Assembly (NCBI GenBank): GCA_903828455.1 | Contig: CAIKMJ010000002.1 | Location: 62,001-126,000 of the forward strand | Length of the DNA stretch: 64,000 bases | Source of the DNA: an uncultured Acidobacteriia bacterium | Lineage (GTDB): Bacteria > Acidobacteriota > Terriglobia > Bryobacterales > Bryobacteraceae | Direction: 5' to 3' | Shown here: positions 1 to 64,000 of the stretch, piece after piece | Numbering within the stretch: the first letter of the stretch is position 1 | Layout: every line of letters starts with the position of its first letter | Notes under the pieces: generated by a model | Told to the model about the DNA's origin: nothing | Databases searched by the model: none | Seen by the model: only the letters and a program-made list of their open reading frames with translations | Position numbers and translations under genes: made by a program

Positions 1-2
1 CG

Positions 3-464
3 AAGAGCCGCTTCTGGAACGAGACGGCGATTTTTGTCATTGAAGACGACGCGCAGAACGGGCCGGACCATGTGGATTCGCATCGTTCGAGCTGTTACGT
101 CATCTCTCCCTGGGTCAAGCGTCACAGCGTGAACAGCACCATGTACAACCAGGCCAGCGTCCTGCGCACCATGGAACTCATTCTCGGACTCCGGCCGCTC
201 ACCACGTTTGACGCCGGCGCGCGGCCCATGTTCAGCGTGTTTGCCAACGCGATTTCGCCCGGCCCATATACGCTGGAAAGGCCGCGTATTCCTCTCGACA
301 CGCGCAATCCGTCAGGCGGTCCGGAAGCCGCCCGGGCAGCGCATCTGCGCCTCGACGAGGCCGACGATGTGGACGACGAAGAGGGCAACGCTATTCTATG
401 GGCAGCTATTAAAGGCAACGGGGCCACGGCGCCCACGCCCGTGAGGAGCCGCTTCGCGCACTGA
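3..464 (+). CDS. Phosphoesterase / alkaline-phosphatase-superfamily protein, C-terminal fragment
   Basis: The 5' end lies outside the window; the reading frame is open from base 3 to a TGA at 462-464. The visible 153 residues open with a stretch reading FVIEDDAQNGPDHVDSHRS followed by VISPW, SVNSTMYNQ and RTMELILG. This is the typical C-terminal part of secreted phosphoesterases of the phospholipase C/acid phosphatase type, often fused to a YncE-like beta-propeller in Acidobacteria. The Asp and His residues of the DDAQNGPDHVD stretch are likely metal or phosphate ligands by family analogy. The last 40 residues are acidic and low in complexity and look like a tail. The substrate cannot be inferred. 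It is followed 21 bp later by the GH57 gene on the same strand. Confidence 0.7.
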   Translation, partial: KSRFWNETAIFVIEDDAQNGPDHVDSHRSSCYVISPWVKRHSVNSTMYNQASVLRTMELILGLRPLTTFDAGARPMFSVFANAISPGPYTLERPRIPLDTRNPSGGPEAARAAHLRLDEADDVDDEEGNAILWAAIKGNGATAPTPVRSRFAH

Positions 465-485
465 AGCGCCCGAAAGAGTCTCATC

Positions 486-2570
486 ATGCCTCGCATCTAT
501 TTGTGCTTTCTTTGGCACATGCATCAGCCGTTCTATAAGGACCTCGTGACGGGCCAATACCGTCTGCCGTGGACGCGCATGCACGCGCTGAAGGACTACT
601 ACGGCATGGTGAAGATCCTCGAAGAGTTTCCGCAGGTCCGCCAGACATTTAATCTGGTGCCGTCCATGGTGGTTCAGGTGGAGGAGTACGCCCGCGGAGA
701 GGCACGCGATCCGTTTCTGGAATGCGCGCTGAAGCCCGCAGAGTCACTTACGCCTGACGAGCAGACTTTTATCCTGCGCAATTTCTTCATGGCGCATCCG
801 GAGCGGCTGATCCGTCGCTACCCTCGTTACGGCGAACTGTATGACGCTAATCGCGCGCAGCGTTCTCCTCAGGATGGGCGCGGAGTTTTCGGTGCGCAGG
901 AGTTTCGCGACCTGCAGGTTCTGTCCCAGCTCGCATGGTTCGACGAGGAGTACCAGGATCACGATCCGGAGGTACGGGCGCTGGTGGCCAGGGGACGCAA
1001 CTTCAGCACGGAAGATCAGGCGCTGATCGGCCGTAAGGAGCGCGAGATCTGCGCGGCGGTGATTCCGCAATACCGCAAACTGGCGGCATCGGGACAGATT
1101 GAAATTTCCACGACGCCGTTTTACCATCCGATTCTGCCGCTGCTCTGCGACAGCGACATTGCGTCGGTCTCGCACCCGGGCGTACCGCTGCCTCCGCGCT
1201 TCTGTTATCCGGAAGACGCTCGTCTGCAACTGCAGATGGCGCGCGATTACGTGGAAAGGACATTTGGCGTTGCGCCGGTCGGGCTGTGGCCGTCGGAAGG
1301 ATCGGTATCCGATCATGTACTCGACATCGCGGCGTCGATCGGCTTTCAGTGGGCCGCGACCGACAACGGCGTTCTTGACCGCACGTTGCGTCGATCCGCG
1401 GGGCCCGATGTAACTTACCGGCCCTACTGCTGGTCACAACAGGGCCGCGAGATGCGGATGATTTTCCGCGACCACCTGATGAGCGACCTGATTGGCTTCG
1501 TTTATTCGGGGATGGGCGCCGCCGATGCCGCCGGTGATTTCGTCGGGCGCATTCACGACAACTGCCGCGGCATTCTGAACAGCGGGCGCGATGCGCTCGT
1601 CCCCATCATTCTGGACGGCGAAAACGCATGGGAGTATTACGAACGGAACGGCCGCCCGTTCTTCCGCGAACTCTACCGGCGCATTCAGGACGATCCGGCG
1701 ATGGAAGCCGTCACCGTTCGCGAGGCCTTCGAACGCATGCCGGCCGAGCCGCTGGCGCACATTTTCCCCGGCTCGTGGATCAACGCGAATTTCGACGTGT
1801 GGCTCGGCGCGGAGGAGGACAACAAATCGTGGCGGCTGCTGCTCGACGCGCGCAAAGCCTTCGACGAAGCGAAGAACGTTCCGGAAGACAAGCGCGCACT
1901 GGCGCGCGAGGAACTTTTCATTGCCGAAGGCAGCGACTGGAACTGGTGGTACGGTCCGGAGCACGAGACAGCGAATGCAGTTGAGTTCGACCAGATTTAT
2001 CGCGAACATCTGGCCAATGTCTACCGCGCGCTCGGCGTGCCGCCGCCGGCCGAACTCGCGCACCCCATCCTCAAGATGCATGTGGCGGAGAGCTTCACGC
2101 CGCCCGGCGGCCCGATTTCTCCGCGCATCAACGGCGTGGTGGATTCTTATTTCGAATGGCTCGGAGCCGGTGTCTTTCGCGTGGATTCGCGCTCGGGGGC
2201 GATGCACGGCAAGCGTGAACTGGTGAAGGAAGTCTTGTACGGATCCGATGGCGACACGATTTTCCTGCGTGTGGATTTCGCCGAAGAAAAGTCCGCCCTT
2301 GAAGGACTTGAGATTGAGGCCGAACTTCGCGCCGGTGACAACTGGCCGGCGCGGCGGATCCGTGTGCGCATCTTCGCCGGCGTCGGCGAAGCTGCATCGG
2401 ATGGATGCAAGGCAGCGTTCCGCGATGTCCTGGAATTCTCGCTTCCCGCGCCGGCATCGACGGCCGCCGTGCGGCTCAGCTTCTGGCAGGACGGTCTGCC
2501 GGTCGAGTCGTTGCCGCGGCAGGATTATCTTGCGATTTCGCCGGTTGACCCTTCCTCCTGGGCAGTGTAG
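486..2570 (+). CDS. Glycoside hydrolase family 57 protein (alpha-glucan active)
   Basis: 694-residue GH57 protein. The family signature HMHQP is at residues 11-15. The conserved region GLWPSEG at 266-272 places the expected catalytic nucleophile at Glu271. FRDH at 327-330 places the likely acid/base at Asp329. GH57 enzymes include alpha-amylases, 4-alpha-glucanotransferases and branching enzymes; which of these applies cannot be told from sequence alone. Residues beyond about 540 form a beta-rich C-terminal region typical of the family. There is no signal peptide, so it is probably cytoplasmic and acts on glycogen or maltodextrin. It converges on the membrane glycosyltransferase gene with only 6 bp between the two stops. 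Confidence 0.85.
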   Translation: MPRIYLCFLWHMHQPFYKDLVTGQYRLPWTRMHALKDYYGMVKILEEFPQVRQTFNLVPSMVVQVEEYARGEARDPFLECALKPAESLTPDEQTFILRNFFMAHPERLIRRYPRYGELYDANRAQRSPQDGRGVFGAQEFRDLQVLSQLAWFDEEYQDHDPEVRALVARGRNFSTEDQALIGRKEREICAAVIPQYRKLAASGQIEISTTPFYHPILPLLCDSDIASVSHPGVPLPPRFCYPEDARLQLQMARDYVERTFGVAPVGLWPSEGSVSDHVLDIAASIGFQWAATDNGVLDRTLRRSAGPDVTYRPYCWSQQGREMRMIFRDHLMSDLIGFVYSGMGAADAAGDFVGRIHDNCRGILNSGRDALVPIILDGENAWEYYERNGRPFFRELYRRIQDDPAMEAVTVREAFERMPAEPLAHIFPGSWINANFDVWLGAEEDNKSWRLLLDARKAFDEAKNVPEDKRALAREELFIAEGSDWNWWYGPEHETANAVEFDQIYREHLANVYRALGVPPPAELAHPILKMHVAESFTPPGGPISPRINGVVDSYFEWLGAGVFRVDSRSGAMHGKRELVKEVLYGSDGDTIFLRVDFAEEKSALEGLEIEAELRAGDNWPARRIRVRIFAGVGEAASDGCKAAFRDVLEFSLPAPASTAAVRLSFWQDGLPVESLPRQDYLAISPVDPSSWAV

Positions 2571-2576
2571 CGCGGT

Positions 2577-4055
2577 TTATTTTCGCCGGTCCCAGAAGAT
2601 GGAACAGTCGGCGATATCGTCGCGCTGGCGGTAAAGATTTTCGAGGCCCAGATCGCTGATCTCATCGTCATCGCAGCTGTAGGCGGTGGCAAACATCCCC
2701 GACTGTACCTGAGCTTTGATCTCCGGTTTCGTGAGGATGTGCAGCAGGGCATTGGTCTCACGGCCCAGATCCACCTTGTGCGAGTAAGTGAGTTCGAGGC
2801 CGGGGGGCGGCGTGCGGCGAGTCAGGAAGTACATCGGCTCGTCGGCATAAAGCGGAGCGCCGCGCGGGGTCACTTCGTCTATCCGGCGCGCCTGCTGTTC
2901 GAAGGGCCGCCACTCACCCATGTCCTGATGATGGTCGTACAGAGATCTGCCGAGGCCCGCGGCCATGATGACCAGCAGAGGGGCTGCAGCCAGGTAGGGG
3001 CGCGGCACATCGCAAACACGCGATGCGATGGCGTAAAGCCCGACGGCCGCCAGGATGGCAAGAAACGGGACGGCCAGCAGGAAGTAGCGCGAGAACGTTG
3101 GGTGCGCGCTCCCTACTTCGACGGCAATAGCCGCGGCAAGCCAGCCGCAAAGGTAATATTCGGATTTCCTGGCCGCGGACCAGTCGCTTCGTCGCGCGAT
3201 ATACGTCAGTCCCGCCACCGCCAGGATGCCGAGCAAAGCAGCCTGCGCGGATTGGAGCCAGGAAGTCCAGATCTCGAAATCGTGCTTCCTCGTATCTGGC
3301 CAATAGAGTTGGCGAAAAACGGCGTGGTATTGGATCAGATTGAACCAGGCCTGTCTCGGCCCTTCGATCGCGAGCGGCAGAACCGGGATAAACGGGATCG
3401 CCGCAGCCAGCGTGAAAGCGGCCAGTTTCCTCCAGCGGTCGCCGGCGCGATTGCTGAGCAGGATCCAGATGGCCAGCACCGGGGCTGCGGCAGCCGACAG
3501 AAGCGTTGAGGCCGCCGCGGCGCCGGCAAAAAATCCCGCTGCCAGTGTTGCACGGAGTCCCGGTTGCTCTGCCGCCCTGACCGTCAAAACATACGCCGCC
3601 ACGAGGCTAAAGAGGCAAATGCCGTAGGCCTGCCCCAGCGGTCCATAGATGAAGACCATCGCGTTGAGCCCCGTCAAAAGGGCGGCAGTGAGAGCGAGCG
3701 CATCACGCCACTGCTCGGCGGGAAACCGAAACTGGAGCGATCGACCCGTCAACGCCACGGCTCCCAGGGTGAACAGGGCAGCAAAGAAATGCGGGACTCG
3801 CCAGCTTTGGCCGAGCAAGCGCATCCACGCGGCATTCCAATAAACGTTCAGGACTGTCTGCGGAAACGCAAAATCGAGATACGGGCGCTTCCCGGCTGAG
3901 ATCAGTTGTGCAGCCAGGAGGTGGAAGCTTTCATCCCACGTGAATGCCCACTGCAGCGAGTAGACAAGAAAGGTGATGGCGTAGACTGCCAGCGCCGGCG
4001 CAACCCAGTCAGGCGCCGTTGAACGCGGAGATCCGGCAGTAGGGGAGCGATCCAT
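2577..4055 (-). CDS. GT-C type membrane glycosyltransferase (GT39/ArnT-like)
   Basis: 492-residue polytopic protein with roughly ten hydrophobic segments. The first luminal loop, just after TM1, carries the acidic pair in FTWDESFH (Asp41-Glu42), the expected catalytic/metal-binding position of GT-C enzymes that use polyprenyl-phosphate sugars. The soluble C-terminal portion (about 370-492) is non-hydrophobic and ends in a short Cys-containing region. It would transfer a sugar from a lipid-linked donor outside the cytoplasmic membrane; the acceptor is unknown. It stands alone on the minus strand, 44 bp downstream of the SYLF gene, so the two could be cotranscribed. A second GT-C gene sits at 22140. 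Confidence 0.7.
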   Translation of the reverse strand: MDRSPTAGSPRSTAPDWVAPALAVYAITFLVYSLQWAFTWDESFHLLAAQLISAGKRPYLDFAFPQTVLNVYWNAAWMRLLGQSWRVPHFFAALFTLGAVALTGRSLQFRFPAEQWRDALALTAALLTGLNAMVFIYGPLGQAYGICLFSLVAAYVLTVRAAEQPGLRATLAAGFFAGAAAASTLLSAAAAPVLAIWILLSNRAGDRWRKLAAFTLAAAIPFIPVLPLAIEGPRQAWFNLIQYHAVFRQLYWPDTRKHDFEIWTSWLQSAQAALLGILAVAGLTYIARRSDWSAARKSEYYLCGWLAAAIAVEVGSAHPTFSRYFLLAVPFLAILAAVGLYAIASRVCDVPRPYLAAAPLLVIMAAGLGRSLYDHHQDMGEWRPFEQQARRIDEVTPRGAPLYADEPMYFLTRRTPPPGLELTYSHKVDLGRETNALLHILTKPEIKAQVQSGMFATAYSCDDDEISDLGLENLYRQRDDIADCSIFWDRRK

Positions 4056-4099
4056 GAACGTTCGATGCGACTGGCGCGCGTCGCCTGGATCCGCGCGAA

Positions 4100-4801
4100 T
4101 CAGCGGGTCTGGCGGCTGGAATTGCTGTTCATCAGCGTTTCGAGCCGGCCGGCCGCTGCGGGGGTCTTCACGCCGCCGGTCAGAATGGCTTTGTTGGTAA
4201 CAGTTTTCGAGCCGTACAATTCAGCGTTGGCATCGTCATCGGGACGCAGAGTCGCGCCCTGCAACGATATGCCCGCAAACAGGCCGCGCGATCGGGAATA
4301 CGACAGCATCTCGGCATTCATGACAGCATCCGTCTGTGCGGTGGCCTCGCGGCCAACGGGGCCGGCGGCCGCTGAAGCCTCGCCGCCAATGGTGAACTTG
4401 TTGTTGAGCAGACGCTTCATGCCGGTATCGTTCATCACCAGCAGCAGTACATCCTGTTCGGAAGCACCGATCTGAAGGCCGAAGCTGCCGCCTTCAATGC
4501 GAATGGCCGCAGGTGCGCTCCAGCCGACGCCACCGGCGCGCCGGCACATCACGAAACCCCTGCCGTATTTTGCGCCAAACACAAAACCGGCCTTCTTCAG
4601 ATTAGGGACAACGATGACGCAGTGGGACTTGTTCATCAGGTCCTGCGGAATGCCCTTGTCGGAGGCCTTCATCATGTCGGCGAGGACATCCGCCGAATCG
4701 TCCAGGCGAGATGCAGCCGGATACTCCTTGCTGGCGGCCCTTGCCGCCAGAGGGCTCATGGCCAGTGAAATAGCCAGGATCGCTGCTAGTTTGCTTCGCA
4801 T
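4100..4801 (-). CDS. Secreted SYLF-domain (Ysc84-type) lipid-binding protein
   Basis: A longer reading frame begins at 4846, but the ATG at 4801 is preferred. It is preceded by AAGGAG at good spacing and is followed at once by a signal peptide (MRSKLAAILAISLAMSP, cleavage near AARA). The 233-residue product carries the SYLF/Ysc84 features: the SHCVIVVP segment, the glycine-rich GFVFGAKYGRGFVMCR, and a later FTIGGEASAAAGPVGR stretch. Members bind phospholipid; in bacteria they are usually exported proteins of unknown physiological role. The gene follows nuoN by 66 bp on the same strand, so it may be a read-through partner of the nuo operon, although it has its own ribosome-binding site. Confidence 0.8.
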   Translation of the reverse strand: MRSKLAAILAISLAMSPLAARAASKEYPAASRLDDSADVLADMMKASDKGIPQDLMNKSHCVIVVPNLKKAGFVFGAKYGRGFVMCRRAGGVGWSAPAAIRIEGGSFGLQIGASEQDVLLLVMNDTGMKRLLNNKFTIGGEASAAAGPVGREATAQTDAVMNAEMLSYSRSRGLFAGISLQGATLRPDDDANAELYGSKTVTNKAILTGGVKTPAAAGRLETLMNSNSSRQTR

Positions 4802-4867
4802 TGGGACTCCTTGATTCCGACCTTGCTGTAGCGTAGCGTACACCACGCGGCAGCGGCCTTCAAGTGG

Positions 4868-6334
4868 CTAACGGACAAATGACGATGATAGTTTGGCGAA
4901 GCTTAGCACTGCGCCCGGCGCAACGCCGAGGTAGAAGATACCGATCGCCGGCAGGATCAGCGCCGCGCGCAGACCCGGAGTCAGCGGTTCGAGGTTCTCC
5001 ACCACGTCGCCGGGTTCGTGCATATACATCACGACCAGCAACCTCAGGTAGTAGTAAGCAGCCACCGCGCTATTGAGCAGACCGAGCACTGCAAGCCAAA
5101 CCAGGTTCGACTGCAGAGCTGCACGGAAAATGTAGAATTTCCCGAAGAAGCCGCCGGTCAGCGGCACACCGATCAGTGACAGCAGAAAGACGGTCAGAAG
5201 CGCCGCCGTCACGGGTTGACGCCGGGCCAGCCCCGCAAGGTCTTCAATCCGTACATGCTTTTCGCCCTTGCCCGAGATATGAATGACTACGGCGAAGGCG
5301 CCGAGGTTCATCAGTGCATAGGCGGCCAGATAGAACATCGCGCCGGCGGTTCCGTCATCGGAATGCGACGCCAGCGCAACCAGTACGTAGCCGGCATGGG
5401 CGATCGAACTGTAGGCCAGCATGCGCTTCAGATTGGTCTGGGTCAGGGCGGCGAAGTTTCCAATCGTCATGGAAAGCAGGGCCGATATCCAAACGAGCGG
5501 TTCCCAGCCACCGGCGATCTGATTGAATGCAGTGGTAAAGATGCGCAGGAAAATGGCGAAGGCGGCAGCCTTGGGCGCAGTTGCCATGAAGACGCTCACC
5601 GGCGCAGGTGCGCCCTGATAAACGTCCGGCGCCCACACCTGGAATGGAGCGGCCGAAACCTTGAAGGCCAGACCGACAAACATGAGAGCCGCGGCAATCC
5701 CCACCATGGGGAACCATGCGTCGGCGCCGCGGGTCAGCAGGGCGGCGCGAATCTCATCCAGTTTCGTGGTGCCCGTGGCCCCGTAGATCAGGGCAACGCC
5801 GTACAGCATAAATGCCGTGGCGAAGGAACCGAGCAGGAAGTATTTGAGCGCGGCCTCATTGTTGCGCTTATCGTCACGCAGATAGCCGGCCAGGATGTAG
5901 GTTGCGATGGAGGAAATTTCGAGCCCGATGAAGACCATCATCAGATCGTTCGAAGCCACCATCAGACACTGTCCGCTCACTGAAAAAAGCAGCAGCGCAT
6001 GATATTCGCCGGTTTCCGCCTGTTCGCGATCCAGATACCGATAAGACAAGAGCACCGTGACGATGCCGATGATCAGAACGAGCACGCGGAAGTAGGTGGC
6101 AAACCCATCGACAATCAGCAAATTGGAAAACGCCAGGCCCTGCGCGCCGTTCGCCTGGAAGGCGGCCACGATAGCCACCAGAAATGCCGCGATGGAGAGA
6201 TGGCCGAACAGCTTCGGACTCTTCTTCGCAAAGAGCGGGTCCAGCACCATGAGCAGCGTGCCGGCAACTGTGAGTACGGTCTCCGGCGCGTAACGCAGCA
6301 GATCCGCTGCGCTGGGAGCGAAACTAGCGGGCAT
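4868..6334 (-). CDS. nuoN: NADH-quinone oxidoreductase subunit N
   Basis: 488-residue membrane protein with about 14 hydrophobic helices, an antiporter-like (Mrp-type) proton-pumping subunit of complex I. The conserved Glu of TM5 is in IGLEISSIATYIL and the TM7 lysine region is in LAFKVSAAPFQVWAPDVYQGAPAP, diagnostic for NuoN. It is the last gene of the operon and overlaps the end of nuoM by 11 bp, indicating translational coupling. Length and features are normal for the family. Confidence 0.95.
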   Translation of the reverse strand: MPASFAPSAADLLRYAPETVLTVAGTLLMVLDPLFAKKSPKLFGHLSIAAFLVAIVAAFQANGAQGLAFSNLLIVDGFATYFRVLVLIIGIVTVLLSYRYLDREQAETGEYHALLLFSVSGQCLMVASNDLMMVFIGLEISSIATYILAGYLRDDKRNNEAALKYFLLGSFATAFMLYGVALIYGATGTTKLDEIRAALLTRGADAWFPMVGIAAALMFVGLAFKVSAAPFQVWAPDVYQGAPAPVSVFMATAPKAAAFAIFLRIFTTAFNQIAGGWEPLVWISALLSMTIGNFAALTQTNLKRMLAYSSIAHAGYVLVALASHSDDGTAGAMFYLAAYALMNLGAFAVVIHISGKGEKHVRIEDLAGLARRQPVTAALLTVFLLSLIGVPLTGGFFGKFYIFRAALQSNLVWLAVLGLLNSAVAAYYYLRLLVVMYMHEPGDVVENLEPLTPGLRAALILPAIGIFYLGVAPGAVLSFAKLSSSFVR

Positions 6335-7907
6335 CGGCGCGGCCTCCGGCGGCAGCTGCCGTAACTGGCGGACGCGATAAATCCGGCGGTGCGTGTTCTG
6401 TCATGCGCGGCGCGGCAACCCGAAGAGGTACGTTCATTTTGCTTTGGTCGAGAATCTTTGCGTTGGCTTCGGAAACCACAGGCAGGAAGCTCTGGCTGTA
6501 CATGCCCATCCACACCATCATGACGACGAGCGGAATGACGCAGGCCCATTCGCGCAGGCTGAGATCCGGAACGTGGTGTTTCACTTCTTCATTCGTTTCG
6601 CCGAAGAACACGCGCTGGTACATCCACAGCATGTAACAGGCGGAAATGATCACTCCGAGCGAGGCGAATACAGTCCACGAGAAGTTGGCCTGTGCCGACC
6701 CCTGCAGCACCATAAATTCGCCCACGAAGTTGTTGAGCGTGGGTAGTCCGATGCTGGCCAGCGTTGTGACCAGGAACATGATGGAAAGCCACGGCGCGAC
6801 CGTCGCCACGCCGCCGAAATCGGCGATCGCCAGCGAGTGGCGTCGCTCATAGAGGAAACCGACCAGCAGGAAGAGCGCCCCGGTCGAAATACCGTGATTC
6901 AGCATCTGGTAAACGGCGCCGTCGAGGCCGATTTGGGTGAACGAGAAGATACCCAGCACCACGAATCCGAGGTGGCTGACCGACGAATACGCCACCAGTT
7001 TCTTCATATTCGGCTGCACCAGAGCCACCAGGCCGCCGTACACGATGCCGATGATCGCGAGGGCCACGATCCACGAGGCGTTTTCGCGCGCTGCCGTCGG
7101 GAACATCGGCAGGCAGAAACGAACCAGCCCGTAGGTGCCCATTTTCAGCATGACGGAGGCCAGCATCACGGATCCGGCCGTAGGAGCTTCCACGTGGGCA
7201 TCCGGCAACCACGTATGGAGCGGGAAGAGCGGAACCTTAATCGCGAACGCGAGGAAGAAGGCGAGGAACAACAGCGTCTCTTCGGTGTGCGTCAGCATAG
7301 CGTGGCCGCTCGAAATTGCAGCCAGAATCTGAACGTAATCGAACGTGCCGACGCGAAGATAAATGAAGATGATCCCCGCCAGCATGAGCACCGAGCCCGC
7401 CATCGTGTACAGAAAGAATTTGACGGCGGCGTAAATGCGGCGGTCGTGACCCCAGATGCCGATCAGGAAGTACATCGGCACCAGCACCACTTCCCAGAAC
7501 ACATAGAAGAGGAAGAGATCCCATGCGGCGAAGACTCCGACGAGTCCAAATTCGAGCAAGAGTACGAAGGCGAAGAATTCCTTGGCCCGGTCGTGAATTG
7601 CCTTCCAGGAAAGCAGTATGGCGATCGGCGTCAGGAAGGTGGACAGAATCACGAGCCACAGGCTGAGGCCGTCGATGCCGACGTGCCAGTGGATTTCGGG
7701 ACTGGCAATCCAGATGTTATCGGTGACGAACTGTTGTCCGGTCTGGCCGCTTTGGAAACCATTCACCAGACCCAGAGAGAGAACGAAGGTCGCCAGCGAC
7801 ACCCCGAGCGCCAACATCTTGATGGCATTTTCCTGCGTGCGTGGCATCAGCAGCGCAAGAACGAACCCAAGCGCGGGAAGCGCAATGACCAGATCGAGAA
7901 GGTTCAC
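6324..7907 (-). CDS. nuoM: NADH-quinone oxidoreductase subunit M
   Basis: 527 residues, about 14 membrane helices. It is the second antiporter-like proton-channel subunit of complex I. The key glutamate is in FWEVVLVPMYFLIGIWG and the family block LPDAHVEAPTAGSVMLAS is intact. The C-terminus has a hydrophilic tail of about 40 residues, rich in Pro and Ala, beyond the last helix, slightly longer than usual. The start overlaps the nuoL stop by 4 bp (ATGA), so translation is coupled. Confidence 0.95.
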   Translation of the reverse strand: MNLLDLVIALPALGFVLALLMPRTQENAIKMLALGVSLATFVLSLGLVNGFQSGQTGQQFVTDNIWIASPEIHWHVGIDGLSLWLVILSTFLTPIAILLSWKAIHDRAKEFFAFVLLLEFGLVGVFAAWDLFLFYVFWEVVLVPMYFLIGIWGHDRRIYAAVKFFLYTMAGSVLMLAGIIFIYLRVGTFDYVQILAAISSGHAMLTHTEETLLFLAFFLAFAIKVPLFPLHTWLPDAHVEAPTAGSVMLASVMLKMGTYGLVRFCLPMFPTAARENASWIVALAIIGIVYGGLVALVQPNMKKLVAYSSVSHLGFVVLGIFSFTQIGLDGAVYQMLNHGISTGALFLLVGFLYERRHSLAIADFGGVATVAPWLSIMFLVTTLASIGLPTLNNFVGEFMVLQGSAQANFSWTVFASLGVIISACYMLWMYQRVFFGETNEEVKHHVPDLSLREWACVIPLVVMMVWMGMYSQSFLPVVSEANAKILDQSKMNVPLRVAAPRMTEHAPPDLSRPPVTAAAAGGRADAR

Positions 7908-9754
7908 CGCGTCACCCCCTCAGCCACGCCGATCAGGATCAGGAGGCACACAGCCCCCAGCACCACCCACGTGGCGTAACTTCGTATATTTCCGGACTGC
8001 AGCATCTTCAGCCATCCGCCGGCCAGTTGCGCCTCGGAGCCAACGCCGTTCACCGCTCCGTCAATAACGCCCTGATCCATCACTTTCCAGAGCAGCGAAC
8101 GGGAACCGGTAATCACCGGGTTGACCACCGTCGCGTCATAGAGTTCGTCGATCCGATATTTGTCGTATACAAGCCGGTAGATACCACCGAGACCATCGGA
8201 GATTCTTTGCGGCAGTTTCGGATTCACTACGTACATGTAATAGGAGATTGCGATGCCAGCCAGACCGGCCGCGATTGATATACCCATCAGCATCGATTCG
8301 CCTGGGACTTCTTCGGCGGCGGGGAACATTCCTTCAAGAATTTTCGGCACGTTGAACAGGAAGCCGCCCGCGATTGAAAGGAACGCGAGAACCACCAGCG
8401 GCGCCAGCATCGACCAGGGCGATTCGTGCGGATGTCCATGGCCGCGATACTCACCCCAGAAGGTCATCCAGAATGCGCGCCAGACGTAAAACGCCGTCAT
8501 GCCGGCCGTAACCACGCCAACCCAGAACATCCAGGGTGCATGTCCGTACGCTGCGGTCAGAATGGCGTCCTTACTGAAGAAGCCCGAGGTCCCGGGAACA
8601 CCGGCGATCGCGAGCGACGCACAAGCCAGGACAGCCATCGTCACAGGCGTGTACTTCCGGAGTCCGCCCATGTGCCGCATGTCCTGCTCGTGGTGGCAGG
8701 CGTGAATGACGCTGCCGGCTCCGAGAAACAGGAGCGCCTTGAAGAACGCGTGCGTAACCAGATGCCAGACACCGGCGGAGAATGCCCCGACGCCAACGCC
8801 GAGGAACATGTAGCCGAGCTGCGAAACAGTCGAATACGCAAAAACTTTCTTGATGTCGTATTGCGTCAGGCCGATGGTCGCGGCGAACACCGCGGTTGCC
8901 AGTCCCACGATTGCAACAGTGTCCATCGCGATGGGCGCGTGCGTGAAGATCACGGCCGACCGGGTGCACATATAGACACCGGCCGTCACCATGGTCGCCG
9001 CGTGGATCAGCGCCGATACGGGGGTCGGACCTTCCATGGCGTCCGGCAGCCAGACGTACAGCGGAATCTGCGCCGACTTGCCGGTGGCACCGAGCAGGAG
9101 CAGGAGCGCAATCGCGGTCAGGGTTTCAGTCGACTTACCCGGCGCGGCGGCGAATACTTTCGTGAAGTCCAGCGTGCCGAAGTTCACCACGATGAGGAAC
9201 ATCGCGAGCGAGAATCCGAAGTCTCCGATGCGGTTAACGATAAACGCCTTATTGCCCGCCGTACTGGCGCTCTTCTTGACGAAGTAGAACCCGATCAGCA
9301 GGTAGCTGCACAAGCCCACGCCTTCCCAGCCCACGAACAGCAACAGGTAATTGCCGCCCAGCACCAGGTTCAGCATGAAGAACATGAACAGATTCAGGTA
9401 CGCGAAGAAGCGGTAGTAACCTTCCTCATGCGCCATGTAACCGGTGGCATAAACATGGATGAGAGAACCGATGCCCGTCACCACCATCAGCATGATGAGT
9501 GTCAGCTTATCGACAGCGTAGTCCCAGCCAATGTTGATTTCGCCGCTTTGGATCCAGGTGAAATAATGCTGGTGTATCGGGTTCGCCGCCAGATCGCCAC
9601 CGGACGACCAGATGTTCAGAACCAGCAGAAACGAGAGTACGACGCTGCCGACCGCGACAGCGTTAATCACCATCTTCGGCAGCTTCTTGCCGAGGATGCC
9701 GTTAATCAGGAAGCCGAGAAACGGGAGCGCGGGAATGAGCCAGAGGTTCTGCAT
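7904..9754 (-). CDS. nuoL: NADH-quinone oxidoreductase subunit L
   Basis: 616 residues. It is the distal proton-pumping subunit of complex I with the long amphipathic lateral helix (HL) in its C-terminal third. The characteristic blocks GWEGVGLCSYLLIGFYF and LPDAMEGPTPVSALIHAATM are present with the conserved charged residues. It overlaps nuoK by 1 bp and nuoM by 4 bp. Nothing in the sequence suggests loss of function. Confidence 0.96.
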   Translation of the reverse strand: MQNLWLIPALPFLGFLINGILGKKLPKMVINAVAVGSVVLSFLLVLNIWSSGGDLAANPIHQHYFTWIQSGEINIGWDYAVDKLTLIMLMVVTGIGSLIHVYATGYMAHEEGYYRFFAYLNLFMFFMLNLVLGGNYLLLFVGWEGVGLCSYLLIGFYFVKKSASTAGNKAFIVNRIGDFGFSLAMFLIVVNFGTLDFTKVFAAAPGKSTETLTAIALLLLLGATGKSAQIPLYVWLPDAMEGPTPVSALIHAATMVTAGVYMCTRSAVIFTHAPIAMDTVAIVGLATAVFAATIGLTQYDIKKVFAYSTVSQLGYMFLGVGVGAFSAGVWHLVTHAFFKALLFLGAGSVIHACHHEQDMRHMGGLRKYTPVTMAVLACASLAIAGVPGTSGFFSKDAILTAAYGHAPWMFWVGVVTAGMTAFYVWRAFWMTFWGEYRGHGHPHESPWSMLAPLVVLAFLSIAGGFLFNVPKILEGMFPAAEEVPGESMLMGISIAAGLAGIAISYYMYVVNPKLPQRISDGLGGIYRLVYDKYRIDELYDATVVNPVITGSRSLLWKVMDQGVIDGAVNGVGSEAQLAGGWLKMLQSGNIRSYATWVVLGAVCLLILIGVAEGVTR

Positions 9755-10092
9755 CAGTTCTTCAGTGAATTAATTTCGTCGATGTTCAGAGTTTCGCGGT
9801 TCTTGAACACCGTCAGGATGATGGCCAGGCCGACCGCGGCTTCGGCGGCCGCGACCACCATCACGAAGAACGTGAATATGTGCCCGCTGACCTGCTTATG
9901 CTGATTGGCAAATGCGACAAAACTCAAATTGACCGCATTCAGCATCAGTTCGATGCACATGAATACGGTGATAATGCTCTTACGGAAAAGGAAACCGGCG
10001 ACGCCGAGCGAAAACAGGACAGCGCTCAGGACCAGATACCAGGAAATCGGCACACCGGCCTGAAGATTTATACTTTGCATTGCTTCAGCCAT
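9754..10092 (-). CDS. nuoK: NADH-quinone oxidoreductase subunit K
   Basis: 112 residues with three hydrophobic helices. The conserved proton-path glutamate is Glu48 in [13 protein letters not shown]; a second acidic residue lies in the last helix ([10 protein letters not shown]). It belongs to the membrane arm of complex I. Its N-terminus is about 12 residues longer than short family members and it overlaps the nuoJ stop by 1 bp. Confidence 0.95.
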
Positions 10093-10592
10093 CAGTCCAT
10101 CTCCTTGCGGGCCAGCACAATGGCGCCTAGGATCGCCACCAGAATCAGTACCGACGTGACTTCGAAGGGAAGCAGATAATCGGTAAACAACGCGTAGCCG
10201 ATATTTTGCGCCGTACCGCCCTGGAAGCTGTCGAACTTCACCGTGCCTCCGCCGGGAAAGCCTCGCATGATTGCGAAACCGAGCGACGCCATCAGCGCCA
10301 CCAGCAGCGGCGGCCCCATCAACTGGGCGGCGTAGGAACGTCCGGAGCGTGATTCAGCCCCCGCGTTCAGCAGCATGATGACGAAGATGAACAGCACCAT
10401 CACCGCACCGGCGTACACGATGATCTGTGCCATGGCGAGGAACTCGGCCCCTAGTTGCAGATAGAGCACGGCAATCGATGCCATCACGCCCACCAGCGAG
10501 AGTGCGCTGGCAATTGGATGCTTCTGCACCACCACGCTTACCGCGCAGGCGACCGCAATGAAGGCGAAGAGGAAGAAGAATAGGAAGTCCAT
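10092..10592 (-). CDS. nuoJ: NADH-quinone oxidoreductase subunit J
   Basis: 166 residues with five predicted membrane helices. The TM3 glycine/tyrosine block [21 protein letters not shown], which carries the pi-bulge of NuoJ, is clear. It begins only 14 bp after the nuoH stop. In most 14-gene nuo operons nuoI lies at this junction, but here there is no room for it. Confidence 0.95.
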
Positions 10593-10606
10593 TTACAAGG
10601 CGTCCA

Positions 10607-11797
10607 TTAAGAAACCAGTGCCACCAGAAAACCGGTGACCAGGAGATTCAGCAGCGCGGCCGGGAACAGGAACTTCCAGGCGAAACTCATCAGCTGGTCG
10701 TAGCGGAATCGCGGCAGCGTGGCGCGAATCCAGATGAAAACGAACAGCAGGAAACTGAGTTTGGCGAGGAACCAGAACAGCGGCGTCAGCACAGGCACCA
10801 GCGGCGGGAACGCCATCAGGCCGGCGAGGCCGAAGAAGATGACGGCGAATGCCGGCAGCGTGAAACGATCGAATGGCCGCGCCGGATTGAGGCCATGATA
10901 AAGGCAGATCGCGCCAGCGCCCGCCAGGATCAGCGGAGCAGCAAAGTTGGAACCCATCGATTCCGGCCACAGCGGATGCCATCCGCCAAGGAAAAGCAGC
11001 GTCGCCACCGAGCAAACCGTGACCATGTTGGAGTATTCCGCCATGAAGAACGCGGCGAAGCTCATCGAACTGTATTCCACGTGAAAGCCGGCCACCAGTT
11101 CGTTTTCCGCTTCCGGAAGGTCGAACGGTATGCGGTTGGTCTCCGCAAATGCGGCAATCATGAATATGATGAACGAGAAAATCTGCGGAAACGGACCGGT
11201 GAAGATAGCCCACTTCGGAATGAAGCCCAGATTGTAACCTGCCTGCGAATCCACAATCCCCCGCAGACTGAGCGTACCCGCAATCAGCAGCGGCGCCGCC
11301 AGCGCCAGGCTCATCGGCAGTTCGTAGCTGATCATCTGCGCCGAACTGCGGAGTCCGCCAAGCAGACTGTACTTGTTGTTGGACGCCCATCCGGCCAGCG
11401 CAATGCCATAAACGCCCATCGAACTAACGGCCAGGATGAACAGAACACCCACGTTCAGATCGGTCAGCTGCATCATCACGCGATGGCCCAGCACCGTGAA
11501 TTCCGTACCGAAGGGGATGACCGAAATCGAAATCAGCGCCATGAAGACGGCAAGAATTGGCGCGGCGAGATAAAAGAATTTATTCGCGTGCGGCGGCATC
11601 ACGCCTTCTTTGGTGATCAGTTTCACCACGTCCGCCAGCGGCTGCAGCAGACCATGCGGACCCACGCGCGAGGGGCCCATGCGCACCTGAACGTGAGCAA
11701 TCACCTTGCGCTCCACCCACTGGATGTAGGCCAGTGCGGTCAGCAGCACAAACGCGATGACCGCAAGCTTAATGAGAGTGATGATGATGAATTCCAT
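10607..11797 (-). CDS. nuoH: NADH-quinone oxidoreductase subunit H
   Basis: 396 residues with eight or so helices. It is the membrane subunit that forms the quinone-entry chamber and anchors the peripheral arm. The diagnostic N-terminal block YIQWVERKVIAHVQVRMGP, the loop segment AETNRIPFDLPEAENELVAG and the ATLPRFRYDQLM region are all present. The nuoG stop and this start share a base (TAATG), so translation is coupled. Confidence 0.96.
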   Translation of the reverse strand: MEFIIITLIKLAVIAFVLLTALAYIQWVERKVIAHVQVRMGPSRVGPHGLLQPLADVVKLITKEGVMPPHANKFFYLAAPILAVFMALISISVIPFGTEFTVLGHRVMMQLTDLNVGVLFILAVSSMGVYGIALAGWASNNKYSLLGGLRSSAQMISYELPMSLALAAPLLIAGTLSLRGIVDSQAGYNLGFIPKWAIFTGPFPQIFSFIIFMIAAFAETNRIPFDLPEAENELVAGFHVEYSSMSFAAFFMAEYSNMVTVCSVATLLFLGGWHPLWPESMGSNFAAPLILAGAGAICLYHGLNPARPFDRFTLPAFAVIFFGLAGLMAFPPLVPVLTPLFWFLAKLSFLLFVFIWIRATLPRFRYDQLMSFAWKFLFPAALLNLLVTGFLVALVS

Positions 11798-13902
11798 TAC
11801 TGGCGCGCAAGCTCCTGTTCCGGAGTGGCTGCTCCCGACCGCTTCTCGATCACTGAATTCAGTATTTTAGAATACCGGCCGAGCGTTCCCGACGTGAACA
11901 GATTCTCGTGTGCGGACCAGACCAGATCCGGCCGTACGTCCACACCCACCCGCCCGTTCACCGGGACCGTCTGCTGCGCACCCAGTGCAACCAGCGGCAG
12001 CGGAATATCGTAGCCCTTTACCGTGCGACGAATTTCGCCGTACACCGTGTCCGGCAGCCACGGCCCCATCGTCGCCGCAAGACCCATTTCCTTCGCGATC
12101 AGACCGATGATTTCGAGGTCGGGCTTGGCGCCCATTGTCGCGGCGGCGCGTTTCACGCGCTGCACTTCGCCACAGACGTTCGTCACCGTACCATTCTTCT
12201 CGTACGCGCTGGCCGAGGGCAGCACCACATCGGCGGCCTTCGCGGTTTCGGTGAGGAACATATCCTGCACCACGACGAATGCCTTTTTCGACGCCAGCGC
12301 AGCCTGTGCGAGTGGATTTTCGCCCACAACCCACAACGCATCCAGATCGCCGGCCGCCAGCATTTCCGGCAGCGTCAGCCCGGCCGCGCCGGTTGCATGG
12401 AAGCCCGGCCCCAGTTCCGGCACCAGACCCATATCGATCGCGCCGCGCGAATTCGAGTAATCCACCAGCGCCGTGTACTTTACCGGGATACTCAGCGACT
12501 GGCCGAACTCCACCAGCTTGCGCACATCGGGTCCCTTCACCGTATCGCCGAACAAAATCACCAGTTCCGGCTCGGCGGCAAGAGCGCCGCGCAGCTCTTC
12601 CAGCGCCTCGAACTCGGAGAAGGCCGGCTTGCGGATCGACCGCACCGCGTAATCGTCCTCGCGCACCGCGCGCGCCGTAACCGTGTAGATTCGCGCCGCG
12701 TGATGCCGGTAGTTGGCCCGAATCTGGAAGGAAAGCAGCGGATGCTCCACCGCCAGATCGGCGCCAAGGATCAGGAACGCCTTGCGCTCGTACATGTCGG
12801 CAGTGGTGGCAAGCGAACCGTTGGTCCCGCTCAGCGCATCCACCAGCGTCACCACATCGCCCGTGCGGCGGTGGTCAATATTGTTGGTACCGAGGCCCTG
12901 CCGCGCAAACTTCTGCAGATAGAAATTTTCTTCGTTGGTCGAATGGTTCGAACCCACCACGCCGAACTTGCCGCCGCGGGCTTTAATTTCGCCGAACTTC
13001 TTCGACACCACTTCCAGCGCCTTCGCCCAGCTCACCGGCTCCAGCTTGCCATTCACCTTCACCATCGGCGACTGCAGCCGTTCGGCGTGATCGTTGAAAT
13101 CGAACGCGTAGCGTCCCTTCACGCACAGGAATTCGCCGTTGACGCCGGAGCGATCACGGTTGTTGCCGCGAATAATCTGGTCGTTGCGGGTCCCGAGCGT
13201 CGTTTTGCAGCCGTCCGCGCAGTGGGTACAGATGGTGCCGGTGTGCTCCATCTCCCAGGGCCGCGTCTGATACCGGTAAGCGCCGCTGGTCAGCGCGCCA
13301 ACCGGACAAATATCGATGCACTGTCCGCACTCATCGCAGTTGAGATGATCGCCGCCGTTGGGAGCAATCAGGGAAACCGCGCCGCGATTGACCACGCCCA
13401 GCGCCGCCACACCCATTCCCTCTTCGCAGGCCCGCACGCAGCGGAAACAAAGAATGCAGCGGGGTCCGTCGTAGTAAACCACCGGCGACCACTGCTGCTC
13501 ATCCACATGCAGCTTGGTTTCCGTGAAGCGGCTTTCGCCCGCTCCGTAGCGGAACACCATATCCTGCAGTTCGCACTCGCCGCCCTTGTCGCAGACCGGG
13601 CAATCCAGCGGATGGTTGGTCAGCAGGAATTCCAGCGTCGATTTCCGCGCGCCGCGCGTTTGCGGCGTATCGGTCCGCACCACCATGCCGTTAGCAACCG
13701 GCAGCGTGCAGGCCACCTGCATCTTCGGCATCTTTTCCACTTCCACCAGGCACATGCGGCAGGCAGCCTGCAGCGAATAGCCTTCGTAGTAGCAGAACGA
13801 TGGGATTTCAATGCCCGCGCGCTTGGCGGCTTCGATCACCAGCGTGCCAGGAGCCGCTTCGAGCTCCTGCCCGTCGATTGTAAATTTGACCGGATCAGCC
13901 AT
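11797..13902 (-). CDS. nuoG: NADH-quinone oxidoreductase subunit G
   Basis: 701-residue Fe-S subunit of the peripheral arm. The N-terminal [2Fe-2S] ferredoxin-like domain is visible (SFCYYEG, ACRMC, ACTLP). It is followed by the CPVCDKGGEC segment, two four-cysteine clusters (CILCFRCVRAC and CDECGQCIDICPVG), then the molybdopterin-oxidoreductase-like domain starting at ICTHCADGC with an extra cluster-type Cys set. Electrons pass through it from NuoF/E towards NuoI, which is not encoded here. The Mo-cofactor domain is a relic in this family. Confidence 0.95.
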   Translation of the reverse strand: MADPVKFTIDGQELEAAPGTLVIEAAKRAGIEIPSFCYYEGYSLQAACRMCLVEVEKMPKMQVACTLPVANGMVVRTDTPQTRGARKSTLEFLLTNHPLDCPVCDKGGECELQDMVFRYGAGESRFTETKLHVDEQQWSPVVYYDGPRCILCFRCVRACEEGMGVAALGVVNRGAVSLIAPNGGDHLNCDECGQCIDICPVGALTSGAYRYQTRPWEMEHTGTICTHCADGCKTTLGTRNDQIIRGNNRDRSGVNGEFLCVKGRYAFDFNDHAERLQSPMVKVNGKLEPVSWAKALEVVSKKFGEIKARGGKFGVVGSNHSTNEENFYLQKFARQGLGTNNIDHRRTGDVVTLVDALSGTNGSLATTADMYERKAFLILGADLAVEHPLLSFQIRANYRHHAARIYTVTARAVREDDYAVRSIRKPAFSEFEALEELRGALAAEPELVILFGDTVKGPDVRKLVEFGQSLSIPVKYTALVDYSNSRGAIDMGLVPELGPGFHATGAAGLTLPEMLAAGDLDALWVVGENPLAQAALASKKAFVVVQDMFLTETAKAADVVLPSASAYEKNGTVTNVCGEVQRVKRAAATMGAKPDLEIIGLIAKEMGLAATMGPWLPDTVYGEIRRTVKGYDIPLPLVALGAQQTVPVNGRVGVDVRPDLVWSAHENLFTSGTLGRYSKILNSVIEKRSGAATPEQELARQ

Positions 13903-13921
13903 GGGTTTCTCTGTTTACGTC

Positions 13922-15223
13922 CTACGCCGCCACCAGCTTTTTCTCGTACGGGCACGGCTTGCCGTCGAGGTGCGCCTCAAACTCGTCGCGGAACTTTTCC
14001 ACGAACGCGATCGTCGGCATCGCGGCCGCATCGCCCAGCGGACAGAACGTTCTGCCCAGCATGTTTCTCGAAAGATCGCCGATCAGCACGATGTCGCTCT
14101 TCACGCCCTGCCCGTCGTGGAACCGCTGCAGCACCTTGCGCAGCCACGTCGTTCCCTCGCGGCACGGAATGCACCAGCCGCAGCTTTCGTGCGCATAGAA
14201 CCGCATGATGCGCAGCGCGGCCTTCACCATGCAGGTATCTTCGTCCATCACCACCACGCCACCCGAGCCGAGCATCGATTTTGCCGCGGCCACCGTGTCG
14301 AAGTCGAGATTGAGATCGCACTCATCGGCTTTGAGAACAGGACAGGAAGATCCGCCGGGAATCACCGCCTTCAGTTTCTTGCCGCCGCGAACGCCGCCGC
14401 CCACTTCGTTGATCAGGCGCATCAGATTGAAGCCCATGGGCAGTTCGTAAACGCCCGGCTTATTCACATGGCCCGAGAGACAGAACAAACGCGTTCCGCC
14501 ATTCTTCGGCGAACCGAGACCGGCAAAGTACGCCGCGCCCTTCAGAATGATCGACGGCACGGCACAGTACGTTTCGACGTTATTCAGAACAGTGGGACAC
14601 GAATACGCGCCGGCCACCGCCGGGAACGGCGGGCGGATGCGGGGATTACCGCGCTTGCCTTCGAACGATTCCAGCAGCGCCGATTCTTCGCCGCACTCAT
14701 AAGCTCCGGCGCCCGAATGCGTCGCCAGATGGAACTTGATTCCGCGGCCCAGAATGTTGTCGCCCAGATAGCCGCGCGCGTAAGCTTCGTCAATCGCGCG
14801 GTCCATGTGCTCGATCAGATAACGGAACTCGCCGCGAATGTAGATGTAGCCCTGATGCGCGCCCACCGCGAGGCCGGCGATCAAAATGCCTTCGATCAGT
14901 TGATGCGGATCGAACTCCATCAGCAGCCGGTCCTTGCAGGTTCCGGGCTCCGATTCGTCACCGTTCACGATAATGTACTTCGGCTTCGGCGATTGCCGCG
15001 GCACGAAGCTCCACTTCATACCGGTCGGAAATCCCGCGCCGCCGCGGCCACGCAGACCGGAGGCCTTGACCTCATTGATGATGTCGTCCTGCGACATCCC
15101 AATCGCCTTCTCGAATGCCTGATAGCCTTCGTTGGCCAGATAAGTGTCGATTTTGTGCGAATTCGGCAGCCGGAAGCGCCGCGTCAGAACCGGAACTTCA
15201 AGCGGGCTGGGTTGGTTATACAT
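13922..15223 (-). CDS. nuoF: NADH-quinone oxidoreductase subunit F (NADH/FMN binding)
   Basis: 433 residues. The NADH/FMN-binding glycine loop is GLRGRGGAGFPTGMKWSFVP. The FMN-site block is ECGEESALLESFEGKRGNP. The [4Fe-4S] N3 cluster ligands are in ESCGWCIPCREG plus the Cys of RTFCPLGDAAA. It is the electron-input subunit that oxidises NADH. The start shares one base with the nuoE stop (TGATG). Confidence 0.96.
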   Translation of the reverse strand: MYNQPSPLEVPVLTRRFRLPNSHKIDTYLANEGYQAFEKAIGMSQDDIINEVKASGLRGRGGAGFPTGMKWSFVPRQSPKPKYIIVNGDESEPGTCKDRLLMEFDPHQLIEGILIAGLAVGAHQGYIYIRGEFRYLIEHMDRAIDEAYARGYLGDNILGRGIKFHLATHSGAGAYECGEESALLESFEGKRGNPRIRPPFPAVAGAYSCPTVLNNVETYCAVPSIILKGAAYFAGLGSPKNGGTRLFCLSGHVNKPGVYELPMGFNLMRLINEVGGGVRGGKKLKAVIPGGSSCPVLKADECDLNLDFDTVAAAKSMLGSGGVVVMDEDTCMVKAALRIMRFYAHESCGWCIPCREGTTWLRKVLQRFHDGQGVKSDIVLIGDLSRNMLGRTFCPLGDAAAMPTIAFVEKFRDEFEAHLDGKPCPYEKKLVAA

Positions 15224-15747
15224 CAGCAGCTCACCTTCTTGACTTCAGCGATCTCTTCGGGCTTCTTCCCCGCCATCAGGCCGCTCAGCAGCTTGTCCAG
15301 TTGCTCCGGCGTCACATCGTGATAGAAGTCGTAATTAATCTGCACCGCCGGGGCCCAGGAGCAGGCACCCATGCATTCCACTTCTTCCAGCGAAACAAAT
15401 CCGTCGGCACTCACCTGCTTGTGCCCCAGATGCAGCTTCTGACTGGCCTGCTCGTACAACTCGGCGCCACCGCGCAGGAGACAGGAAATATTGGTGCAGA
15501 CCTGAACGTGATACTTGCCCATGCCCTTGCCCTTGTGGAGCATCGAGTAAAACCCGACCACTTCCTCCACCTGCAAAGGCGTTGAACCCACGCGCTTCGC
15601 CACTTCCGCCACCAGTTCCGGCGTAACGGAACCGATTTCGTCCTGCGCGTAAATCAGCATCGGAATCGTCGCCGAGCGCTTCCGGTCTTCCGGATACTTG
15701 GCGAGGAATTTCGCGAATCGTGCTTCCAGTTCTGGCGAAAACGTCAT
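15223..15747 (-). CDS. nuoE: NADH-quinone oxidoreductase subunit E
   Basis: 174-residue thioredoxin-like [2Fe-2S] protein (cluster N1a). The four cysteine ligands are in CTNISC and CMGAC, with typical spacing between the pairs. It forms the NADH dehydrogenase module with NuoF and NuoG. It lies 18 bp downstream of nuoD and runs into nuoF. The C-terminal tail KKVSC adds one extra cysteine of unknown significance. Confidence 0.95.
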   Translation of the reverse strand: MTFSPELEARFAKFLAKYPEDRKRSATIPMLIYAQDEIGSVTPELVAEVAKRVGSTPLQVEEVVGFYSMLHKGKGMGKYHVQVCTNISCLLRGGAELYEQASQKLHLGHKQVSADGFVSLEEVECMGACSWAPAVQINYDFYHDVTPEQLDKLLSGLMAGKKPEEIAEVKKVSC

Positions 15748-15765
15748 GTTCTTTTCTCGACGGTG

Positions 15766-17076
<1,311 letters not shown>

Positions 17077-17091
17077 GATTCCGGAAACTCC

Positions 17092-17553
17092 TCAGTACCG
17101 CGTACCCGTCACCGGGTAGTCCTTGCGCAGCGGATGACCTTCCCAGTCGTCCGGCATCACGATGCGGGTCAGGTCCGGATGGCCAGCGAAACGAACGCCA
17201 AACAGATCGAACGTTTCGCGCTCATACCAGTTCGCCGACCGGTAAACCGAAGTGGCCGATTCGATCTCGCAGGGATCGGACGCCACACGCGCCTTCAGCC
17301 GCAGGCGCTGCTTTTTCGCTATCGCCTGCAGATGATAAACAATCTCAAAACGAGGCTCAGCCGGATAGCGATCCACGCCGGTCACCGAGGTAAGCCGCTC
17401 AAACTGCAGATCTTTCTTCACGCGCCGCAGAGCTTCCACGATGCTGCCCGGCGCAATCTCCACCGTCAGTTCGTCAAACTCCAGCTTCGCCGCGGTCGCC
17501 AGGTCCTTCAGCGCCGCCACCACCGGGTTGTCCAGCAGATTTTCAGGAATCAT
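17092..17553 (-). CDS. nuoC: NADH-quinone oxidoreductase subunit C
   Basis: 153 residues matching the 30-kDa subunit: VYRSANWYERETFDLFGVRFAGHPDLTRI followed by PDDWEGHPLRKDYPV (given here as two separate blocks) are the diagnostic signature. It is a separate gene and not fused to nuoD as in Escherichia coli. Its ATG shares a base with the nuoA stop (TAATG at 17551-17555), so nuoB, normally located between A and C, is absent from this operon. Confidence 0.95.
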   Translation of the reverse strand: MIPENLLDNPVVAALKDLATAAKLEFDELTVEIAPGSIVEALRRVKKDLQFERLTSVTGVDRYPAEPRFEIVYHLQAIAKKQRLRLKARVASDPCEIESATSVYRSANWYERETFDLFGVRFAGHPDLTRIVMPDDWEGHPLRKDYPVTGTRY

Positions 17554-17975
17554 TATGCCGCCCGCGCCGCCCGCTTTTCCGCCCGCTTCGCCGCCAGGCG
17601 ATCTGTTTCCGCCCAGTCCAGCACGCCCTTCTTCCAGATGAAGAAGAACCCGGCCATGATGAAGGCCACAAACAGCAGCATTTCGGTAAATGCGAACATC
17701 TTCAGCTGCTTGTAGACCACAGCCCAGGGGTACAGGAAAATCGCTTCAATATCGAACAGGATAAACAGCATCGCGACCAGGTAAAACTTCACGCTGAAGC
17801 GGTGCTGCGCGTCACCCGTAGGGGCGATACCGCATTCGTACGGAGTGTCCTTGATCCGGTTCTTCACACGGTGCCCGATCACATACGACAAAGTGACCAG
17901 CGCGCAGGCAATGACCAGGGCCAGAACCGTCTGCACAACAACGGGAAACCAGAATTCCGAGGGTGTAGTAGGCAT
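17553..17975 (-). CDS. nuoA: NADH-quinone oxidoreductase subunit A
   Basis: 140 residues, three membrane helices. The loop DTPYECGIAPTGDAQHRFSVKFY contains the conserved Glu/Cys pair of NuoA; TM2 has the LFILFDIEAIFLYPW block. The C-terminus carries an extra basic/alanine-rich tail of about 25 residues (RLAAKRAEKRAARAA). It is the first gene of the operon, reading away from the short AT-richer region shared with thiS. The ATG at 17975 is preceded by a weak Shine-Dalgarno-like sequence. Confidence 0.95.
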   Translation of the reverse strand: MPTTPSEFWFPVVVQTVLALVIACALVTLSYVIGHRVKNRIKDTPYECGIAPTGDAQHRFSVKFYLVAMLFILFDIEAIFLYPWAVVYKQLKMFAFTEMLLFVAFIMAGFFFIWKKGVLDWAETDRLAAKRAEKRAARAA

Positions 17976-18018
17976 CGTGCTCAGTAGATGTTCAGGATCG
18001 GGGAGTTCCCCAACCGAC

Positions 18019-18024
18019 TATAAT
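18019..18024 (+). promoter_or_regulatory. Candidate -10 element in the nuoA/thiS divergent region
   Basis: The 82 bp between nuoA and the chosen thiS start are richer in A/T than their surroundings and hold a perfect TATAAT at 18019-18024. Its reverse complement region gives TATTAT on the other strand, so the block could serve either direction. No convincing -35 hexamer is visible at 16-18 bp on either strand. The assignment is therefore only suggestive. Confidence 0.25.
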
Positions 18025-18057
18025 AATCCACGGGTTCCTTTGTTGATTGAAAATCGC

Positions 18058-18252
18058 GTGACAGTTAACGGTGAACGTCGTCTGATACCGGCCGGCAGCA
18101 CCCTCACAGACCTCATCGCCACCCTCGGATTGCCCCAGGATCGCGTCGCCGTGGAGCTCAACCGCGCCATCGTAAAACGAGAATTCTGGGCCTCGACGCC
18201 GGTCGATTCCGACGCGGAAATCGAAATCGTTCAGTTCGTCGGCGGCGGTTAG
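18058..18252 (+). CDS. thiS: Sulfur carrier protein ThiS
   Basis: 64 residues from a GTG at 18058. TTG codons at 18040 and 18043 are alternatives, and no strong ribosome-binding site decides. The ubiquitin-like fold signature is present: TVNGERR, AGSTLTDLIATLGL, VAVELNRAIVKRE, and the C-terminus VQFVGGG. The terminal Gly-Gly is adenylated by ThiF and thiocarboxylated to donate sulfur for the thiazole of thiamine. No thiF or thiG is adjacent; the only other thiamine gene in the window is thiL at 28617. It is divergent from nuoA and converges on the SGNH-type gene. Confidence 0.85.
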   Translation: MTVNGERRLIPAGSTLTDLIATLGLPQDRVAVELNRAIVKREFWASTPVDSDAEIEIVQFVGGG

Positions 18253-18267
18253 CAGCCCGCCGTCGGG

Positions 18268-19206
18268 CTACTTTGGCGGCGGATTCGACACCAGCACGCC
18301 ATCGGCAACGAGCCTCTCGGTGAACGCCTTCGACCCGGCCCGGTTCAGATGGTAACGGTCCGCAAACAGCGCCGTATCGCTGATCGCCAGCGAGTAATCG
18401 AGCATCGGAATGCCAAACCGCCGGTCCAGTCCCGCAACGATTTCGCGGAAATTCGGGCTCTTGCGCACAAATGCCGGCAAGTACGGAGCAATCACCGGAA
18501 CCACCCGAATGCCCCGCTCCCGCGCCACCCGGATAATTTCGGCGACCTCGTCCAGATTGCGGGCGTCCGGAGCCTCCCAGCGAGGCACGGGGCGCTGCTC
18601 TGTGTATCGGAGCAGTTCTTCGCTGACGCGCCCGTCCACCAGCCAGTCGTGATCGTTCCGGTTCCGGTAGTAAAGGGAGCGCATCGCCATTTCACCATTG
18701 AAGGCATACAGCTTCGAAAGCTTCATGCCCCACCCGAGCTGCGGATACTCTTCCGCAATCAACGTAGCCAGCCTCGGCGAAGCCTGCGCATAGAGCTTCA
18801 TCTCGCCGGTCAGAGCCTCTGCTCCGAAGACCGTGGTCATTTCGAGAAGCAGCACCGACGGCGCGCGGTTGCGATCCAGATAATCGAGAAACAGTGTTCT
18901 GGCCAGCCTCGGCGGAAGACCGTTGAAACTCAGATTGAACGTCTTCAGGTGAGTCTGCCGTTCGAGATACGGCCAGTCCACCAGTGACATGCCGCGCGAA
19001 TTGCCCAGGACGACGATATCGGCATTTACAGGCTCCCGATAGAGCACGGAATAGCGAAACCCGCTGCGCAATACCTGCGACCAGAGCGCCGCGGCGAAAA
19101 GCCGGTCCGCCGCAATAAAAAGCAGCGCGCCGATCGCCACGTACAGGACCAGCCGCGGGCCGCCGCCCCTGCCGGCATCTCTAGAACTGGAAGTAGATGA
19201 ATGCAT
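18268..19206 (-). CDS. SGNH/AlgJ-DltD-like companion of the MBOAT acyltransferase
   Basis: 312 residues from the ATG at 19206. A longer frame to 19239 exists but would extend the overlap with the MBOAT gene. A single N-terminal membrane anchor (about 20-40) is followed by an extracytoplasmic domain starting VVLGNSRGMSLVDW, where GNSRG carries the expected Ser of an SGNH-type block. The C-terminal DRYHLNRAGSKAFTERL supplies the Asp/His-like pair (DxxH). This architecture fits the second component of MBOAT-dependent O-acylation systems, where one protein moves the acyl group across the membrane and the SGNH partner acts on the glycan. It overlaps the MBOAT gene by 26 bp. Confidence 0.65.
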   Translation of the reverse strand: MHSSTSSSRDAGRGGGPRLVLYVAIGALLFIAADRLFAAALWSQVLRSGFRYSVLYREPVNADIVVLGNSRGMSLVDWPYLERQTHLKTFNLSFNGLPPRLARTLFLDYLDRNRAPSVLLLEMTTVFGAEALTGEMKLYAQASPRLATLIAEEYPQLGWGMKLSKLYAFNGEMAMRSLYYRNRNDHDWLVDGRVSEELLRYTEQRPVPRWEAPDARNLDEVAEIIRVARERGIRVVPVIAPYLPAFVRKSPNFREIVAGLDRRFGIPMLDYSLAISDTALFADRYHLNRAGSKAFTERLVADGVLVSNPPPK

Positions 19207-20608
19207 GGCTGCCGAAGACGCCGAACAACGAAATTGCAAGAAGAACAGCGGCGCCCGCCATGGGTCTCAATCCCGGCCGGGCCTCGAAGATACGCGGGAA
19301 ACTGATTCGCAGGTCCAGATACTCGAACGCGAAAAGCGCCGCGATCAAACCGAAATCCCGCAGCACCTGAAACTTATTCGGAACGTCGGCGAGCGACCAG
19401 GCGGACCCGCCCGTCACGAGCCGGAAAATATGCCACGCCGAGGCGAAATCGGAGGAGCGAAAAGGAATCCATGCCAGCGTCACCAGCGAGAATACACACA
19501 CGCCGGCCGCCAGGGAACGAAGCCGGCCGGGAAGCCTCGCCGCGGCGGCGAGTCGTTCCATCGGCTTGCCGGCCAGACGCTGCGCCACCAGAAACAGCCC
19601 GTGCAGCCCGCCCCACGCCACAAACGTCCAGCTGGCGCCGTGCCAGAGGCCGCCAAGCAGCATCGTCAGCATCAGATTGCGCCACGTTGCGAACTTCGAG
19701 CCGCGATTGCCGCCCAGCGGGATGTACAGGTAGTCGCGCAGCCAGCTCGACAGCGAGATATGCCAGCGCGTCCAGAACTCACTGAAGCTGGTGGAAAAAT
19801 ACGGCTTGTCGAAATTCCGCCCCAGATCGAACCCCAGCATCCGGCCGATCCCGATGGCGATCCCCGAATAGCCGGAAAAATCGCAGTAAATCTGCACGCT
19901 GTAGAAGATCGCGGCCACCCGCAGCGTATTCGGGCTGTAAGCGAAGGGATTATTGAAAACCGGATCCACAAACCCGGCCACCACGTCGGCAATCGCGAGC
20001 TTCTTGAAGAATCCCCAGAACACCATCTCGAGACCCTCCGCCACCGACGCCGCGCGCGGATTCCGCAGTCCATCCAGTTGCGGCAAAAACTCCTGGGGCC
20101 GCAGAATCGGCCCGGCCACGAGCCGAGGGAAGAAGGCAACGAAAATGGAAAACTTCAACAGATCGCGCGATGGCTCCATGTGACCGCGGTAAATTTCGGC
20201 CAGGTAGCTGATCATCTCGAAAATGTAAAAGGAGATTCCCACCGGGAGAATAATCCGCAACGCGTACTCCGGCACGGAAAGCCCGGCGGCATGCAGCACA
20301 GCCAGCGCCGCGCCCGCCAGGAACCCGAGATATTTGAATGTTCCCAGCACCCCGAGATTCAGGCAGACTCCTGCCGTCAGCACCCGGCGCCGACCGGAAT
20401 CCGAAACAGCGGCACGAATCTTTTGCCCCAGAAAATAGTTCACCCACGTCATCGCCAGCAGGATCGGCAACAACCTCACGTCCCACCAGGAGTAGAAGAA
20501 ATAGCTGGCCAGCAGGATGCACCACAGACGCACGCGTCCCCGGGTGAGGAAGTAAAGGGCGCAAAAAACGGGGAAGAAAGCGAAAAAACTCAGGCTATTG
20601 AACAGCAT
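19181..20608 (-). CDS. MBOAT family O-acyltransferase (AlgI-like)
   Basis: 475-residue polytopic protein. MBOAT hallmarks are FWTRWHISLSSWLRDYLYIP and GGLWHGASWTFVAWGGLHG, the latter with the catalytic His of the family. AlgI/DltB/PatA-type proteins pass acetyl or other acyl groups to an extracytoplasmic acceptor such as alginate, teichoic acid or peptidoglycan. With the SGNH gene directly downstream it forms a two-gene O-acylation module. No alginate biosynthesis genes are nearby, so the target glycan is unknown. Confidence 0.88.
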   Translation of the reverse strand: MLFNSLSFFAFFPVFCALYFLTRGRVRLWCILLASYFFYSWWDVRLLPILLAMTWVNYFLGQKIRAAVSDSGRRRVLTAGVCLNLGVLGTFKYLGFLAGAALAVLHAAGLSVPEYALRIILPVGISFYIFEMISYLAEIYRGHMEPSRDLLKFSIFVAFFPRLVAGPILRPQEFLPQLDGLRNPRAASVAEGLEMVFWGFFKKLAIADVVAGFVDPVFNNPFAYSPNTLRVAAIFYSVQIYCDFSGYSGIAIGIGRMLGFDLGRNFDKPYFSTSFSEFWTRWHISLSSWLRDYLYIPLGGNRGSKFATWRNLMLTMLLGGLWHGASWTFVAWGGLHGLFLVAQRLAGKPMERLAAAARLPGRLRSLAAGVCVFSLVTLAWIPFRSSDFASAWHIFRLVTGGSAWSLADVPNKFQVLRDFGLIAALFAFEYLDLRISFPRIFEARPGLRPMAGAAVLLAISLFGVFGSHAFIYFQF

Positions 20609-20667
20609 TGCGTGCGGAGGAGCTTATTCTCCAGCAAGCGTATCACGGGCGCTTCCCGGCGGGACGG

Positions 20668-20754
20668 GCTTTCCGCCGGCTCCGGCCCTCACAACGCGCT
20701 GAGCCTCAGGCGGCGGACACTCGGGATACGCGCCGGTTTGAACCGGCGGAAAGC
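20668..20754. repeat. 12-bp inverted repeat with nested palindrome
   Basis: GCTTTCCGCCGG at 20668-20679 is exactly inverted as CCGGCGGAAAGC at 20743-20754. Inside lies a second palindrome, CGCCGGTT-TG-AACCGGCG, at 20731-20748. The two structures share bases and cannot form together. They occupy the 216-bp gap between the STAS gene and the MBOAT gene, both on the minus strand. The gap holds no convincing coding sequence. Confidence 0.5.
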
Positions 20755-20824
20755 GACGCGGAGCGCACAGCGGGATCGGCCCGGCATTGCGCCCCGCGGT
20801 CAGGAGCCCTGAATTCAGCGGAGT

Positions 20825-21169
20825 TTACGCGAAGCTTCGTACTGCGTGCGCTTCGTCATCGTGCACGTCGAACACGGTGTAAAGCTTGGTGATCTGCAGC
20901 AGGTCATGGACGCGCTTGGTCAGGCCCAGCAGCTTCAGCGTCCCGCCGGCATTGGAAACCGTCGTAAACGCCGACACCAGTTCGCCGATGCCGGAACTGT
21001 CGATATAGGAAACCTCGCTCAGGTTCAGCAGAATCTTCCGCGTCCCCTTCGCCACCATGTCGCGGACTACGTCGCGCAGAGCGCTCGCGCCTTCACCAAG
21101 CGTGATCCGGCCGGATGCATCGATCACCGTTACGTCACCCGTTTGCCGGGTATTCAGCTTTACACTCAT
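20825..21169 (-). CDS. STAS-domain anti-sigma factor antagonist (SpoIIAA/RsbV-like)
   Basis: 114 residues, a single STAS domain. The conserved phosphorylation loop YIDSSGIGELV has Ser58/Ser59 at the position phosphorylated by RsbW-type kinases. Such proteins release a sigma factor (or another client) when unphosphorylated. The putative kinase partner lies immediately upstream in transcription order (21225-21698), 55 bp away. No sigma-factor gene is adjacent, so the target of the switch lies elsewhere. Confidence 0.85.
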   Translation of the reverse strand: MSVKLNTRQTGDVTVIDASGRITLGEGASALRDVVRDMVAKGTRKILLNLSEVSYIDSSGIGELVSAFTTVSNAGGTLKLLGLTKRVHDLLQITKLYTVFDVHDDEAHAVRSFA

Positions 21170-21224
21170 GAAATTTCAGATCTCCTCGTCGCCTGTCTTA
21201 TGCTGCACTCAGCTCTGCACTGCT

Positions 21225-21698
21225 TCAGCCGTCCTGTTTCTCTCCGGCGCCCTGAGCCCCGACGCTCTTGACCAGCGTCACTTCGGTCCCGTTGGGAGAA
21301 AGCCGGCGGATCTTCACGTCATCCATGAACGCGCCCATCAAAAACAGCCCCCGGCCCGAATGCCGCAGCAAATTTTTGTCCTGCAGAGGATCGGGCACTT
21401 CCTGAACCTCGAAGCCTTCGCCCTGGTCGCTGATCCGGATCGTCAGCCGCGCGCCGCTGTCCAGCGTTTCCACCGCAACGCTCACCCGCACCAGTTTGCG
21501 GCGATTGTAGCGGTTCCCGTGAACCACTGCGTTCACCATGCATTCCCGCACGGACATGCCGATCCTGTGCTGCGCGTCTTCGTCAAATCCCGCCTGCGCT
21601 GCAGCCTTCAGGATTTCCGTTTCGGCCGTATCCACACTTTCCAGCGTGGACGGATAGGCCTCGTCGAGGACCGTGCTCTCGCCCGCGTTCAGCGCCAT
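21225..21698 (-). CDS. RsbW-type HATPase, anti-sigma regulatory Ser/Thr kinase
   Basis: 157 residues from an ATG at 21698. In-frame starts at 21734 and 21845 also exist; the last would overlap the divergent DUF3467 gene. No start has a strong ribosome-binding site. The GHKL ATPase motifs are present: N box MSVRECMVNAVVHGN, G1 box ISDQGEGF, and G2 HSGRGLFLMGAFMDDV. It is predicted to bind and phosphorylate the STAS partner at 20825-21169, with which it probably forms an operon. Confidence 0.82.
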   Translation of the reverse strand: MALNAGESTVLDEAYPSTLESVDTAETEILKAAAQAGFDEDAQHRIGMSVRECMVNAVVHGNRYNRRKLVRVSVAVETLDSGARLTIRISDQGEGFEVQEVPDPLQDKNLLRHSGRGLFLMGAFMDDVKIRRLSPNGTEVTLVKSVGAQGAGEKQDG

Positions 21699-21838
21699 AA
21701 AGTAGCCAGGAACATCAACTCGAAAAGCTACCATACAACTACCCGCTGACGAAAGTGCCGCGCCTCGGGGCCACGCTCCCCGGCGAGCGGCAGACACCTC
21801 CGCGTTCCCGGATCCGCTGGTTGTTACCATAGAGGCCG

Positions 21839-22129
21839 ATGACACCGTCCCAGCCCCGCATCGTGCTCGAGAAGTCCCCCGACTATCGCGAGAGCTACGC
21901 CAACAGCGTGCAAATCCGCGTCAACCTTTGGGACTTTTTCCTTATGTTCGGCACGCTGAACCAGACCTCCGCGGAAAACGTGCAGATCCAGAATTTCCAG
22001 GGCGTCTATGTCAGCCCGCAGCAGGCCAAGGCGCTGCTGAACGTGCTCCAGCAGAACGTCAGCCAGTACGAATCGGCTTTCGGCGAAATTCGCCTCGAAC
22101 CACGCGCCGGCGCCAACTTCGTGCAATGA
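21839..22129 (+). CDS. DUF3467 family protein
   Basis: 96 residues. The family core is readable: YANSVQIRVNLWDFFLMFG, then VYVSPQQAKALLNVLQQNV and the final GEIRLEP. DUF3467 proteins are small, widespread and of unknown function; many contain this SPQxAK..L block. It starts divergently from the anti-sigma kinase and ends 10 bp before the GT-C gene, suggesting co-expression with the latter. Confidence 0.8.
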   Translation: MTPSQPRIVLEKSPDYRESYANSVQIRVNLWDFFLMFGTLNQTSAENVQIQNFQGVYVSPQQAKALLNVLQQNVSQYESAFGEIRLEPRAGANFVQ

Positions 22130-22139
22130 AACTTGCGGC

Positions 22140-23723
22140 GTGGCTCCGCCGGGGAGCGTTTGGAATCCGGCTTCTTCCGCAACCAATCCCGGCCAGTTGC
22201 CGGGCCAGGTGACGCCCGCCCGGCGGTTGCGCGTCCGCCCCGCCTCCTACGCCCTTGTCTTCGCCGTCATTGCCGGATTTCTCATCCTCGCCCACGGCCC
22301 CCTGCTCTGGCTGCCCTTTTTCTGGGATGAAGCCGGCCAGTTCGTTCCGGCGGCGCTCGATCTTTTCCACGCCGGCTCGTGGATCCCCACCTCGGCGATT
22401 CCCAACGTCCATCCGCCCGGCGTGATGGCGTGGCTCGCCGCGTTCTGGTCGGTATTCGGCTATTCCATCGCCGCCACCCGCGTCGCCATGCTGCTCATCG
22501 CGGCGCTGGGCGCACTGTTCACATTCCTGCTCTCCATCGAACTCTCCCGCGGCTCAACCGGCGCGCCCGCGTTTTCCGCCCTCACGTTCCTCTGTATCTC
22601 TCCGCTCTTCTTCGCCCAGGCCATGATGGCGCAGCTCGATATGCCCGCCATGTGCTTCACCGCGCTCGCCCTGCTGCTCTTCCTGCAGAACCGCTTCCGC
22701 GACGCCGCTTTTGCCTGTATAGCGCTCGTGCTGCTGAAAGAGACCGGTGCCGTCGTGCCGCTGGTCTTCGGCGGCTGGCTCGCGATCGAGCGACGCAGGG
22801 ACCCGCGCGCCGAACTCCTGCCCGCTCTCTGGTTCCTGCTGCCTTTCGCCGCACTGGCCGTATGGCTGGCGGCCCTGCGCCACGGCACTGGCTCCTGGTT
22901 CGGCAACACCGGTTTTGCCGATTACAACCTCCGCTACACCCTCGATCCCGCGCGCCTCGTCTTCGCCCTCTTCCGCCGCCTGTACTACGTCTTCATCTCC
23001 ACCGGACACATCATCGGCACCGCCGTTATTGTCTTCGCCTTCCGCCGCCTGCCACTGCTTCGCGCGCGCGCCTGGCGCATCGCCGCCACGCTCGCCGCCG
23101 CCCATATCCTCGTCGTCAGCATCCTCGGCGGAGCGGTTCTGGAACGCTACCTGCTTCCGGTCCTGCCCCTGCTTTACAGCGCCTTCGCCGTTTCGCTGCG
23201 GGCCCTGCTGCCGCGGCCGCGCAAGATCGCCCTCACCGCCCTCGTGCTCGCGCTGCTGGCCGCGAACGTGCTGAACCCGCCCTACCCATACCCCTGGGAA
23301 AACAACCTGAGCTTCGTCGCGTTTCTGCAACTGGAGCAGAGCGGCGCCACCGCCGTCGATCTGCACACCGGCAAAGTCGCAACGGCTTTTCCGCTGACCC
23401 AGGCACTGCGCCGGCCCGATCTCGGCTTCGTCGAAAACCCGCACCCCGTCATCGAAATGGCCGGCTTCACCAGGTCCGACGTCGAAAAGCTCCAATTTGA
23501 GGACCCCGAAATGGTCCTCGTATTCACGCGCATCTGGGATCCGTGGCACCTGCTCGACGTGCCCGCCGTCGCCGCCTTCCTCCACCGGCTCAACGGCTAC
23601 GAACCGCAGCTCGACGCCGAACGCATCGCCCAAATGCTCAACATGCGCGTAGCCTTCCGCTGGCGCAGCCGCGGACTCACCATGCAACTGCTCGAACGTG
23701 CGCCCGTTCTGCCATCGAACTAG
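22140..23723 (+). CDS. GT-C type membrane glycosyltransferase (GT39-like)
   Basis: 527 residues if the GTG at 22140 is used. An in-frame GTG at 22209 would remove a low-complexity N-terminus and start closer to TM1, and may be the true start. Hydrophobic helices dominate up to about residue 400. The acidic motif after TM1 is LPFFWDEAGQF, the expected catalytic loop for polyprenyl-phosphate-sugar dependent transfer, and LDMPAMCF lies in a later loop. The acceptor is unknown. The protein has the same architecture as the GT-C gene at 2577-4055 but the two show no obvious close identity. Confidence 0.7.
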   Translation: MAPPGSVWNPASSATNPGQLPGQVTPARRLRVRPASYALVFAVIAGFLILAHGPLLWLPFFWDEAGQFVPAALDLFHAGSWIPTSAIPNVHPPGVMAWLAAFWSVFGYSIAATRVAMLLIAALGALFTFLLSIELSRGSTGAPAFSALTFLCISPLFFAQAMMAQLDMPAMCFTALALLLFLQNRFRDAAFACIALVLLKETGAVVPLVFGGWLAIERRRDPRAELLPALWFLLPFAALAVWLAALRHGTGSWFGNTGFADYNLRYTLDPARLVFALFRRLYYVFISTGHIIGTAVIVFAFRRLPLLRARAWRIAATLAAAHILVVSILGGAVLERYLLPVLPLLYSAFAVSLRALLPRPRKIALTALVLALLAANVLNPPYPYPWENNLSFVAFLQLEQSGATAVDLHTGKVATAFPLTQALRRPDLGFVENPHPVIEMAGFTRSDVEKLQFEDPEMVLVFTRIWDPWHLLDVPAVAAFLHRLNGYEPQLDAERIAQMLNMRVAFRWRSRGLTMQLLERAPVLPSN

Positions 23724-23770
23724 AGGCGTCTGCGCCGGGTACACCCCGCCGGGACTACGCTACAGAACAG

Positions 23771-23990
23771 ATGCTGATTTCGCCCGCCACCGCTGCCGAC
23801 ATCCCGGCGCTCGCGCGGCTGCTTTCCGAGCTGTTTTCGCAGGAAGCCGAATTCGCCCCCGATCCCGCGGCCCAGCACCGGGGGCCTTGCCCGCATCCTG
23901 GCCAACCCTGACATCGGCACGATCCTGACAGCTAAGAGCGAAGCCGCGCAGCCGGATTCCGCGCTTCGCCCATGCTCCCACTGCGCCTGA
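23771..23990 (+). pseudogene. Frameshifted and truncated GNAT acetyltransferase remnant
   Basis: From the ATG at 23771 the frame reads MLISPATAADIPALARLLSE and then LFSQEAEFAPDPAAQHRG, a standard GNAT N-terminus. At the G run 23880-23884 the frame is lost. Skipping one G restores GLARILANPDIGTILTAKSE, which continues the GNAT pattern. The similarity then ends and a TGA follows at 23988-23990, so the acetyl-CoA binding half is gone. This is best read as a decaying gene; a sequencing error cannot explain the missing C-terminus. The remaining bases up to 24026 show nothing recognisable. Confidence 0.65.
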
Positions 23991-24026
23991 TGCTCGGCTG
24001 ACGGCTTCACCGCCAGTGGCAGGCGA

Positions 24027-24332
24027 TCAGTTTTCCGGGTTCGGAAAACCGGGAATCGGCAACGGATCCGGCTCCGGCGCCGGGTCCGGATCGGGCATCG
24101 GATGCGGGTGGGGCCCGGGCTCGCGCGGGCCCGTCACCAGATCCACTTCCACGGCTTCGTCTGCTGCCCCGCCGCGGTCGACTGGCTCGGATTCATCCCG
24201 TCGCATCTCGCAGTCGCAGCAGTCGCTGCAGCGCCGGCACTTTTCGCAGAGATGGTTGCCGCACGTGTCCTTGGTGCAGGCGACGCAGATTCGCGTGGAT
24301 TCTTCTTCGCAGATGGTGCACGTAAAAGACAT
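24027..24332 (-). CDS. Small cysteine-rich protein with proline-dipeptide tail
   Basis: 101 residues from the ATG at 24332, preceded by AGGA; an in-frame extension to 24437 would overlap the next gene. Residues 5-41 hold eleven cysteines and one histidine (CxxC at 5/8, CxxC at 16/19, C24, HxC at 27/29, then C32, C35, C38, C39, C41), a pattern expected to bind two or more zinc ions, reminiscent of B-box or treble-clef knuckles. The middle is acidic, and the last 30 residues are built of XP dipeptides (HP, MP, DP, AP, EP, IP) ending NPEN. No signal peptide is seen. Its function is unknown. It lies 20 bp after the gene at 24353-24949 and is probably cotranscribed. Confidence 0.6.
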   Translation of the reverse strand: MSFTCTICEEESTRICVACTKDTCGNHLCEKCRRCSDCCDCEMRRDESEPVDRGGAADEAVEVDLVTGPREPGPHPHPMPDPDPAPEPDPLPIPGFPNPEN

Positions 24333-24352
24333 AGTGTGAGTCCTGGCTCCCG

Positions 24353-24949
24353 TTAATTTTGCGCCGGCCGGGCGGCGGAAGGCCGCGCCGATGTGGAAGG
24401 CGGGCACGAAGTCTGGCGCGCCAGGTTCGCCCGGCACCGCTGCGCTTCGCCGTCCACCACCTTGAATTGCGCATCCCTGTCGGCGATCAGTTCGAGCAAA
24501 TATTGCTGCAGACGCGCAACATCGGCCTGGTCTTCAGCGGCCACCGCTTCAATCAGATCGGCCAGCGCCGGGTTCTGATACTTTCGCAGCCCCCCCATGA
24601 GCGAGCCCAGCAACTGGTGCTCAGCCTGAACGCGGAACAGCGCCTTGATGGTTTCGGTTACCTGGGTCCCCGGATGTTCGGTCAGGTACGCCATGTCATC
24701 CTGAATGCCGCGCAGCTCGGCCAGCGACCGGGCATGCTGCGTGACGTAGGTATCGGGCGCGCCTTTGGCTACCCACTCGGCGGGACGAAGCTGTCCCAGC
24801 ATTGGCTGCAGCCGTTCCGCATGCTTCGCAATGCCGGCAAAAATTGCCGCGATCTGCTGCTCGTTAAACGACGCCGTACCAGCCATCTGCTGGGCAACTG
24901 CCGGCGTCAAAATTCCGCAGACGAGCAGAACTGGAATGAATCGTCGCAC
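24353..24949 (-). CDS. Secreted helical protein of unknown function
   Basis: 198 residues beginning with a signal peptide (MRRFIPVLLVCGILTPAVAQ, cleavage after AVAQ). The mature part is mostly helical, with HAERLQPMLGQLRPAEWVAKG and AEDQADVARLQQYLLELIADRD as examples, and no catalytic motif is visible. The C-terminal 25 residues are rich in Ser/Ala/Pro and include a Cys pair region. I do not recognise a characterised family. It probably forms a two-gene unit with the cysteine-rich protein downstream. Confidence 0.6.
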   Translation of the reverse strand: MRRFIPVLLVCGILTPAVAQQMAGTASFNEQQIAAIFAGIAKHAERLQPMLGQLRPAEWVAKGAPDTYVTQHARSLAELRGIQDDMAYLTEHPGTQVTETIKALFRVQAEHQLLGSLMGGLRKYQNPALADLIEAVAAEDQADVARLQQYLLELIADRDAQFKVVDGEAQRCRANLARQTSCPPSTSARPSAARPAQN

Positions 24950-25043
24950 GCAATATCAGACTCGCACCATAGCGGCGCAAGCGCAAGGTTGATTCATTGC
25001 CTGACGATGCAGCCGGGGCCGAACGCGGAACGCCGCGCCTGGA

Positions 25044-25856
25044 TTACGGCGCCGGCGGAGGCGGAGGCGCACCCGTCGAGGAAGATGACGGTGGCGGCGG
25101 TGGGGGCGGCGGTGGAGGCGCCGGAGCGTTATTCTTATCCGCCGGACCGCTCACACCCGTCGTCGGCGCGCCGCCAGTGCGAGCCACCGTGGAAGCCCCG
25201 CGCGACGCATTGAGCGCAGCCTGGTAGAAAGCGTCGGACGCCGCCCGTACCGCGCGCTGCAAAAGCGAGCCCTTGTCGATGCCCGCCTGCGCCAGCGGCT
25301 GATTCCTGTACACCCGAACGAATTCGCCCGCAGTGAGAATGCGCGACTCGGAAGCGCGCAGCAGATGCCGCACCTCCACCGAGCCTTCTTCGTCCAACAC
25401 CATCGTGGTGGCGTCTTCGTCTTCCACTGCCACGTCGAAGATGGTGCCCCGCACCGAAATCACGGCGCTGGGCGTACGGACTTTGTTGTGATTCGGCAGC
25501 CCGCCGGCGTGCTCAATCTGCACCCGCACCTTGCCGAGCCAGACTTCGAGAAGATCGCGCCAGTCACCGCGGTTGGCCCTGAACACGACTTTCGATTTCG
25601 GGAAGACTTCAAAGGTGCTGCCGTCCGCAACCTGGAACACTCCGTAGCCGTCCACCCCGGTAACCACAACCTGCTCGGGTTGCACCAGGTCGCCGGTATT
25701 GAGCGCCCAGGTGGCATTGTCGCGAAGGATAGAAATCTGGCCGGTCCAGGAAAGGAGCTTCGCAGCGCCGTTCAGCGACGGATCAGGTGTCAGCGTTTGC
25801 GCAGGAAGGCTGCCGCTCAGTCCCGAAATGAGAGCGAGCGCCAGGATGAGACGCAT
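25044..25856 (-). CDS. Secreted FecR-domain protein with polyproline C-terminus
   Basis: 270 residues from the ATG at 25856. The frame stays open to 26240, but the extra part is merely the complement of the neighbouring repeat. A signal peptide (MRLILALALISGLSGSLPAQ) precedes a FecR-type domain: LLSWTGQISILRDN, then GDLVQPEQVVVTG, and VRTPSAVISVRGTIFDVAVED. The domain is used in iron-regulated sensors and, in many bacteria, as a stand-alone envelope domain. The C-terminus contains a run of 10 or more prolines, four serines and another proline run, which suggests a wall- or membrane-spanning linker or a flexible tail. There is no FecI sigma factor nearby. It is divergent from the gene at 26009. 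Confidence 0.72.
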   Translation of the reverse strand: MRLILALALISGLSGSLPAQTLTPDPSLNGAAKLLSWTGQISILRDNATWALNTGDLVQPEQVVVTGVDGYGVFQVADGSTFEVFPKSKVVFRANRGDWRDLLEVWLGKVRVQIEHAGGLPNHNKVRTPSAVISVRGTIFDVAVEDEDATTMVLDEEGSVEVRHLLRASESRILTAGEFVRVYRNQPLAQAGIDKGSLLQRAVRAASDAFYQAALNASRGASTVARTGGAPTTGVSGPADKNNAPAPPPPPPPPPPSSSSTGAPPPPPAP

Positions 25857-26008
25857 AGCTGGACGAGTTTGTACCACTAAGAACCTTACAATACCACGTA
25901 AATTGCATGAGAAGTTCCGGGTCCTGCCGCTTCCGCCACTCAAACTGTGCAGAATCAGCAGGATGGCGAAAATTGGCCGCGTTCGTGCGGTAGAATTGAG
26001 ACACGTCG

Positions 26009-28048
26009 ATGTGTCGCGCATACACATTCCGGGCGAAAAGGGCGTTGCGGGCAGCACTGCCAGCGGCGTTCGCGGCGGCAGCTTTGTACGCGCCGGTCGC
26101 ACCTGCGCAGACCCCTGCAATCGATCAGCCATCGCAGGGACAGGCAACGCAGGGACAGGCAACGCAGGGCCAGGCATCGCAGGGCCAGGCATCACAGGGA
26201 CAGGCAACGCAGGGCCAGCCATCGCAAAAAGTATCGGCATGGCATCGCATCGGAACGACCACGATAGCGGAAGGCTTGGCCGGTCCGGCGTCCGGCGCCG
26301 TCACGGATGTCTGGTATCGTGGCGCGGCGACTCTGGCGCGTACATCGTCGGGACGCGTTTTTGAAACCGCAGACCGCGAAGGCGGCAACGCCATCCACTG
26401 GCGCCTGAACACTTCCGGGATTCCTTCGGCTTCCCGGATCCCACTGGGAAGCGAACCAGCGGCACAGGCAACGGCGCTGCCCGAATCCGGAGCGCGCGTG
26501 GTTGGCTCCGGCAGACGCCTGTACGCGGCCGGGCGGAATTTCCTTTATCGCTCGGAGGACGGCGGCGCGAGTTGGCTGAATCTGACGGCGGTCAACGCCG
26601 CGGGCTACGCGAATTCATCGATCCTCGGCGGCGCCCTGGAGTCGGTTGCCGTGGCACCGGATAACCCGGACGAAGTAACGGCGGCGACGAGCGCCGGGGT
26701 CTGGCGATCGCTCGACGGCGGCCTCTCCTGGCGGAGCCTGAACGGGGAACTACCGAACCTCCCGGTGCGGAAACTCATCGACCGGAGAACGCTGCTGCTC
26801 GAAACCGGCATCTCCGCGCAGTTGGCTGGCGGCAACTGGGTCGCTGCGGATGCCGAGGACGGCGAAACCGCCTTACGCAAGAAATTCAGCGAGTCGGTTC
26901 GCAGTGAGGTGGCTGCCGCGGTACAAACCAGCGCGCTCGCCTACGCCGGGACCGCCGACGGCCGGCTGCTCGCGTCTCGGGATGGTGGCGCCACCTGGGC
27001 GGCGGCCCAGAACTCGGGTGGCCCGATTTCGCGAATCTGGGTGGACGCGGCGCGCCCGGAAACGGCCCTGGCCGCCAGCGGAGCAACGCTGTGGCGCACT
27101 GTCAATGGCGGCCTGTTCTGGGATGCGGTGACCGCTGTTCCCGGCGGAACGCAGATCCACGGAGTCACGGCGGACGCTGCGGCCGGTGTCGTCTATGTCG
27201 CTACCGAGCGGGGTATTTACGCCGGAGACATTTCACTGCGGGATGCAGGCCGGGCCACCACGGAGTGGCAGACCGTGTCGCGCGATCTTCCCGCCGCCGC
27301 CGCATGGGACGTCCTGCTGAACCCGGATGGCACACTGACTGCGGCGCTTGACGGCTATGGCGTATATGAAACCGCCGCGCCCCACCAGCCACGCTCCGTA
27401 CGGGTTGTCAGCGGAGCGGATTTGACCGACCGGCCCGCAGCCCCGGGTTCTTTGATCAGCGTCCTCGGCGCGAAGATCGAACGCGTGCAGGGCGCCGGCA
27501 CTTCGTATCCCGTGCTGGCCGCGGCGGACCAAAGTTCGCAGGTGCAGGTTCCGTTCACCTCGGTCGCCGGGACGTATCAATTGGTGCTCGAAGGCTCGTC
27601 GCGGGACGGCGGCGCCAGGTGGACCGTACCGCTCACCGTGAAAGATTCCGCCCCGGCCATTTTTGTCGATGCCGAAGGTGCACCGCTCCTGCTGGACGCC
27701 GCCAGCGGTCTCGTCATGGACCCCGGCGTGGCGATTCGGGCATCGAATACCGTGCAACTGCTCGCCACCGGACTGGGTCGGGTGACGCCGGACTGGCCCG
27801 CCGGCATTCCGGCACCTCTCGATTCGCCACCCCGCGTGGCGGGATCCGTCCAGGCTTATCTGGACGGTATCCCTGTGGAAGTTACCAGCGCCACGCTCGC
27901 CCCCGGATACACCGGCTACTACATCGTGGGCCTGCGAATCCCTGCTATCGTCAACCGCGGCGCCAGTGAACTTCGTATCGTGATGAACGGCGAGCAGAGC
28001 AACCGCGTGAAGGTTTACCTCGAACCGGAACTCGCTCCGTTGCAGTAG
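26009..28048 (+). CDS. Secreted beta-propeller-like protein with TIGR03437-type C-terminal domain
   Basis: 679 residues. The N-terminus is a signal-like basic/Ala-rich segment ending APAQ (about residue 34). Residues 43-72 are a pentapeptide repeat (QGQAT/QGQAS/QGQPS). The middle, about 85-460, contains BNR/sortilin-type repeats of the form SEDGGASW, SLDGGLSW, SRDGGATW and GGLFWDAV, consistent with a beta-propeller. The last 215 residues, from VVSGADLTDRPAAPGSLISV to VKVYLEPE, match the C-terminal domain annotated TIGR03437, which is abundant in Solibacter. The function is unknown; export and ligand binding at the surface are likely. It is divergent from the FecR-domain gene across 152 bp. 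Confidence 0.75.
   Translation: MCRAYTFRAKRALRAALPAAFAAAALYAPVAPAQTPAIDQPSQGQATQGQATQGQASQGQASQGQATQGQPSQKVSAWHRIGTTTIAEGLAGPASGAVTDVWYRGAATLARTSSGRVFETADREGGNAIHWRLNTSGIPSASRIPLGSEPAAQATALPESGARVVGSGRRLYAAGRNFLYRSEDGGASWLNLTAVNAAGYANSSILGGALESVAVAPDNPDEVTAATSAGVWRSLDGGLSWRSLNGELPNLPVRKLIDRRTLLLETGISAQLAGGNWVAADAEDGETALRKKFSESVRSEVAAAVQTSALAYAGTADGRLLASRDGGATWAAAQNSGGPISRIWVDAARPETALAASGATLWRTVNGGLFWDAVTAVPGGTQIHGVTADAAAGVVYVATERGIYAGDISLRDAGRATTEWQTVSRDLPAAAAWDVLLNPDGTLTAALDGYGVYETAAPHQPRSVRVVSGADLTDRPAAPGSLISVLGAKIERVQGAGTSYPVLAAADQSSQVQVPFTSVAGTYQLVLEGSSRDGGARWTVPLTVKDSAPAIFVDAEGAPLLLDAASGLVMDPGVAIRASNTVQLLATGLGRVTPDWPAGIPAPLDSPPRVAGSVQAYLDGIPVEVTSATLAPGYTGYYIVGLRIPAIVNRGASELRIVMNGEQSNRVKVYLEPELAPLQ
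26135..26224 (+). repeat. Six 15-bp in-frame tandem repeats (QGQA[TS])
   Basis: Six near-identical 15-bp units, consensus CAGGGMCAGGCAWCG, run without gaps from 26135 to 26224. Each encodes Gln-Gly-Gln-Ala/Pro-Thr/Ser. The variation between units is mostly silent or Thr/Ser, so the peptide repeat appears under selection or was recently amplified. The array lies directly after the predicted signal peptide, where it would form a flexible spacer. Confidence 0.9.
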
Positions 28049-28108
28049 CATTTCCCGCGTCAGCTCCGGCCCGGGTGTTGCATTTTAGCCCCCCGAAAGC
28101 TCCGCCCG

Positions 28109-28142
28109 AAAAACAAAACGGGCCCCGAACTTCGGGACCCGC
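28109..28142 (-). terminator. Rho-independent terminator of the cold-shock gene
   Basis: Read on the minus strand, the hairpin CGGGTCCCGAAGTTCGGGGCCCG (given on the plus strand at 28119-28141, one mismatch) is followed by TTTTGTTTTT (28118-28109). It lies 28 bp beyond the stop of the cold-shock gene at 28170 and also separates it from the convergent gene ending at 28048. Confidence 0.8.
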
Positions 28143-28169
28143 TCCTGTTTGAAATCGGATTGTGTGATT

Positions 28170-28373
28170 TTAGGCGCGCGTTACGTTCTCCGCCTGCAGG
28201 CCCTTCGGACCTTGCTTTACCTCAAATTCCACCTGCGCTCCTTCATCGAGCGAACGGTAACCATCCGACTGGATGGCCGAAAAATGGACGAACACGTCGT
28301 CTCCCGTAGACCGCTGAATGAAGCCGAAGCCCTTGGCGGCATTGAACCACTTTACTGTGCCTTTTTCTTTCAC
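28170..28373 (-). CDS. Cold-shock domain protein (CspA family)
   Basis: 67 residues, one CSD. RNP1 is KGFGFI and RNP2 is [13 protein letters not shown] opens the domain. It binds single-stranded nucleic acid and acts as an RNA chaperone. It starts with GTG at 28373, supported by AGGAGAAGG a few bases upstream. The leader is long (see the next entry). Family members are often post-transcriptionally regulated by such leaders at low temperature. Confidence 0.93.
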
Positions 28374-28537
28374 AACCTTCTCCTGAAAGCGCCGGAACGG
28401 AGCATCGCCTTCTTCAAAAGCCTACTTCAAAAAAAGAAAGGCCACGCCTTAGCGCAGCCCCCAACGATACTCATTCCTATCCGGACACCATTTTCAACTG
28501 CGAACCCAATATGGCACAGCGTAAGATGTGATAGCAA
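28374..28537 (-). promoter_or_regulatory. Promoter and long 5' leader of the cold-shock gene
   Basis: On the minus strand TTGCTA (28537-28532) and CATATT (28513-28508) are separated by 18 bp and could be -35/-10 boxes. This would give a leader of about 125 nt before the GTG, with a CTTTCTTTTTTTG pyrimidine stretch near 28430-28440. Long leaders are characteristic of cspA-type genes. The promoter boxes are read by eye and are not confirmed. No other gene occupies 28374-28616. Confidence 0.35.
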
Positions 28538-28616
28538 CCGGGGTCCCGGAGCGCCCGCGTCGAAACCGGGGCCTTCCGGCGGCAGCGCCGGACCTGCCAC
28601 GGCCGAGGTCATCCAT

Positions 28617-29540
28617 TTGCAAGACGAATTCACACTCACGGAAAAGCTGCGGAAGCGGGCCAAAATCCCCGCCGGCTCAGCCGTGGTCAAAGGCATCGGC
28701 GACGACTGCGCCATCTACCGCCCGCGCGGCTCGGCGGACGATCTTCTGTTCACCACGGACATGCTGCTCGAAAACGTCCACTTCCGGCGCGAAACCCACA
28801 AGGCCGCCGAAGCGGGCCGCAAGGCGCTCGCGCGCGGCCTGAGCGACATCGCCGCCATGGGCGGCTCGCCGCGCTTCTGCCTGTTGTCGCTCTGCGTCGC
28901 CGAATCCATGGACGACAAGTGGGTAAACGGCTTCTTCGACGGCGTCACGTCACTGGCGGATGAAACCGGAACCGTGCTCGCGGGCGGCGATCTGGCACGT
29001 TCCCCCGCAATGAGCTGCGACGTCGTCGTCTGCGGCGCCGTGCCTCGGGGCGAGGCCCTTTTGCGCAGCGGCGCGCGGCCGGGCCACGAAATCTGGGTAT
29101 CGGGAGAACTCGGCGGTTCCGCTCTCGGCCTCGAAACCAATAAAGGAAAGGCCCGGCGGCGGCACATCGCGCCGGAACCGCGCATTCAGCTCGGCCAGTA
29201 CATCCGCGAAAAACTGCGCGCCACTGCCGCCATGGATATCAGCGACGGCCTGTCGCTCGACCTGCAGCGCATGTGTGCGGCATCGGCAACCGGCGCGGAA
29301 ATCACCGCCCCGCCCCGGTTCACCGGCGCGAGCCTCGAACAATCGCTCCATGGCGGCGAGGAGTACGAACTCTTATTTACCGTGCGGCCGGGAACACGTG
29401 TACCGCCGACGTTCGAAGGGCTCCGCCTCACGCGCATCGGGCGCATGACAGATCCCGCCGCCGGAAATCCGGTGCGACTCGATGGCGTTCCGCTGGAACC
29501 AAAGGGCTGGGATCACTTCGCCCGACAGGCAACCGCCTAA
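28617..29540 (+). CDS. thiL: Thiamine-monophosphate kinase
   Basis: 307 residues from a TTG at 28617, which is preceded by GAGGT nine bases upstream. No ATG or GTG occurs in frame between the cold-shock leader and this point, so the long open frame further upstream is not coding. PurM-like fold motifs: VVKGIGDDCAIY, LLFTTDMLLENVHF, GLSDIAAMGGSPR, LAGGDLARSP and AAMDISDGLSLDLQR. It phosphorylates thiamine monophosphate to the diphosphate cofactor. The usual length is about 320. It stands alone and is convergent with the ORF6N-domain gene. Confidence 0.9.
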   Translation: MQDEFTLTEKLRKRAKIPAGSAVVKGIGDDCAIYRPRGSADDLLFTTDMLLENVHFRRETHKAAEAGRKALARGLSDIAAMGGSPRFCLLSLCVAESMDDKWVNGFFDGVTSLADETGTVLAGGDLARSPAMSCDVVVCGAVPRGEALLRSGARPGHEIWVSGELGGSALGLETNKGKARRRHIAPEPRIQLGQYIREKLRATAAMDISDGLSLDLQRMCAASATGAEITAPPRFTGASLEQSLHGGEEYELLFTVRPGTRVPPTFEGLRLTRIGRMTDPAAGNPVRLDGVPLEPKGWDHFARQATA

Positions 29541-29567
29541 CGGCTTACTCGCGAAAAGCACCGTACT

Positions 29568-30191
29568 TTACGGCGTCGCCGCCGGAGCATGAAATCCGAT
29601 CGCGCGCTTCTTCGCCGGAGGCAACTTTTTCATCCGGGTCACTTCATGCGAAAGGTGCTCGAGGTCGCCCACCAGTACCTCCAGCACCGGCGCCATTCGT
29701 TCCTGCCCGCGTTCCGGCTTCGCAACGCGCTCCGCGATATTGCGATTGGATCCGACTACCAGCCGGATTCGCACGCACGCCCGCATGATCCCGATATTCA
29801 CCTGGACAGCGCGGGCGCGGCGCAGCACCGACGACAGCGTGGCCACGCCTTCCTGCGTGAACACATACGACATGGAGCCGCTGAAACTCCGCCCCGAAGG
29901 TATCGCAAGCTGCGATACCAACACCTGCGCCTCCTTCTCCGTGAGCTGGAACATGAAGTCTTCCGGTAAGCGCTCCGTGTTCCTTTTCACCTGCGGGCGC
30001 AGCGCGATCGGCCTGACGCCGTACAACTCGGCGAGGTCGCGATCCAGCATCACTTTGCGTCCGCGAATCACCCGGATCAGCGTAACGACTGGTAGAGAGT
30101 GGGGGCGTGGGGCGGCGGGTTGCCGGACGGGTACGACCTTTTCGCCCGCTGCCATCTCCATTTGGCGGCCGGCCGCCCGATCTTTACTCAC
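29568..30191 (-). CDS. ORF6N-domain protein
   Basis: 207 residues from a GTG at 30191. An AGGAG ends 10 nt upstream, which favours this over the ATGs at 30161/30155 and the longer frame to 30239. The ORF6N core is clear: IRVIRGRKVMLDRDLAELYGV, NTERLPEDFMFQLTEKE and YVFTQEGVATLSSVL (each quoted in part). The domain is of phage origin and DNA-binding, and is common as a solitary chromosomal gene in many phyla. The C-terminal 60 residues, after AERVAKPERGQ, are a helical tail. No phage genes surround it; it is convergent with thiL and divergent from cmk. Confidence 0.8.
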   Translation of the reverse strand: MSKDRAAGRQMEMAAGEKVVPVRQPAAPRPHSLPVVTLIRVIRGRKVMLDRDLAELYGVRPIALRPQVKRNTERLPEDFMFQLTEKEAQVLVSQLAIPSGRSFSGSMSYVFTQEGVATLSSVLRRARAVQVNIGIMRACVRIRLVVGSNRNIAERVAKPERGQERMAPVLEVLVGDLEHLSHEVTRMKKLPPAKKRAIGFHAPAATP

Positions 30192-30271
30192 TACTTTCTG
30201 TCTCCTCGCCCCGCGCGCCCGCCCGCGCCGCGCCCGCACCCCGGTGCGCTACCCTGGTAGAGAACTGCTCC

Positions 30272-30931
30272 ATGGGTCATATCATTGCCATCGACGGCCC
30301 CGCAGGGGCGGGCAAGAGCACGATTGCGCGCGCCCTCGCCGCGCGTCTCGGCTACACCTACATTGATACCGGCGCAATGTACCGCGCCATCGCCCTTTGG
30401 GCCGCGCGTCAGAACATCGCCCTCGATGAAGCACACCGCATCGAGCAACTGGCCCGCGCAGCCGACTTCGCTCTGCCGCCCGGCCGCATCCTCCTGAACG
30501 GCGAGGACGTCAGCGAATCCATCCGCACGCCCGAAATCTCCGGCGCCGCCTCGAAGGTCGCCGCTATCGGCGCCGTCCGTGCCGCCCTGGTGGAAAAACA
30601 GCGCGAAATGGCCGCACAGGCGAATATAGTAATGGAAGGCCGCGACATCGGCACGGTTGTCTTTCCGGCGGCCCGCGTCAAAATTTTTCTGGATGCGGAT
30701 GCCTCCGAGCGCGTCCGCCGCCGCTCCGCCGATCAGCCCGAGGTGCCCGCCGATGCCCTCGCCCGGCAGATCGCCGAACGCGACGCCCGCGACCGCGGCC
30801 GTGCCGAATCGCCTCTCGTACAGGCGCCGGATGCGGTCTATCTGGATTCCACCGGGCTCACCCCGGATCAGGTTGTGGAAGAGATTCTGCGCATCGTACG
30901 AACGCGCATTTCGAACGGACATTCCGAATAA
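30272..30931 (+). CDS. cmk: Cytidylate kinase
   Basis: 219 residues from the ATG at 30272. The P-loop IDGPAGAGKSTIARALA (Lys15) is followed by the CMP-binding block YIDTGAMYRAIALWA. EGRDIGTVVFP and the LID-type arginines (RRRSADQ, RDRGRAESPL) complete the kinase. It phosphorylates CMP/dCMP. A longer open frame upstream to 30107 has no family match and is rejected. The TAA stop is followed directly by the lysC ATG with no spacer, so the two genes are coupled. Confidence 0.93.
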   Translation: MGHIIAIDGPAGAGKSTIARALAARLGYTYIDTGAMYRAIALWAARQNIALDEAHRIEQLARAADFALPPGRILLNGEDVSESIRTPEISGAASKVAAIGAVRAALVEKQREMAAQANIVMEGRDIGTVVFPAARVKIFLDADASERVRRRSADQPEVPADALARQIAERDARDRGRAESPLVQAPDAVYLDSTGLTPDQVVEEILRIVRTRISNGHSE

Positions 30932-32347
30932 ATGGGAGAAATGGTTTTGAAGAATTTGCTGGTGATGAAGTTTGGCGGCACGAGCGTCGGCTCGGCTGAA
31001 CGTATGCGGGCGGCCTGCGATCTGATCGCGAAGGAAGCGGCGCGGCGCCCCGTAGTCGCGGTGGTTTCGGCCATGTCGAAAATCACCGACCTGCTCCTCG
31101 ACACCACCCGTCACGCCGAAGCGGACGACCAGGCGGGCATCGACCGCAATCTCGCCACGCTCGAATCGCGGCACCATGAGGCCGCCGCCGGCCTGCTGCC
31201 CGAATCCGAGCAGGCGCGCCTGCAGGCCGCCATCGGCGAAGTCACCGCCGACTTCCGGCGCATCGTCAGCGGCATTCAGATGCTCGGCTACCGGCCCCTC
31301 CGCGCCGTCGACGAAGCCGTCGCGGTGGGCGAGCGGCTCTCGGCGCTCCTCGTCAGCGAGCACCTCAAATCGCGCGGCCTCGGCGCCGTCGCGGTCAACG
31401 CGGCGGACGTCGTCGTCACCGACGCCGTCTTCGGCAACGCCTCGCCCATGATGGCCCAGACCGAAGAAAAGGCCGGCGCGACCCTGCTTCCCGCGCTGGA
31501 AAAAGGCGGCATCCCGATCGTCACCGGCTTTAACGGCGCAACGGTTGACGGACGCCCCACCACTCTCGGCCGCGGCGGTTCGGACTTTTCCGCCGCCATT
31601 ATCGCCGCCGCCCTGAACGCCGCCGAACTCTGGATCTGGACCGACGTCGACGGCATCATGACCGCCGACCCGCGCCTCGTTCCCGACGCCCGCATCCTCC
31701 CCGAAATCACCTACAGCGAAGCCGCCGAACTCGCCTGGGCCGGCGCCAAAGTACTTCACCCGCGGACCCTCGCCCCGCTCGTCGAGAAGCGCATCCCCGT
31801 CTGGAGCAAAAACAGCTTCGCCCCCGAAAAGCCCGGCACCCGCATCGTCCCGGAACTGGGCGAAGGCAACACGGGTGCCAAAGCCGTCACCTCCATGGCG
31901 AACGTGGCGCTGGTGTCGCTCGAACCGGCGGCCGGCGCTGGCGGCGTTCACGTCATGGCCCGCGCCCTCGAGGCGCTCGAATCGGCGAATGTTGAAATTC
32001 TCGCGCTTTCGAGCTCCAGTTACCGGCAGAGTTTCTGCTTCCTCGTTCGGCACGACGAACTCGAACGCGCCACCCAGGCGATCGAAGCCGCGCTGGCCCT
32101 CGAACTCACCCACGGCTACGTACGCGGCATCGACGTGGACCGCAACGTCGGCCTGCTCGCCGTCGTCGGCGAAGGCATGCGCGGCTTTTCCGGCCTCGCC
32201 GGCCGCATCTTCACCGCGATTTCCCGCGAGAAGATCAACATCATCGCCATCGCCCAGGGCTCCAGCGAGCTGACGATCTCCATCGTCATCCGCCGCGAAG
32301 GGCTGGAAAAGGCCGTCCGGGCCGTCCATACCGAGTGCCACTTGTAG
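30932..32347 (+). CDS. lysC: Aspartate kinase
   Basis: 471 residues; ATG at 30932, with an alternative at 30941. The nucleotide-binding motif KFGGTSVGSAERM lies at residue 13 onward, the aspartate site FNGATVDGRPTTLGRGGSD follows, then WTDVDGIMTADPR. Two ACT regulatory domains occupy about 310-471, for example IISREKINIIAIAQGSSE-like text at the end (FTAISREKINIIAIAQG). It catalyses the first step of the Lys/Thr/Met pathway and is of the monofunctional class III type, usually feedback-inhibited by lysine. It is cotranscribed with cmk. Confidence 0.93.
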   Translation: MGEMVLKNLLVMKFGGTSVGSAERMRAACDLIAKEAARRPVVAVVSAMSKITDLLLDTTRHAEADDQAGIDRNLATLESRHHEAAAGLLPESEQARLQAAIGEVTADFRRIVSGIQMLGYRPLRAVDEAVAVGERLSALLVSEHLKSRGLGAVAVNAADVVVTDAVFGNASPMMAQTEEKAGATLLPALEKGGIPIVTGFNGATVDGRPTTLGRGGSDFSAAIIAAALNAAELWIWTDVDGIMTADPRLVPDARILPEITYSEAAELAWAGAKVLHPRTLAPLVEKRIPVWSKNSFAPEKPGTRIVPELGEGNTGAKAVTSMANVALVSLEPAAGAGGVHVMARALEALESANVEILALSSSSYRQSFCFLVRHDELERATQAIEAALALELTHGYVRGIDVDRNVGLLAVVGEGMRGFSGLAGRIFTAISREKINIIAIAQGSSELTISIVIRREGLEKAVRAVHTECHL

Positions 32348-32396
32348 TAGCCGCGCTACAATAAAAAGATTCGATTCAGCAGGAGACTCCCCGGTA

Positions 32397-34334
32397 ATGT
32401 TTGATTTATTTCGCAGCCGCGAAAAAGCGGTGCGCATAACCCTGACGGTTTTGCTCGGCCTCGTCGGCCTTTCCATGGTCACGTACCTGATTCCCTCATC
32501 GGGGGTCGACAGTACGACGGCCAGTTCGGATTCCTCGGTCGTTGCCAAAGTCGGCAAGATCCAGCTGACGTCCCAGCAGGTCAACAGAGTCGTCCAGAAT
32601 CTGACCCGGCAGCGCCAGTTGCCGCCCGATCTTCTGTCCGTTTACGTCCCGACCGTGATTCAGCAGATGATCACGGAGCGCGCCATGGCCTATGAGGCCG
32701 AGCGTCTCGGCATGAAGGTCAACGCCGACGAAACCGACAACGCCATTCTCGATCAGCTTCCCGCCGAAGTGGTGAAAGACGGCAAAGTCGACAGCGCCAC
32801 GCTCAACGCCATGCTCCAGCAGCAGGGCGTCAGCATGACGGAATTGAAAGAGGATACGGCGCGCGGCCTCCTTGCCGCCCGCCTCCGCCAGACCGTTTCT
32901 GCCGGCGTCTTCGTTTCGCCGCGCGATGTGGAAAGCGAATACCATCGCCGCAACGACAAGGTGAAGATCGAATTCGCCCTGGTCTCGCCCGCCAAATATC
33001 AGGCCGAAGCGCAGCCTACCGATGCCGAACTCGCCGCCTGGTACAACGGCCACAAGTCGTCCTACCAGACATCCGAAAAGCGCTCCGTGGCCATGATCGT
33101 TCTGGATCCCGGCAAGGTCTCGGCAGCCATTCAGCCCACCGATGCCGATCTGCACAAGGAATACACCGCTTCCATGGAACAGTTCCGCACCCCGGAACGC
33201 GTCCAGGTGCGCCACATTCTGATTAAATCCACAGCTGCCGACGATGCCGACCGCAAGCTGAAAGCCGAAGGCGTTCTGAAGCTGGTGCAGAAGGGCGAAG
33301 ATTTCGCCAAACTGGCGGATCGGAACTCGGACGATCCAGGTTCCGCCAAACAGGGTGGCGAACTCGGCTTCATCGTCAAGGGCCAGACCGTTCCGGAATT
33401 TGAAAAGGCCGCCTTCTCCCTCCAGCCCGGCCAGACCAGCGACCTCGTGAAAACCACCTACGGCTATCACGTCATCCAGGTGGAAAAGCACGAACAGGCA
33501 CGCCTCCAGCCGTTCGAAGAAGTGCGCGCCCAGCTCACGAATTCCTTCATGCAGCGCGCCCTCAACGAACAGATGCAGAAGCTGGCCGATAAGGCCGTCG
33601 CCGAACTCCGCAAGGATTCCGCCCATCCGGAAAAGGCCGCCGCCGCCGTCGGAACCACGGTGGTTCGCGCCGAAAACGTAAAGGCCGGCGATCCGCTTCC
33701 CGTCGTTGGCGCCTCCAAGGAACTCAACGACGCGCTGGCGCCTCTGCATAAGGGCGAAGTCACCGCCGGCCCCGTGGTCCTCCCCGGCAACCGTGTCGTG
33801 GTAGCCGTCGTGACCGACTACGCCGGCCCGCGTCAGGCCACTCTCGAAGAAGCGAAGGAAGACGTCCGGAACGGTGCCCTCGGCCAGAAGCTTCAGGACA
33901 TTCTGACCCGCAAGGCAGCCGACCTCGAAGCCAAAGCGAAGGCGCTCAACGGCGACCTCGTGAAGGCCGGCAAGGAACTCGGCATCGAAGTGAAGACTTC
34001 GCCGGATATCGACCGCCAGGGCGCTCTCGAAGGTGTCGGCAACGCCTCCCAGCTCGCCGATGCGTTCGTGAAGCCCGTGGGTACGCTCATCGGGCCCGTC
34101 ACCGTCCCCGGTGGCCGCGTGCTCGCGAAAGTGGCCGGCAAGACCGAGGCCGATATGGCCGGTTTCGCCGCCCAGTCCACCAAGATCCGCGACGAACTCA
34201 AGACGCAGAAATCCGCCGACCGCACCAAGCTGTTCGAGGAAGGCCTGAAGAAGCGTCTGCAGAATGAAGGCAAGCTGACGATCCGCCAGGACGTCGTTGC
34301 CCGCATTCTTCAGAACCTGACCGGCAAGAGCTAG
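32397..34334 (+). CDS. PpiD/SurA-type membrane-anchored peptidyl-prolyl isomerase
   Basis: 645 residues. A short cytoplasmic start (MFDLFRSREKAVR) precedes one membrane helix (about 15-33), then a SurA-N-type chaperone domain (VVAKVGKIQLTSQQVNRVVQ) and a parvulin domain around 265-365 (ERVQVRHILIKS, RNSDDPGSAKQGGELGF, YGYHVIQVEKHE). The C-terminal 270 residues form a second helical chaperone part. It probably folds outer-membrane proteins as they leave the Sec translocon. AGGAG lies 11 bp before the ATG. The domain order equals PpiD of Escherichia coli (623 residues). Confidence 0.85.
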   Translation: MFDLFRSREKAVRITLTVLLGLVGLSMVTYLIPSSGVDSTTASSDSSVVAKVGKIQLTSQQVNRVVQNLTRQRQLPPDLLSVYVPTVIQQMITERAMAYEAERLGMKVNADETDNAILDQLPAEVVKDGKVDSATLNAMLQQQGVSMTELKEDTARGLLAARLRQTVSAGVFVSPRDVESEYHRRNDKVKIEFALVSPAKYQAEAQPTDAELAAWYNGHKSSYQTSEKRSVAMIVLDPGKVSAAIQPTDADLHKEYTASMEQFRTPERVQVRHILIKSTAADDADRKLKAEGVLKLVQKGEDFAKLADRNSDDPGSAKQGGELGFIVKGQTVPEFEKAAFSLQPGQTSDLVKTTYGYHVIQVEKHEQARLQPFEEVRAQLTNSFMQRALNEQMQKLADKAVAELRKDSAHPEKAAAAVGTTVVRAENVKAGDPLPVVGASKELNDALAPLHKGEVTAGPVVLPGNRVVVAVVTDYAGPRQATLEEAKEDVRNGALGQKLQDILTRKAADLEAKAKALNGDLVKAGKELGIEVKTSPDIDRQGALEGVGNASQLADAFVKPVGTLIGPVTVPGGRVLAKVAGKTEADMAGFAAQSTKIRDELKTQKSADRTKLFEEGLKKRLQNEGKLTIRQDVVARILQNLTGKS

Positions 34335-34355
34335 TCTCCGCCCCGGCAACCCGAC

Positions 34356-35006
34356 ATGGATTCCATCCTCGACTTCGTCCGGTCGCTCTACGGCGCCGAC
34401 CGGCTCCTGGCTCTCGTGCGCAGTCTGCTGGCCAGTCCGCTCGGTCTCGCCGGGCTGTTTGGAATCGTGTTCGCCGAAACCGGCCTGCTGGTCGGCTTCT
34501 TCCTGCCAGGCGACTCGCTGCTGTTCTCGGTCGGCGTCGCCAGCGGCGCTACCGGAGTCAGCGTCTACCTGATCGCCGGCCTGCTCATGATCGCCGCCAT
34601 CCTCGGCGATAACCTCGGCTACTTTCTCGGCTTCAAGGCCGGCCCCCGCATCTTTAGCCGGCCGAAGTCAGCCTGGTTTCACCCCGACCACCTGACGCGC
34701 ACCAGCGCATTCTACGAAAAGTACGGTCCGCGCGCCGTCGTCTTTGCGCGCTTCATCCCCATCGTTCGCACCTGCACGCCCTTCATCTCCGGAGTGGCGC
34801 AGATGAAGTATGCCCGCTTCCTGACTTACAGCCTGTTCGGCGGCATCTTCTGGATTGCCTTCATGACCACCCTCGGCTACCAGCTCGGGCAGATCGAACT
34901 GGTCCGCCACAACTTCGAAAAAGTGGTTCTGGGAATCGTCTTCGCCTCGCTGCTGCCCGTCCTGGTGGAAGGCCTCAAAGCCCGCTCGCATCGTGAACGG
35001 AAGTAA
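34356..35006 (+). CDS. DedA family membrane protein
   Basis: 216 residues with about five hydrophobic segments. DedA signatures: FAETGLLVGFFLPGDSLLF near residue 45 and FARFIPIVRTCTPFISGVAQM near 135, with the conserved acidic and arginine residues. Some members act as undecaprenyl-phosphate or phospholipid translocases. That role is plausible here but not shown by the sequence. The 3' end overlaps the next gene by 14 bp. Confidence 0.88.
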   Translation: MDSILDFVRSLYGADRLLALVRSLLASPLGLAGLFGIVFAETGLLVGFFLPGDSLLFSVGVASGATGVSVYLIAGLLMIAAILGDNLGYFLGFKAGPRIFSRPKSAWFHPDHLTRTSAFYEKYGPRAVVFARFIPIVRTCTPFISGVAQMKYARFLTYSLFGGIFWIAFMTTLGYQLGQIELVRHNFEKVVLGIVFASLLPVLVEGLKARSHRERK

Positions 35007-35958
35007 CTCCGCCCGCCTCGCGGCGCCAGAATCGTTCCCAAAAGGTTCTTCCCGAAAAGCCAGCCCCGGATACGCTACCAGCTACACTAACGGAGTAGTG
35101 CGACCGTTGCTCCGCCTCCTGCGCCGTACACTCGTTGCCTCCATTGACGACGGGCTGTTCGCCATCGCCAAAGGCGCAGCTTACTCCGCCCTGCTTTCGC
35201 TCTTTCCCGTGCTGGCGTGCGTCGCCTCTCTGCTCGTTCAGTTCAATGCCGCCTACGTCCAGCGGATCCTGTCGCGCTTTCTCTCCCGCGTCCTTCCGCC
35301 CGGCACCGAATCCGCCGTGCTGGAACAGTTCCGCTATAAGGGCCCGCGTCCCGTCGCGCTCCTCACGGTGGCGGCGATCTTCGCACTCTGGGCCGCTTCC
35401 AGCGTGGTCAAAAGCCTGATCGATGGCTTCAATGCCGCCTACCGCGTCCCCCGCAACCGCTCGATTCTCGGCCACATGGGAATGGGAATCCTGCTGGTGT
35501 TCCTCGCGCTCGTGCCGCTGATGGGCGCCACCTCGCTGATCCTGTTCGGCAGCCAGATCGAGATGGTTGTCCTGCGCGCCCTTCGTGTCGACCCCGATCT
35601 CTACCCGCTCGCCGGCGGCTGGGTGTTGCTGTGGCGCGGCGTTCGCTTCGTCGTCGCCTTCGGCGCCACCGTGTCCCTCACCGCGATGGTTTACTATTAC
35701 GGCCCGTACCGCAAGCAGCGCTGGAGCGCGGTCTGGCCCGGCGCGCTTCTCGCCACCAACCTGTGGATGCTCGCCACGCTCGGCTTCGGCTGGTACGTCA
35801 GCAACGTCACCAATTACAGCCTGATCTACGGCAGCGTCGGCACCAGCATGGCGCTGCTGGTCTGGATGTATCTGCTCGCCGTCATCGCGCTGGTCGGCTG
35901 CGAATTCAACGCGGAACGGGAACGCCTGTACACTCCGGATCCGCCCCGTTCCGTCTGA
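34993..35958 (+). CDS. YihY/BrkB family membrane protein
   Basis: 321 residues if the GTG at 34993 is used. A GTG about 100 bp downstream (VRPLLRLLRR) is another candidate, since the first 35 residues look unstructured. Six hydrophobic segments and the family block FAIAKGAAYSALLSLFPVLA are present, followed by NAAYRVPRNRS and YYYGPYRKQRW. The family was once called RNase BN in error; these are inner-membrane proteins of unknown function. It is translationally coupled to the DedA gene. Confidence 0.87.
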   Translation: MNGSNSARLAAPESFPKGSSRKASPGYATSYTNGVVRPLLRLLRRTLVASIDDGLFAIAKGAAYSALLSLFPVLACVASLLVQFNAAYVQRILSRFLSRVLPPGTESAVLEQFRYKGPRPVALLTVAAIFALWAASSVVKSLIDGFNAAYRVPRNRSILGHMGMGILLVFLALVPLMGATSLILFGSQIEMVVLRALRVDPDLYPLAGGWVLLWRGVRFVVAFGATVSLTAMVYYYGPYRKQRWSAVWPGALLATNLWMLATLGFGWYVSNVTNYSLIYGSVGTSMALLVWMYLLAVIALVGCEFNAERERLYTPDPPRSV

Positions 35959-35982
35959 ACTGCCTGAGCTGACCGCGCCCGC

Positions 35983-38298
35983 CTACCGCAGGATCTTATA
36001 CAGGTTGCTGTAGTCGTCGGTCCACATACGCAGGCCGGGAACCGGGTTGATCGTATCGGCGGCGCGCTTCACGTTCGGTTGGTCGTAGAAGCCGGGCCGC
36101 GAACTCACCAGCACCCAGTCGGAAGAAGCGATCTCCACTTCGTCGTCGCCCTGCAGGCTGATGTTCATCGCCTTCTTGCCGTCTTCCGCCGCCGCCAGCG
36201 CCACCACCGGCGCCAGCCGCAGATAGCGGTTCGAAACGTGAACGGCCAGCACCCCATCCGGCTTCAGATGCCGCCAGTAAAGCTTGAAGGCTTCGCGGGT
36301 CAGCAGGTGCACCGGAATTGCATCGCCCGAAAACGCATCCACCGCCAGCACGTCGAACTGGCGGGACGGCTCGGCATCCAGCGTGAGCCGCGCATCGCCC
36401 AGCAGAATCTGGTACGGAGCCATGCAGTTCTGCAGAAAGTGAAACTGCGTTTTCGCGATGTTCACCACCGCCGTATTGATGTCGTAAATGTAGTAGTGGT
36501 CCATGGGCCGTGCGTAAGTCGTGATGGTTCCCGCACCCAGCCCGATCATCCCCACGTTCATCGGTCCGCTCGGCTGCAGCGTCTGAATGGCAATACCGAT
36601 CCCCGAATGCTCGGCATAGTAGGTCGTGGCGAACCGCTCGTGCTGCGGCCAGAGATACTGCTCGCCATGGTCGATCGTGCCGTGCTTCAGCGTCCGCACC
36701 GGCCCCATCCCGTTCTCGTCCGGCGTCGAATCGTAAACCCGCAGCGCGCCGTAGAAATTGCGCACCAGCACGCGTGAATCCGCCAGATTGCTCCACGTAT
36801 CGCGCGCCATGTAGCCGGCCATCCCCAGCGAAAGCCCCGCCGCAATCGTGAACAGCACAAACCGGTATTCCGCCGAATCCCGGCTGCGCCACATCACAAA
36901 CAGCGCCAGCGCCGCCGCAATGCCCAGCAGCACATACGTGTCGTACGTTGCGCTCAGAAACGGCGCCTGCAGCACGGCGGGACCAAGCCCGTATTTCGGC
37001 GCCGCCAGCCGCACCGCCACAAACAGCAGAAGGCCGCCCGAAAGCAGACTGACCACGATCTTGTCCAGCGGCTGATTCAGGAACTGCCCCTCGTCTCCCG
37101 CCACAACCGCGGCTTCCGCCGCCGGCTTCCGGTCGCGCCACAGCAGATAAACAAAAAGGAACGCAGCCAGTGAAATCACCACCGGCAGATCGTACAGCGC
37201 ATTAAACACGTACGGTGCCAGGAACCCGATCAGCAACCCGCCAATGGCCCCGCCCAGCGACACCATCAGGTAGAACGACGTCAGGTACTTCGGCGCAGGC
37301 CGCCGCACCGACAACTCACCGTGACACACCATGAAAAGGATGAACAGCATCGCGCTGAAGAAGCCCACCGCCAGCTTCAGGTTCGATATGTTGCCTTCTC
37401 CGGAAATCGCATAAGCCATCGCCGGCAGCGCCACCGCCCCAAGGCGCGTGAACCACCACCGCCGGTACCACTTATCGGAATCGAAGCAAAGGATAAAACT
37501 CAGCAGATACAGACTCAGCGGCAGGACCCACAGGAACGGTATCGCCGCCACGTTCTGCGTCAGGTGATTCGTCACCGCCAGCAGCATCGCGGATGCCGTG
37601 GCCGCCAGCGCCATCCAGACCAGACGGTCGCCCACGGTCGGCGCGCCCCCGCCGGCCGCGGCCGCCACGTCGGATTCCGCGCTCGCCGCATGCGCGCTGC
37701 GCGAACGCAGCGCCACCGTCACGCAGACCACGGTGAACAGCACATACGTGATCGACCACATCCACGCCTGCTGCCGGTTCGTCAGGTTCGGCTCCACCAG
37801 CACCGGGTACGTCAGCAGGCCGAGCATCGACCCGAAGTTCGATAGCGCAAAGAAGCGGTACGGCATCGCCCCGCCGTTCGAGCGCGAATACCACGACTGC
37901 AGCAGCGGACTCGTCGAGGACAGCAGGAAATACGGCAGTCCCACCGTCGCCGTCAGCAGTCCGAGAATGCGCATCAGCGGATCCGCTCCGCCCGCCGGCT
38001 TAAACATCACCGAAGGCACAATCGGCAGCGACAGCAGACTCACCGCCAGCAGCGCCACGTGGATCGCCGTCTGCCGGCTGCCCGGCTGCCGGTTGATCCA
38101 GTGCGCGTAGCCGTAACCGCCCAGCAGCGCCAGTTGGAAGAACAGCATGCAGCTCGTCCAGACCGCCGCCGACCCGCCAAACCACGGCAGAATCAGCTTG
38201 GCAATCAGCGGCTGCACCTGAAACAGCAGGAACGCGCTGAGCAAAATCGTGGCGGCAAATAGTGGCGCCGGAACTCTTGGTTTATCGGTAGGCTGCAA
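35983..38298 (-). CDS. Fused MFS-like / spermidine-synthase-like membrane protein
   Basis: 771 residues. The N-terminal 500 contain at least twelve hydrophobic helices, with WTSCMLFFQLALLGGYGYAHW among the first. The C-terminal 240 form a SAM-dependent aminopropyl-/methyltransferase-like domain: GMIGLGAGTITTYA and YYIYDINTAVVNIA, then AVDAFSGDAIPVHLLTREAF and PDGVLAVHVSNRYL. Such fusions are usually annotated as spermidine synthase, but activity on putrescine is unproven. The gene starts 17 bp inside the 3' end of the acyl-CoA dehydrogenase gene, so the two are coupled. The link between them is unclear. Confidence 0.83.
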   Translation of the reverse strand: MQPTDKPRVPAPLFAATILLSAFLLFQVQPLIAKLILPWFGGSAAVWTSCMLFFQLALLGGYGYAHWINRQPGSRQTAIHVALLAVSLLSLPIVPSVMFKPAGGADPLMRILGLLTATVGLPYFLLSSTSPLLQSWYSRSNGGAMPYRFFALSNFGSMLGLLTYPVLVEPNLTNRQQAWMWSITYVLFTVVCVTVALRSRSAHAASAESDVAAAAGGGAPTVGDRLVWMALAATASAMLLAVTNHLTQNVAAIPFLWVLPLSLYLLSFILCFDSDKWYRRWWFTRLGAVALPAMAYAISGEGNISNLKLAVGFFSAMLFILFMVCHGELSVRRPAPKYLTSFYLMVSLGGAIGGLLIGFLAPYVFNALYDLPVVISLAAFLFVYLLWRDRKPAAEAAVVAGDEGQFLNQPLDKIVVSLLSGGLLLFVAVRLAAPKYGLGPAVLQAPFLSATYDTYVLLGIAAALALFVMWRSRDSAEYRFVLFTIAAGLSLGMAGYMARDTWSNLADSRVLVRNFYGALRVYDSTPDENGMGPVRTLKHGTIDHGEQYLWPQHERFATTYYAEHSGIGIAIQTLQPSGPMNVGMIGLGAGTITTYARPMDHYYIYDINTAVVNIAKTQFHFLQNCMAPYQILLGDARLTLDAEPSRQFDVLAVDAFSGDAIPVHLLTREAFKLYWRHLKPDGVLAVHVSNRYLRLAPVVALAAAEDGKKAMNISLQGDDEVEIASSDWVLVSSRPGFYDQPNVKRAADTINPVPGLRMWTDDYSNLYKILR

Positions 38299-39463
38299 CG
38301 CCGGTGACCCGTTCGCCGATCACAAGCGTATGAATGTGATCGGTCCCTTCATATGTTTTGACCGTCTCTAAATTACACAGATGCCGCATTATAGGATACT
38401 CATCCGTAATCCCGTTCGCCCCGAGCAGATCGCGGCTCACTCGCGCGCAATCGAGCGCCATGGCGACGTTGTTGCGCTTCAGCATGGATATGTGCGCCGC
38501 TTCAAGGCGGCCCTGATCCTTCAGACGCCCGCAGTGCAGCGCCAGCAGCTGCGCTTTGGTGATCTCCGTGATCATACCAGCCAGCTTTTCCTGCACCAGC
38601 TGGTGGCTCGCCAGCGGACGGTCGTCAAACTGCCTGCGCAAGACCACGTAAGTACGCGCCGTCTCATAGCAGTCCATCGCCGCCCCGACCGCGCCCCAGC
38701 CGATCCCGTGCCGCGCCTGCGAAAGACACGCCAGCGCCGCCTTCAGCCCCGTCGCTTTCGGCAGCATCGCCGCATCCGGCACCCGGCAATCCGCCAACGC
38801 CAGGCTCGCCGTCACCGACGCCCGCATCGACAGCTTGCCGTGAATCTCCGACGTCGTAAATCCCGGCGTCCCGCGCTCCACCAGGAAGCCGCGAATCCCC
38901 TCCGCCTTCTCTCCGTCAAATGCCCGCGCCCACACCACCGCCACATCGGCAATCGACCCGTTGGTGATCCACGTCTTCTCGCCGTTCAGCACCCAGCCCG
39001 CGCCATCGCGCACCGCCCGCGCCAGCATGCCCGAAGGATTCGACCCGAAACCAGGCTCGGTCAGCCCGAAGCACCCGATCGCCTTGCCCGCCTGCAGCAG
39101 CGGCAGCCAGCGCTCTTTCTGCTCCTCCGATCCGTACTCGTGAATCGGATACATCACCAGCGCGCCCTGCACCGAAACGAAGCTGCGCAGCCCCGAATCG
39201 CCCCGCTCAATCTCCTGCATCACGAGCCCGTATTCCACATTGCTCATGCCCGCGCAACCGTAGCCCTCGAGGTTCGCGCCCAGAAAGCCCATCTCCGCCA
39301 TCTCCGGCACCAGTTCCAGAGGAAAGCGCGCGTCGCGGTAACAATCGCGGATCAGCGGCATCACCCGCTCCTCCACGAATCGCCGCGCCGTCTGCCGGAC
39401 CAGCAGTTCCTGTTCGGAAAAATTCGAATCGATCAGAAGATAGTCGACGCCGCGAAATGCCAC
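38282..39463 (-). CDS. Acyl-CoA dehydrogenase, glutaryl-CoA-dehydrogenase-like
   Basis: 393-residue flavoprotein. FAD-binding blocks: CFGLTEPGFGSNPSG and TWITNGSIADVAVVWA. The C-terminal TYEGTDHIHTLVIGERVTG carries the catalytic glutamate in the YEGT motif, as in glutaryl-CoA dehydrogenases, which also share the preceding RHLCNLETVK. The reaction would be oxidation of glutaryl-CoA with decarboxylation to crotonyl-CoA, in lysine or aromatic-acid breakdown. No partner ETF or glutarate genes are adjacent. Substrate assignment is by motif resemblance only. Confidence 0.8.
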   Translation of the reverse strand: MAFRGVDYLLIDSNFSEQELLVRQTARRFVEERVMPLIRDCYRDARFPLELVPEMAEMGFLGANLEGYGCAGMSNVEYGLVMQEIERGDSGLRSFVSVQGALVMYPIHEYGSEEQKERWLPLLQAGKAIGCFGLTEPGFGSNPSGMLARAVRDGAGWVLNGEKTWITNGSIADVAVVWARAFDGEKAEGIRGFLVERGTPGFTTSEIHGKLSMRASVTASLALADCRVPDAAMLPKATGLKAALACLSQARHGIGWGAVGAAMDCYETARTYVVLRRQFDDRPLASHQLVQEKLAGMITEITKAQLLALHCGRLKDQGRLEAAHISMLKRNNVAMALDCARVSRDLLGANGITDEYPIMRHLCNLETVKTYEGTDHIHTLVIGERVTGVAAYR

Positions 39464-39486
39464 AAAGTCAGTCTACCCGGCGCGCG

Positions 39487-41055
39487 CTACTGCAGGATCT
39501 CCGCCAGCACGCGCCCGATGCTCCCGCTCGGCGCCTCCACATCGAGGATGGCAGACAGCGTCGGCGCCACATCGTTCATCGCAACTTTGTTCCGGTACAT
39601 CCCCGGCTTAATTCCCGCCCCGAAGAAGATCAGCGGCACGTGATTGTCGTAGTCGTACGGCGTTCCGTGCGACGTCCCGGTCGCTTCGAACAGATAATAC
39701 GGTTCAGGCAGAATCACCAGGTCGCCCGCCCGCGGCCCGAAAAAGCTCAGGCTCACCGCATCGCCGATCTGATCCCGCTGCACTTCGCCATGCTGCAGCT
39801 CGTGCCGCGTGTAAACCCGCGCAATGTGCGGCATCTCCCGCACCGCGTCGGCCGCCACGTTTTCCACCAGCGCCGGATCGAGCTTCAGCTTCCGGATCAG
39901 CTCCTGATTCAGATACGGCATCAGCGGCGATGCCGTCATTAGCCATTTGCCTGGCCCGAAACGCGCCGTCAGAGCCTTCGTAATGCGGTCCGTCACCTGG
40001 ATCTCATTCAGCCGCCCGCCCGGCATGTGCCGCGCCTGATTCACTTCCGGCACCGGCACCACGCCATGATCCGCCGTCAGCACAATCAGCGTATTCCCGA
40101 GGCCCACCCGCTGATCGATGTACTGGAAAAACTTACCCAGCAGCCTGTCCGTGCGGATCGAAATATCCCGCACCGCCGGATCGTCCGGCCCCACCGCGTG
40201 GCCCACGTAATCGTTCGACGAAAAGCTCACCGTGAGAATGTCCGTTGTTTCATGCCCGCCCAGCTTCTCGCCCGCAATAGCCCGCTCGGCGAACTCCTCG
40301 ATCATCTCGTTGCCCCACGGCGTGGCTTCAAGACTCCCGCAATACCTCGCCTCCGCGCCCGCCGTCATCGTGCAGAACGGCTTCGCCTGCCCCGCCGGAC
40401 CGGCGTCGAACGGCAGCCAGGACGCCCCAAGGAACTTCTGATACGTCTTCTCTCCGTTCAGCGCCGCTACCCATTCCGGCAGCGCCTCGCGAAAATAGGT
40501 GCTGGTCACCCAGCGATTAGAATCCGGATCGTACCAGTAAGCCGCATCGGCCATATGCCCGGCCGGCAGAATCGCGCCGCGATCCTTGATCGAAACCCCG
40601 ATCACATGCGACTGCGGATTCCGCATCTTCAGCTCATCGGCAACCGTACTCACCAGCAGCCGGTTTGGCGACGACCCCATCGCCCCCGGAACCCCGCCCA
40701 CCACCTTCGTCGTCTTGTCCGAAACACTCGTCACCGTCGTGTTGGTCTCGCGGTCGAACCACTCGTTCGCAATGATGCCGCTCACCGACGGCGTGGCGCC
40801 GCTCAGATACGTCGAGTGCCCCACCGCGGTCACGGTCGTCGCGTGCAGATAATGCGCATCGCTGAACACCGCCCCGCCCTCCAGCAGCTTCGCCAGCCCC
40901 GCGTTGTAGTCCCCGCGGAAACGCAGCAGATAATCGTAGCGGAACTGATCCAGCACGATCGTCACCACCAGCTTCGGTTTCGCCGCCGGTCCGGCAGCGG
41001 GCATCGCCATGGCGGCGCAGAGGAACAACGCGGCAGCGCGGAGATTTCGATTCAT
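39487..41055 (-). CDS. Secreted PafA-like alkaline phosphatase
   Basis: 522 residues from the ATG at 41055, which begins a signal peptide (MNRNLRAAALFLCAAMAMPAA); a longer frame to 41094 runs into the terminator hairpin and is rejected. Alkaline-phosphatase-superfamily metal sites are seen at VVTIVLDQFRYDYL, SSNDYVGHAVGPDD, LTADHGVVPVPE and GTSHGTPYDYDNHVPL. The nucleophile is probably the threonine in TVTAVGHST, the arrangement of PafA-type monoesterases. It releases phosphate in the periplasm. It is separated from the TonB receptor gene by a terminator but follows it in the same direction. Confidence 0.83.
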   Translation of the reverse strand: MNRNLRAAALFLCAAMAMPAAGPAAKPKLVVTIVLDQFRYDYLLRFRGDYNAGLAKLLEGGAVFSDAHYLHATTVTAVGHSTYLSGATPSVSGIIANEWFDRETNTTVTSVSDKTTKVVGGVPGAMGSSPNRLLVSTVADELKMRNPQSHVIGVSIKDRGAILPAGHMADAAYWYDPDSNRWVTSTYFREALPEWVAALNGEKTYQKFLGASWLPFDAGPAGQAKPFCTMTAGAEARYCGSLEATPWGNEMIEEFAERAIAGEKLGGHETTDILTVSFSSNDYVGHAVGPDDPAVRDISIRTDRLLGKFFQYIDQRVGLGNTLIVLTADHGVVPVPEVNQARHMPGGRLNEIQVTDRITKALTARFGPGKWLMTASPLMPYLNQELIRKLKLDPALVENVAADAVREMPHIARVYTRHELQHGEVQRDQIGDAVSLSFFGPRAGDLVILPEPYYLFEATGTSHGTPYDYDNHVPLIFFGAGIKPGMYRNKVAMNDVAPTLSAILDVEAPSGSIGRVLAEILQ

Positions 41056-41084
41056 ATGTAAGAAGATACAGTACAGCTTTTCTG

Positions 41085-41130
41085 TTAAAAACAAATGAGC
41101 GGTGCCCGGCGTCTCCGCCCTGCACCGCTC
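41085..41130 (-). terminator. Terminator downstream of the TonB-dependent receptor gene
   Basis: A perfect 9-bp stem, GAGCGGTGC at 41097-41105 and GCACCGCTC at 41122-41130, is followed on the minus strand by ATTTGTTTTTA (41096-41086). It sits 22 bp beyond the receptor stop. The promoter of the phosphatase gene must then lie within or just below this element, since its ATG is at 41055. Confidence 0.8.
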
Positions 41131-41152
41131 ACCGGACTGCGTTGGTTTTGTA

Positions 41153-43717
41153 CTACCGGCGCGGCGCGTAGCCGCCCGTGATCGTCAGCGAAATGCTGCG
41201 TCCCGGCAGCAGGTTCAGCAGATCGTTCGGGCTCGCCACAAACGGCGTCGTCACCGTGCCGGCGGTCGCCGGCGTGATGCCGACCACATTGTGGGCGTTC
41301 GCCAGATTGTTGATCGCCAGCTGGATCTTGCTGCCGCGCAGATACGACTGGTTCTTCACCGTATAGTTTGCGAACAGATTCACCAGTTCGAACGGATTGA
41401 TCTGAATCGCCTGATTCACCGTTCCGTTGTCGTTGTAGTAACGGCCCACGCGCTTAAACGTCAGGCCCATGTCGAAGTTGCGGTGCTGCCACAACAGGTT
41501 AAGGCCTTCGATGTTGTTCGGCGCATTGGCCACCCAGCGGCCGCCCATCGCGAAATGCGGATCGGCCTTGTACTTCGCCGAGCCGAACGACACATTGCCA
41601 TACACGCTCAGGCCCCAGCCGATCGCCACATGGCTTTCGGCCTCGAAACCCTTCGTATTGGAAGGCGCAGTCGCGTAATAGACCGGCTCCTGCGTTGCCG
41701 GATCGAGGTAGTTCGCGTACGCATTCTGGAAGTGGATGTAATAAGCATCCAGATCGAGCGTCCAGCGGTTCTTCTTCAGTACCGAACCTGCCTGATAGGT
41801 CTTCGCCACGGTCGGCTTCGGCGGCGTGAGAACGTTACCACCCGCCACGTCGAACACGCTGCTCGGCGGAATGGTGTTGCCTTCCGCAAATTCGCCGTAC
41901 ACCGACCACTGCTGCCAAACGCGATAACGCGCCGTCAGCGTCGGCAGCCACGTATTGTAGTTTCCGCTGTGGCTTACGAAGGCCGCGCCGCCCACGCAAT
42001 TCTTCGCACCCGCCCAGATACCGGCCGTCGCGGGGAACGTGGTGAGCGTGCCGCCAAGGCAAAGAACCGTCTTGACGTCCTGATACTGGTTGAGCGACAT
42101 CTTGTAATCGCCGGCCTTGATACCAGCCGTTACCACCAGACGCGGCGTCGCATGCCATTCATATTCCGCAAACGGATGGAACGTCTGCGTAACGAAGTGT
42201 TCGTGGAAGTTGCCGAACGGCGTATCCACCTGCGTGATGATGTTCGACGGAATCTGGTAACGGTCCGTATACGCCCAGTCGTACCACATGCCCGTACGGA
42301 AAACACCCCACTTCGATTCTTTCGTCAGGATGGCCGTATCGCCGGCGTGGCGGTATCCGTTCAGCTTATCGACGCCGCTCGGCGACGCGGTCGAAAGATT
42401 GACCGTTGAACCGCTCTGATAGAACTGCTTGTTCCAGTAACGAGTCGTGTAGGCTTTGGTATCGAACTTCCAGCCGTCGCCGAGGTCGGAGGCAAACGCC
42501 AGATACTCGAAGTCGGTCTGCACGTGATACGTGTTGTAACCGTAGTAGTAAGGGTCGGGCGAGCCGTTCGCCGCCGGGCAGTTCAGCGAGATCGCAACGC
42601 AGGTCGGTGTGCTGTCCAGCAGATAGTTATTGCCGAACGCCGCAACCTGCGCGCGCGTCGGATTCGTCGTATTCGGCGTATTGTTCCAGATGTCCACCAC
42701 ACCGCTGTACAGGCTCAGCGTCGTACGGCTGGAGAAGCGGTGCTGAAACTTCGCGTAGCCCGCATCGCGCTGCTGCTTATTGAAAGTCTGATACCCGTCC
42801 GACGTCATCGCATTGATGTTGAACAGAATGGAATCCTTCTTTTCCTTGCCCAGCTGGCCGGATTCAAAATCGAGCGAGTACAGCTTCGTATTGAACGACG
42901 CGTAAGTAAACGTGCCGCGAATATCCGGATCGGCCTGCAGTTCCGGCGATCTCAGGTTGATCGAACCGCCGAAGTTCGAGGGACCGAACGTCGACGGAAC
43001 CCCGGGGCTGCGATCGAACTCCGTCGAGCTGATCCACTGCGACGGGAAGCTCGCCCACGAATGGTGCGTCGGGTCGTTGGTATCTTCGAACGGAATTCCG
43101 TCGAACGTCATGCTGTACTTACCGTCGGCAAAACCACGGAAGAACGATTTTCCCTGCCCGAGGCCAATGCCGTTCGGATTCAGACTGAACGCGCCCGGAG
43201 CCTGCTGAATCACTTCCGCAAAGTCCGCCACCGGCGCCATGAAATTCTGAATCACCGCGCTGCTGATGATCGTCTTGGCCGACGTCGCATCCAGATCGTT
43301 GCCCATCGGAGCCGTTTCCGCCGCCAGCACAATCGTTTCCTGCACCGTCACCGACTGCGAAATCGCGTCCACATTCAGCGTGATCGAAACATCCTGCGTT
43401 CCGCCCGCCGTAACCGGCACGCCGCGCCGCGTGTTCAGCGCAAAGCCGGGAGCCGACGTCTCAACCGTGTAGCTTCCCGCCGCCAGACCGCTGACCGAAA
43501 ACTTTCCTTCCGCGCCGGTCGTCGCCGTGCCGCTTGCCGCACCGCTCTCGCTCTTCACCGTGATGCTGGCGCCGGTAATCGTCTTGGCCGCCTGATCCAG
43601 CACCGTACCAGTGATCGTGCCGCCGGACTGCGCCATCAGCGAGCCCGCCGCGAAAAATGTCATTACGAGCGTTGCGGCAAACGCCACAGCACTGCCTCTA
43701 TACCTGCTTATGTTCAT
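41153..43717 (-). CDS. TonB-dependent receptor with carboxypeptidase-regulatory-like N-terminal domain
   Basis: 854 residues. A signal peptide (about 1-29, ending SLMAQ) is followed by a CarboxypepD_reg-type beta-sandwich at about 33-115 (GTITGTVLDQAAKTITGASI), a plug domain at about 140-245 (YSMTFDGIPFEDTND, FGGSINLRSPEL) and a 22-strand-type barrel. It takes up an unknown ligand through the outer membrane. Oar-type receptors of this form are numerous in Acidobacteria. The final residues are GGYAPRR, whereas most outer-membrane barrels end in an aromatic residue. GAGGG precedes the ATG. It probably functions near the downstream phosphatase, but the terminator between them argues against one transcript. 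Confidence 0.88.
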   Translation of the reverse strand: MNISRYRGSAVAFAATLVMTFFAAGSLMAQSGGTITGTVLDQAAKTITGASITVKSESGAASGTATTGAEGKFSVSGLAAGSYTVETSAPGFALNTRRGVPVTAGGTQDVSITLNVDAISQSVTVQETIVLAAETAPMGNDLDATSAKTIISSAVIQNFMAPVADFAEVIQQAPGAFSLNPNGIGLGQGKSFFRGFADGKYSMTFDGIPFEDTNDPTHHSWASFPSQWISSTEFDRSPGVPSTFGPSNFGGSINLRSPELQADPDIRGTFTYASFNTKLYSLDFESGQLGKEKKDSILFNINAMTSDGYQTFNKQQRDAGYAKFQHRFSSRTTLSLYSGVVDIWNNTPNTTNPTRAQVAAFGNNYLLDSTPTCVAISLNCPAANGSPDPYYYGYNTYHVQTDFEYLAFASDLGDGWKFDTKAYTTRYWNKQFYQSGSTVNLSTASPSGVDKLNGYRHAGDTAILTKESKWGVFRTGMWYDWAYTDRYQIPSNIITQVDTPFGNFHEHFVTQTFHPFAEYEWHATPRLVVTAGIKAGDYKMSLNQYQDVKTVLCLGGTLTTFPATAGIWAGAKNCVGGAAFVSHSGNYNTWLPTLTARYRVWQQWSVYGEFAEGNTIPPSSVFDVAGGNVLTPPKPTVAKTYQAGSVLKKNRWTLDLDAYYIHFQNAYANYLDPATQEPVYYATAPSNTKGFEAESHVAIGWGLSVYGNVSFGSAKYKADPHFAMGGRWVANAPNNIEGLNLLWQHRNFDMGLTFKRVGRYYNDNGTVNQAIQINPFELVNLFANYTVKNQSYLRGSKIQLAINNLANAHNVVGITPATAGTVTTPFVASPNDLLNLLPGRSISLTITGGYAPRR

Positions 43718-43945
43718 GAATAGCCCTCTAACTCGACAAACCTTTTGGGATATTTCCAGGCTAACAACGGCAAGTCACAAAGCGATTACATTTCCGTGAT
43801 GATGCAGCTACAGTTCGGTTTTAGCCGTTACATGACAAATGAATGACAGCCGCACGACCGCTCCTCGTTGCCACTTGCTGAGCCAGGACTCAGCGAAGTG
43901 AAACGTCCGCTAAAAGGTCAGGCCGTAATAGCCGATCTGAATGTC

Positions 43946-44368
43946 ATGCCGAACCGCGAATCCGTCGACCCGCAGAAAGAATCAAGCAAGCGCTCGCTGA
44001 CTGAATGGCTCCGCGCCCTCACCCGGGATCTGTTCCAGGGTCTTGGCGAAGGCGCGGCGGGCAATGTTGGCTGGTACGCCGGCCTACCCGTCGTGCCGGG
44101 CACGTCCGGCGCCGTTGAAGCGGCGGAGTTCTCCGGCCAGATGAGCCGTCTGCACCGCGCGCTGAACAATCCGGCGCGCAGCACCAGCGCGCGCAGCGCC
44201 ACCGAACTTCCGCTCCGCCTTCCGCAGCACGGCGCCATCCCCCGCCAACTGCCCGCGGATATTGATCTGCCGTTGAGTACTGCGAATATGCCCGCGGTGT
44301 CGCCGAAAGCCATCCTGCTGCACGCCAATGTGCAGCAGCCACCCGTGCGCCCCGCGGGAATGGCCTGA
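43946..44368 (+). CDS. Hypothetical protein, 140 residues
   Basis: Codon use from 43946 on shows the strong G/C third-position bias of the neighbours, while the upstream in-frame stretch does not. So the ATG at 43946 is chosen, although an AGGA precedes a GTG at 43898. The product is not hydrophobic; it starts with a helical segment (SLTEWLRALTRDLFQGLGEG) and continues with a Pro/Ala/Arg-rich part. I recognise no family. Upstream, 43877-43894 is a GCTGAG/CTCAGC hairpin. The gene faces cyaY tail-to-tail; the 228 bp before it up to the TonB receptor start contain no gene. Confidence 0.5.
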   Translation: MPNRESVDPQKESSKRSLTEWLRALTRDLFQGLGEGAAGNVGWYAGLPVVPGTSGAVEAAEFSGQMSRLHRALNNPARSTSARSATELPLRLPQHGAIPRQLPADIDLPLSTANMPAVSPKAILLHANVQQPPVRPAGMA

Positions 44369-44394
44369 GCGGCCGTCCGCCGGACACGCGCGCT

Positions 44395-44724
44395 CTACAG
44401 ACTTACGGTCTCATTCAGCTGCTGGCCGATCACGTCGGCGAGTAACTGCCGCAGCGTGCGTCCATCGGCAAGCGCGAACTCACCAGCCGCGTCATTCCAG
44501 TCGAGCTTGAAGCTCTGCACGCGCGCCGACACCCAGATCTGCCGCACCGGCGCATTCGGACTCACCACGAAGCGCGCCGGCGGATCCTCGAACTCCACCG
44601 TCATCGCCCCTTCATTCCTATCCACGTCGAATTCGTGCCGGTCGGACGCCTTCTGCAGCGCCTTCTCCAGCTGCGTCAGTGCTTCGTCCGATTTCGTGCG
44701 GAACTGCTGTTCATCAAGCGCCAT
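44395..44724 (-). CDS. cyaY: Frataxin-like iron donor protein CyaY
   Basis: 109 residues from the ATG at 44724. The same frame remains open much further upstream but there it is only a shadow of the next gene. Frataxin features: an acidic first helix (FRTKSDEALTQLEKALQKAS), the DRNEGAMTVEFED strand, and the conserved RQIWVSARVQSFKLDW beta-sheet surface, ending GRTLRQLLADVIGQQL. It binds iron and modulates Fe-S cluster assembly. The start shares one base with the stop of the MgtE-N/CBS gene (TAATG), a strong sign of joint expression. Frataxins are usually known from Proteobacteria and eukaryotes. Confidence 0.82.
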   Translation of the reverse strand: MALDEQQFRTKSDEALTQLEKALQKASDRHEFDVDRNEGAMTVEFEDPPARFVVSPNAPVRQIWVSARVQSFKLDWNDAAGEFALADGRTLRQLLADVIGQQLNETVSL

Positions 44725-45992
44725 TATTTTTGTCTCAGTACCGTGATCACGTCGTCCGCCGTGATGACGCCCGCCAGCGATCCATCCGGCTCCAGCACCG
44801 GCATCGCCAGCAGATTGTATTTGTCGAACAACTCCGTCACGCGGTCCTGCCGGGCACTGGGTCTGGTCGAAATCAGCGGTCCGGAGAACAGCTCCCGCAG
44901 CGGCGTGTCGCCCTCGGCCAGAAACAACCGCGCCAGCGGCACCGATCCCGTAATCTTGCCCGCTGCGTCGGCGAGGAAGATCACGTACGTCGTCTCCAGC
45001 AGATCTTCGTGCCGCCGCAGCTGCACCAGCGCCTCGGCCAGCGTCGTCGTCTCCGGCATCACCACCGCTTCGGTGTTCATCATGCCGCCCGCCGTGTCTT
45101 CGTCGTATTCCAGCAGTTCCTTGACGTCGTCCACCGGCTCCTGCTCCATCTCGTCCAGGATCTCGGCGCTGGTCTCGTCTTCCAGCTCCGCCAGCGCGTC
45201 GGCCGCTTCGTCCGGCGACATCTCTTCCACAATGTCCGCCGCCACTTCCGGCTCCAGCGACTCCAGAATGCTGGCCTGCATCTTCGGATCCACCTCCGAC
45301 AACGCCTCGGCCGCCACCTCGCTGTCGATCGCCCCGAAGATCGCCTCCCGATCGTCCGGCCCCAGCTCTTCCACAATGTCTGCCAGATCGGCCGGATGCA
45401 GCGCCTCCAGCTTGTCGTTGGAAATGTTCAGCCGCAGCCGCCGCAGCGGATCGGCCTCCACTATATTGCAAAAATCCCAGCGGATCGAATTCGGCCCGAT
45501 CGGCTCCTGCAGCTTGCGAATCCACCGCGGCGGCGCAACCCCCTGCAGCAGCCTCCGCAAAATCGCGCGGATCCCGATGTCCACCTCGATCATCATCAGC
45601 GCATCGCGCGCTTCCCCGTCCCGCTCCCCCGCCGACGTCTTCCGTTCCAGACTGACATCGGTCACCCGCACAACCTTCCGGCCGTTCACGTCGATAATCT
45701 GCTGGTCCAGCAGGTCGCGCTGAATCCGCAGCATGTACTCATCGGAATGATACGGATACAGCTTCTCGTTGCTGAGATGAATGCCGTCCAGCGAGATGCT
45801 TGCCACCTGATCGTAGCGAACCGACAGCCAGCTCGTGCCCGCTCCCACCAGGTACCGGTCGATCCGCGCCGGATGGATCAGCGGAACGATGGCTGCGTCC
45901 TTGACGCGGCCCAGCAGCCGCTTCTTCAGGTCATAGACCGGAAGGCCCAGCAGCTCCGTAAAGTACATGAAGAACAGGTTGTCCGGTGTCAT
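44724..45992 (-). CDS. MgtE N-terminal-domain / CBS-domain regulatory protein without channel
   Basis: 422 residues from the ATG at 45992; the ATG at 46055 lies within intergenic-looking sequence. A PRC-barrel-like domain comes first (about 1-100, MYFTELLGLPVYDLKKRLLG). It is followed by the acidic helical MgtE intracellular repeat (LEALHPADLADIVEEL, PDDREAIFGAIDSEVAAEAL, EPEVAADIVEEMSPDEAADAL) and a CBS pair (MNTEAVVMPETTTLAEAL and DGSLAGVITADDVITVL). There are no hydrophobic helices, so this is the Mg2+ sensor module of MgtE without its pore. It may regulate a separate metal transporter. Partner cyaY follows directly. Confidence 0.8.
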   Translation of the reverse strand: MTPDNLFFMYFTELLGLPVYDLKKRLLGRVKDAAIVPLIHPARIDRYLVGAGTSWLSVRYDQVASISLDGIHLSNEKLYPYHSDEYMLRIQRDLLDQQIIDVNGRKVVRVTDVSLERKTSAGERDGEARDALMMIEVDIGIRAILRRLLQGVAPPRWIRKLQEPIGPNSIRWDFCNIVEADPLRRLRLNISNDKLEALHPADLADIVEELGPDDREAIFGAIDSEVAAEALSEVDPKMQASILESLEPEVAADIVEEMSPDEAADALAELEDETSAEILDEMEQEPVDDVKELLEYDEDTAGGMMNTEAVVMPETTTLAEALVQLRRHEDLLETTYVIFLADAAGKITGSVPLARLFLAEGDTPLRELFSGPLISTRPSARQDRVTELFDKYNLLAMPVLEPDGSLAGVITADDVITVLRQK

Positions 45993-46261
45993 CCCGACCG
46001 TTTTTCCGCTAGTTTTCCCCGCTTTTCGGGGGTCCCACATCGCAGGGACCGGCACTCCGGAACCCTGATTTCGCCGCCTGCGGCGTTCACCGCGCCGAAA
46101 CCCGGGGATCCGCTCCGTTCACCCGCCGGAATGACGGACAAATTGCGGAAAAAACGAAAACCTGCTGAGGTTTACATCGGGTTCAGACGCCTGCACCCAA
46201 TATGACGCACGCCCCCCGCCGCTGGCAAGCCTTTAACCGATTGTTTACCGAAGCACCCCGT

Positions 46262-48049
46262 CTAGCGGAACTCCATCGAAAACGGCATCATCCGCAACAT
46301 CCCGCCGCGCAGCCAGATTCTCAGCCGCGCGTCGCGCCAGACCGCCCCGAGCGGCCCCAGCCCCGCAGCCTGCAGCAACCCGTCTGCGCCCGCATTCCGG
46401 TCCGCCCGCAACCCGGCCAGCCGCAGCATCGCCTCCGGCCCCGCATCGGCCGCGCGCAGCAGCATATCGAGCACGCTCCGCCTTCCCGGATAAACCACGA
46501 GGTTGATCTTCTCCCCGGTGCCGATCTTCGCCCGCCGCCGGATCATCTCGATCGCCCGGTCGATCCCCCCGATCTCATCCACCAGCCCGTTCACCTTCGC
46601 CTGCGCTCCCAGCCACACGCGCCCTTCGGCTATCGGCCGGATCTCCCCGACCGGCCGGTTCCTCGCGCCCGCCACTTTTGTCACGAAGTCTTCATACTCC
46701 GCATCGATGCCATCCCGCAGCTTCTGCCGCGCTTCCGCCGTCAGCGGCGCATAATCGGAATCGATCAGCGCAAATTTACCCCGCGCCACCTGTTCCTTCG
46801 ACACCCCCACCTTCTCGTAAAGTCCACGCAGATTCGGTTTGCCGAACACCACCCCGATCGAACCGGTAATCGTCGCCGGATACGCCAGCAGCGGATCGCC
46901 CGTCATCGCCATGTAGTAGCCGCCCGACGCCGCGTCATCCGACATCGAAATCACCACCGGCTTTTTCTTCTTCAGCTCATTCATCGCCCGCCACATCTCG
47001 TCGGACGCCACCACTTCCCCGCCCGGCGAATTAATGCGCACGATCACGCCCTTCACTCCGCCGTCCGCCCCAACCTTCTCCAGCATGCGGTCGAACGCGG
47101 AGGATTCAATCCCGTCGGCGTCGGACGAATCCTCGCTGCCCCGCGTGATATCGCCCTCTCCCACCACAAACGCTATGCGGTTCGGCCCTGTGCTGATCGC
47201 CGGATCGGCATTCGCCGCGTAGTCGTGTTCGGAAATCCGCTTCAGCTCGCTCTGGTGCAGCCGGCTCTTCATCTCCTCCAGCACCTGATCTTCATAGCGA
47301 ACGTCGTCGATCAGCCCCTTCGCCTTCGCCTGCGCCGCCAGAAACGGCCCTTCGTCGATAATCGCCCGCACACTGGCCGCGTCTTTATTCCTCCCGCGCG
47401 CCACCGTGGAAACCAGATCGCCATATAGCTGATCCGCCAGACTAGTCATCACCTCGCGCGTCTCCGGCGACATCGAAGACCGCGTGAACATGTCGCCGAA
47501 ATCCTTATATTTGCCCGCATGCTCCACGTCGATCTCAACGCCCAGCTTGTCCAGCGTGTTTTTGAAGTAGAGGAGTTCGAAGCCCACCCCCTTGAGGTTC
47601 AGCTCGTCCGACGGAACCATGTAGATCTTCTGGCACGCCGTCGCCAGATAATACTCCCGCAGCCCGGGCGCCTTCAGATAAGCAATGAGCGGCTTGCCCG
47701 ACTTGCGGAACTGCTCCAGGTCGGCGCGGATCTCCTGCATCTTCGCCCACCCGATGCTCACACCCTGCGGCTCGAAGACGACGGCTTTAATCCGGCTGTC
47801 CGCCGCCGCATGCCGCAGCATCGACCACACGTTCTCCACCGTCACCGGCGCCCGCTCCGCAAAAAACGGCACCTCCACGTCGAGCGCCGGCTTTTCCGGC
47901 ACGCTCCCGCTCAGGCGCAGAACAAGCGTCGAACCCTCTTCCACCGCCGGCGTCCGGCCGCGAAAAGAGAGTGCCGCAACCACCGCAATCGCACAGAGAA
48001 TAAGGACGATGCCGAACCCCGTAATCACGCCCCACACGAATTTACTCAT
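46262..48049 (-). CDS. sppA: Signal peptide peptidase SppA (67K type)
   Basis: 595 residues with one N-terminal membrane anchor (about 5-28). Tandem ClpP/crotonase-like halves are evident. The catalytic lysine should be Lys180 in EHAGKYKDFGDM of the first half, and the serine Ser375 in SDDAASGGYYMAMTGDP of the second. It is a periplasmic-facing serine protease that degrades cleaved signal peptides. Full length for the long form. The 206 bp before 46262, up to the MgtE-N start, hold a short GC hairpin and no gene. Confidence 0.93.
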   Translation of the reverse strand: MSKFVWGVITGFGIVLILCAIAVVAALSFRGRTPAVEEGSTLVLRLSGSVPEKPALDVEVPFFAERAPVTVENVWSMLRHAAADSRIKAVVFEPQGVSIGWAKMQEIRADLEQFRKSGKPLIAYLKAPGLREYYLATACQKIYMVPSDELNLKGVGFELLYFKNTLDKLGVEIDVEHAGKYKDFGDMFTRSSMSPETREVMTSLADQLYGDLVSTVARGRNKDAASVRAIIDEGPFLAAQAKAKGLIDDVRYEDQVLEEMKSRLHQSELKRISEHDYAANADPAISTGPNRIAFVVGEGDITRGSEDSSDADGIESSAFDRMLEKVGADGGVKGVIVRINSPGGEVVASDEMWRAMNELKKKKPVVISMSDDAASGGYYMAMTGDPLLAYPATITGSIGVVFGKPNLRGLYEKVGVSKEQVARGKFALIDSDYAPLTAEARQKLRDGIDAEYEDFVTKVAGARNRPVGEIRPIAEGRVWLGAQAKVNGLVDEIGGIDRAIEMIRRRAKIGTGEKINLVVYPGRRSVLDMLLRAADAGPEAMLRLAGLRADRNAGADGLLQAAGLGPLGAVWRDARLRIWLRGGMLRMMPFSMEFR

Positions 48050-48093
48050 TCACGCCACGCGCTCCCGTCCCGAAGTTAGCACGCCCGGAGCAC

Positions 48094-48163
48094 CATGACT
48101 GCGGCGCCATGAATGCCGCAACATGAACGCGGCAACATGAATGCTGCAACATGGCGCGGCACC
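48094..48163. repeat. Five 14-bp intergenic tandem repeats
   Basis: Units start at 48094, 48108, 48122, 48136 and 48150. Units 2-4 follow the consensus CATGAAYGCBGCAA, and the first and last are degenerate. They lie between sppA (minus) and fkbH (plus), at the edge of the polysaccharide locus, in a 246-bp gap with no gene. The unit length is not a multiple of three and frames across the repeat have no coding character. Confidence 0.85.
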
Positions 48164-48295
48164 CTCCGTGCGCTGATGCCCACATAGTTTTGCCCGTCCC
48201 GCGCCCGCTGTGGCAAACTGAAGTTGCCAGCAGGACGAACAGCCCCAGGCGGGAATGCCGCAACCAACTTCTAACCTTATTACCGGACCGGCCGC

Positions 48296-50059
48296 GTGAC
48301 TCTCAACCAGGCGCTTGCGCTCATCCGGTCGGCCAGAGACAGCGGCGGGGAAAAGCAACCGCACTGCCTGCTGTGTGGCTTTGAACCTCTGCATCTCAAA
48401 ACGCTGTTTCAGGCTCACCTGCTGGAGCGCCTCCCGGGCTCGGCTGTGGAAATTCAGACCGGCATTTATGGCGACCTGCCAGGCGGTCTGGCCGCGGCCG
48501 CCGAATCGTCCGCTCTCGGCGCCGCCGTCGTGCTCGAATGGAGCGACTTCGATCCCCGCCTCGGCCTGCGCAGCAGCGGCGGCTGGGCCGAACACCTGCA
48601 GTCCGATATCCTGGCCAGCGCACGGCAGCGCGCCGCGCACATCGAAACGTCGCTCGAAAAGCTGGGCCGCCGCATGCCGGTCGCCCTCGCGCCGCCGAAC
48701 CTTCCGCTCCTGCCCCTCGGCAACACCGTTTCCGCCCAGGCCAGCGTCGTCGAACTGGAACTGGAACACCTTCTCGCGTCATTTCTGAGCCGCGCCGCCC
48801 GCCTGCCCGGCGTCCGCATCGTCCAGCGCAATCGCCTCGACCGCATCCCCGTCGCCGAGCGCCTCGACGCCAAAATGGAACTGCTCGCCGGCTTTCCCTA
48901 CACCGTCCCGTTCGCCGATCTCCTCGCCGCCTCACTCGCCGACGTCCTCTATCAGCCCTCCCCCCGCAAGGGCCTCATCACCGACCTCGACGACACCCTC
49001 TGGGCCGGCATCGTCGGCGAAATCGGCGTCGAACACGTCTCCTGGCACCAGGAGAGCCACAGCCAGACCCACGGCCTCTACCAGCAGATGCTCGGCCACC
49101 TGGCCGGCTGCGGCGTCCTCCTCGCCGTCTGCTCCAAGAACGAACTCACCACCGTGGAACAGGCTCTCGCCCGCCCCGACCTGTTTCTGAAATCCGAATC
49201 CCTCTTCCCCGTCTGCGCCGACTGGGAGCCGAAGTCCAAAGCCGTCGCCCGCATCCTCCGCACCTGGAACATTGCCGAGGATGCCGTCGTTTTTATCGAC
49301 GACAGCCCCATGGAACTCGACGAAGTCCGCCGCGCCTTCCCCGGCATCACCTGCCGCCAGTTCCACGGCAAGGATCCCGCCAAAGTCTGGCAACTTCTCG
49401 GCGAACTGCGCGATCTGTTCGGCAAGCCGCTGCTCATGGAGGAAGACCGCCTCCGCCAGGCGAGCATCCGCGCTTCCGCTCAGCTCGATGAGATGGGCGA
49501 CGAAGCCGCTTCACCCGAATTCCTCCGCAGCCTCGACGGCAAAGTTACGCTCGACTGGCGCATCACGCCGGGCGACAAACGCCCCCTCGAACTGATCAAC
49601 AAGACCAACCAGTTCAACCTGAACGGACTCCGCATCGGTGAAGGCGAATGGCAGCGCGCCCTCGAAGATCCCGCCACGGTGCTGGCCGTCGTCTCCTACG
49701 CCGATAAATTCGGCCCGCTCGGCAAAGTGGCCGTGGCGCTCGGCAAAGCGGAACCGGATGAAAACGGCGTCACGCGGCTCCATATATCCCATTGGGTGAT
49801 GAGCTGCCGCGCATTCTCCCGCCGTCTGGAATACCATACTCTTGAGGGTCTTTTCCGCCATACCGGCGCGGCAGAGATCGTTTTCGCCTTCGCGGAAACG
49901 GAAAAGAACAAGCCGCTGCGGGATTTCCTCCGCGCCGCGGGAATTGCGCCGCCGGCCGCCGAAGTCCCGAACGCCGGCGCCGCGTACCGCCTGACTCGCG
50001 ACGCGTTCTACGCTCAGAACCATGTTTTGCCGCACGAAACAGTGGACGTGAAAATATGA
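48296..50059 (+). CDS. FkbH-type HAD-IIIC family protein (glyceryl-ACP synthase-like)
   Basis: 587 residues from a GTG at 48296. A variable N-terminal domain (1-200) precedes a HAD phosphatase domain with the DxDxT-type motif DLDDTLWAG at 230-238, KNE and FIDDSPMELDEV. The C-terminal part (about 420-560) is the GNAT-like domain typical of FkbH, with PLELINKTNQFNLNGLR. FkbH proteins take the glyceryl group from 1,3-bisphosphoglycerate and load it onto an acyl carrier protein. The ACP gene overlaps by 4 bp (ATGA), which strongly supports that partnership. It heads the cassette of the polysaccharide locus. Confidence 0.85.
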   Translation: MTLNQALALIRSARDSGGEKQPHCLLCGFEPLHLKTLFQAHLLERLPGSAVEIQTGIYGDLPGGLAAAAESSALGAAVVLEWSDFDPRLGLRSSGGWAEHLQSDILASARQRAAHIETSLEKLGRRMPVALAPPNLPLLPLGNTVSAQASVVELELEHLLASFLSRAARLPGVRIVQRNRLDRIPVAERLDAKMELLAGFPYTVPFADLLAASLADVLYQPSPRKGLITDLDDTLWAGIVGEIGVEHVSWHQESHSQTHGLYQQMLGHLAGCGVLLAVCSKNELTTVEQALARPDLFLKSESLFPVCADWEPKSKAVARILRTWNIAEDAVVFIDDSPMELDEVRRAFPGITCRQFHGKDPAKVWQLLGELRDLFGKPLLMEEDRLRQASIRASAQLDEMGDEAASPEFLRSLDGKVTLDWRITPGDKRPLELINKTNQFNLNGLRIGEGEWQRALEDPATVLAVVSYADKFGPLGKVAVALGKAEPDENGVTRLHISHWVMSCRAFSRRLEYHTLEGLFRHTGAAEIVFAFAETEKNKPLRDFLRAAGIAPPAAEVPNAGAAYRLTRDAFYAQNHVLPHETVDVKI

Positions 50060-50304
50060 ACGACACCGAAAAGCGCCTCGCGCTTTGTTTTGCCAATGTT
50101 TTTCCCGAACTGAGCGACGATCAGATCCGCCGCGCCAGCACCGCTTCCATCGCCGCCTGGGACTCGGTCGCCCACATCACCCTGCTGACCAGCATCGGGG
50201 AGGAATTCGGCATCGATCTCGATTTCGAAGAGTTTGCCGAAGCCAACTCCTTCGCCGCCGTCCTTGAACTGGTTCGCGCGAGATCCGCGAATGCCGGAAA
50301 CTAA
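50056..50304 (+). CDS. Free-standing acyl carrier protein
   Basis: 82 residues. The phosphopantetheine attachment site is Ser37 in WDSVAHITLL. An acidic helix 2/3 (EEFGIDLDFEEF) completes the ACP fold. It is distinct from a fatty-acid-synthase AcpP by its short basic N-terminus and its place between fkbH and a VOC gene. It is the expected carrier for the glyceryl thioester made by the FkbH protein. It overlaps the preceding gene by 4 bp and the following one by 14 bp. Confidence 0.9.
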   Translation: MNDTEKRLALCFANVFPELSDDQIRRASTASIAAWDSVAHITLLTSIGEEFGIDLDFEEFAEANSFAAVLELVRARSANAGN

Positions 50305-50743
50305 AGGCATAACGCTGCACCATATCGGTTGCGTCGTGCCGTCGATTGAAGACAGCATCGAGCGTTATAAAGCGGCGCTCGGGGCAACCACCGTATCGCA
50401 GGTTTTCGAAGACCCCATCCAGCGCTCTCGCGTCGCCTTCCTCGATCTCCCCACCCCGGGTCCGGCCCATCACGGCCAGGTGCTTTTCGAGCTGGTTCAA
50501 CCCGCCGCGCCGGATTCCCCGGTCGCGCGCTTTCTCGGCAAAGGTGGCGGCCTCCATCATCTTTGTTACGAAGTTGACGACCTTGCCGAACAGATCCGGC
50601 TGATGAAACTGCAGCGTGCCCTGCTCATCAGTTCACCCAAACCGGCTGTCGCCTTTGGCGGCCGCCGCATCGCCTGGATGCGCACCCCCGATGCTCTCCT
50701 GATCGAATATCTGGAGCGCCGTCTGCCGGAATCCGCCGATTGA
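50291..50743 (+). CDS. VOC-fold protein, methylmalonyl-CoA-epimerase-like
   Basis: 150 residues from the ATG at 50291; the longer frame to 50234 would lie inside the ACP. It consists of two beta-alpha-beta-beta-beta units with the metal-ligand pattern HHIGCVV, LFELVQP, LHHLCYEV and LIEYLE (His, Glu/Gln, His, Glu). Relatives include methylmalonyl-CoA epimerase and glyoxalase. In this context it may act on a carrier-bound hydroxyacyl group, perhaps as epimerase or isomerase, but the reaction is not known. Confidence 0.8.
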   Translation: MPETKGITLHHIGCVVPSIEDSIERYKAALGATTVSQVFEDPIQRSRVAFLDLPTPGPAHHGQVLFELVQPAAPDSPVARFLGKGGGLHHLCYEVDDLAEQIRLMKLQRALLISSPKPAVAFGGRRIAWMRTPDALLIEYLERRLPESAD

Positions 50744-50768
50744 AGATCAACCGCATGGACCGGATCGT

Positions 50769-51872
50769 ATGAGCACCGAATCAGTTGTGCGCGTCAGACC
50801 CTGGCTTCCCGGCGACGAGGATGCCATCTGCCGCATCGCCGCGCGCAATGGTCTGAGCGCCCTCGATCCCTCCACAATCCGCAACAGCAGAAGCCTCCAT
50901 CCGTTCGCTCATGAGTTCCGCGACATCCCGGCCGGCTGGGTTCTGGAGATCGACGGCGCCATCGTCGGCAACCTCAGCAACATTCACATGCTGTATGAAC
51001 TGGGTGGCAGACGCTTGCTCGCCACCGTGGCCTCCGCCTGGGCGGTCGATTCCGAACACCGCGGAAAGGCGCTGCGCCTCATGAGCACGTTCTTCCGCCA
51101 GAAGGGCGTCGACCTGCTGCTGAACGTCAGCGCCAGTCCCGCCACCGCCAAAATTCTAACCGGGATGAAGATCCCGCGCCTCCCGATTCCGGACTACGGC
51201 CGGCCCTGCTTCTGGGCGACGCGGCCCCGCGCCTTCGCCCGTGCCGCCCTCACACGCCGCGGCATCTCCGGCGCGGCGGCACTCGCCTGGCCAGCGGGAT
51301 TCGCCTTGCTGGCCCGCGACGTAATTCGTCAAAGCGGACGCGGGCGCCTGTCCTCGGCTGTACGTCGCATCGATGCTTTCGACGACCGCTTCGATGACCT
51401 CTGGAACGACATCGCGGCCGGACCCGTGCGCCTGCGCGCCGTCCGGACCCGCGCCGTCCTCGAGTGGCGGTACCGGGCCGAGCTGCGGGAACGCCGCGCC
51501 TCGATCCTGATCGCCGAACGCGCCGGCAGACTCTCCGGTTACGCCGTCCTGACCAGCCGGCCGGATTCCGATGCCGCCGCGGAAGGTGGAATGAGCCTCT
51601 GCGACGTCGCCGACCTGCAGGCCGCCGGCGACGACCCTGCAACCTTCCGCGATCTTCTTCTCGCCTGCATCCGCAGCGCCCGCGAAGACGGCAGGGATGC
51701 CGTCAAATTCATGACCGGTACCCCGGCCAAACGCCTGCCCGCGGAGCGACTGCATCCCATCAGCTACCAGATGCCTTTCTGGCAGCAATACTTCCAGGCC
51801 GGCTCCCCGGAACTGGCAGCCGCGCTGGCTGGCGCCGATGCCTGGGACTTCTCTCTGTTCGATACTTTTTAA
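50769..51872 (+). CDS. Tandem GNAT-domain protein
   Basis: 367 residues. The first GNAT half has LLATVASAWAVDSEHRGKALRLMSTFF, with an acetyl-CoA-loop-like RGK segment near residue 97. The second half begins about residue 200 (IDAFDDRFDDLWNDI) and has a degenerate acceptor part. Paired GNAT proteins often transfer acyl groups to sugars or lipids. It lies 25 bp after the VOC gene on the same strand and is likely part of the same operon. Confidence 0.68.
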   Translation: MSTESVVRVRPWLPGDEDAICRIAARNGLSALDPSTIRNSRSLHPFAHEFRDIPAGWVLEIDGAIVGNLSNIHMLYELGGRRLLATVASAWAVDSEHRGKALRLMSTFFRQKGVDLLLNVSASPATAKILTGMKIPRLPIPDYGRPCFWATRPRAFARAALTRRGISGAAALAWPAGFALLARDVIRQSGRGRLSSAVRRIDAFDDRFDDLWNDIAAGPVRLRAVRTRAVLEWRYRAELRERRASILIAERAGRLSGYAVLTSRPDSDAAAEGGMSLCDVADLQAAGDDPATFRDLLLACIRSAREDGRDAVKFMTGTPAKRLPAERLHPISYQMPFWQQYFQAGSPELAAALAGADAWDFSLFDTF

Positions 51873-51927
51873 TCCTGCGGCCCTTTCTTCGCTACTCGGC
51901 AACTGATTGCATGTGTAGTATTGAAGA

Positions 51928-52761
51928 ATGGGTCTTCCCGGTTTTCTCGATCGACCGCTGAAGAGCGTGCGGGTTTTATTCCGCGCCGTCAACGGACTCG
52001 GTCTGCCCGCCACGCTGCAGTTGGTTCAGCGCCAGATTGGCAGCGCGTTTGGACAAGGACCGGAGACCATATACCGCATCCGCGTGCCGGGATACCCTCA
52101 GCCGATTTCAATCCGCGGCGGTCAAAGCACCGACGGTTTCGCGTTCTACCAGCACCTCGCCATGCAGGACCTCGATATCTTCGACCTCGGCTCGCCGAAG
52201 CTGATTATCGATGCCGGTGCCAATATCGGGATGGCCTCTCTCTACCTGCTCAAACGGTACCCCTCGGTGAAAATCGTCGCCGTCGAACCCGATCCGGAGA
52301 CGTTTGAACTCTGCCGCGCAAACCTCGCCGCGTACGCCGACAGGGTCGTGCTGGTGAAGGGCGCCGTATGGAGCAGTTGCGGAGAACTGGTCTTCGTCCG
52401 CAACCAGTCGGAATGGAACAGTCACGTGCAGGGCGCGGAGAACGTACACGCCGGCCAGGAAGCACAGGCAGCTCCGGCGACGGAAATTCGCGTGCAGTCC
52501 TTCGATCTTCCCTCCCTGATTGCGCTCGGCGGCGGGGGGCCCGTGGATCTGCTCAAAATGGACATCGAAGGCAGCGAGGCCGAAGTATTCGCCCGCAATC
52601 CCGACAGCTGGCTTTCCGCGGTCCGCAATATCATCATCGAACTGCACGGACCCGAGTGCGACAAGAGCTTCGCTGCCGCGCTGACCGGTTATGAGTACGA
52701 AGCCTTCCCGCTGCGCTCGGTGACTGTCTGCCGGAATTTGCGGCCCCGACTTCCGTCCTGA
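51928..52761 (+). CDS. FkbM family methyltransferase
   Basis: 277 residues with a SAM-binding motif KLIIDAGANIGMASLYLLKRY and VKIVAVEPDPETFELCRANL. The FkbM block LLKMDIEGSEAEVFA is complete. These enzymes O-methylate polyketides or sugars in surface polysaccharides. The stop is followed closely by the acyltransferase gene (ATG at 52780). The N-terminal 60 residues are a helical extension. Confidence 0.87.
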   Translation: MGLPGFLDRPLKSVRVLFRAVNGLGLPATLQLVQRQIGSAFGQGPETIYRIRVPGYPQPISIRGGQSTDGFAFYQHLAMQDLDIFDLGSPKLIIDAGANIGMASLYLLKRYPSVKIVAVEPDPETFELCRANLAAYADRVVLVKGAVWSSCGELVFVRNQSEWNSHVQGAENVHAGQEAQAAPATEIRVQSFDLPSLIALGGGGPVDLLKMDIEGSEAEVFARNPDSWLSAVRNIIIELHGPECDKSFAAALTGYEYEAFPLRSVTVCRNLRPRLPS

Positions 52762-52779
52762 TTGCGCACTTTCTCCGGC

Positions 52780-53949
52780 ATGAGCCTCAACTCTCTCTTC
52801 CTTGGCCTGCGCCGCCATACCAGCTCCGGACTCTACATTCCGGAGCTTGACGGCCTTCGCTTCGTCGCTATTCTTTGCGTATTTATCTTTCATCTCGCCG
52901 GCGATGTGGTGCGCCACAATCCCCCCGGCGTTCCCGACCCCGACTCGGCGTTCTTCTACCTCACCCAGCAGCTGAACATCGGCGTGCCCCTCTTCTTCGC
53001 CATCAGCGGCATGATCCTCGGTCTCCCCTTTGCCCGCTACTGGCTTCTCGCCGGGCCCAAAATCTCACTGAAGCGCTACTTCCTCCGCCGCGTCACGCGC
53101 CTCGAACCGCCCTACATCGCCGCTCTTCTCCTCCTGTTCGTGGTCAAGCTCGCCGGCCACCGGGGCACGGTGCCGGAGATGATCCCGCACCTCGGCGCCA
53201 GTGTCCTCTACCTGCACAGTCTGCTTTACCGCGACATGAGCACCATCAATCCCGTCGCCTGGTCACTCGAAGTGGAAGTGCAGTTTTACATCCTCGCCCC
53301 GGTGCTGGCGCTCGTCTTCGCCGTGCGTTCCGCGGCGCTGCGCCGGTTGCTGATCTGCCTTGCCATCGTTGTGGCGGCCGCACTCAATCCGTGGACCGAC
53401 ATGAACGTCTCCCGCGGTAATCTCGCCACCTGGATGGCCCATCTTTCTCTGGCAGGCAACATTCAGTACTTCCTGACCGGCTTCCTGCTGGCAGATTTCT
53501 TCCTGGTCCTGCCGGTCGCCAAATACCGCAACCACCGCTGGGACATTGTGACGCTGCTCGGCTGGCCAGCCCTGATTTTTCTGTTGATCCGTTACACGCA
53601 GATCGCGAACGTCGCGCTGCCGGCCGTCATCCTGCTCCTGTATGTGGCGGTGTTTTACGGAACCCGGTCGAGCCGCCTGTTCGCCACGCTCTGGGTGGCC
53701 TCCATCGGCGGCATGTGTTACTCCATCTACCTGCTGCACAATTACGCGATCGCCGTCCTCGGCTTCATCACGGAACGGATCGGCCAGGGACTTCCCTTCG
53801 AAGCCCGCTTCGTCATTCAGTCGCTGATCATGACACCGGCCGTGCTCGCCCTTTGCATTGTCTTTTACCGGCTGATCGAACAGCCCTGCATGCGGCCGGA
53901 CTGGCCTGCCCGCCTCCGCCGGTTCGCACTCGGCAAACTGCAGGCTTAA
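52780..53949 (+). CDS. Acyltransferase_3 family (OafA-like) membrane acyltransferase
   Basis: 389 residues from the ATG at 52780; a TTG at 52762 would add six residues. About ten hydrophobic helices and the opening YIPELDGLRFVAILCVFIFHLAGD, with the family's catalytic His in FIFHLAG. INPVAWSLEVEVQFYILAPVL follows in the middle. Such enzymes acylate sugars of O-antigen or exopolysaccharide at the membrane. It could use the acyl group supplied by the FkbH/ACP cassette, which is inference. It converges on the flippase gene with 28 bp between stops. Confidence 0.85.
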   Translation: MSLNSLFLGLRRHTSSGLYIPELDGLRFVAILCVFIFHLAGDVVRHNPPGVPDPDSAFFYLTQQLNIGVPLFFAISGMILGLPFARYWLLAGPKISLKRYFLRRVTRLEPPYIAALLLLFVVKLAGHRGTVPEMIPHLGASVLYLHSLLYRDMSTINPVAWSLEVEVQFYILAPVLALVFAVRSAALRRLLICLAIVVAAALNPWTDMNVSRGNLATWMAHLSLAGNIQYFLTGFLLADFFLVLPVAKYRNHRWDIVTLLGWPALIFLLIRYTQIANVALPAVILLLYVAVFYGTRSSRLFATLWVASIGGMCYSIYLLHNYAIAVLGFITERIGQGLPFEARFVIQSLIMTPAVLALCIVFYRLIEQPCMRPDWPARLRRFALGKLQA

Positions 53950-53977
53950 CCAGGATTCGGTTCCGGCCCGGCGCCTG

Positions 53978-55483
53978 TTATTCCGCCACCGCGACTTCGC
54001 TCTTCCCGGCGCGCAGCCCGGCGAAGAACCGGTAGAACCGCATCACGCGCTGCCGGAACAATCCCCACAGCACCGCCGCATAGACCAGTCCGCCCAGCGC
54101 CACTTCCTCGCCCAGCCCCGGCCAGCCATGGGGCATCTGCATCCGCCTGAAACCATATATCGACGCCACCATACCGGCCGAACCCACCATCGCCGGCAGG
54201 ATCGCCGCCGCATACTTCCACACGCCGCAGCGGAGTTCCCGGAACAACCGCACCGCCAGCGGCAACACCGTAATCGGCGACATCATCAGCCACGTTGCCG
54301 CCACCACCGCCACCCCGCGCGGCGAGGCGAAGTAGAACGCAAACGGCATCAGCACGAAGTTCAGAATCGACATCCACATGGTGAACCGCGTCAGCCGCAG
54401 CGTCGTGAGCACCTGGCTGATCAGATACGCCATGGACCGGATGCACATAAAAACCGCCAGCCAGCTCAGCGGCCCGGCGGCCGCCGCCCACTTCGGACCC
54501 AGCAGCAGTTCCACCGCTTCCGGCGCCACCACCGCCAGCCCGAACAGCAGCGGGAAAAGCGACATCGCCAGCGTCTCGCTGAAGATCAGGAAATACCGCA
54601 GCATCAGCTCTTTGTCGTGCTGCACCCGCGAAAACAAGGGCCCGGTGACCCGCATGATCATCGTGCCGACCTTCTCCGCCGGCGTGCTCGCCAGGTTCGA
54701 TGCCAGCCGGTACGCGCCCAGCGGATTCTGCCCCATCGTGCGCCCGATTACCATCGTGTCGGAAAGCCCGTTGATGCTCCCCGTCACGCGCTGCGCCGCA
54801 ATCTCCATCCCGAAGCGAAGCGGCACCCACACATCTTTCTTCCGCGGCCACGCATACCCGACCGGCCGCCACCAGATCGCCAGCGCAATATTTGCCGCCC
54901 GTCCCGTCAGCTGACCCACCGGCAGCGACCAGTAACCCATCCCGGCGTACGCACACCCGACCATCACGACAGCCGTCACCAGCGCCAGCACCGACTCGGC
55001 CAGCGACAACCGCCGGTAATCCATGTCCCGCTGCAGCAACCCCAGCGGAATGGCTTCGAGCGACGTCAGGATGAATGACACGCTCGCCACAATCACCAGA
55101 TCGTGCAGCGCCGCCGCCCGGAAAAACCTCGCGATGAGCGGCGCGGCCGCCACCGACGCCAAAAAGAAAAACGCTCCCGACAGGGCCGAAATCGTATTCA
55201 GCTGCGCCGTCACCCGCCGGTCCAGCTCCCGCATCTGCAGCACCGCCATGCCGATGCCGAACTCCGCCATGACGTTGGTCACGACGAAGTAGAACCCCGC
55301 CATCTCCACCAGCCCGTAATCGGCCGGCGAAAGCAGCCGCGCCGTGATCAGCACCGATGGCCAGGAAATAATCTGCGAGATCCACTTCGCGCCCACCGTC
55401 CACGCCAGCCCGCCCACCAGCGCGCGGTCCAGATGCTTCGGTTCGGGCGGCGTCGCGTCAGGCGCGTGATCTGGTTCAGACAT
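53978..55483 (-). CDS. Wzx/MATE-like polysaccharide flippase
   Basis: 501 residues with about 12-14 hydrophobic helices. The N-terminal block LVGGLAWTVGAKWISQIISWP and LLSPADYGLVEMAG is characteristic of the PST/MVF flippase superfamily. It would export lipid-linked repeat units across the inner membrane. The N-terminal 20 residues are hydrophilic and proline-rich. It sits between two acyltransferase genes of the opposite orientation. Confidence 0.86.
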   Translation of the reverse strand: MSEPDHAPDATPPEPKHLDRALVGGLAWTVGAKWISQIISWPSVLITARLLSPADYGLVEMAGFYFVVTNVMAEFGIGMAVLQMRELDRRVTAQLNTISALSGAFFFLASVAAAPLIARFFRAAALHDLVIVASVSFILTSLEAIPLGLLQRDMDYRRLSLAESVLALVTAVVMVGCAYAGMGYWSLPVGQLTGRAANIALAIWWRPVGYAWPRKKDVWVPLRFGMEIAAQRVTGSINGLSDTMVIGRTMGQNPLGAYRLASNLASTPAEKVGTMIMRVTGPLFSRVQHDKELMLRYFLIFSETLAMSLFPLLFGLAVVAPEAVELLLGPKWAAAAGPLSWLAVFMCIRSMAYLISQVLTTLRLTRFTMWMSILNFVLMPFAFYFASPRGVAVVAATWLMMSPITVLPLAVRLFRELRCGVWKYAAAILPAMVGSAGMVASIYGFRRMQMPHGWPGLGEEVALGGLVYAAVLWGLFRQRVMRFYRFFAGLRAGKSEVAVAE

Positions 55484-55608
55484 TCAGGTATGAAATTCGT
55501 GCGCTGCGGAATGCGCCGGTGGAACAGCTTCCGGCACTACTTCGGATTGTACTAGGGTGCGCCAACAGCCCGGGAATCGGAACCGTGCACCACCCGTAAC
55601 GATGACCC

Positions 55609-55661
55609 AAAGACCTTGCGCGAAAGACCTTGCGCAATGACAGTGCGCAAAGCCCGTGCGC
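55609..55661. repeat. Degenerate 13-14-bp intergenic repeats with TGCGC core
   Basis: The 13-bp sequence AAAGACCTTGCGC occurs at 55609-55621 and again at 55623-55635. TGCGC cores then recur at 55644-55648 and 55657-55661, so the spacing is 14, 13 and 13 bp. They lie in the 296-bp region between the flippase start and the second acyltransferase, which contains no other gene. Their function is unknown; they may be binding sites or a decayed repeat. Confidence 0.65.
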
Positions 55662-55779
55662 GAAAAATCCGGCTATCGCCCTTTCTTGCTATCATGATGT
55701 GGTTTGACCGGGAACCGGAGCGACGGCGGCACCTCGCCACCCCGCTCGGCCCGAAATATACTCGGCGCACCCGACTGCT

Positions 55780-56868
55780 TTGAACTCCCCGAGGAATGCG
55801 GCACCCGATTCCGGCCTGACGCCAGGCGGCAACCCGGCCGAACCCGGAACCCTGACCTGGTCCGGCCCCGAAATCCCGTCGCTCTACGGCCTTCGCGGTC
55901 TGGCTGCGTTCACCGTCGTGCTGTCCCATCTGGGCCTCGCGGCCTTCAACGCCAACTACGCCGTCATCTGTTTCTTCGTACTGTCCGGCTTCCTGATCAC
56001 CCATCTGCTCCTCCGCGAGTTTGACCGGACCGGCGACATTTCCCTCCGCCAGTTTTATACCCGCCGCGCGCTGCGCATTTTCCCCGCGTTCTACGGATAC
56101 GCCGCCTGTTACATCGCCGGTCGCCTGGTGGTCCGTCTGCCCATCGATTGGCCCACGCTGATCTCCTGTCTCACCTACACGAGCAACTACTACTTCGCCT
56201 TCAGCGGCCAGCCGCTCGCCACCATGATCCACGCCTGGTCGCTGGCCGTTGAAGAACAGTTCTACCTGCTCTGGCCACTGATCGTGTGGCGCCTCCACGG
56301 CAACCGCCCCCTCATGATGAAGATCCTCGCCGCCACCATCGCAGCCGTCTGGATCTACCGCTGGATCGCCGTCCTTTACGCCTTCGACGGCACCTACATC
56401 TTCTGCGCCTTCGAAACGCGCGCCGACGCCCTCGCCATCGGCTGCCTGATCGCCGTCGCCAGCCGTGAGCGCTGCCTGCCTCGCTGGGTGATCGAAGCCA
56501 GGTGGCTTGCGGCCATCGCCATCGTTGCCGTGATTCTCGCCTCGGCGCTCGTGATCAACGGTCCCCGCTATTCGTGGTCGCTGGTGGCTGTTGCGTTCGC
56601 CGTGATCCTGATCCAGTCGGTAGCCCACGCCCGCACCCGCTGGTACCGGTTTCTGAACTCCCGGCTCCTGCATGCACTCGGAGTCATCTCTTACTCGCTC
56701 TACCTCTATCACCCGTTTTCCAACCGCCTGCCGGGCAAGCTGCACACGCTCCCCATCGGCGTCGCCTTCGCCCTTCTGCTGGCTACAGCTTCTTACTGGA
56801 TCGTGGAAAGACCGTTCCTCACGCTCAAAGACCGCCTGTCGAAAGCGCACCGCCCGGCCGCGGGTTAG
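55780..56868 (+). CDS. Second Acyltransferase_3 family (OafA-like) membrane acyltransferase
   Basis: 362 residues; TTG at 55780 is the best start seen, but the first 35 residues are low in complexity and the true start is uncertain. The family opening SLYGLRGLAAFTVVLSHLGL contains the catalytic His in VLSHLG, and HAWSLAVEEQFYLLWPLIV is the second hallmark. About ten helices. Like the gene at 52780 it would acylate the locus glycan or lipid-linked precursor. It is convergent with the methyltransferase gene, 30 bp away. Confidence 0.83.
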   Translation: MNSPRNAAPDSGLTPGGNPAEPGTLTWSGPEIPSLYGLRGLAAFTVVLSHLGLAAFNANYAVICFFVLSGFLITHLLLREFDRTGDISLRQFYTRRALRIFPAFYGYAACYIAGRLVVRLPIDWPTLISCLTYTSNYYFAFSGQPLATMIHAWSLAVEEQFYLLWPLIVWRLHGNRPLMMKILAATIAAVWIYRWIAVLYAFDGTYIFCAFETRADALAIGCLIAVASRERCLPRWVIEARWLAAIAIVAVILASALVINGPRYSWSLVAVAFAVILIQSVAHARTRWYRFLNSRLLHALGVISYSLYLYHPFSNRLPGKLHTLPIGVAFALLLATASYWIVERPFLTLKDRLSKAHRPAAG

Positions 56869-56898
56869 CCCGCAGGCGGCGCTCCGTGCTGCCCGCGG

Positions 56899-57633
56899 CT
56901 ACTCCGCGAAAATCATCATCGAATTGCCGCCCAGCAGCCTCGCCGACAGCCGCGGGTCCAGCATATTGAGCGGCCGGCGGAACACGTTGGCCAGCTTCGT
57001 CTTGATACTCCCGGTCGGCACCGACGTCGCCCCCTCCGTCAGAAACCAGTCGATCACCCGATAGCCCGAATGCTCCAGCGTCTTCAGCGCCGTCTCCATC
57101 GTGAATATGTGCAGATGCCCAACCGTCTCCCAGGAATTACGCCCCCGCAGGATCGCGCTCACGTGCGCATCGAGCGGTATGTGCAGGATTGTTCGGCGAG
57201 CCTTTTTCCTCGTCTCCCGCAGGAACGCGAAGCAGTCCTCAACGTGCTCCACAACATCCATCACCAGCGCCAGATCGTACGTCTGCCCATCGTCGAACGC
57301 ACTGCCCAGCACGAACCGGACGTTCGTATCGCCGAAGTGCCGCAGGCTGATTTCATGCGCCTGCGGGCTGATCTCGTAACCGGTGTATTCATTGCCCGCC
57401 GGCAGCCCCTTCCCGAGTTCCACCAGGATGCCGCCGGCGCCGCAGCCGATCTCACAAATCGTCTTCGGCTGAAATTCCGGATGCCTCGCCAGCATCTTCA
57501 GAATCCAGCCGGCCTTGTACGGCGAATCTTCCAGATGCCACGCCCCGCCGGTCTTCGACAGGTAGGCTCCGTCCGTGTAAATACTCTGGCCTTCAGTGCT
57601 CAAATGATTCCGGATTTCTGCCGCCCCGGCCAA
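56899..57633 (-). CDS. Class I SAM-dependent methyltransferase
   Basis: 244 residues from a TTG at 57633; a stop lies a few codons upstream and no ATG occurs in the early frame. Motif I is ICEIGCGAGGILVELGKGL, and the motif near LVMDVVEHVEDCFAFL acts as post-motif II. HIPLDAHVSAILRG and HLHIFTMETALKTLEHSGYRV (partly quoted) match methyltransferase-11/12-type enzymes in glycan clusters. It probably modifies a sugar or its lipid carrier. It lies 154 bp from the GT4 gene on the same strand. Confidence 0.8.
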   Translation of the reverse strand: MAGAAEIRNHLSTEGQSIYTDGAYLSKTGGAWHLEDSPYKAGWILKMLARHPEFQPKTICEIGCGAGGILVELGKGLPAGNEYTGYEISPQAHEISLRHFGDTNVRFVLGSAFDDGQTYDLALVMDVVEHVEDCFAFLRETRKKARRTILHIPLDAHVSAILRGRNSWETVGHLHIFTMETALKTLEHSGYRVIDWFLTEGATSVPTGSIKTKLANVFRRPLNMLDPRLSARLLGGNSMMIFAE

Positions 57634-57787
57634 TCGGCCCGCGACGCTTTTGTCCTGAGTTTAATACGGGACCGGCCCCGGTATTCGGGCTAACCGGCCG
57701 CCGCCCCGACCGCCCTGGTTCCGATCGGCGGCATCGGCGCGCTCAGATCCTCCCCCGCGCCAGAGCACCTTCTTCGGTCCGCGGAAT

Positions 57788-59194
57788 TTATCCGGCAACA
57801 GACCGCGCCGCTGTGCCCGCCTTCCGGCGGTACATTGCCGGCTTGGTCGCCTTTACCGGGTCCTCCACCTTGACCGTGTCCTCCACCTTCACCGCGTCCT
57901 CAACCATGCGCGCGAACTCCCGGACGTAGGTTTTCTCATCCAGTTCGCTGTGCGCCCTGGCGAAACCTGCTTCGCCCATGCGCCGCCGCAGTTCCGCATC
58001 CGCAAGCAACTGCCGCAGCCGCCGGGCCAGCGCAGCACTGTCCCCGGCGGAAAACAGAAAACCATTTTCGCCATCCCGCACCAGATGCGGCGTCCCGCCG
58101 ATGTCCGACCCGATTACGGGCAAACCCGCCGCCATGCCTTCGATCAGAGCGCGGGAAAGACCTTCGCTGCGGCTCGGCAACACCATCGCCGTCGCGCCTT
58201 CCACAATCTTCAGCGCTTCCGGATTAGGCCTCGCGCGCAGGAACTCGATCCGCGGGCAATCCCCCGCGACGGCCTTCAATTCGTCGAGATCCGGATAATA
58301 GCCGAGCAGCTTCAGCTTCACCTCCGGAAATTCGCCGGCAAGTTCAGCGAAAGCTCTCGCCAGCAAGTCCGCCCCTTTCAAATACCAGGGCGCCCCGACC
58401 ATCAGGACGAATCGCTCCTGCGCCTCCCGGTTCGGATTCCGCCGGATGACCGAAACCGGCACGAAATCATGGAACACCGAATTTCGTACATTGCGCAGCA
58501 GCGCGTATTTGCTCGTCTGGTCGGGATACAGGAAGTGGGCCCGGTCCGCAACGAACATCGACACGTGCAGACACAGATCGGAGTAAGCCTTCATGATCCG
58601 CGCGCGCACTCCCGGCCGCTCCCGTTCCGCAATGTAATTCAGCTGCGGGCTCGTGACCACCTCGACCACGAGGCGTGCCCCCGTCAGCAGTTTCAGCGCG
58701 ACCCCCATCACGCCCGTCGTCATATGCGAATACGCAACAATGCATTCAAAACGCCGCTCCCGGTGCAGTTCGAGGCCCTTGCGCACGTAGAAACTGAATG
58801 TCCTGACCCGCTCCCGAAGTCCGCGGTTCAGGGAACTCAGCCGCCAGTGGTACCGAAAACTGCCCACACTGTAAACCGGATAAGACCCCGGCCCGAACAC
58901 CGCCTCAACTTCGGACGGCTTCTCGAACCAGACGGGCTGCAGCACATCTCCTTCCAGCACCTCCGACAGGTGCGCGAAGCGGTCCATACGCCGGTCCGTT
59001 GGCGGCGGAACAAGTGTCGAGTGGATATAAAGAATTCGGCGCCGAACGCGCCGCTCACGGCTCTCCGGACCCCGGTGCCCTTCCGCCACAATCGCGTCCG
59101 GCCCTCGGGACGAAAAGCGCGTCGACTTCCGCGCGACCGCTGCGAGACTGAGCAAAATGCCGGAAACCGCGCGGAGGATGTGGTTCAGTGTCAT
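57788..59194 (-). CDS. GT4-type glycosyltransferase (paralog A)
   Basis: 468 residues from the ATG at 59194; a longer frame to 59311 overlaps the neighbouring paralog. The N-terminal domain begins with RRILYIHSTLVPPPTDRRMD at about residue 52, after a basic leader. The C-terminal donor-binding domain has VGAPWYLKGADLLARAF, VLPSRSEGLSRALIEGMAAG and PVIGSDIGGTPHLVRDGENG, the standard GT4 EX7E-like region. The C-terminus has a VEDxVK repeat. It is a clear paralog of the gene at 59274: both share HMTTG and GSYPVY blocks at matching places. It probably adds sugars to the repeat unit in the cytoplasm. Confidence 0.86.
   Translation of the reverse strand: MTLNHILRAVSGILLSLAAVARKSTRFSSRGPDAIVAEGHRGPESRERRVRRRILYIHSTLVPPPTDRRMDRFAHLSEVLEGDVLQPVWFEKPSEVEAVFGPGSYPVYSVGSFRYHWRLSSLNRGLRERVRTFSFYVRKGLELHRERRFECIVAYSHMTTGVMGVALKLLTGARLVVEVVTSPQLNYIAERERPGVRARIMKAYSDLCLHVSMFVADRAHFLYPDQTSKYALLRNVRNSVFHDFVPVSVIRRNPNREAQERFVLMVGAPWYLKGADLLARAFAELAGEFPEVKLKLLGYYPDLDELKAVAGDCPRIEFLRARPNPEALKIVEGATAMVLPSRSEGLSRALIEGMAAGLPVIGSDIGGTPHLVRDGENGFLFSAGDSAALARRLRQLLADAELRRRMGEAGFARAHSELDEKTYVREFARMVEDAVKVEDTVKVEDPVKATKPAMYRRKAGTAARSVAG
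57851..57904 (-). repeat. Three 18-bp coding tandem repeats (VED[ATP]VK)
   Basis: Three adjacent 18-bp units at 57851-57868, 57869-57886 and 57887-57904 encode VEDPVK, VEDTVK and VEDAVK in the C-terminal tail of the GT4 paralog A. The paralog B tail lacks them. The repeat is acidic/basic alternating and looks like a recent local expansion. Confidence 0.85.
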
Positions 59195-59273
59195 CTGGAA
59201 GCCGGGCGACGCGTTACCCAGGTCCAGATAGTGGGCGGAAATCAGGAATTTCTCAAAAAAAAATTGCGGCTTT

Positions 59274-60461
59274 CTACTGCGGTGCCACCCGAGCCACCGG
59301 CGCTCCTTCAACCGTGAGCCGGATCATGGCGGAAAACTCGCGGATATACGCCTTTTCATCCATCAGCGCGCGGGCCCGCGTATAACCGGCGTCGCCCATC
59401 CGACTCCGCAGTTCCGGATCCCGCAGCATCCTGCGCAGCGCATCCGCCAGCGCCCCGGCGTCTTCCGGCGGAACCAGCAGGCCGTTTTCCTCATGCCGGA
59501 CCAGCACCGGTATCCCGCCCAGATCGGCCCCGATCAGCGGCACCCCCGCCGCCATGCCCTCCAGCAACACGCGCGACAATCCCTCGCAGCGGCTCGGCGC
59601 TGCAAGCACCGTCGACCCCGCGATCATCTTCAGCGCTTCCGGGTGCGGCCGGGGGCCCAGAATTTCGATACGCTCCGACCCGCCCGTCATGGCCTTCAAT
59701 TCCGCCCCGTCCGGATAAAAGCCCATGATCCGAAGCTTCACATCGGGAAACTCAGCGGCGACCTCAAGGAACGCCCTCACCAGCAGATCGGCGCCCTTCA
59801 GATACCAGGGGGCTCCCACCAGCAGAATGTAACGCTCCCGCTTCTCGCGCTCTTCGTCCCGTTGAATGGCGGCAACCGGCACAAATTCGTGGAATACCGA
59901 GTTGCGAATCTTTCGCAGCAGCCGGTATGCTCCCGTCTGGTTTGGATAAAGAAAATGCGCCCGGTCGGCGAGGAACATCGAAAGGTGGAGGCAGACGTCC
60001 GAGTAAAGCTTCATCGCCCGCTCGCGCAGCGTTGGCTTCGCGCTGTGGCTGATATAGACATGCTCCGGACTCGTCACGATCTCGATGATCAGCTTGGCAC
60101 CGGTCAGCAGCTTGATCGCTCCCGCCAGCAGCCCGGTGGTCATGTGGGAATACGCAACGATGCAGTCGAACTTCCGCTCCCGGTACAGTTCCACGCCCTT
60201 GCCCAGGTAAAAACGGAAAGTCGCCAGCCGCTGCCGCACGCCGCGATGGGGCGAGCCGAGAAACCAGTGGTAACGGAACCGGCCCACGGTGTACACCGGA
60301 TACGAACCGGGCCCGAACATCGCCTCCACCTCGGCCGGCGTCTGAAACCAGATGGGCTGCAGTACATCGCCTTCCAGTTCCGCGGACAGCAGATGGAAGC
60401 GGTCCGTCTGCAGGTCCGTCGGTGGCGGCTGCAGGGTGGAGTGCACGTAAAGGATTCGCAT
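59274..60461 (-). CDS. GT4-type glycosyltransferase (paralog B)
   Basis: 395 residues from the ATG at 60461, starting directly with MRILYVHSTLQPPPTDLQTD. A longer frame to 60551 would enter the Wzy-like gene and is rejected. Domain order and motifs match paralog A: FGPGSYPVYTVGRFRYHW, IVAYSHMTTGLL, LLVGAPWYLKGADLLVRAF and APSRCEGLSRVLLEGMAAGV. The two genes are a tandem duplication with about 80 bp between A's ATG and B's stop. Different substrate specificity is likely, since both are maintained. It lies 44 bp after the Wzy-like gene. Confidence 0.88.
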   Translation of the reverse strand: MRILYVHSTLQPPPTDLQTDRFHLLSAELEGDVLQPIWFQTPAEVEAMFGPGSYPVYTVGRFRYHWFLGSPHRGVRQRLATFRFYLGKGVELYRERKFDCIVAYSHMTTGLLAGAIKLLTGAKLIIEIVTSPEHVYISHSAKPTLRERAMKLYSDVCLHLSMFLADRAHFLYPNQTGAYRLLRKIRNSVFHEFVPVAAIQRDEEREKRERYILLVGAPWYLKGADLLVRAFLEVAAEFPDVKLRIMGFYPDGAELKAMTGGSERIEILGPRPHPEALKMIAGSTVLAAPSRCEGLSRVLLEGMAAGVPLIGADLGGIPVLVRHEENGLLVPPEDAGALADALRRMLRDPELRSRMGDAGYTRARALMDEKAYIREFSAMIRLTVEGAPVARVAPQ

Positions 60462-60505
60462 GCTCTGAGTGTCGGGCGGAGCGCCGGAGTGTCGGGCAGC
60501 CGCTG

Positions 60506-62074
60506 CTAAGTCAGGCGCCGCTGTTGCAGCGGGAACGGCTGACCGTTCCATCCCGCCCCGCGCCGAACCGGTTGCGGGAGCGGGGACGCGGGTACCGGCG
60601 CGGCCAGTTCAATGTCGGCGGCCGCCCTCAGGGCAATCGCCACTCCGATCATCGCCGGCAGGTAGAACCGGTAAGCATTGGAAAGAAACACAATGGTCAC
60701 CACATATCCGGTCATCGCCAACAGATAACAGAAAGCCGCGTTGGTAATTTCCACGTGCCCGGCCAGTTTGGCCTTTTTATAAACCTTGCTCACCGAACCG
60801 TACGCATAGCCGATGCCCAGAACGAAAAATATCAGCGCCGGCACTCCGCACTCGCTGGAAACCTCGGTAAACGCGTTATGCGTCTCATGCCAGTTTCCGA
60901 CCTGACCGGCCGCCACCGCATGCCCGCCTTCGTAGTTGGAAAACTGCCCCATGCCGACGCCCAGCAGTGGATGCTCCATCGTGAAAATCAGGCTCTGCCG
61001 CAGCAGATATTCGCGCGAATCCCTCGATTCCCCGGCCTCCTGGTTCAGCGTTGCGTTCGCCGACTCCGCACCGAATAATGTCGCCAGACGATCCGCCGCT
61101 CCGCCGCTCACAAGAATCGGGATCGCGATAGCCAACAGTCCAGTCGCCGCCATCGTGATCATCCGCTGTTTGGCGGACCCCCGGAACAGCACGAATAAAA
61201 ACATGGCAGCCAAAGCGATCAGCGCGCCCCGCGACCCCGTTGCCAGAACGATCCTCGCCCCGTAGGCAATCGGGAGCAACATGGAATAGCGCACGAACGA
61301 GTTTCGCTTCTTGTCCATCGCGATGAACAGGATGAACGGCAGCAAAAGAATGACGTGGCTGGCCAGATCGTTGGAATTCCCCACCGTCGTGGTCGTGTCG
61401 CCCATAGTCAGGCGCCCCTCCACGTCCGGCTTGGCGAGAACGGCTGCGGCCCCGATAAAGCAAATTCCGGAAAAGCCCACCAGCGACACCAGCGAACGCA
61501 CCGCGCTCCATTCCGTCGTCAGCCCGCCAACCACGAAAAGCAGCGGAAACGCGAACAGCGTGTAGAGCTTCAGATCCTCGAACGAGCCGCCCGCCCAGGT
61601 ACTCCCCGGCAGCGACAAAATCATGCACACGAAAAACCCGGTCCACATCCGTGCGGCGCGATCCTGATATGTCCGGCCGATCGCCCCCGTCACCAGGGCG
61701 CCAAGAATCGCGGGCGGTCCCACCACATAGAGCAAATACGTGTTGGCCTGCAGCCAGACGTAGAGCAATTCCGGCAGCACGGTCAGCCGCACGAACAGCA
61801 TCGCCAGCCCCGCGCGAAACGCCATCTTACGCAATCCGGCGTGCTCGTCGGCTTTTTCCTCCGCGACCTTCACCCCGGGCGCGAGGTATTGGTTCGGACG
61901 CTGCTGCCCAACCGGCCGGAAGCCTGGCGTCGACACCGGCCGCTGCGATACAGGACGCTGCGATACAGGTCGCTGCGATACAGGACGCTGCGGCGCCGGG
62001 CGCTGTGGCAAAGTGCCGGCCCCCGCCCGGGCTGGCGGCGGGTAGGGATAATCCGAATTCAGCATTCGACCCAT
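60506..62074 (-). CDS. O-antigen ligase/polymerase (Wzy_C/WaaL-like)
   Basis: 522 residues. A proline-rich N-terminal tail with five RP-containing repeats (QRPVS, see the repeat entry) and about 12 membrane helices follow. The large periplasmic loop contains EHPLLGVGMGQFSNYEGG and WHETHNAFTEVSSECG, the HxxxN-type Wzy_C signature. It would polymerise or ligate lipid-linked repeat units exported by the flippase. An ATG at 62065 is an alternative start. It heads the minus-strand run Wzy-like, GT4-B, GT4-A, methyltransferase. Confidence 0.85.
   Translation of the reverse strand: MGRMLNSDYPYPPPARAGAGTLPQRPAPQRPVSQRPVSQRPVSQRPVSTPGFRPVGQQRPNQYLAPGVKVAEEKADEHAGLRKMAFRAGLAMLFVRLTVLPELLYVWLQANTYLLYVVGPPAILGALVTGAIGRTYQDRAARMWTGFFVCMILSLPGSTWAGGSFEDLKLYTLFAFPLLFVVGGLTTEWSAVRSLVSLVGFSGICFIGAAAVLAKPDVEGRLTMGDTTTTVGNSNDLASHVILLLPFILFIAMDKKRNSFVRYSMLLPIAYGARIVLATGSRGALIALAAMFLFVLFRGSAKQRMITMAATGLLAIAIPILVSGGAADRLATLFGAESANATLNQEAGESRDSREYLLRQSLIFTMEHPLLGVGMGQFSNYEGGHAVAAGQVGNWHETHNAFTEVSSECGVPALIFFVLGIGYAYGSVSKVYKKAKLAGHVEITNAAFCYLLAMTGYVVTIVFLSNAYRFYLPAMIGVAIALRAAADIELAAPVPASPLPQPVRRGAGWNGQPFPLQQRRLT
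61941..62000 (-). repeat. 15-bp coding tandem repeats (QRPVS) in the Wzy-like gene
   Basis: Three near-perfect units, CGCTGCGATACAGGA/T on the plus strand, occupy 61941-61955, 61956-61970 and 61971-61985, followed by a degenerate one at 61986-62000. On the coding strand they give QRPVS or QRPAP. They lie in the cytoplasmic N-terminal tail before the first membrane helix. Confidence 0.9.
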
Positions 62075-62211
62075 TGCTTGTATGATAGCGCCAGCCGCCT
62101 GACTCCCCTATCCCCCGCCACGGCCTATGGTACTGGAGCCAAAGACGCTCTCCCCTGCCCGATCCCGCCCGTCCTCCGGTCGGATCTTTCCGAACCCGCC
62201 AGCCGCCCGCC

Positions 62212-63999
62212 CTACTGCGCCGACGGTCCGCTCAAGAGATCCGGATCCGTCTGCGACACCACATCGCCGGTCGACGACAGATACCGGATCTGGTACCAGT
62301 GCGTCCCCTGACGATCATCCACCGTCACCGCGCAAGGTGAAGTATTCCCGCACTGGTACGTTGCCTGCGCCCCGGATGGAGCCGTCACCAGAATCGCGGC
62401 GTTCGCCGCCACCCCCGGGTCGAGGCTGACGTACACCGTCCGGTTCTGCGCCGGCGCCACACCGCCCACCCGGACCGCCGGCCACTGGTGCGCCATGCCA
62501 ATTCCGAAAAAGAACCCCGGCCACTTGTAGATCGACATCGCAATATCGTCGAGGTTGCTCGCCGTAATTCCATCGGAAAAATAGCCGCTTGCCGTGAGCC
62601 CCGGCGCGCCGTACGCGGCCCCGTAAAACAAATCTCCAAGGTTCCTGTTTGCCTCCGTCGGATTCCCCAGATACATCACGCTCATCGCGTTCTGCGCTTC
62701 CGCGTTGCGCGCTCTCGCCTGCGTCGCGGCCGGCCCGTTGTAACTGTTCTCAATGCATCCGATCGTCCGGTACTGCACATCGGTAATTCCGCTTTCGGTC
62801 GCCACCGGCTCGCACATGGGAAAGCCGCGTCCGTAGAAAATCCCCTTGGTCGCCGGGTCGAATCCCGTCGTCCCCACCCAGCTCGCGATCGCCTGATCCA
62901 GCGCCTGATATGGCGCATAAGTTTGTCCGGCGATTCTCATCTGCAGCGCCTTGATTCCCGCCATGAACGGCTGCGTCCCGCGCCCCACCAGATTGTAGAG
63001 CGTGTACGCGAACGTCCCCCCCGCCGATGTCCACGGCCGGTAAAGCTGTATGTGCGTCGAATCGATCAGCGTGCAGCTCGTAATCTGCCCGAAGTTCGCC
63101 GTATCGCCCGGACCCTGCGCAATCGTCAGCGCGTAATTTAAAAAATCGTTATTCTCGATCGACCAGTACACCGTCCCGCTGTCGCCCGGCCACAGTGCCG
63201 CCATCGTCATGCTGCTCGGCGAATTGTAGTCGAACTGCGTGACCAGGTTATACGGGACCCCGCCCATCGTGCCCCCCACCAGCAGCTTGAACGAACCCGC
63301 CGGCGGAACAAACGCGCCCGTCAGCGCCGTCAGCAGCGCCGATCCGCTGCTCGCCGCCGCCGTCCCGTGCGCCGTGCTGTAACACATATTGGAGGGAAAC
63401 GTTCCGTTCAGCGCGGTAACCGTCGTCGACCCCTGCGTCGCCGCCAGCTGCAACGGCCCCGGATTCCAGTAAAACGCGCTGGCAAAGGAATTGTCCGCCC
63501 CCTTGCATCGGTTGTCCCGCGCATACGACGCCCCCGCCACGCCGCTCTGCCAGTTGGCCCGCTGCGCCGGATCCGGATCGAACCGCGCCGCCATCGCCAG
63601 CCAGCTCATCGCGTACGCCGTTTCCCGAAGATCGTCATCGCAGCTGCTCTGCTGCGCAACTCGCAGCCCCCATTGCGCGTACGTGCGCAGGCCGGACCAG
63701 TTGGACGCCCGGTCTCCGTCCAGCACCGCCGCCGCCACCACCCCCGTGATGCTCCGGTTGCGGGGTGCCCCGCCCGCATCGCCCTGCGCGTTCTCCGGAT
63801 AACGCAGCCAGTAATCTTCCACGTTCCGCGCCGAAGTCAGCGCCTGCCGGTAGCCCGAACGGAAATAGAATGCGTAGTGGGCCAGGCCGATGTCATAGAA
63901 GTTGGGTGAAAAGTCCCCCGTGTATCCGAATCCGTCCATGTACGAGTACGAAGCCCCCGCCACCGCCTGGTTCGCATACGCGTTGTCCCATCCCATGTA
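62212..63999 (-). CDS. Large uncharacterised protein, N-terminus beyond the window
   Basis: The frame is open to the edge of the window (the codon before the first ATG at 63996 still reads Tyr), so the protein is incomplete at its N-terminus; at least 595 residues are present. It is rich in Gly, Ala, Ser, Thr, Asn and aromatic residues, typical of an exported protein. Segments such as NVEDYWLRYPENAQGD, TAYAMSWLAMAARFD and ALTIAQGPGDTANFGQITSC alternate helix-like and beta-like character. The last 110 residues (VGGVAPAQNRTVYVSLDPGV) look like an Ig-like beta domain. I recognise no family. Its position after the Wzy-like gene suggests a surface or glycan role. Confidence 0.55.
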   Translation of the reverse strand, partial: YMGWDNAYANQAVAGASYSYMDGFGYTGDFSPNFYDIGLAHYAFYFRSGYRQALTSARNVEDYWLRYPENAQGDAGGAPRNRSITGVVAAAVLDGDRASNWSGLRTYAQWGLRVAQQSSCDDDLRETAYAMSWLAMAARFDPDPAQRANWQSGVAGASYARDNRCKGADNSFASAFYWNPGPLQLAATQGSTTVTALNGTFPSNMCYSTAHGTAAASSGSALLTALTGAFVPPAGSFKLLVGGTMGGVPYNLVTQFDYNSPSSMTMAALWPGDSGTVYWSIENNDFLNYALTIAQGPGDTANFGQITSCTLIDSTHIQLYRPWTSAGGTFAYTLYNLVGRGTQPFMAGIKALQMRIAGQTYAPYQALDQAIASWVGTTGFDPATKGIFYGRGFPMCEPVATESGITDVQYRTIGCIENSYNGPAATQARARNAEAQNAMSVMYLGNPTEANRNLGDLFYGAAYGAPGLTASGYFSDGITASNLDDIAMSIYKWPGFFFGIGMAHQWPAVRVGGVAPAQNRTVYVSLDPGVAANAAILVTAPSGAQATYQCGNTSPCAVTVDDRQGTHWYQIRYLSSTGDVVSQTDPDLLSGPSAQ

Positions 64000-64000
64000 C

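Follow-up and report, generated by a model that had tools for sequence, protein, structure and literature searches.

A recurrent FkbH-ACP-VOC gene cassette at the head of an acidobacterial surface-glycan locus: a candidate acyl-donor module

Introduction

What would a protein of the FkbH type and a free acyl carrier protein (ACP), known so far as a starter and extender system of polyketides, be doing at the head of a surface-glycan locus, and why would a VOC metalloenzyme stand beside them? The question is raised by a stretch of 64,000 nucleotides (hereafter the window) from an uncultured Acidobacteriia bacterium. In published accounts, FkbH together with an ACP gives glyceryl-ACP, proposed to arise from 1,3-bisphosphoglycerate (PMC7489565, PMC3679948). 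We propose, leaning towards it by a little, that the cassette supplies acyl groups to a surface glycan and that its VOC protein acts on the ACP-bound acyl group. In the literature that we searched, no description was found of a VOC protein tied to an FkbH-ACP set.

Results

Organization of the locus

The four cassette genes lie on the plus strand, overlapping by 4 and 14 bp at the first two junctions and leaving 25 bp between the last two genes, exactly as the preliminary description had it, and they head a six-gene plus-strand unit that ends with FkbM and OafA (Table 1). The downstream glycan genes which it listed are also all present, but the flippase, both GT4 enzymes and the Wzy-like protein are encoded on the minus strand. 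The plus-strand unit thus converges on a minus-strand glycan unit, and cassette and glycan genes are not one operon. The scores of the flippase, the Wzy-like protein and the GT4 enzymes remain under the respective cut-offs, their family kinship being clear and their exact subtype not. A class I SAM methyltransferase gene, absent from the earlier gene list, was also called.

Table 1. Genes of the cassette and of its surroundings (positions in the window).
Feature	Position	Strand	Length and profile evidence
Acyl-CoA dehydrogenase family gene	38282-39463	-	about 9 kb upstream, separate unit from the cassette
SppA, gene upstream of the cassette	46262-48049	-	
FkbH-type HAD-IIIC protein	48296..50059	+	587 aa, GTG start; TIGR01686 216 bits (cut-off 146.65)
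Free ACP	50056..50304	+	82 aa; PF00550 19.6 bits, just under gathering 20.8
VOC metalloenzyme, cassette-specific clade	50291..50743	+	150 aa; PF13669 66 bits
Tandem GNAT-fold acyltransferase (predicted)	50769..51872	+	367 aa; weak PF13527/PF00583 below cut-off
FkbM-family methyltransferase	51928..52761	+	PF05050 59.8 bits, TIGR01444 91 bits
OafA-type membrane acyltransferase	52780..53949	+	PF01757 109.6 bits; alternative TTG start 52762
MOP-family flippase, Wzx-like	53978..55483	-	NF007773 177.8 bits (equivalog cut-off 273)
Second OafA-type acyltransferase	55780..56868	+	PF01757 94.5 bits
Class I SAM methyltransferase	56899..57633	-	PF13489 46.5 bits
GT4-family glycosyltransferase	57788..59311	-	GT4 models such as NF041876 and TIGR03088, below their cut-offs
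GT4-family glycosyltransferase, paralogue of neighbouring GT4	59274..60461	-	519 bits to that neighbour
Wzy / O-ligase-like membrane protein	60506..62065	-	TIGR03097 53.8 bits (cut-off 188)

FkbH and ACP

The FkbH protein has an N-terminal domain of about 220 aa and a C-terminal GNAT-like part, and it carries the motifs DLDDTLW (residue 230; HAD DxDxT), CSKN, FIDDS, NKTNQFNL, SCR and TEKN; it is longer than its counterpart in the bafilomycin cluster, which has 367 aa. The phosphopantetheine serine site of the ACP is Ser37, in AWDSV, and all but one of 62 homologous ACP stretches keep the [DE]S site. Both marks of a glyceryl-ACP module, an FkbH above its curated cut-off and an adjoining free ACP with the serine, are therefore found here. 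By analogy with the characterised FkbH systems, the cargo on the ACP would be glyceryl.

The VOC protein belongs to a separate clade

By homology, the metal ligands of the VOC protein are predicted to be H11, E67, H90 and E139, which fit the epimerase pattern His, Gln/Glu, His, Glu and are kept across the cassette VOC clade in our alignments. With methylmalonyl-CoA epimerase it shares the fold, ligands of the His/Glu/His/Glu type and, presumably, the thioester alpha proton as natural target. Unlike the epimerase, it has no insertion of two residues ahead of the last ligand and displays the clade motif D41-P42-x-Q44, and the cassette VOC genes sit with FkbH and ACP rather than with mutase genes. 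Residues D41, Q44 and R125/R126 are conserved in the cassette clade and not in the aligned epimerase-like rows, and a quick tree on 143 columns separates the 62 cassette rows from 24 epimerase-like ones with an SH-aLRT of 100. Neither TIGR03081 (methylmalonyl-CoA epimerase; 61.1 bits) nor TIGR00068 (glyoxalase I; 18.4 bits) reaches its equivalog cut-off (114.95) or cut-off (120), respectively.

The closest matches of the AlphaFold2 model of the VOC protein (pLDDT 91) in the PDB are 3hdp (Z 19.7) and 2qh0 (Z 18.9), both glyoxalase I from Clostridium acetobutylicum, followed by methylmalonyl-CoA epimerases. This enzyme, 30-31% identical to the VOC protein over the fold, is also the best match of the family profile (110 bits; human methylmalonyl-CoA epimerase reaches 68 bits, and 3oa4, which was deposited as a glyoxalase, 81), and it lacks P42, Q44, P116 and P118. 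Since the nearest solved structures are glyoxalases, an epimerase chemistry is not the sole reading of the fold. A VOC relative that has neither Q44 nor the RR pair occurs apart from FkbH, in rml loci of three genomes. The VOC protein from Sinorhizobium meliloti, whose pSymB carries a version of the module, scores 77 bits, inside the epimerase-like range, and is assigned to the cassette type by motif and neighbours only.

The trio recurs and the VOC gene is optional

The FkbH-ACP-VOC order to which the preliminary description drew attention proved to be a recurrent unit. A scan with the VOC protein only returned 57 loci from many phyla, soil bacteria and others among them; FkbH is present in 51 of them, at 300 bp or less in 41 of these 51. 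Among the 247 acidobacterial genomes, FkbH occurs in 7/7 of those with a cassette-type VOC and in 20/240 of the others (p = 9e-8). Among the gene orders called at 62 non-duplicate VOC loci, FkbH-ACP-VOC occurs 23 times and VOC-FkbH-ACP 10 times. Because this set recurs, its arrangement in the window is not due to chance. By comparison, no FkbH or ACP gene was called beside 24 epimerase-like control VOC genes, of which 8 were seen with 12-20 kb of context and 16 with about 1.5 kb per side; several of these controls adjoin acyl-CoA dehydrogenase genes, and one annotated epimerase gene adjoins the scpA mutase. For two loci that lack FkbH (L057 and L103), neither a contig end nor an FkbH farther along the contig offers an explanation, and in L094 no trio gene was called.

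On the FkbH tree, the presence of VOC needs 14 changes, at least 12 of them forced by starred branches, and is nevertheless clustered (1 of 500 shuffles was as low). Three genomes (L125-L127) possess the same LbH-FkbH-ACP-deacetylase-GT4-GT4 cluster without the VOC; the ACPs of three compared pairs share 93.9% identity. VOC is an optional, not an obligatory, part of the FkbH-ACP cluster, and the FkbH-ACP pair has gained or lost a member of this distinct clade on many occasions.

Glycan genes rather than PKS or NRPS genes surround the trio

Pfam tallies of 272 neighbouring proteins (70-900 aa) contain glycosyltransferases, polysaccharide deacetylase, sulfotransferases, DegT and FdtA, as well as methyltransferases, hexapeptide and GNAT proteins. 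By seed match, any glycan marker was found in 39/62 VOC loci, and glycosyltransferase, flippase or Wzy in only 24/62, many contigs being short. At FkbH loci without VOC the figures are 16/27 and 10/27. Glycan markers are thus about equally common with and without VOC, and the connection with glycans is a general trait of FkbH-ACP.

No PKS (KS) or NRPS seed match was obtained in the 62 VOC loci, 40 of which span at least 12 kb, and the co-occurrence with glycan genes that had been anticipated was indeed found. The view that no PKS/NRPS or FkbI/FkbK operon lies beside the cassette also held when the flanks were searched. The whole own genome has no match to the NRPS condensation domain PF00668. 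It has seven to PF00109; a single one of these, weak and partial (32.8 bits, C2:20415), is on the cassette contig, about 90 kb away. The 3HCDH_N domain, a mark of the 3-hydroxyacyl dehydrogenase that an FkbG-K methoxymalonyl-ACP operon contains along with an acyl-CoA dehydrogenase, is restricted in this genome to contigs C22 and C37 and does not occur in the cassette operon. The cassette unit contains no acyl-CoA dehydrogenase, the nearest being the distant gene of Table 1, and only two of the 62 VOC loci gave a seed match to this family (the window and L075). More broadly, of 34 FkbH genes in the acidobacterial sample, at most 4 lie within about 10 kb of genes of the PKS/NRPS or FkbK type.

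Candidate acyltransferases

In the GNAT protein no Pfam family is above cut-off. The fold predicted for it by AlphaFold2 (mean pLDDT 72.6) resembles two-domain GNAT/N-myristoyltransferase structures, with Z of 17-18. Direct sequence relatives stand next to trio genes at two loci, L064 (E 2e-9) and L056 (E 1e-4), and L056 connects the protein, at about 20% identity, with a family found at a further 10 trio loci. When five types were counted (LbH hexapeptide, PF13302 GNAT, tandem GNAT, FemAB/GNAT and MBOAT), an acyltransferase was found no more than two genes away from the trio in 37/62 VOC loci and none of these types in the other 25, L094 included. The acyltransferases beside the trio are exchangeable between loci. 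Transfer by the OafA proteins turned out to be the weaker part of the scheme, OafA having a seed match in only 2/62 VOC loci (the window and L064); given these counts, the cassette GNAT protein is the likelier transferase.

Discussion

That the cassette is an acyl module for glycans seems to us a likely conclusion; we infer its substrate, reaction and acceptor. FkbH would use 1,3-bisphosphoglycerate to load the phosphopantetheine arm of the free ACP with D-glyceryl, as in its characterised relatives. The VOC protein, with its methylmalonyl-CoA-epimerase/glyoxalase fold, would then take the ACP-bound 2-hydroxyacyl thioester, and it probably does act on the ACP-bound product. The metal would chelate the C1 carbonyl and the C2 hydroxyl, and removal of the alpha proton would give an ene-diolate. 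The proton would most likely return on the other face, which would invert C2 (D- to L-glyceryl); such an epimerisation is a reasonable possibility, though we would not call it probable. Still in the cytoplasm, a trio-adjacent acyltransferase, here the tandem GNAT protein, would pass the acyl group to a sugar linked to a nucleotide or a lipid, with an amino or hydroxyl group as the point of attachment. The acyl group or the sugar may be O-methylated by FkbM, and the flippase and the Wzy-like protein would finally export and polymerise the glycan. We only tentatively suggest that the VOC protein represents a new type of enzyme, one that epimerises 2-hydroxyacyl thioesters bound to an ACP and sets the stereochemistry of glyceryl before its placement on surface glycans.

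One could also imagine that the ene-diolate of a (phospho)glyceryl-ACP sheds its C3 group to give pyruvoyl-ACP, or rearranges, a pyruvyl or lactyl group being then attached. The first step would be identical to that of epimerisation, and the clade-conserved D41, Q44 and R125/R126 could serve a different leaving group. However, we know of no precedent in the VOC fold for such an ACP substrate, and the cluster also exists without VOC while keeping its LbH acyltransferase, which is more in line with a subtle alteration of the acyl group. We thus consider this reaction unlikely. Another hypothesis comes from the nearest solved structures: the hemithioacetal of holo-ACP with methylglyoxal, or a related 2-oxoaldehyde, could be turned by the VOC protein into lactoyl-S-ACP, the ACP replacing glutathione and lactate going to the glycan. 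In a review, the C. acetobutylicum enzyme is treated as a GLYI with active sites inside single subunits (PMC5412262). Such a route would not need FkbH, which nonetheless accompanies VOC, and the score with the glyoxalase I model is far poorer than the one with the epimerase model; together with the absence of P42 and Q44 from the clostridial enzyme, this makes the glyoxalase reaction rather improbable.

An acceptor other than a polysaccharide, such as an exported glycoprotein of an exosortase/XrtA system or a membrane lipid, also has a low probability in our view. It could account for the weak match of the Wzy-like protein to TIGR03097, an exosortase-A-associated O-ligase model, and for an ACP-VOC pair of Paludibaculum that adjoins an exosortase and an XrtA-system deacetylase, but XrtA loci are largely polysaccharide loci and the DegT, FdtA, glycosyltransferase and sulfotransferase neighbours indicate sugars. 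Supply of a PKS or NRPS, the characterised use of FkbH (PMC7489565, PMC3679948), is very unlikely: two FkbH loci of the phylum sample (L123 and L128) do adjoin NRPS condensation domains, but a six-frame search for VOC gave no match in these or in L106 and L124, and the 62 VOC loci are devoid of KS and NRPS seed matches and rich in glycan genes, in keeping with a genome without condensation domains. Finally, an ordinary methylmalonyl-CoA epimerase lying beside FkbH-ACP by accident would share the fold, the ligands and the TIGR03081 match, but is hardly credible for a protein of a separate clade, below the equivalog cut-off, with FkbH at most of its loci and none called at the controls, in a genome that has another, epimerase-like VOC (C25:22704).

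A parallel can be drawn between the acyl module proposed here and known systems. The tetronate and methoxymalonyl modules (Mad7/Mad8 and Mad14/Mad12 of tetromadurin, the FkbH-like protein of bafilomycin) have an FkbH domain and a free ACP in common with the cassette. The latter differs by the absence of an adjoining PKS or FkbI/FkbK dehydrogenases and by the addition of the VOC protein and the GNAT-fold acyltransferase. The flagellin-glycan genes of Campylobacter jejuni likewise bring ACPs, an FkbH-like HAD-IIIC phosphatase and GNATs into a glycan locus, to our knowledge without a VOC. In Vibrio cholerae O1, where tetronate decorates perosamine, an ACP-borne short hydroxyacyl group passes to an amino sugar, the acyl group being made by other enzymes.

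If the proposed chemistry is right, the module would provide a route for glyceric and related acid groups into bacterial glycans and a case of a VOC enzyme acting on a carrier protein. The pSymB version of S. meliloti makes a genetically tractable organism available for its study. Should the VOC protein indeed be the epimerase that we envisage, its gene would by itself form a stereochemical switch for the chemistry of the surface, coming and going in otherwise constant clusters across many phyla.

The cassette and its surroundings

Our gene calls agreed with the preliminary description in finding FkbH, ACP, VOC and GNAT genes on the plus strand, the first three overlapping by 4 and 14 bp and the last following after a gap of 25 bp. 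The window FkbH keeps its HAD motifs.

Genes of the FkbH-ACP-VOC-GNAT cassette
Gene	Position in the window	Strand	Identification
FkbH	48296-50059	+	TIGR01686, 216 bits (cut-off 146.65)
ACP	50056-50304	+	Ser37 in WDSV; PF00550, 19.6 bits (gathering 20.8)
VOC	50291-50743	+	PF13669, 66 bits
GNAT-like	50769-51872	+	

The minus-strand gene SppA is the upstream neighbour of the cassette, and FkbM and then OafA, both plus, lie 3' of the GNAT-like gene. The glycan genes said to follow are indeed present, but only the second OafA is on the plus strand, the flippase, two GT4 and Wzy-like genes being on the minus strand. A methyltransferase gene, also minus and absent from the first list, stands among them. 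The window corresponds to G000:C2:62001-126000, and as its contig measures 135,855 bp, flanks are visible on both sides; no match to 3HCDH_N (FkbK-type) was found on this contig.

Two other genes of the window deserve mention. About 9 kb upstream of the cassette lies an acyl-CoA dehydrogenase family gene (38282-39463, 393 aa, minus), whose best models are far under their cut-offs and which is probably unrelated to the cassette. A 1216-aa minus-strand protein (62212-64000; L046:4213-7863 among our loci) adjoins the Wzy-like gene and extends beyond the window; its in-window part matched no NCBIfam model at 0.001.

Recurrence of the VOC gene with FkbH

We searched 247 acidobacterial genomes and found FkbH above cut-off in 27 of them (34 genes). 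The VOC profile A3 gave eight genes of at least 118 bits in seven genomes and three genes at 103-105 bits, the rest scoring at most 92. FkbH is present in 7/7 genomes with a cassette-type VOC versus 20/240 others (Fisher p 8.7e-8, kinship of the genomes uncorrected), a count that leaves out G036, G061 and G195 (10/10 with them). The two genes are at most 1.2 kb apart in six of the seven genomes; in G210 they share a contig but are separated by about 30 kb.

The VOCs of G036, G061 and G195 were dropped as cassette members, given their rml surroundings and their lack of Q44 and of the RR pair. The gene row there is rmlB-rmlA-rmlD-VOC-GmhB-like HAD-rmlC, where the rml and GmhB names are our reading of the proteins, the seed matches being those to SDR. 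In L156:8334-8771, L157 and L158, a related VOC (103-105 bits), again without Q44 and the RR pair, stands between rmlD-like and GmhB-like genes. Such loci look like dTDP-rhamnose clusters, and the three genomes with an rml-type VOC also have FkbH elsewhere.

A scan for VOC only (patterns P[VKL]PAVAF[GND]G and RRIAW[IM][YR]T[RP]) in a collection with one genome per species (84,980 species) yielded 57 loci, spread over Acidobacteriota, Gemmatimonadota, Planctomycetota, Omnitrophota, Myxococcota, Pseudomonadota, Verrucomicrobiota and further phyla. FkbH was found at 51 of them: 41 have it no more than 300 bp from VOC, and for the remaining 10 the distance is at most 2.9 kb. As to the six without FkbH, VOC is less than 1 kb from a contig end in L070, which keeps ACP and a 63-aa FkbH fragment, in L096, which keeps ACP, and in L077; the G210 contig accounts for L072; no such explanation applies to L057 and L103, which are contigs of 5-6 kb. 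Neither FkbH nor ACP was called beside 24 methylmalonyl-CoA-epimerase-like VOC genes of the same phylum, used as controls (30 partly overlapping loci; 12-20 kb of surroundings for 8 genes, about 1.5 kb to either side for the other 16), the VOC gene itself being uncalled in several of these loci. Gene calls came from a simple in-house script and seed labels from phmmer matches at 1e-5, the LbH (hexapeptide) and GNAT9 labels being loose. Gene fusions were discarded as evidence, the apparent ones (L101_1, L104_7) looking like gene-caller read-ons.

In L048:9700-13450, whose VOC is nearer to that of the window than any other (77% identity), ACP-VOC and FkbH are on different strands; the set thus need not be one operon. 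L104 comes from a record titled as a Klebsiella pneumoniae MAG, but the VOC of its FkbH-ACP-VOC set falls among VOCs from environmental bacteria, and this bin name may be wrong. Downstream of another such set, a 389-aa protein, VOC-like in its C-terminal half, adjoins an acyl-CoA dehydrogenase (L075:18475-19644).

Neighbouring genes

We then considered 62 VOC loci, many of which are short or nearly duplicate one another (40 are 12 kb or longer). No more than two genes away from the trio, we found an LbH hexapeptide-type protein in 15, a tandem GNAT in 11 (window included), a PF13302 GNAT in 5, an MBOAT in 4 and FemAB with GNAT in 2; in 24/62 none of these five types is so placed, L094, where no trio gene was called, being set apart from this count. 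Seed matches to OafA and to acyl-CoA dehydrogenase were each obtained in 2/62. The window tandem GNAT has direct kin in L064 (E 2e-9) as well as in L056 (E 1e-4); through the latter it belongs to a family, about 20% identical, whose members adjoin trio genes in 10 other loci. The Caballeronia locus L102 encodes in a row a 146-aa protein, a DegT aminotransferase, GT2, FkbH, ACP, a GNAT with weak PseH kinship, VOC and a methyltransferase, as expected for an N-acylated amino sugar.

Pfam families were tallied for 272 neighbours, up to four genes away, in 42 of 43 representative loci (L094 gave none), proteins above 900 aa or below 70 aa being excluded. Leading among those listed (the best 25 of 121 and of 143 families) are glycosyltransferases, polysaccharide deacetylase, sulfotransferases, methyltransferases, hexapeptide and GNAT acyltransferases and DegT, with FdtA and MBOAT as well. 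Any glycan marker occurs in 39/62 VOC loci versus 16/27 FkbH loci without an adjacent VOC, and a glycosyltransferase, flippase or Wzy in 24/62 versus 10/27. Since these rates are similar, it is FkbH-ACP in general that is linked to glycans, and VOC refines this link. Eight acidobacterial FkbH-ACP loci without VOC have an MBOAT within two genes (L105, L107, L108, L113, L114, L116, L117 and L118); this pair apparently also serves membrane O-acyltransferases.

The absence of polyketide synthase genes reported for the window extends to all 62 VOC loci, none of which has a KS or NRPS seed match, and this argues against use of the module by such synthases. Among the 27 FkbH loci without an adjacent VOC, NRPS condensation domains adjoin in L123 and L128 (the KS label of the latter is absent among the PF00109 matches listed), and L124 contains a 3-hydroxyacyl dehydrogenase. 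The NRPS_C label of L106 must stem from another part of the seed, because no condensation domain exists in that genome.

Sequence and fold of the VOC proteins

In a quick tree (86 rows, 143 columns), 62 cassette VOCs separate from 24 epimerase-like proteins with an SH-aLRT of 100; L008 and L017, labelled as epimerases there, are trio VOCs placed on the cassette side. Across 51 sequences, H11, D41, P42, Q44, E67, H90 and E139 are invariant or nearly so, as is much of the 116-126 block; the conservation of residues 116-129 was partly selected by the search patterns, outside which H11, D41, Q44, E67, H90 and E139 lie. This separate clade, and the controls devoid of called FkbH or ACP, argue against a housekeeping methylmalonyl-CoA epimerase. 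In Aureimonas, by contrast, the annotated epimerase sits between carboxylase and mutase genes.

The AlphaFold2 model (pLDDT 91.2) best matches Clostridium acetobutylicum glyoxalase I (3hdp, Z 19.7, rmsd 1.5 over 132 residues; 2qh0, Z 18.9), followed by 3oa4 (Z 17.8) and methylmalonyl-CoA epimerases (Z 16-17). The family profile likewise scores 2qh0 at 110 bits, 3oa4 at 81 and the human epimerase at 68. The fold and ligands thus suit proton abstraction beside a thioester carbonyl, but neither fold nor sequence favours epimerase or glyoxalase chemistry over the other. As the clostridial glyoxalase matches the profile better than the epimerases do, its cellular role may be worth a second look; the main text of a paper on Clostridium flagellar islands (PMC13317340) mentions neither glyoxalase nor acyl carrier.

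VOC as an optional part

When mapped on a 70-protein FkbH tree, the presence of VOC requires 14 changes, of which starred branches force 12, versus a mean of 19.6 for shuffled labels (1/500 shuffles as low as observed), with unsure 'noVOC' labels for L110 (VOC 30 kb off on the same contig), L109 (a 5.9-kb contig) and L112 (a block at a contig end). VOC is thus clustered on the tree, yet it has been gained or lost many times. L125, L126 and L127 share with L088 the row LbH-FkbH-ACP-deacetylase-GT4-GT4, and the pairs L090-L126, L090-L125 and L088-L125 are 93.9% identical in ACP and 87.5-88.8% in FkbH. Where VOC stands in L084 and L088, L125-L127 have an ACP-deacetylase gap of 90-170 bp, and six-frame translation of these three loci gave no VOC match of at least 60 bits. 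Edaphobacter lichenicola M8UP30 and X5P2 carry the VOC, unlike relatives that have this cluster but lack it.

Plasmid-borne versions

On pSymB of Sinorhizobium meliloti ml28 (L155), we found in order VOC, MBOAT, a 409-aa protein annotated as a TonB-dependent receptor, ACP and FkbH, with a gene annotated for capsular polysaccharide biosynthesis about 5 kb on. This VOC has the DPxQ motif, metal ligands and RR pair; it scores 77 bits, inside the epimerase-like range, and is outside our VOC tree. In the plasmid collection, 40 Sinorhizobium records have matches to close relatives of it, and 38 of these matches cover over 80% of the query. In strain 1021 (L150:12746-14856), FkbH is in two reading-frame pieces, as opposed to one intact 628-aa gene in ml28; judging from this split, this widely used laboratory strain may have no functional module. 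In Paludibaculum fermentans pPfer1, ACP-VOC adjoins an XrtA-system deacetylase and exosortase, no FkbH being annotated in this stretch, which runs to the record end. The stretches read around the Shinella and Microvirga plasmid matches had no called VOC, ACP or FkbH.

Proposed role

Glycan pathways with ACP-borne acyl groups exist in Vibrio and Campylobacter. Among the open-licence papers listed by our literature searches, none joined FkbH, ACP and VOC in a glycan context by title or abstract, and none tied FkbH or a VOC to a glycan locus.

We propose that a 2-hydroxyacyl thioester on ACP would bind the VOC metal as a bidentate ligand and expose an acidic proton at C2. Inversion at C2 is our leading, still tentative, candidate for the reaction, the rivals being a lactoyl-forming reaction and a lyase reaction. 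The acyl group would then be transferred by the acyltransferase adjoining the trio, in the window the tandem GNAT protein. FkbH-ACP was already known, and the new part is the VOC clade. Since the cluster exists without VOC, the acyl module is presumably functional on its own, and VOC presumably modifies its output.
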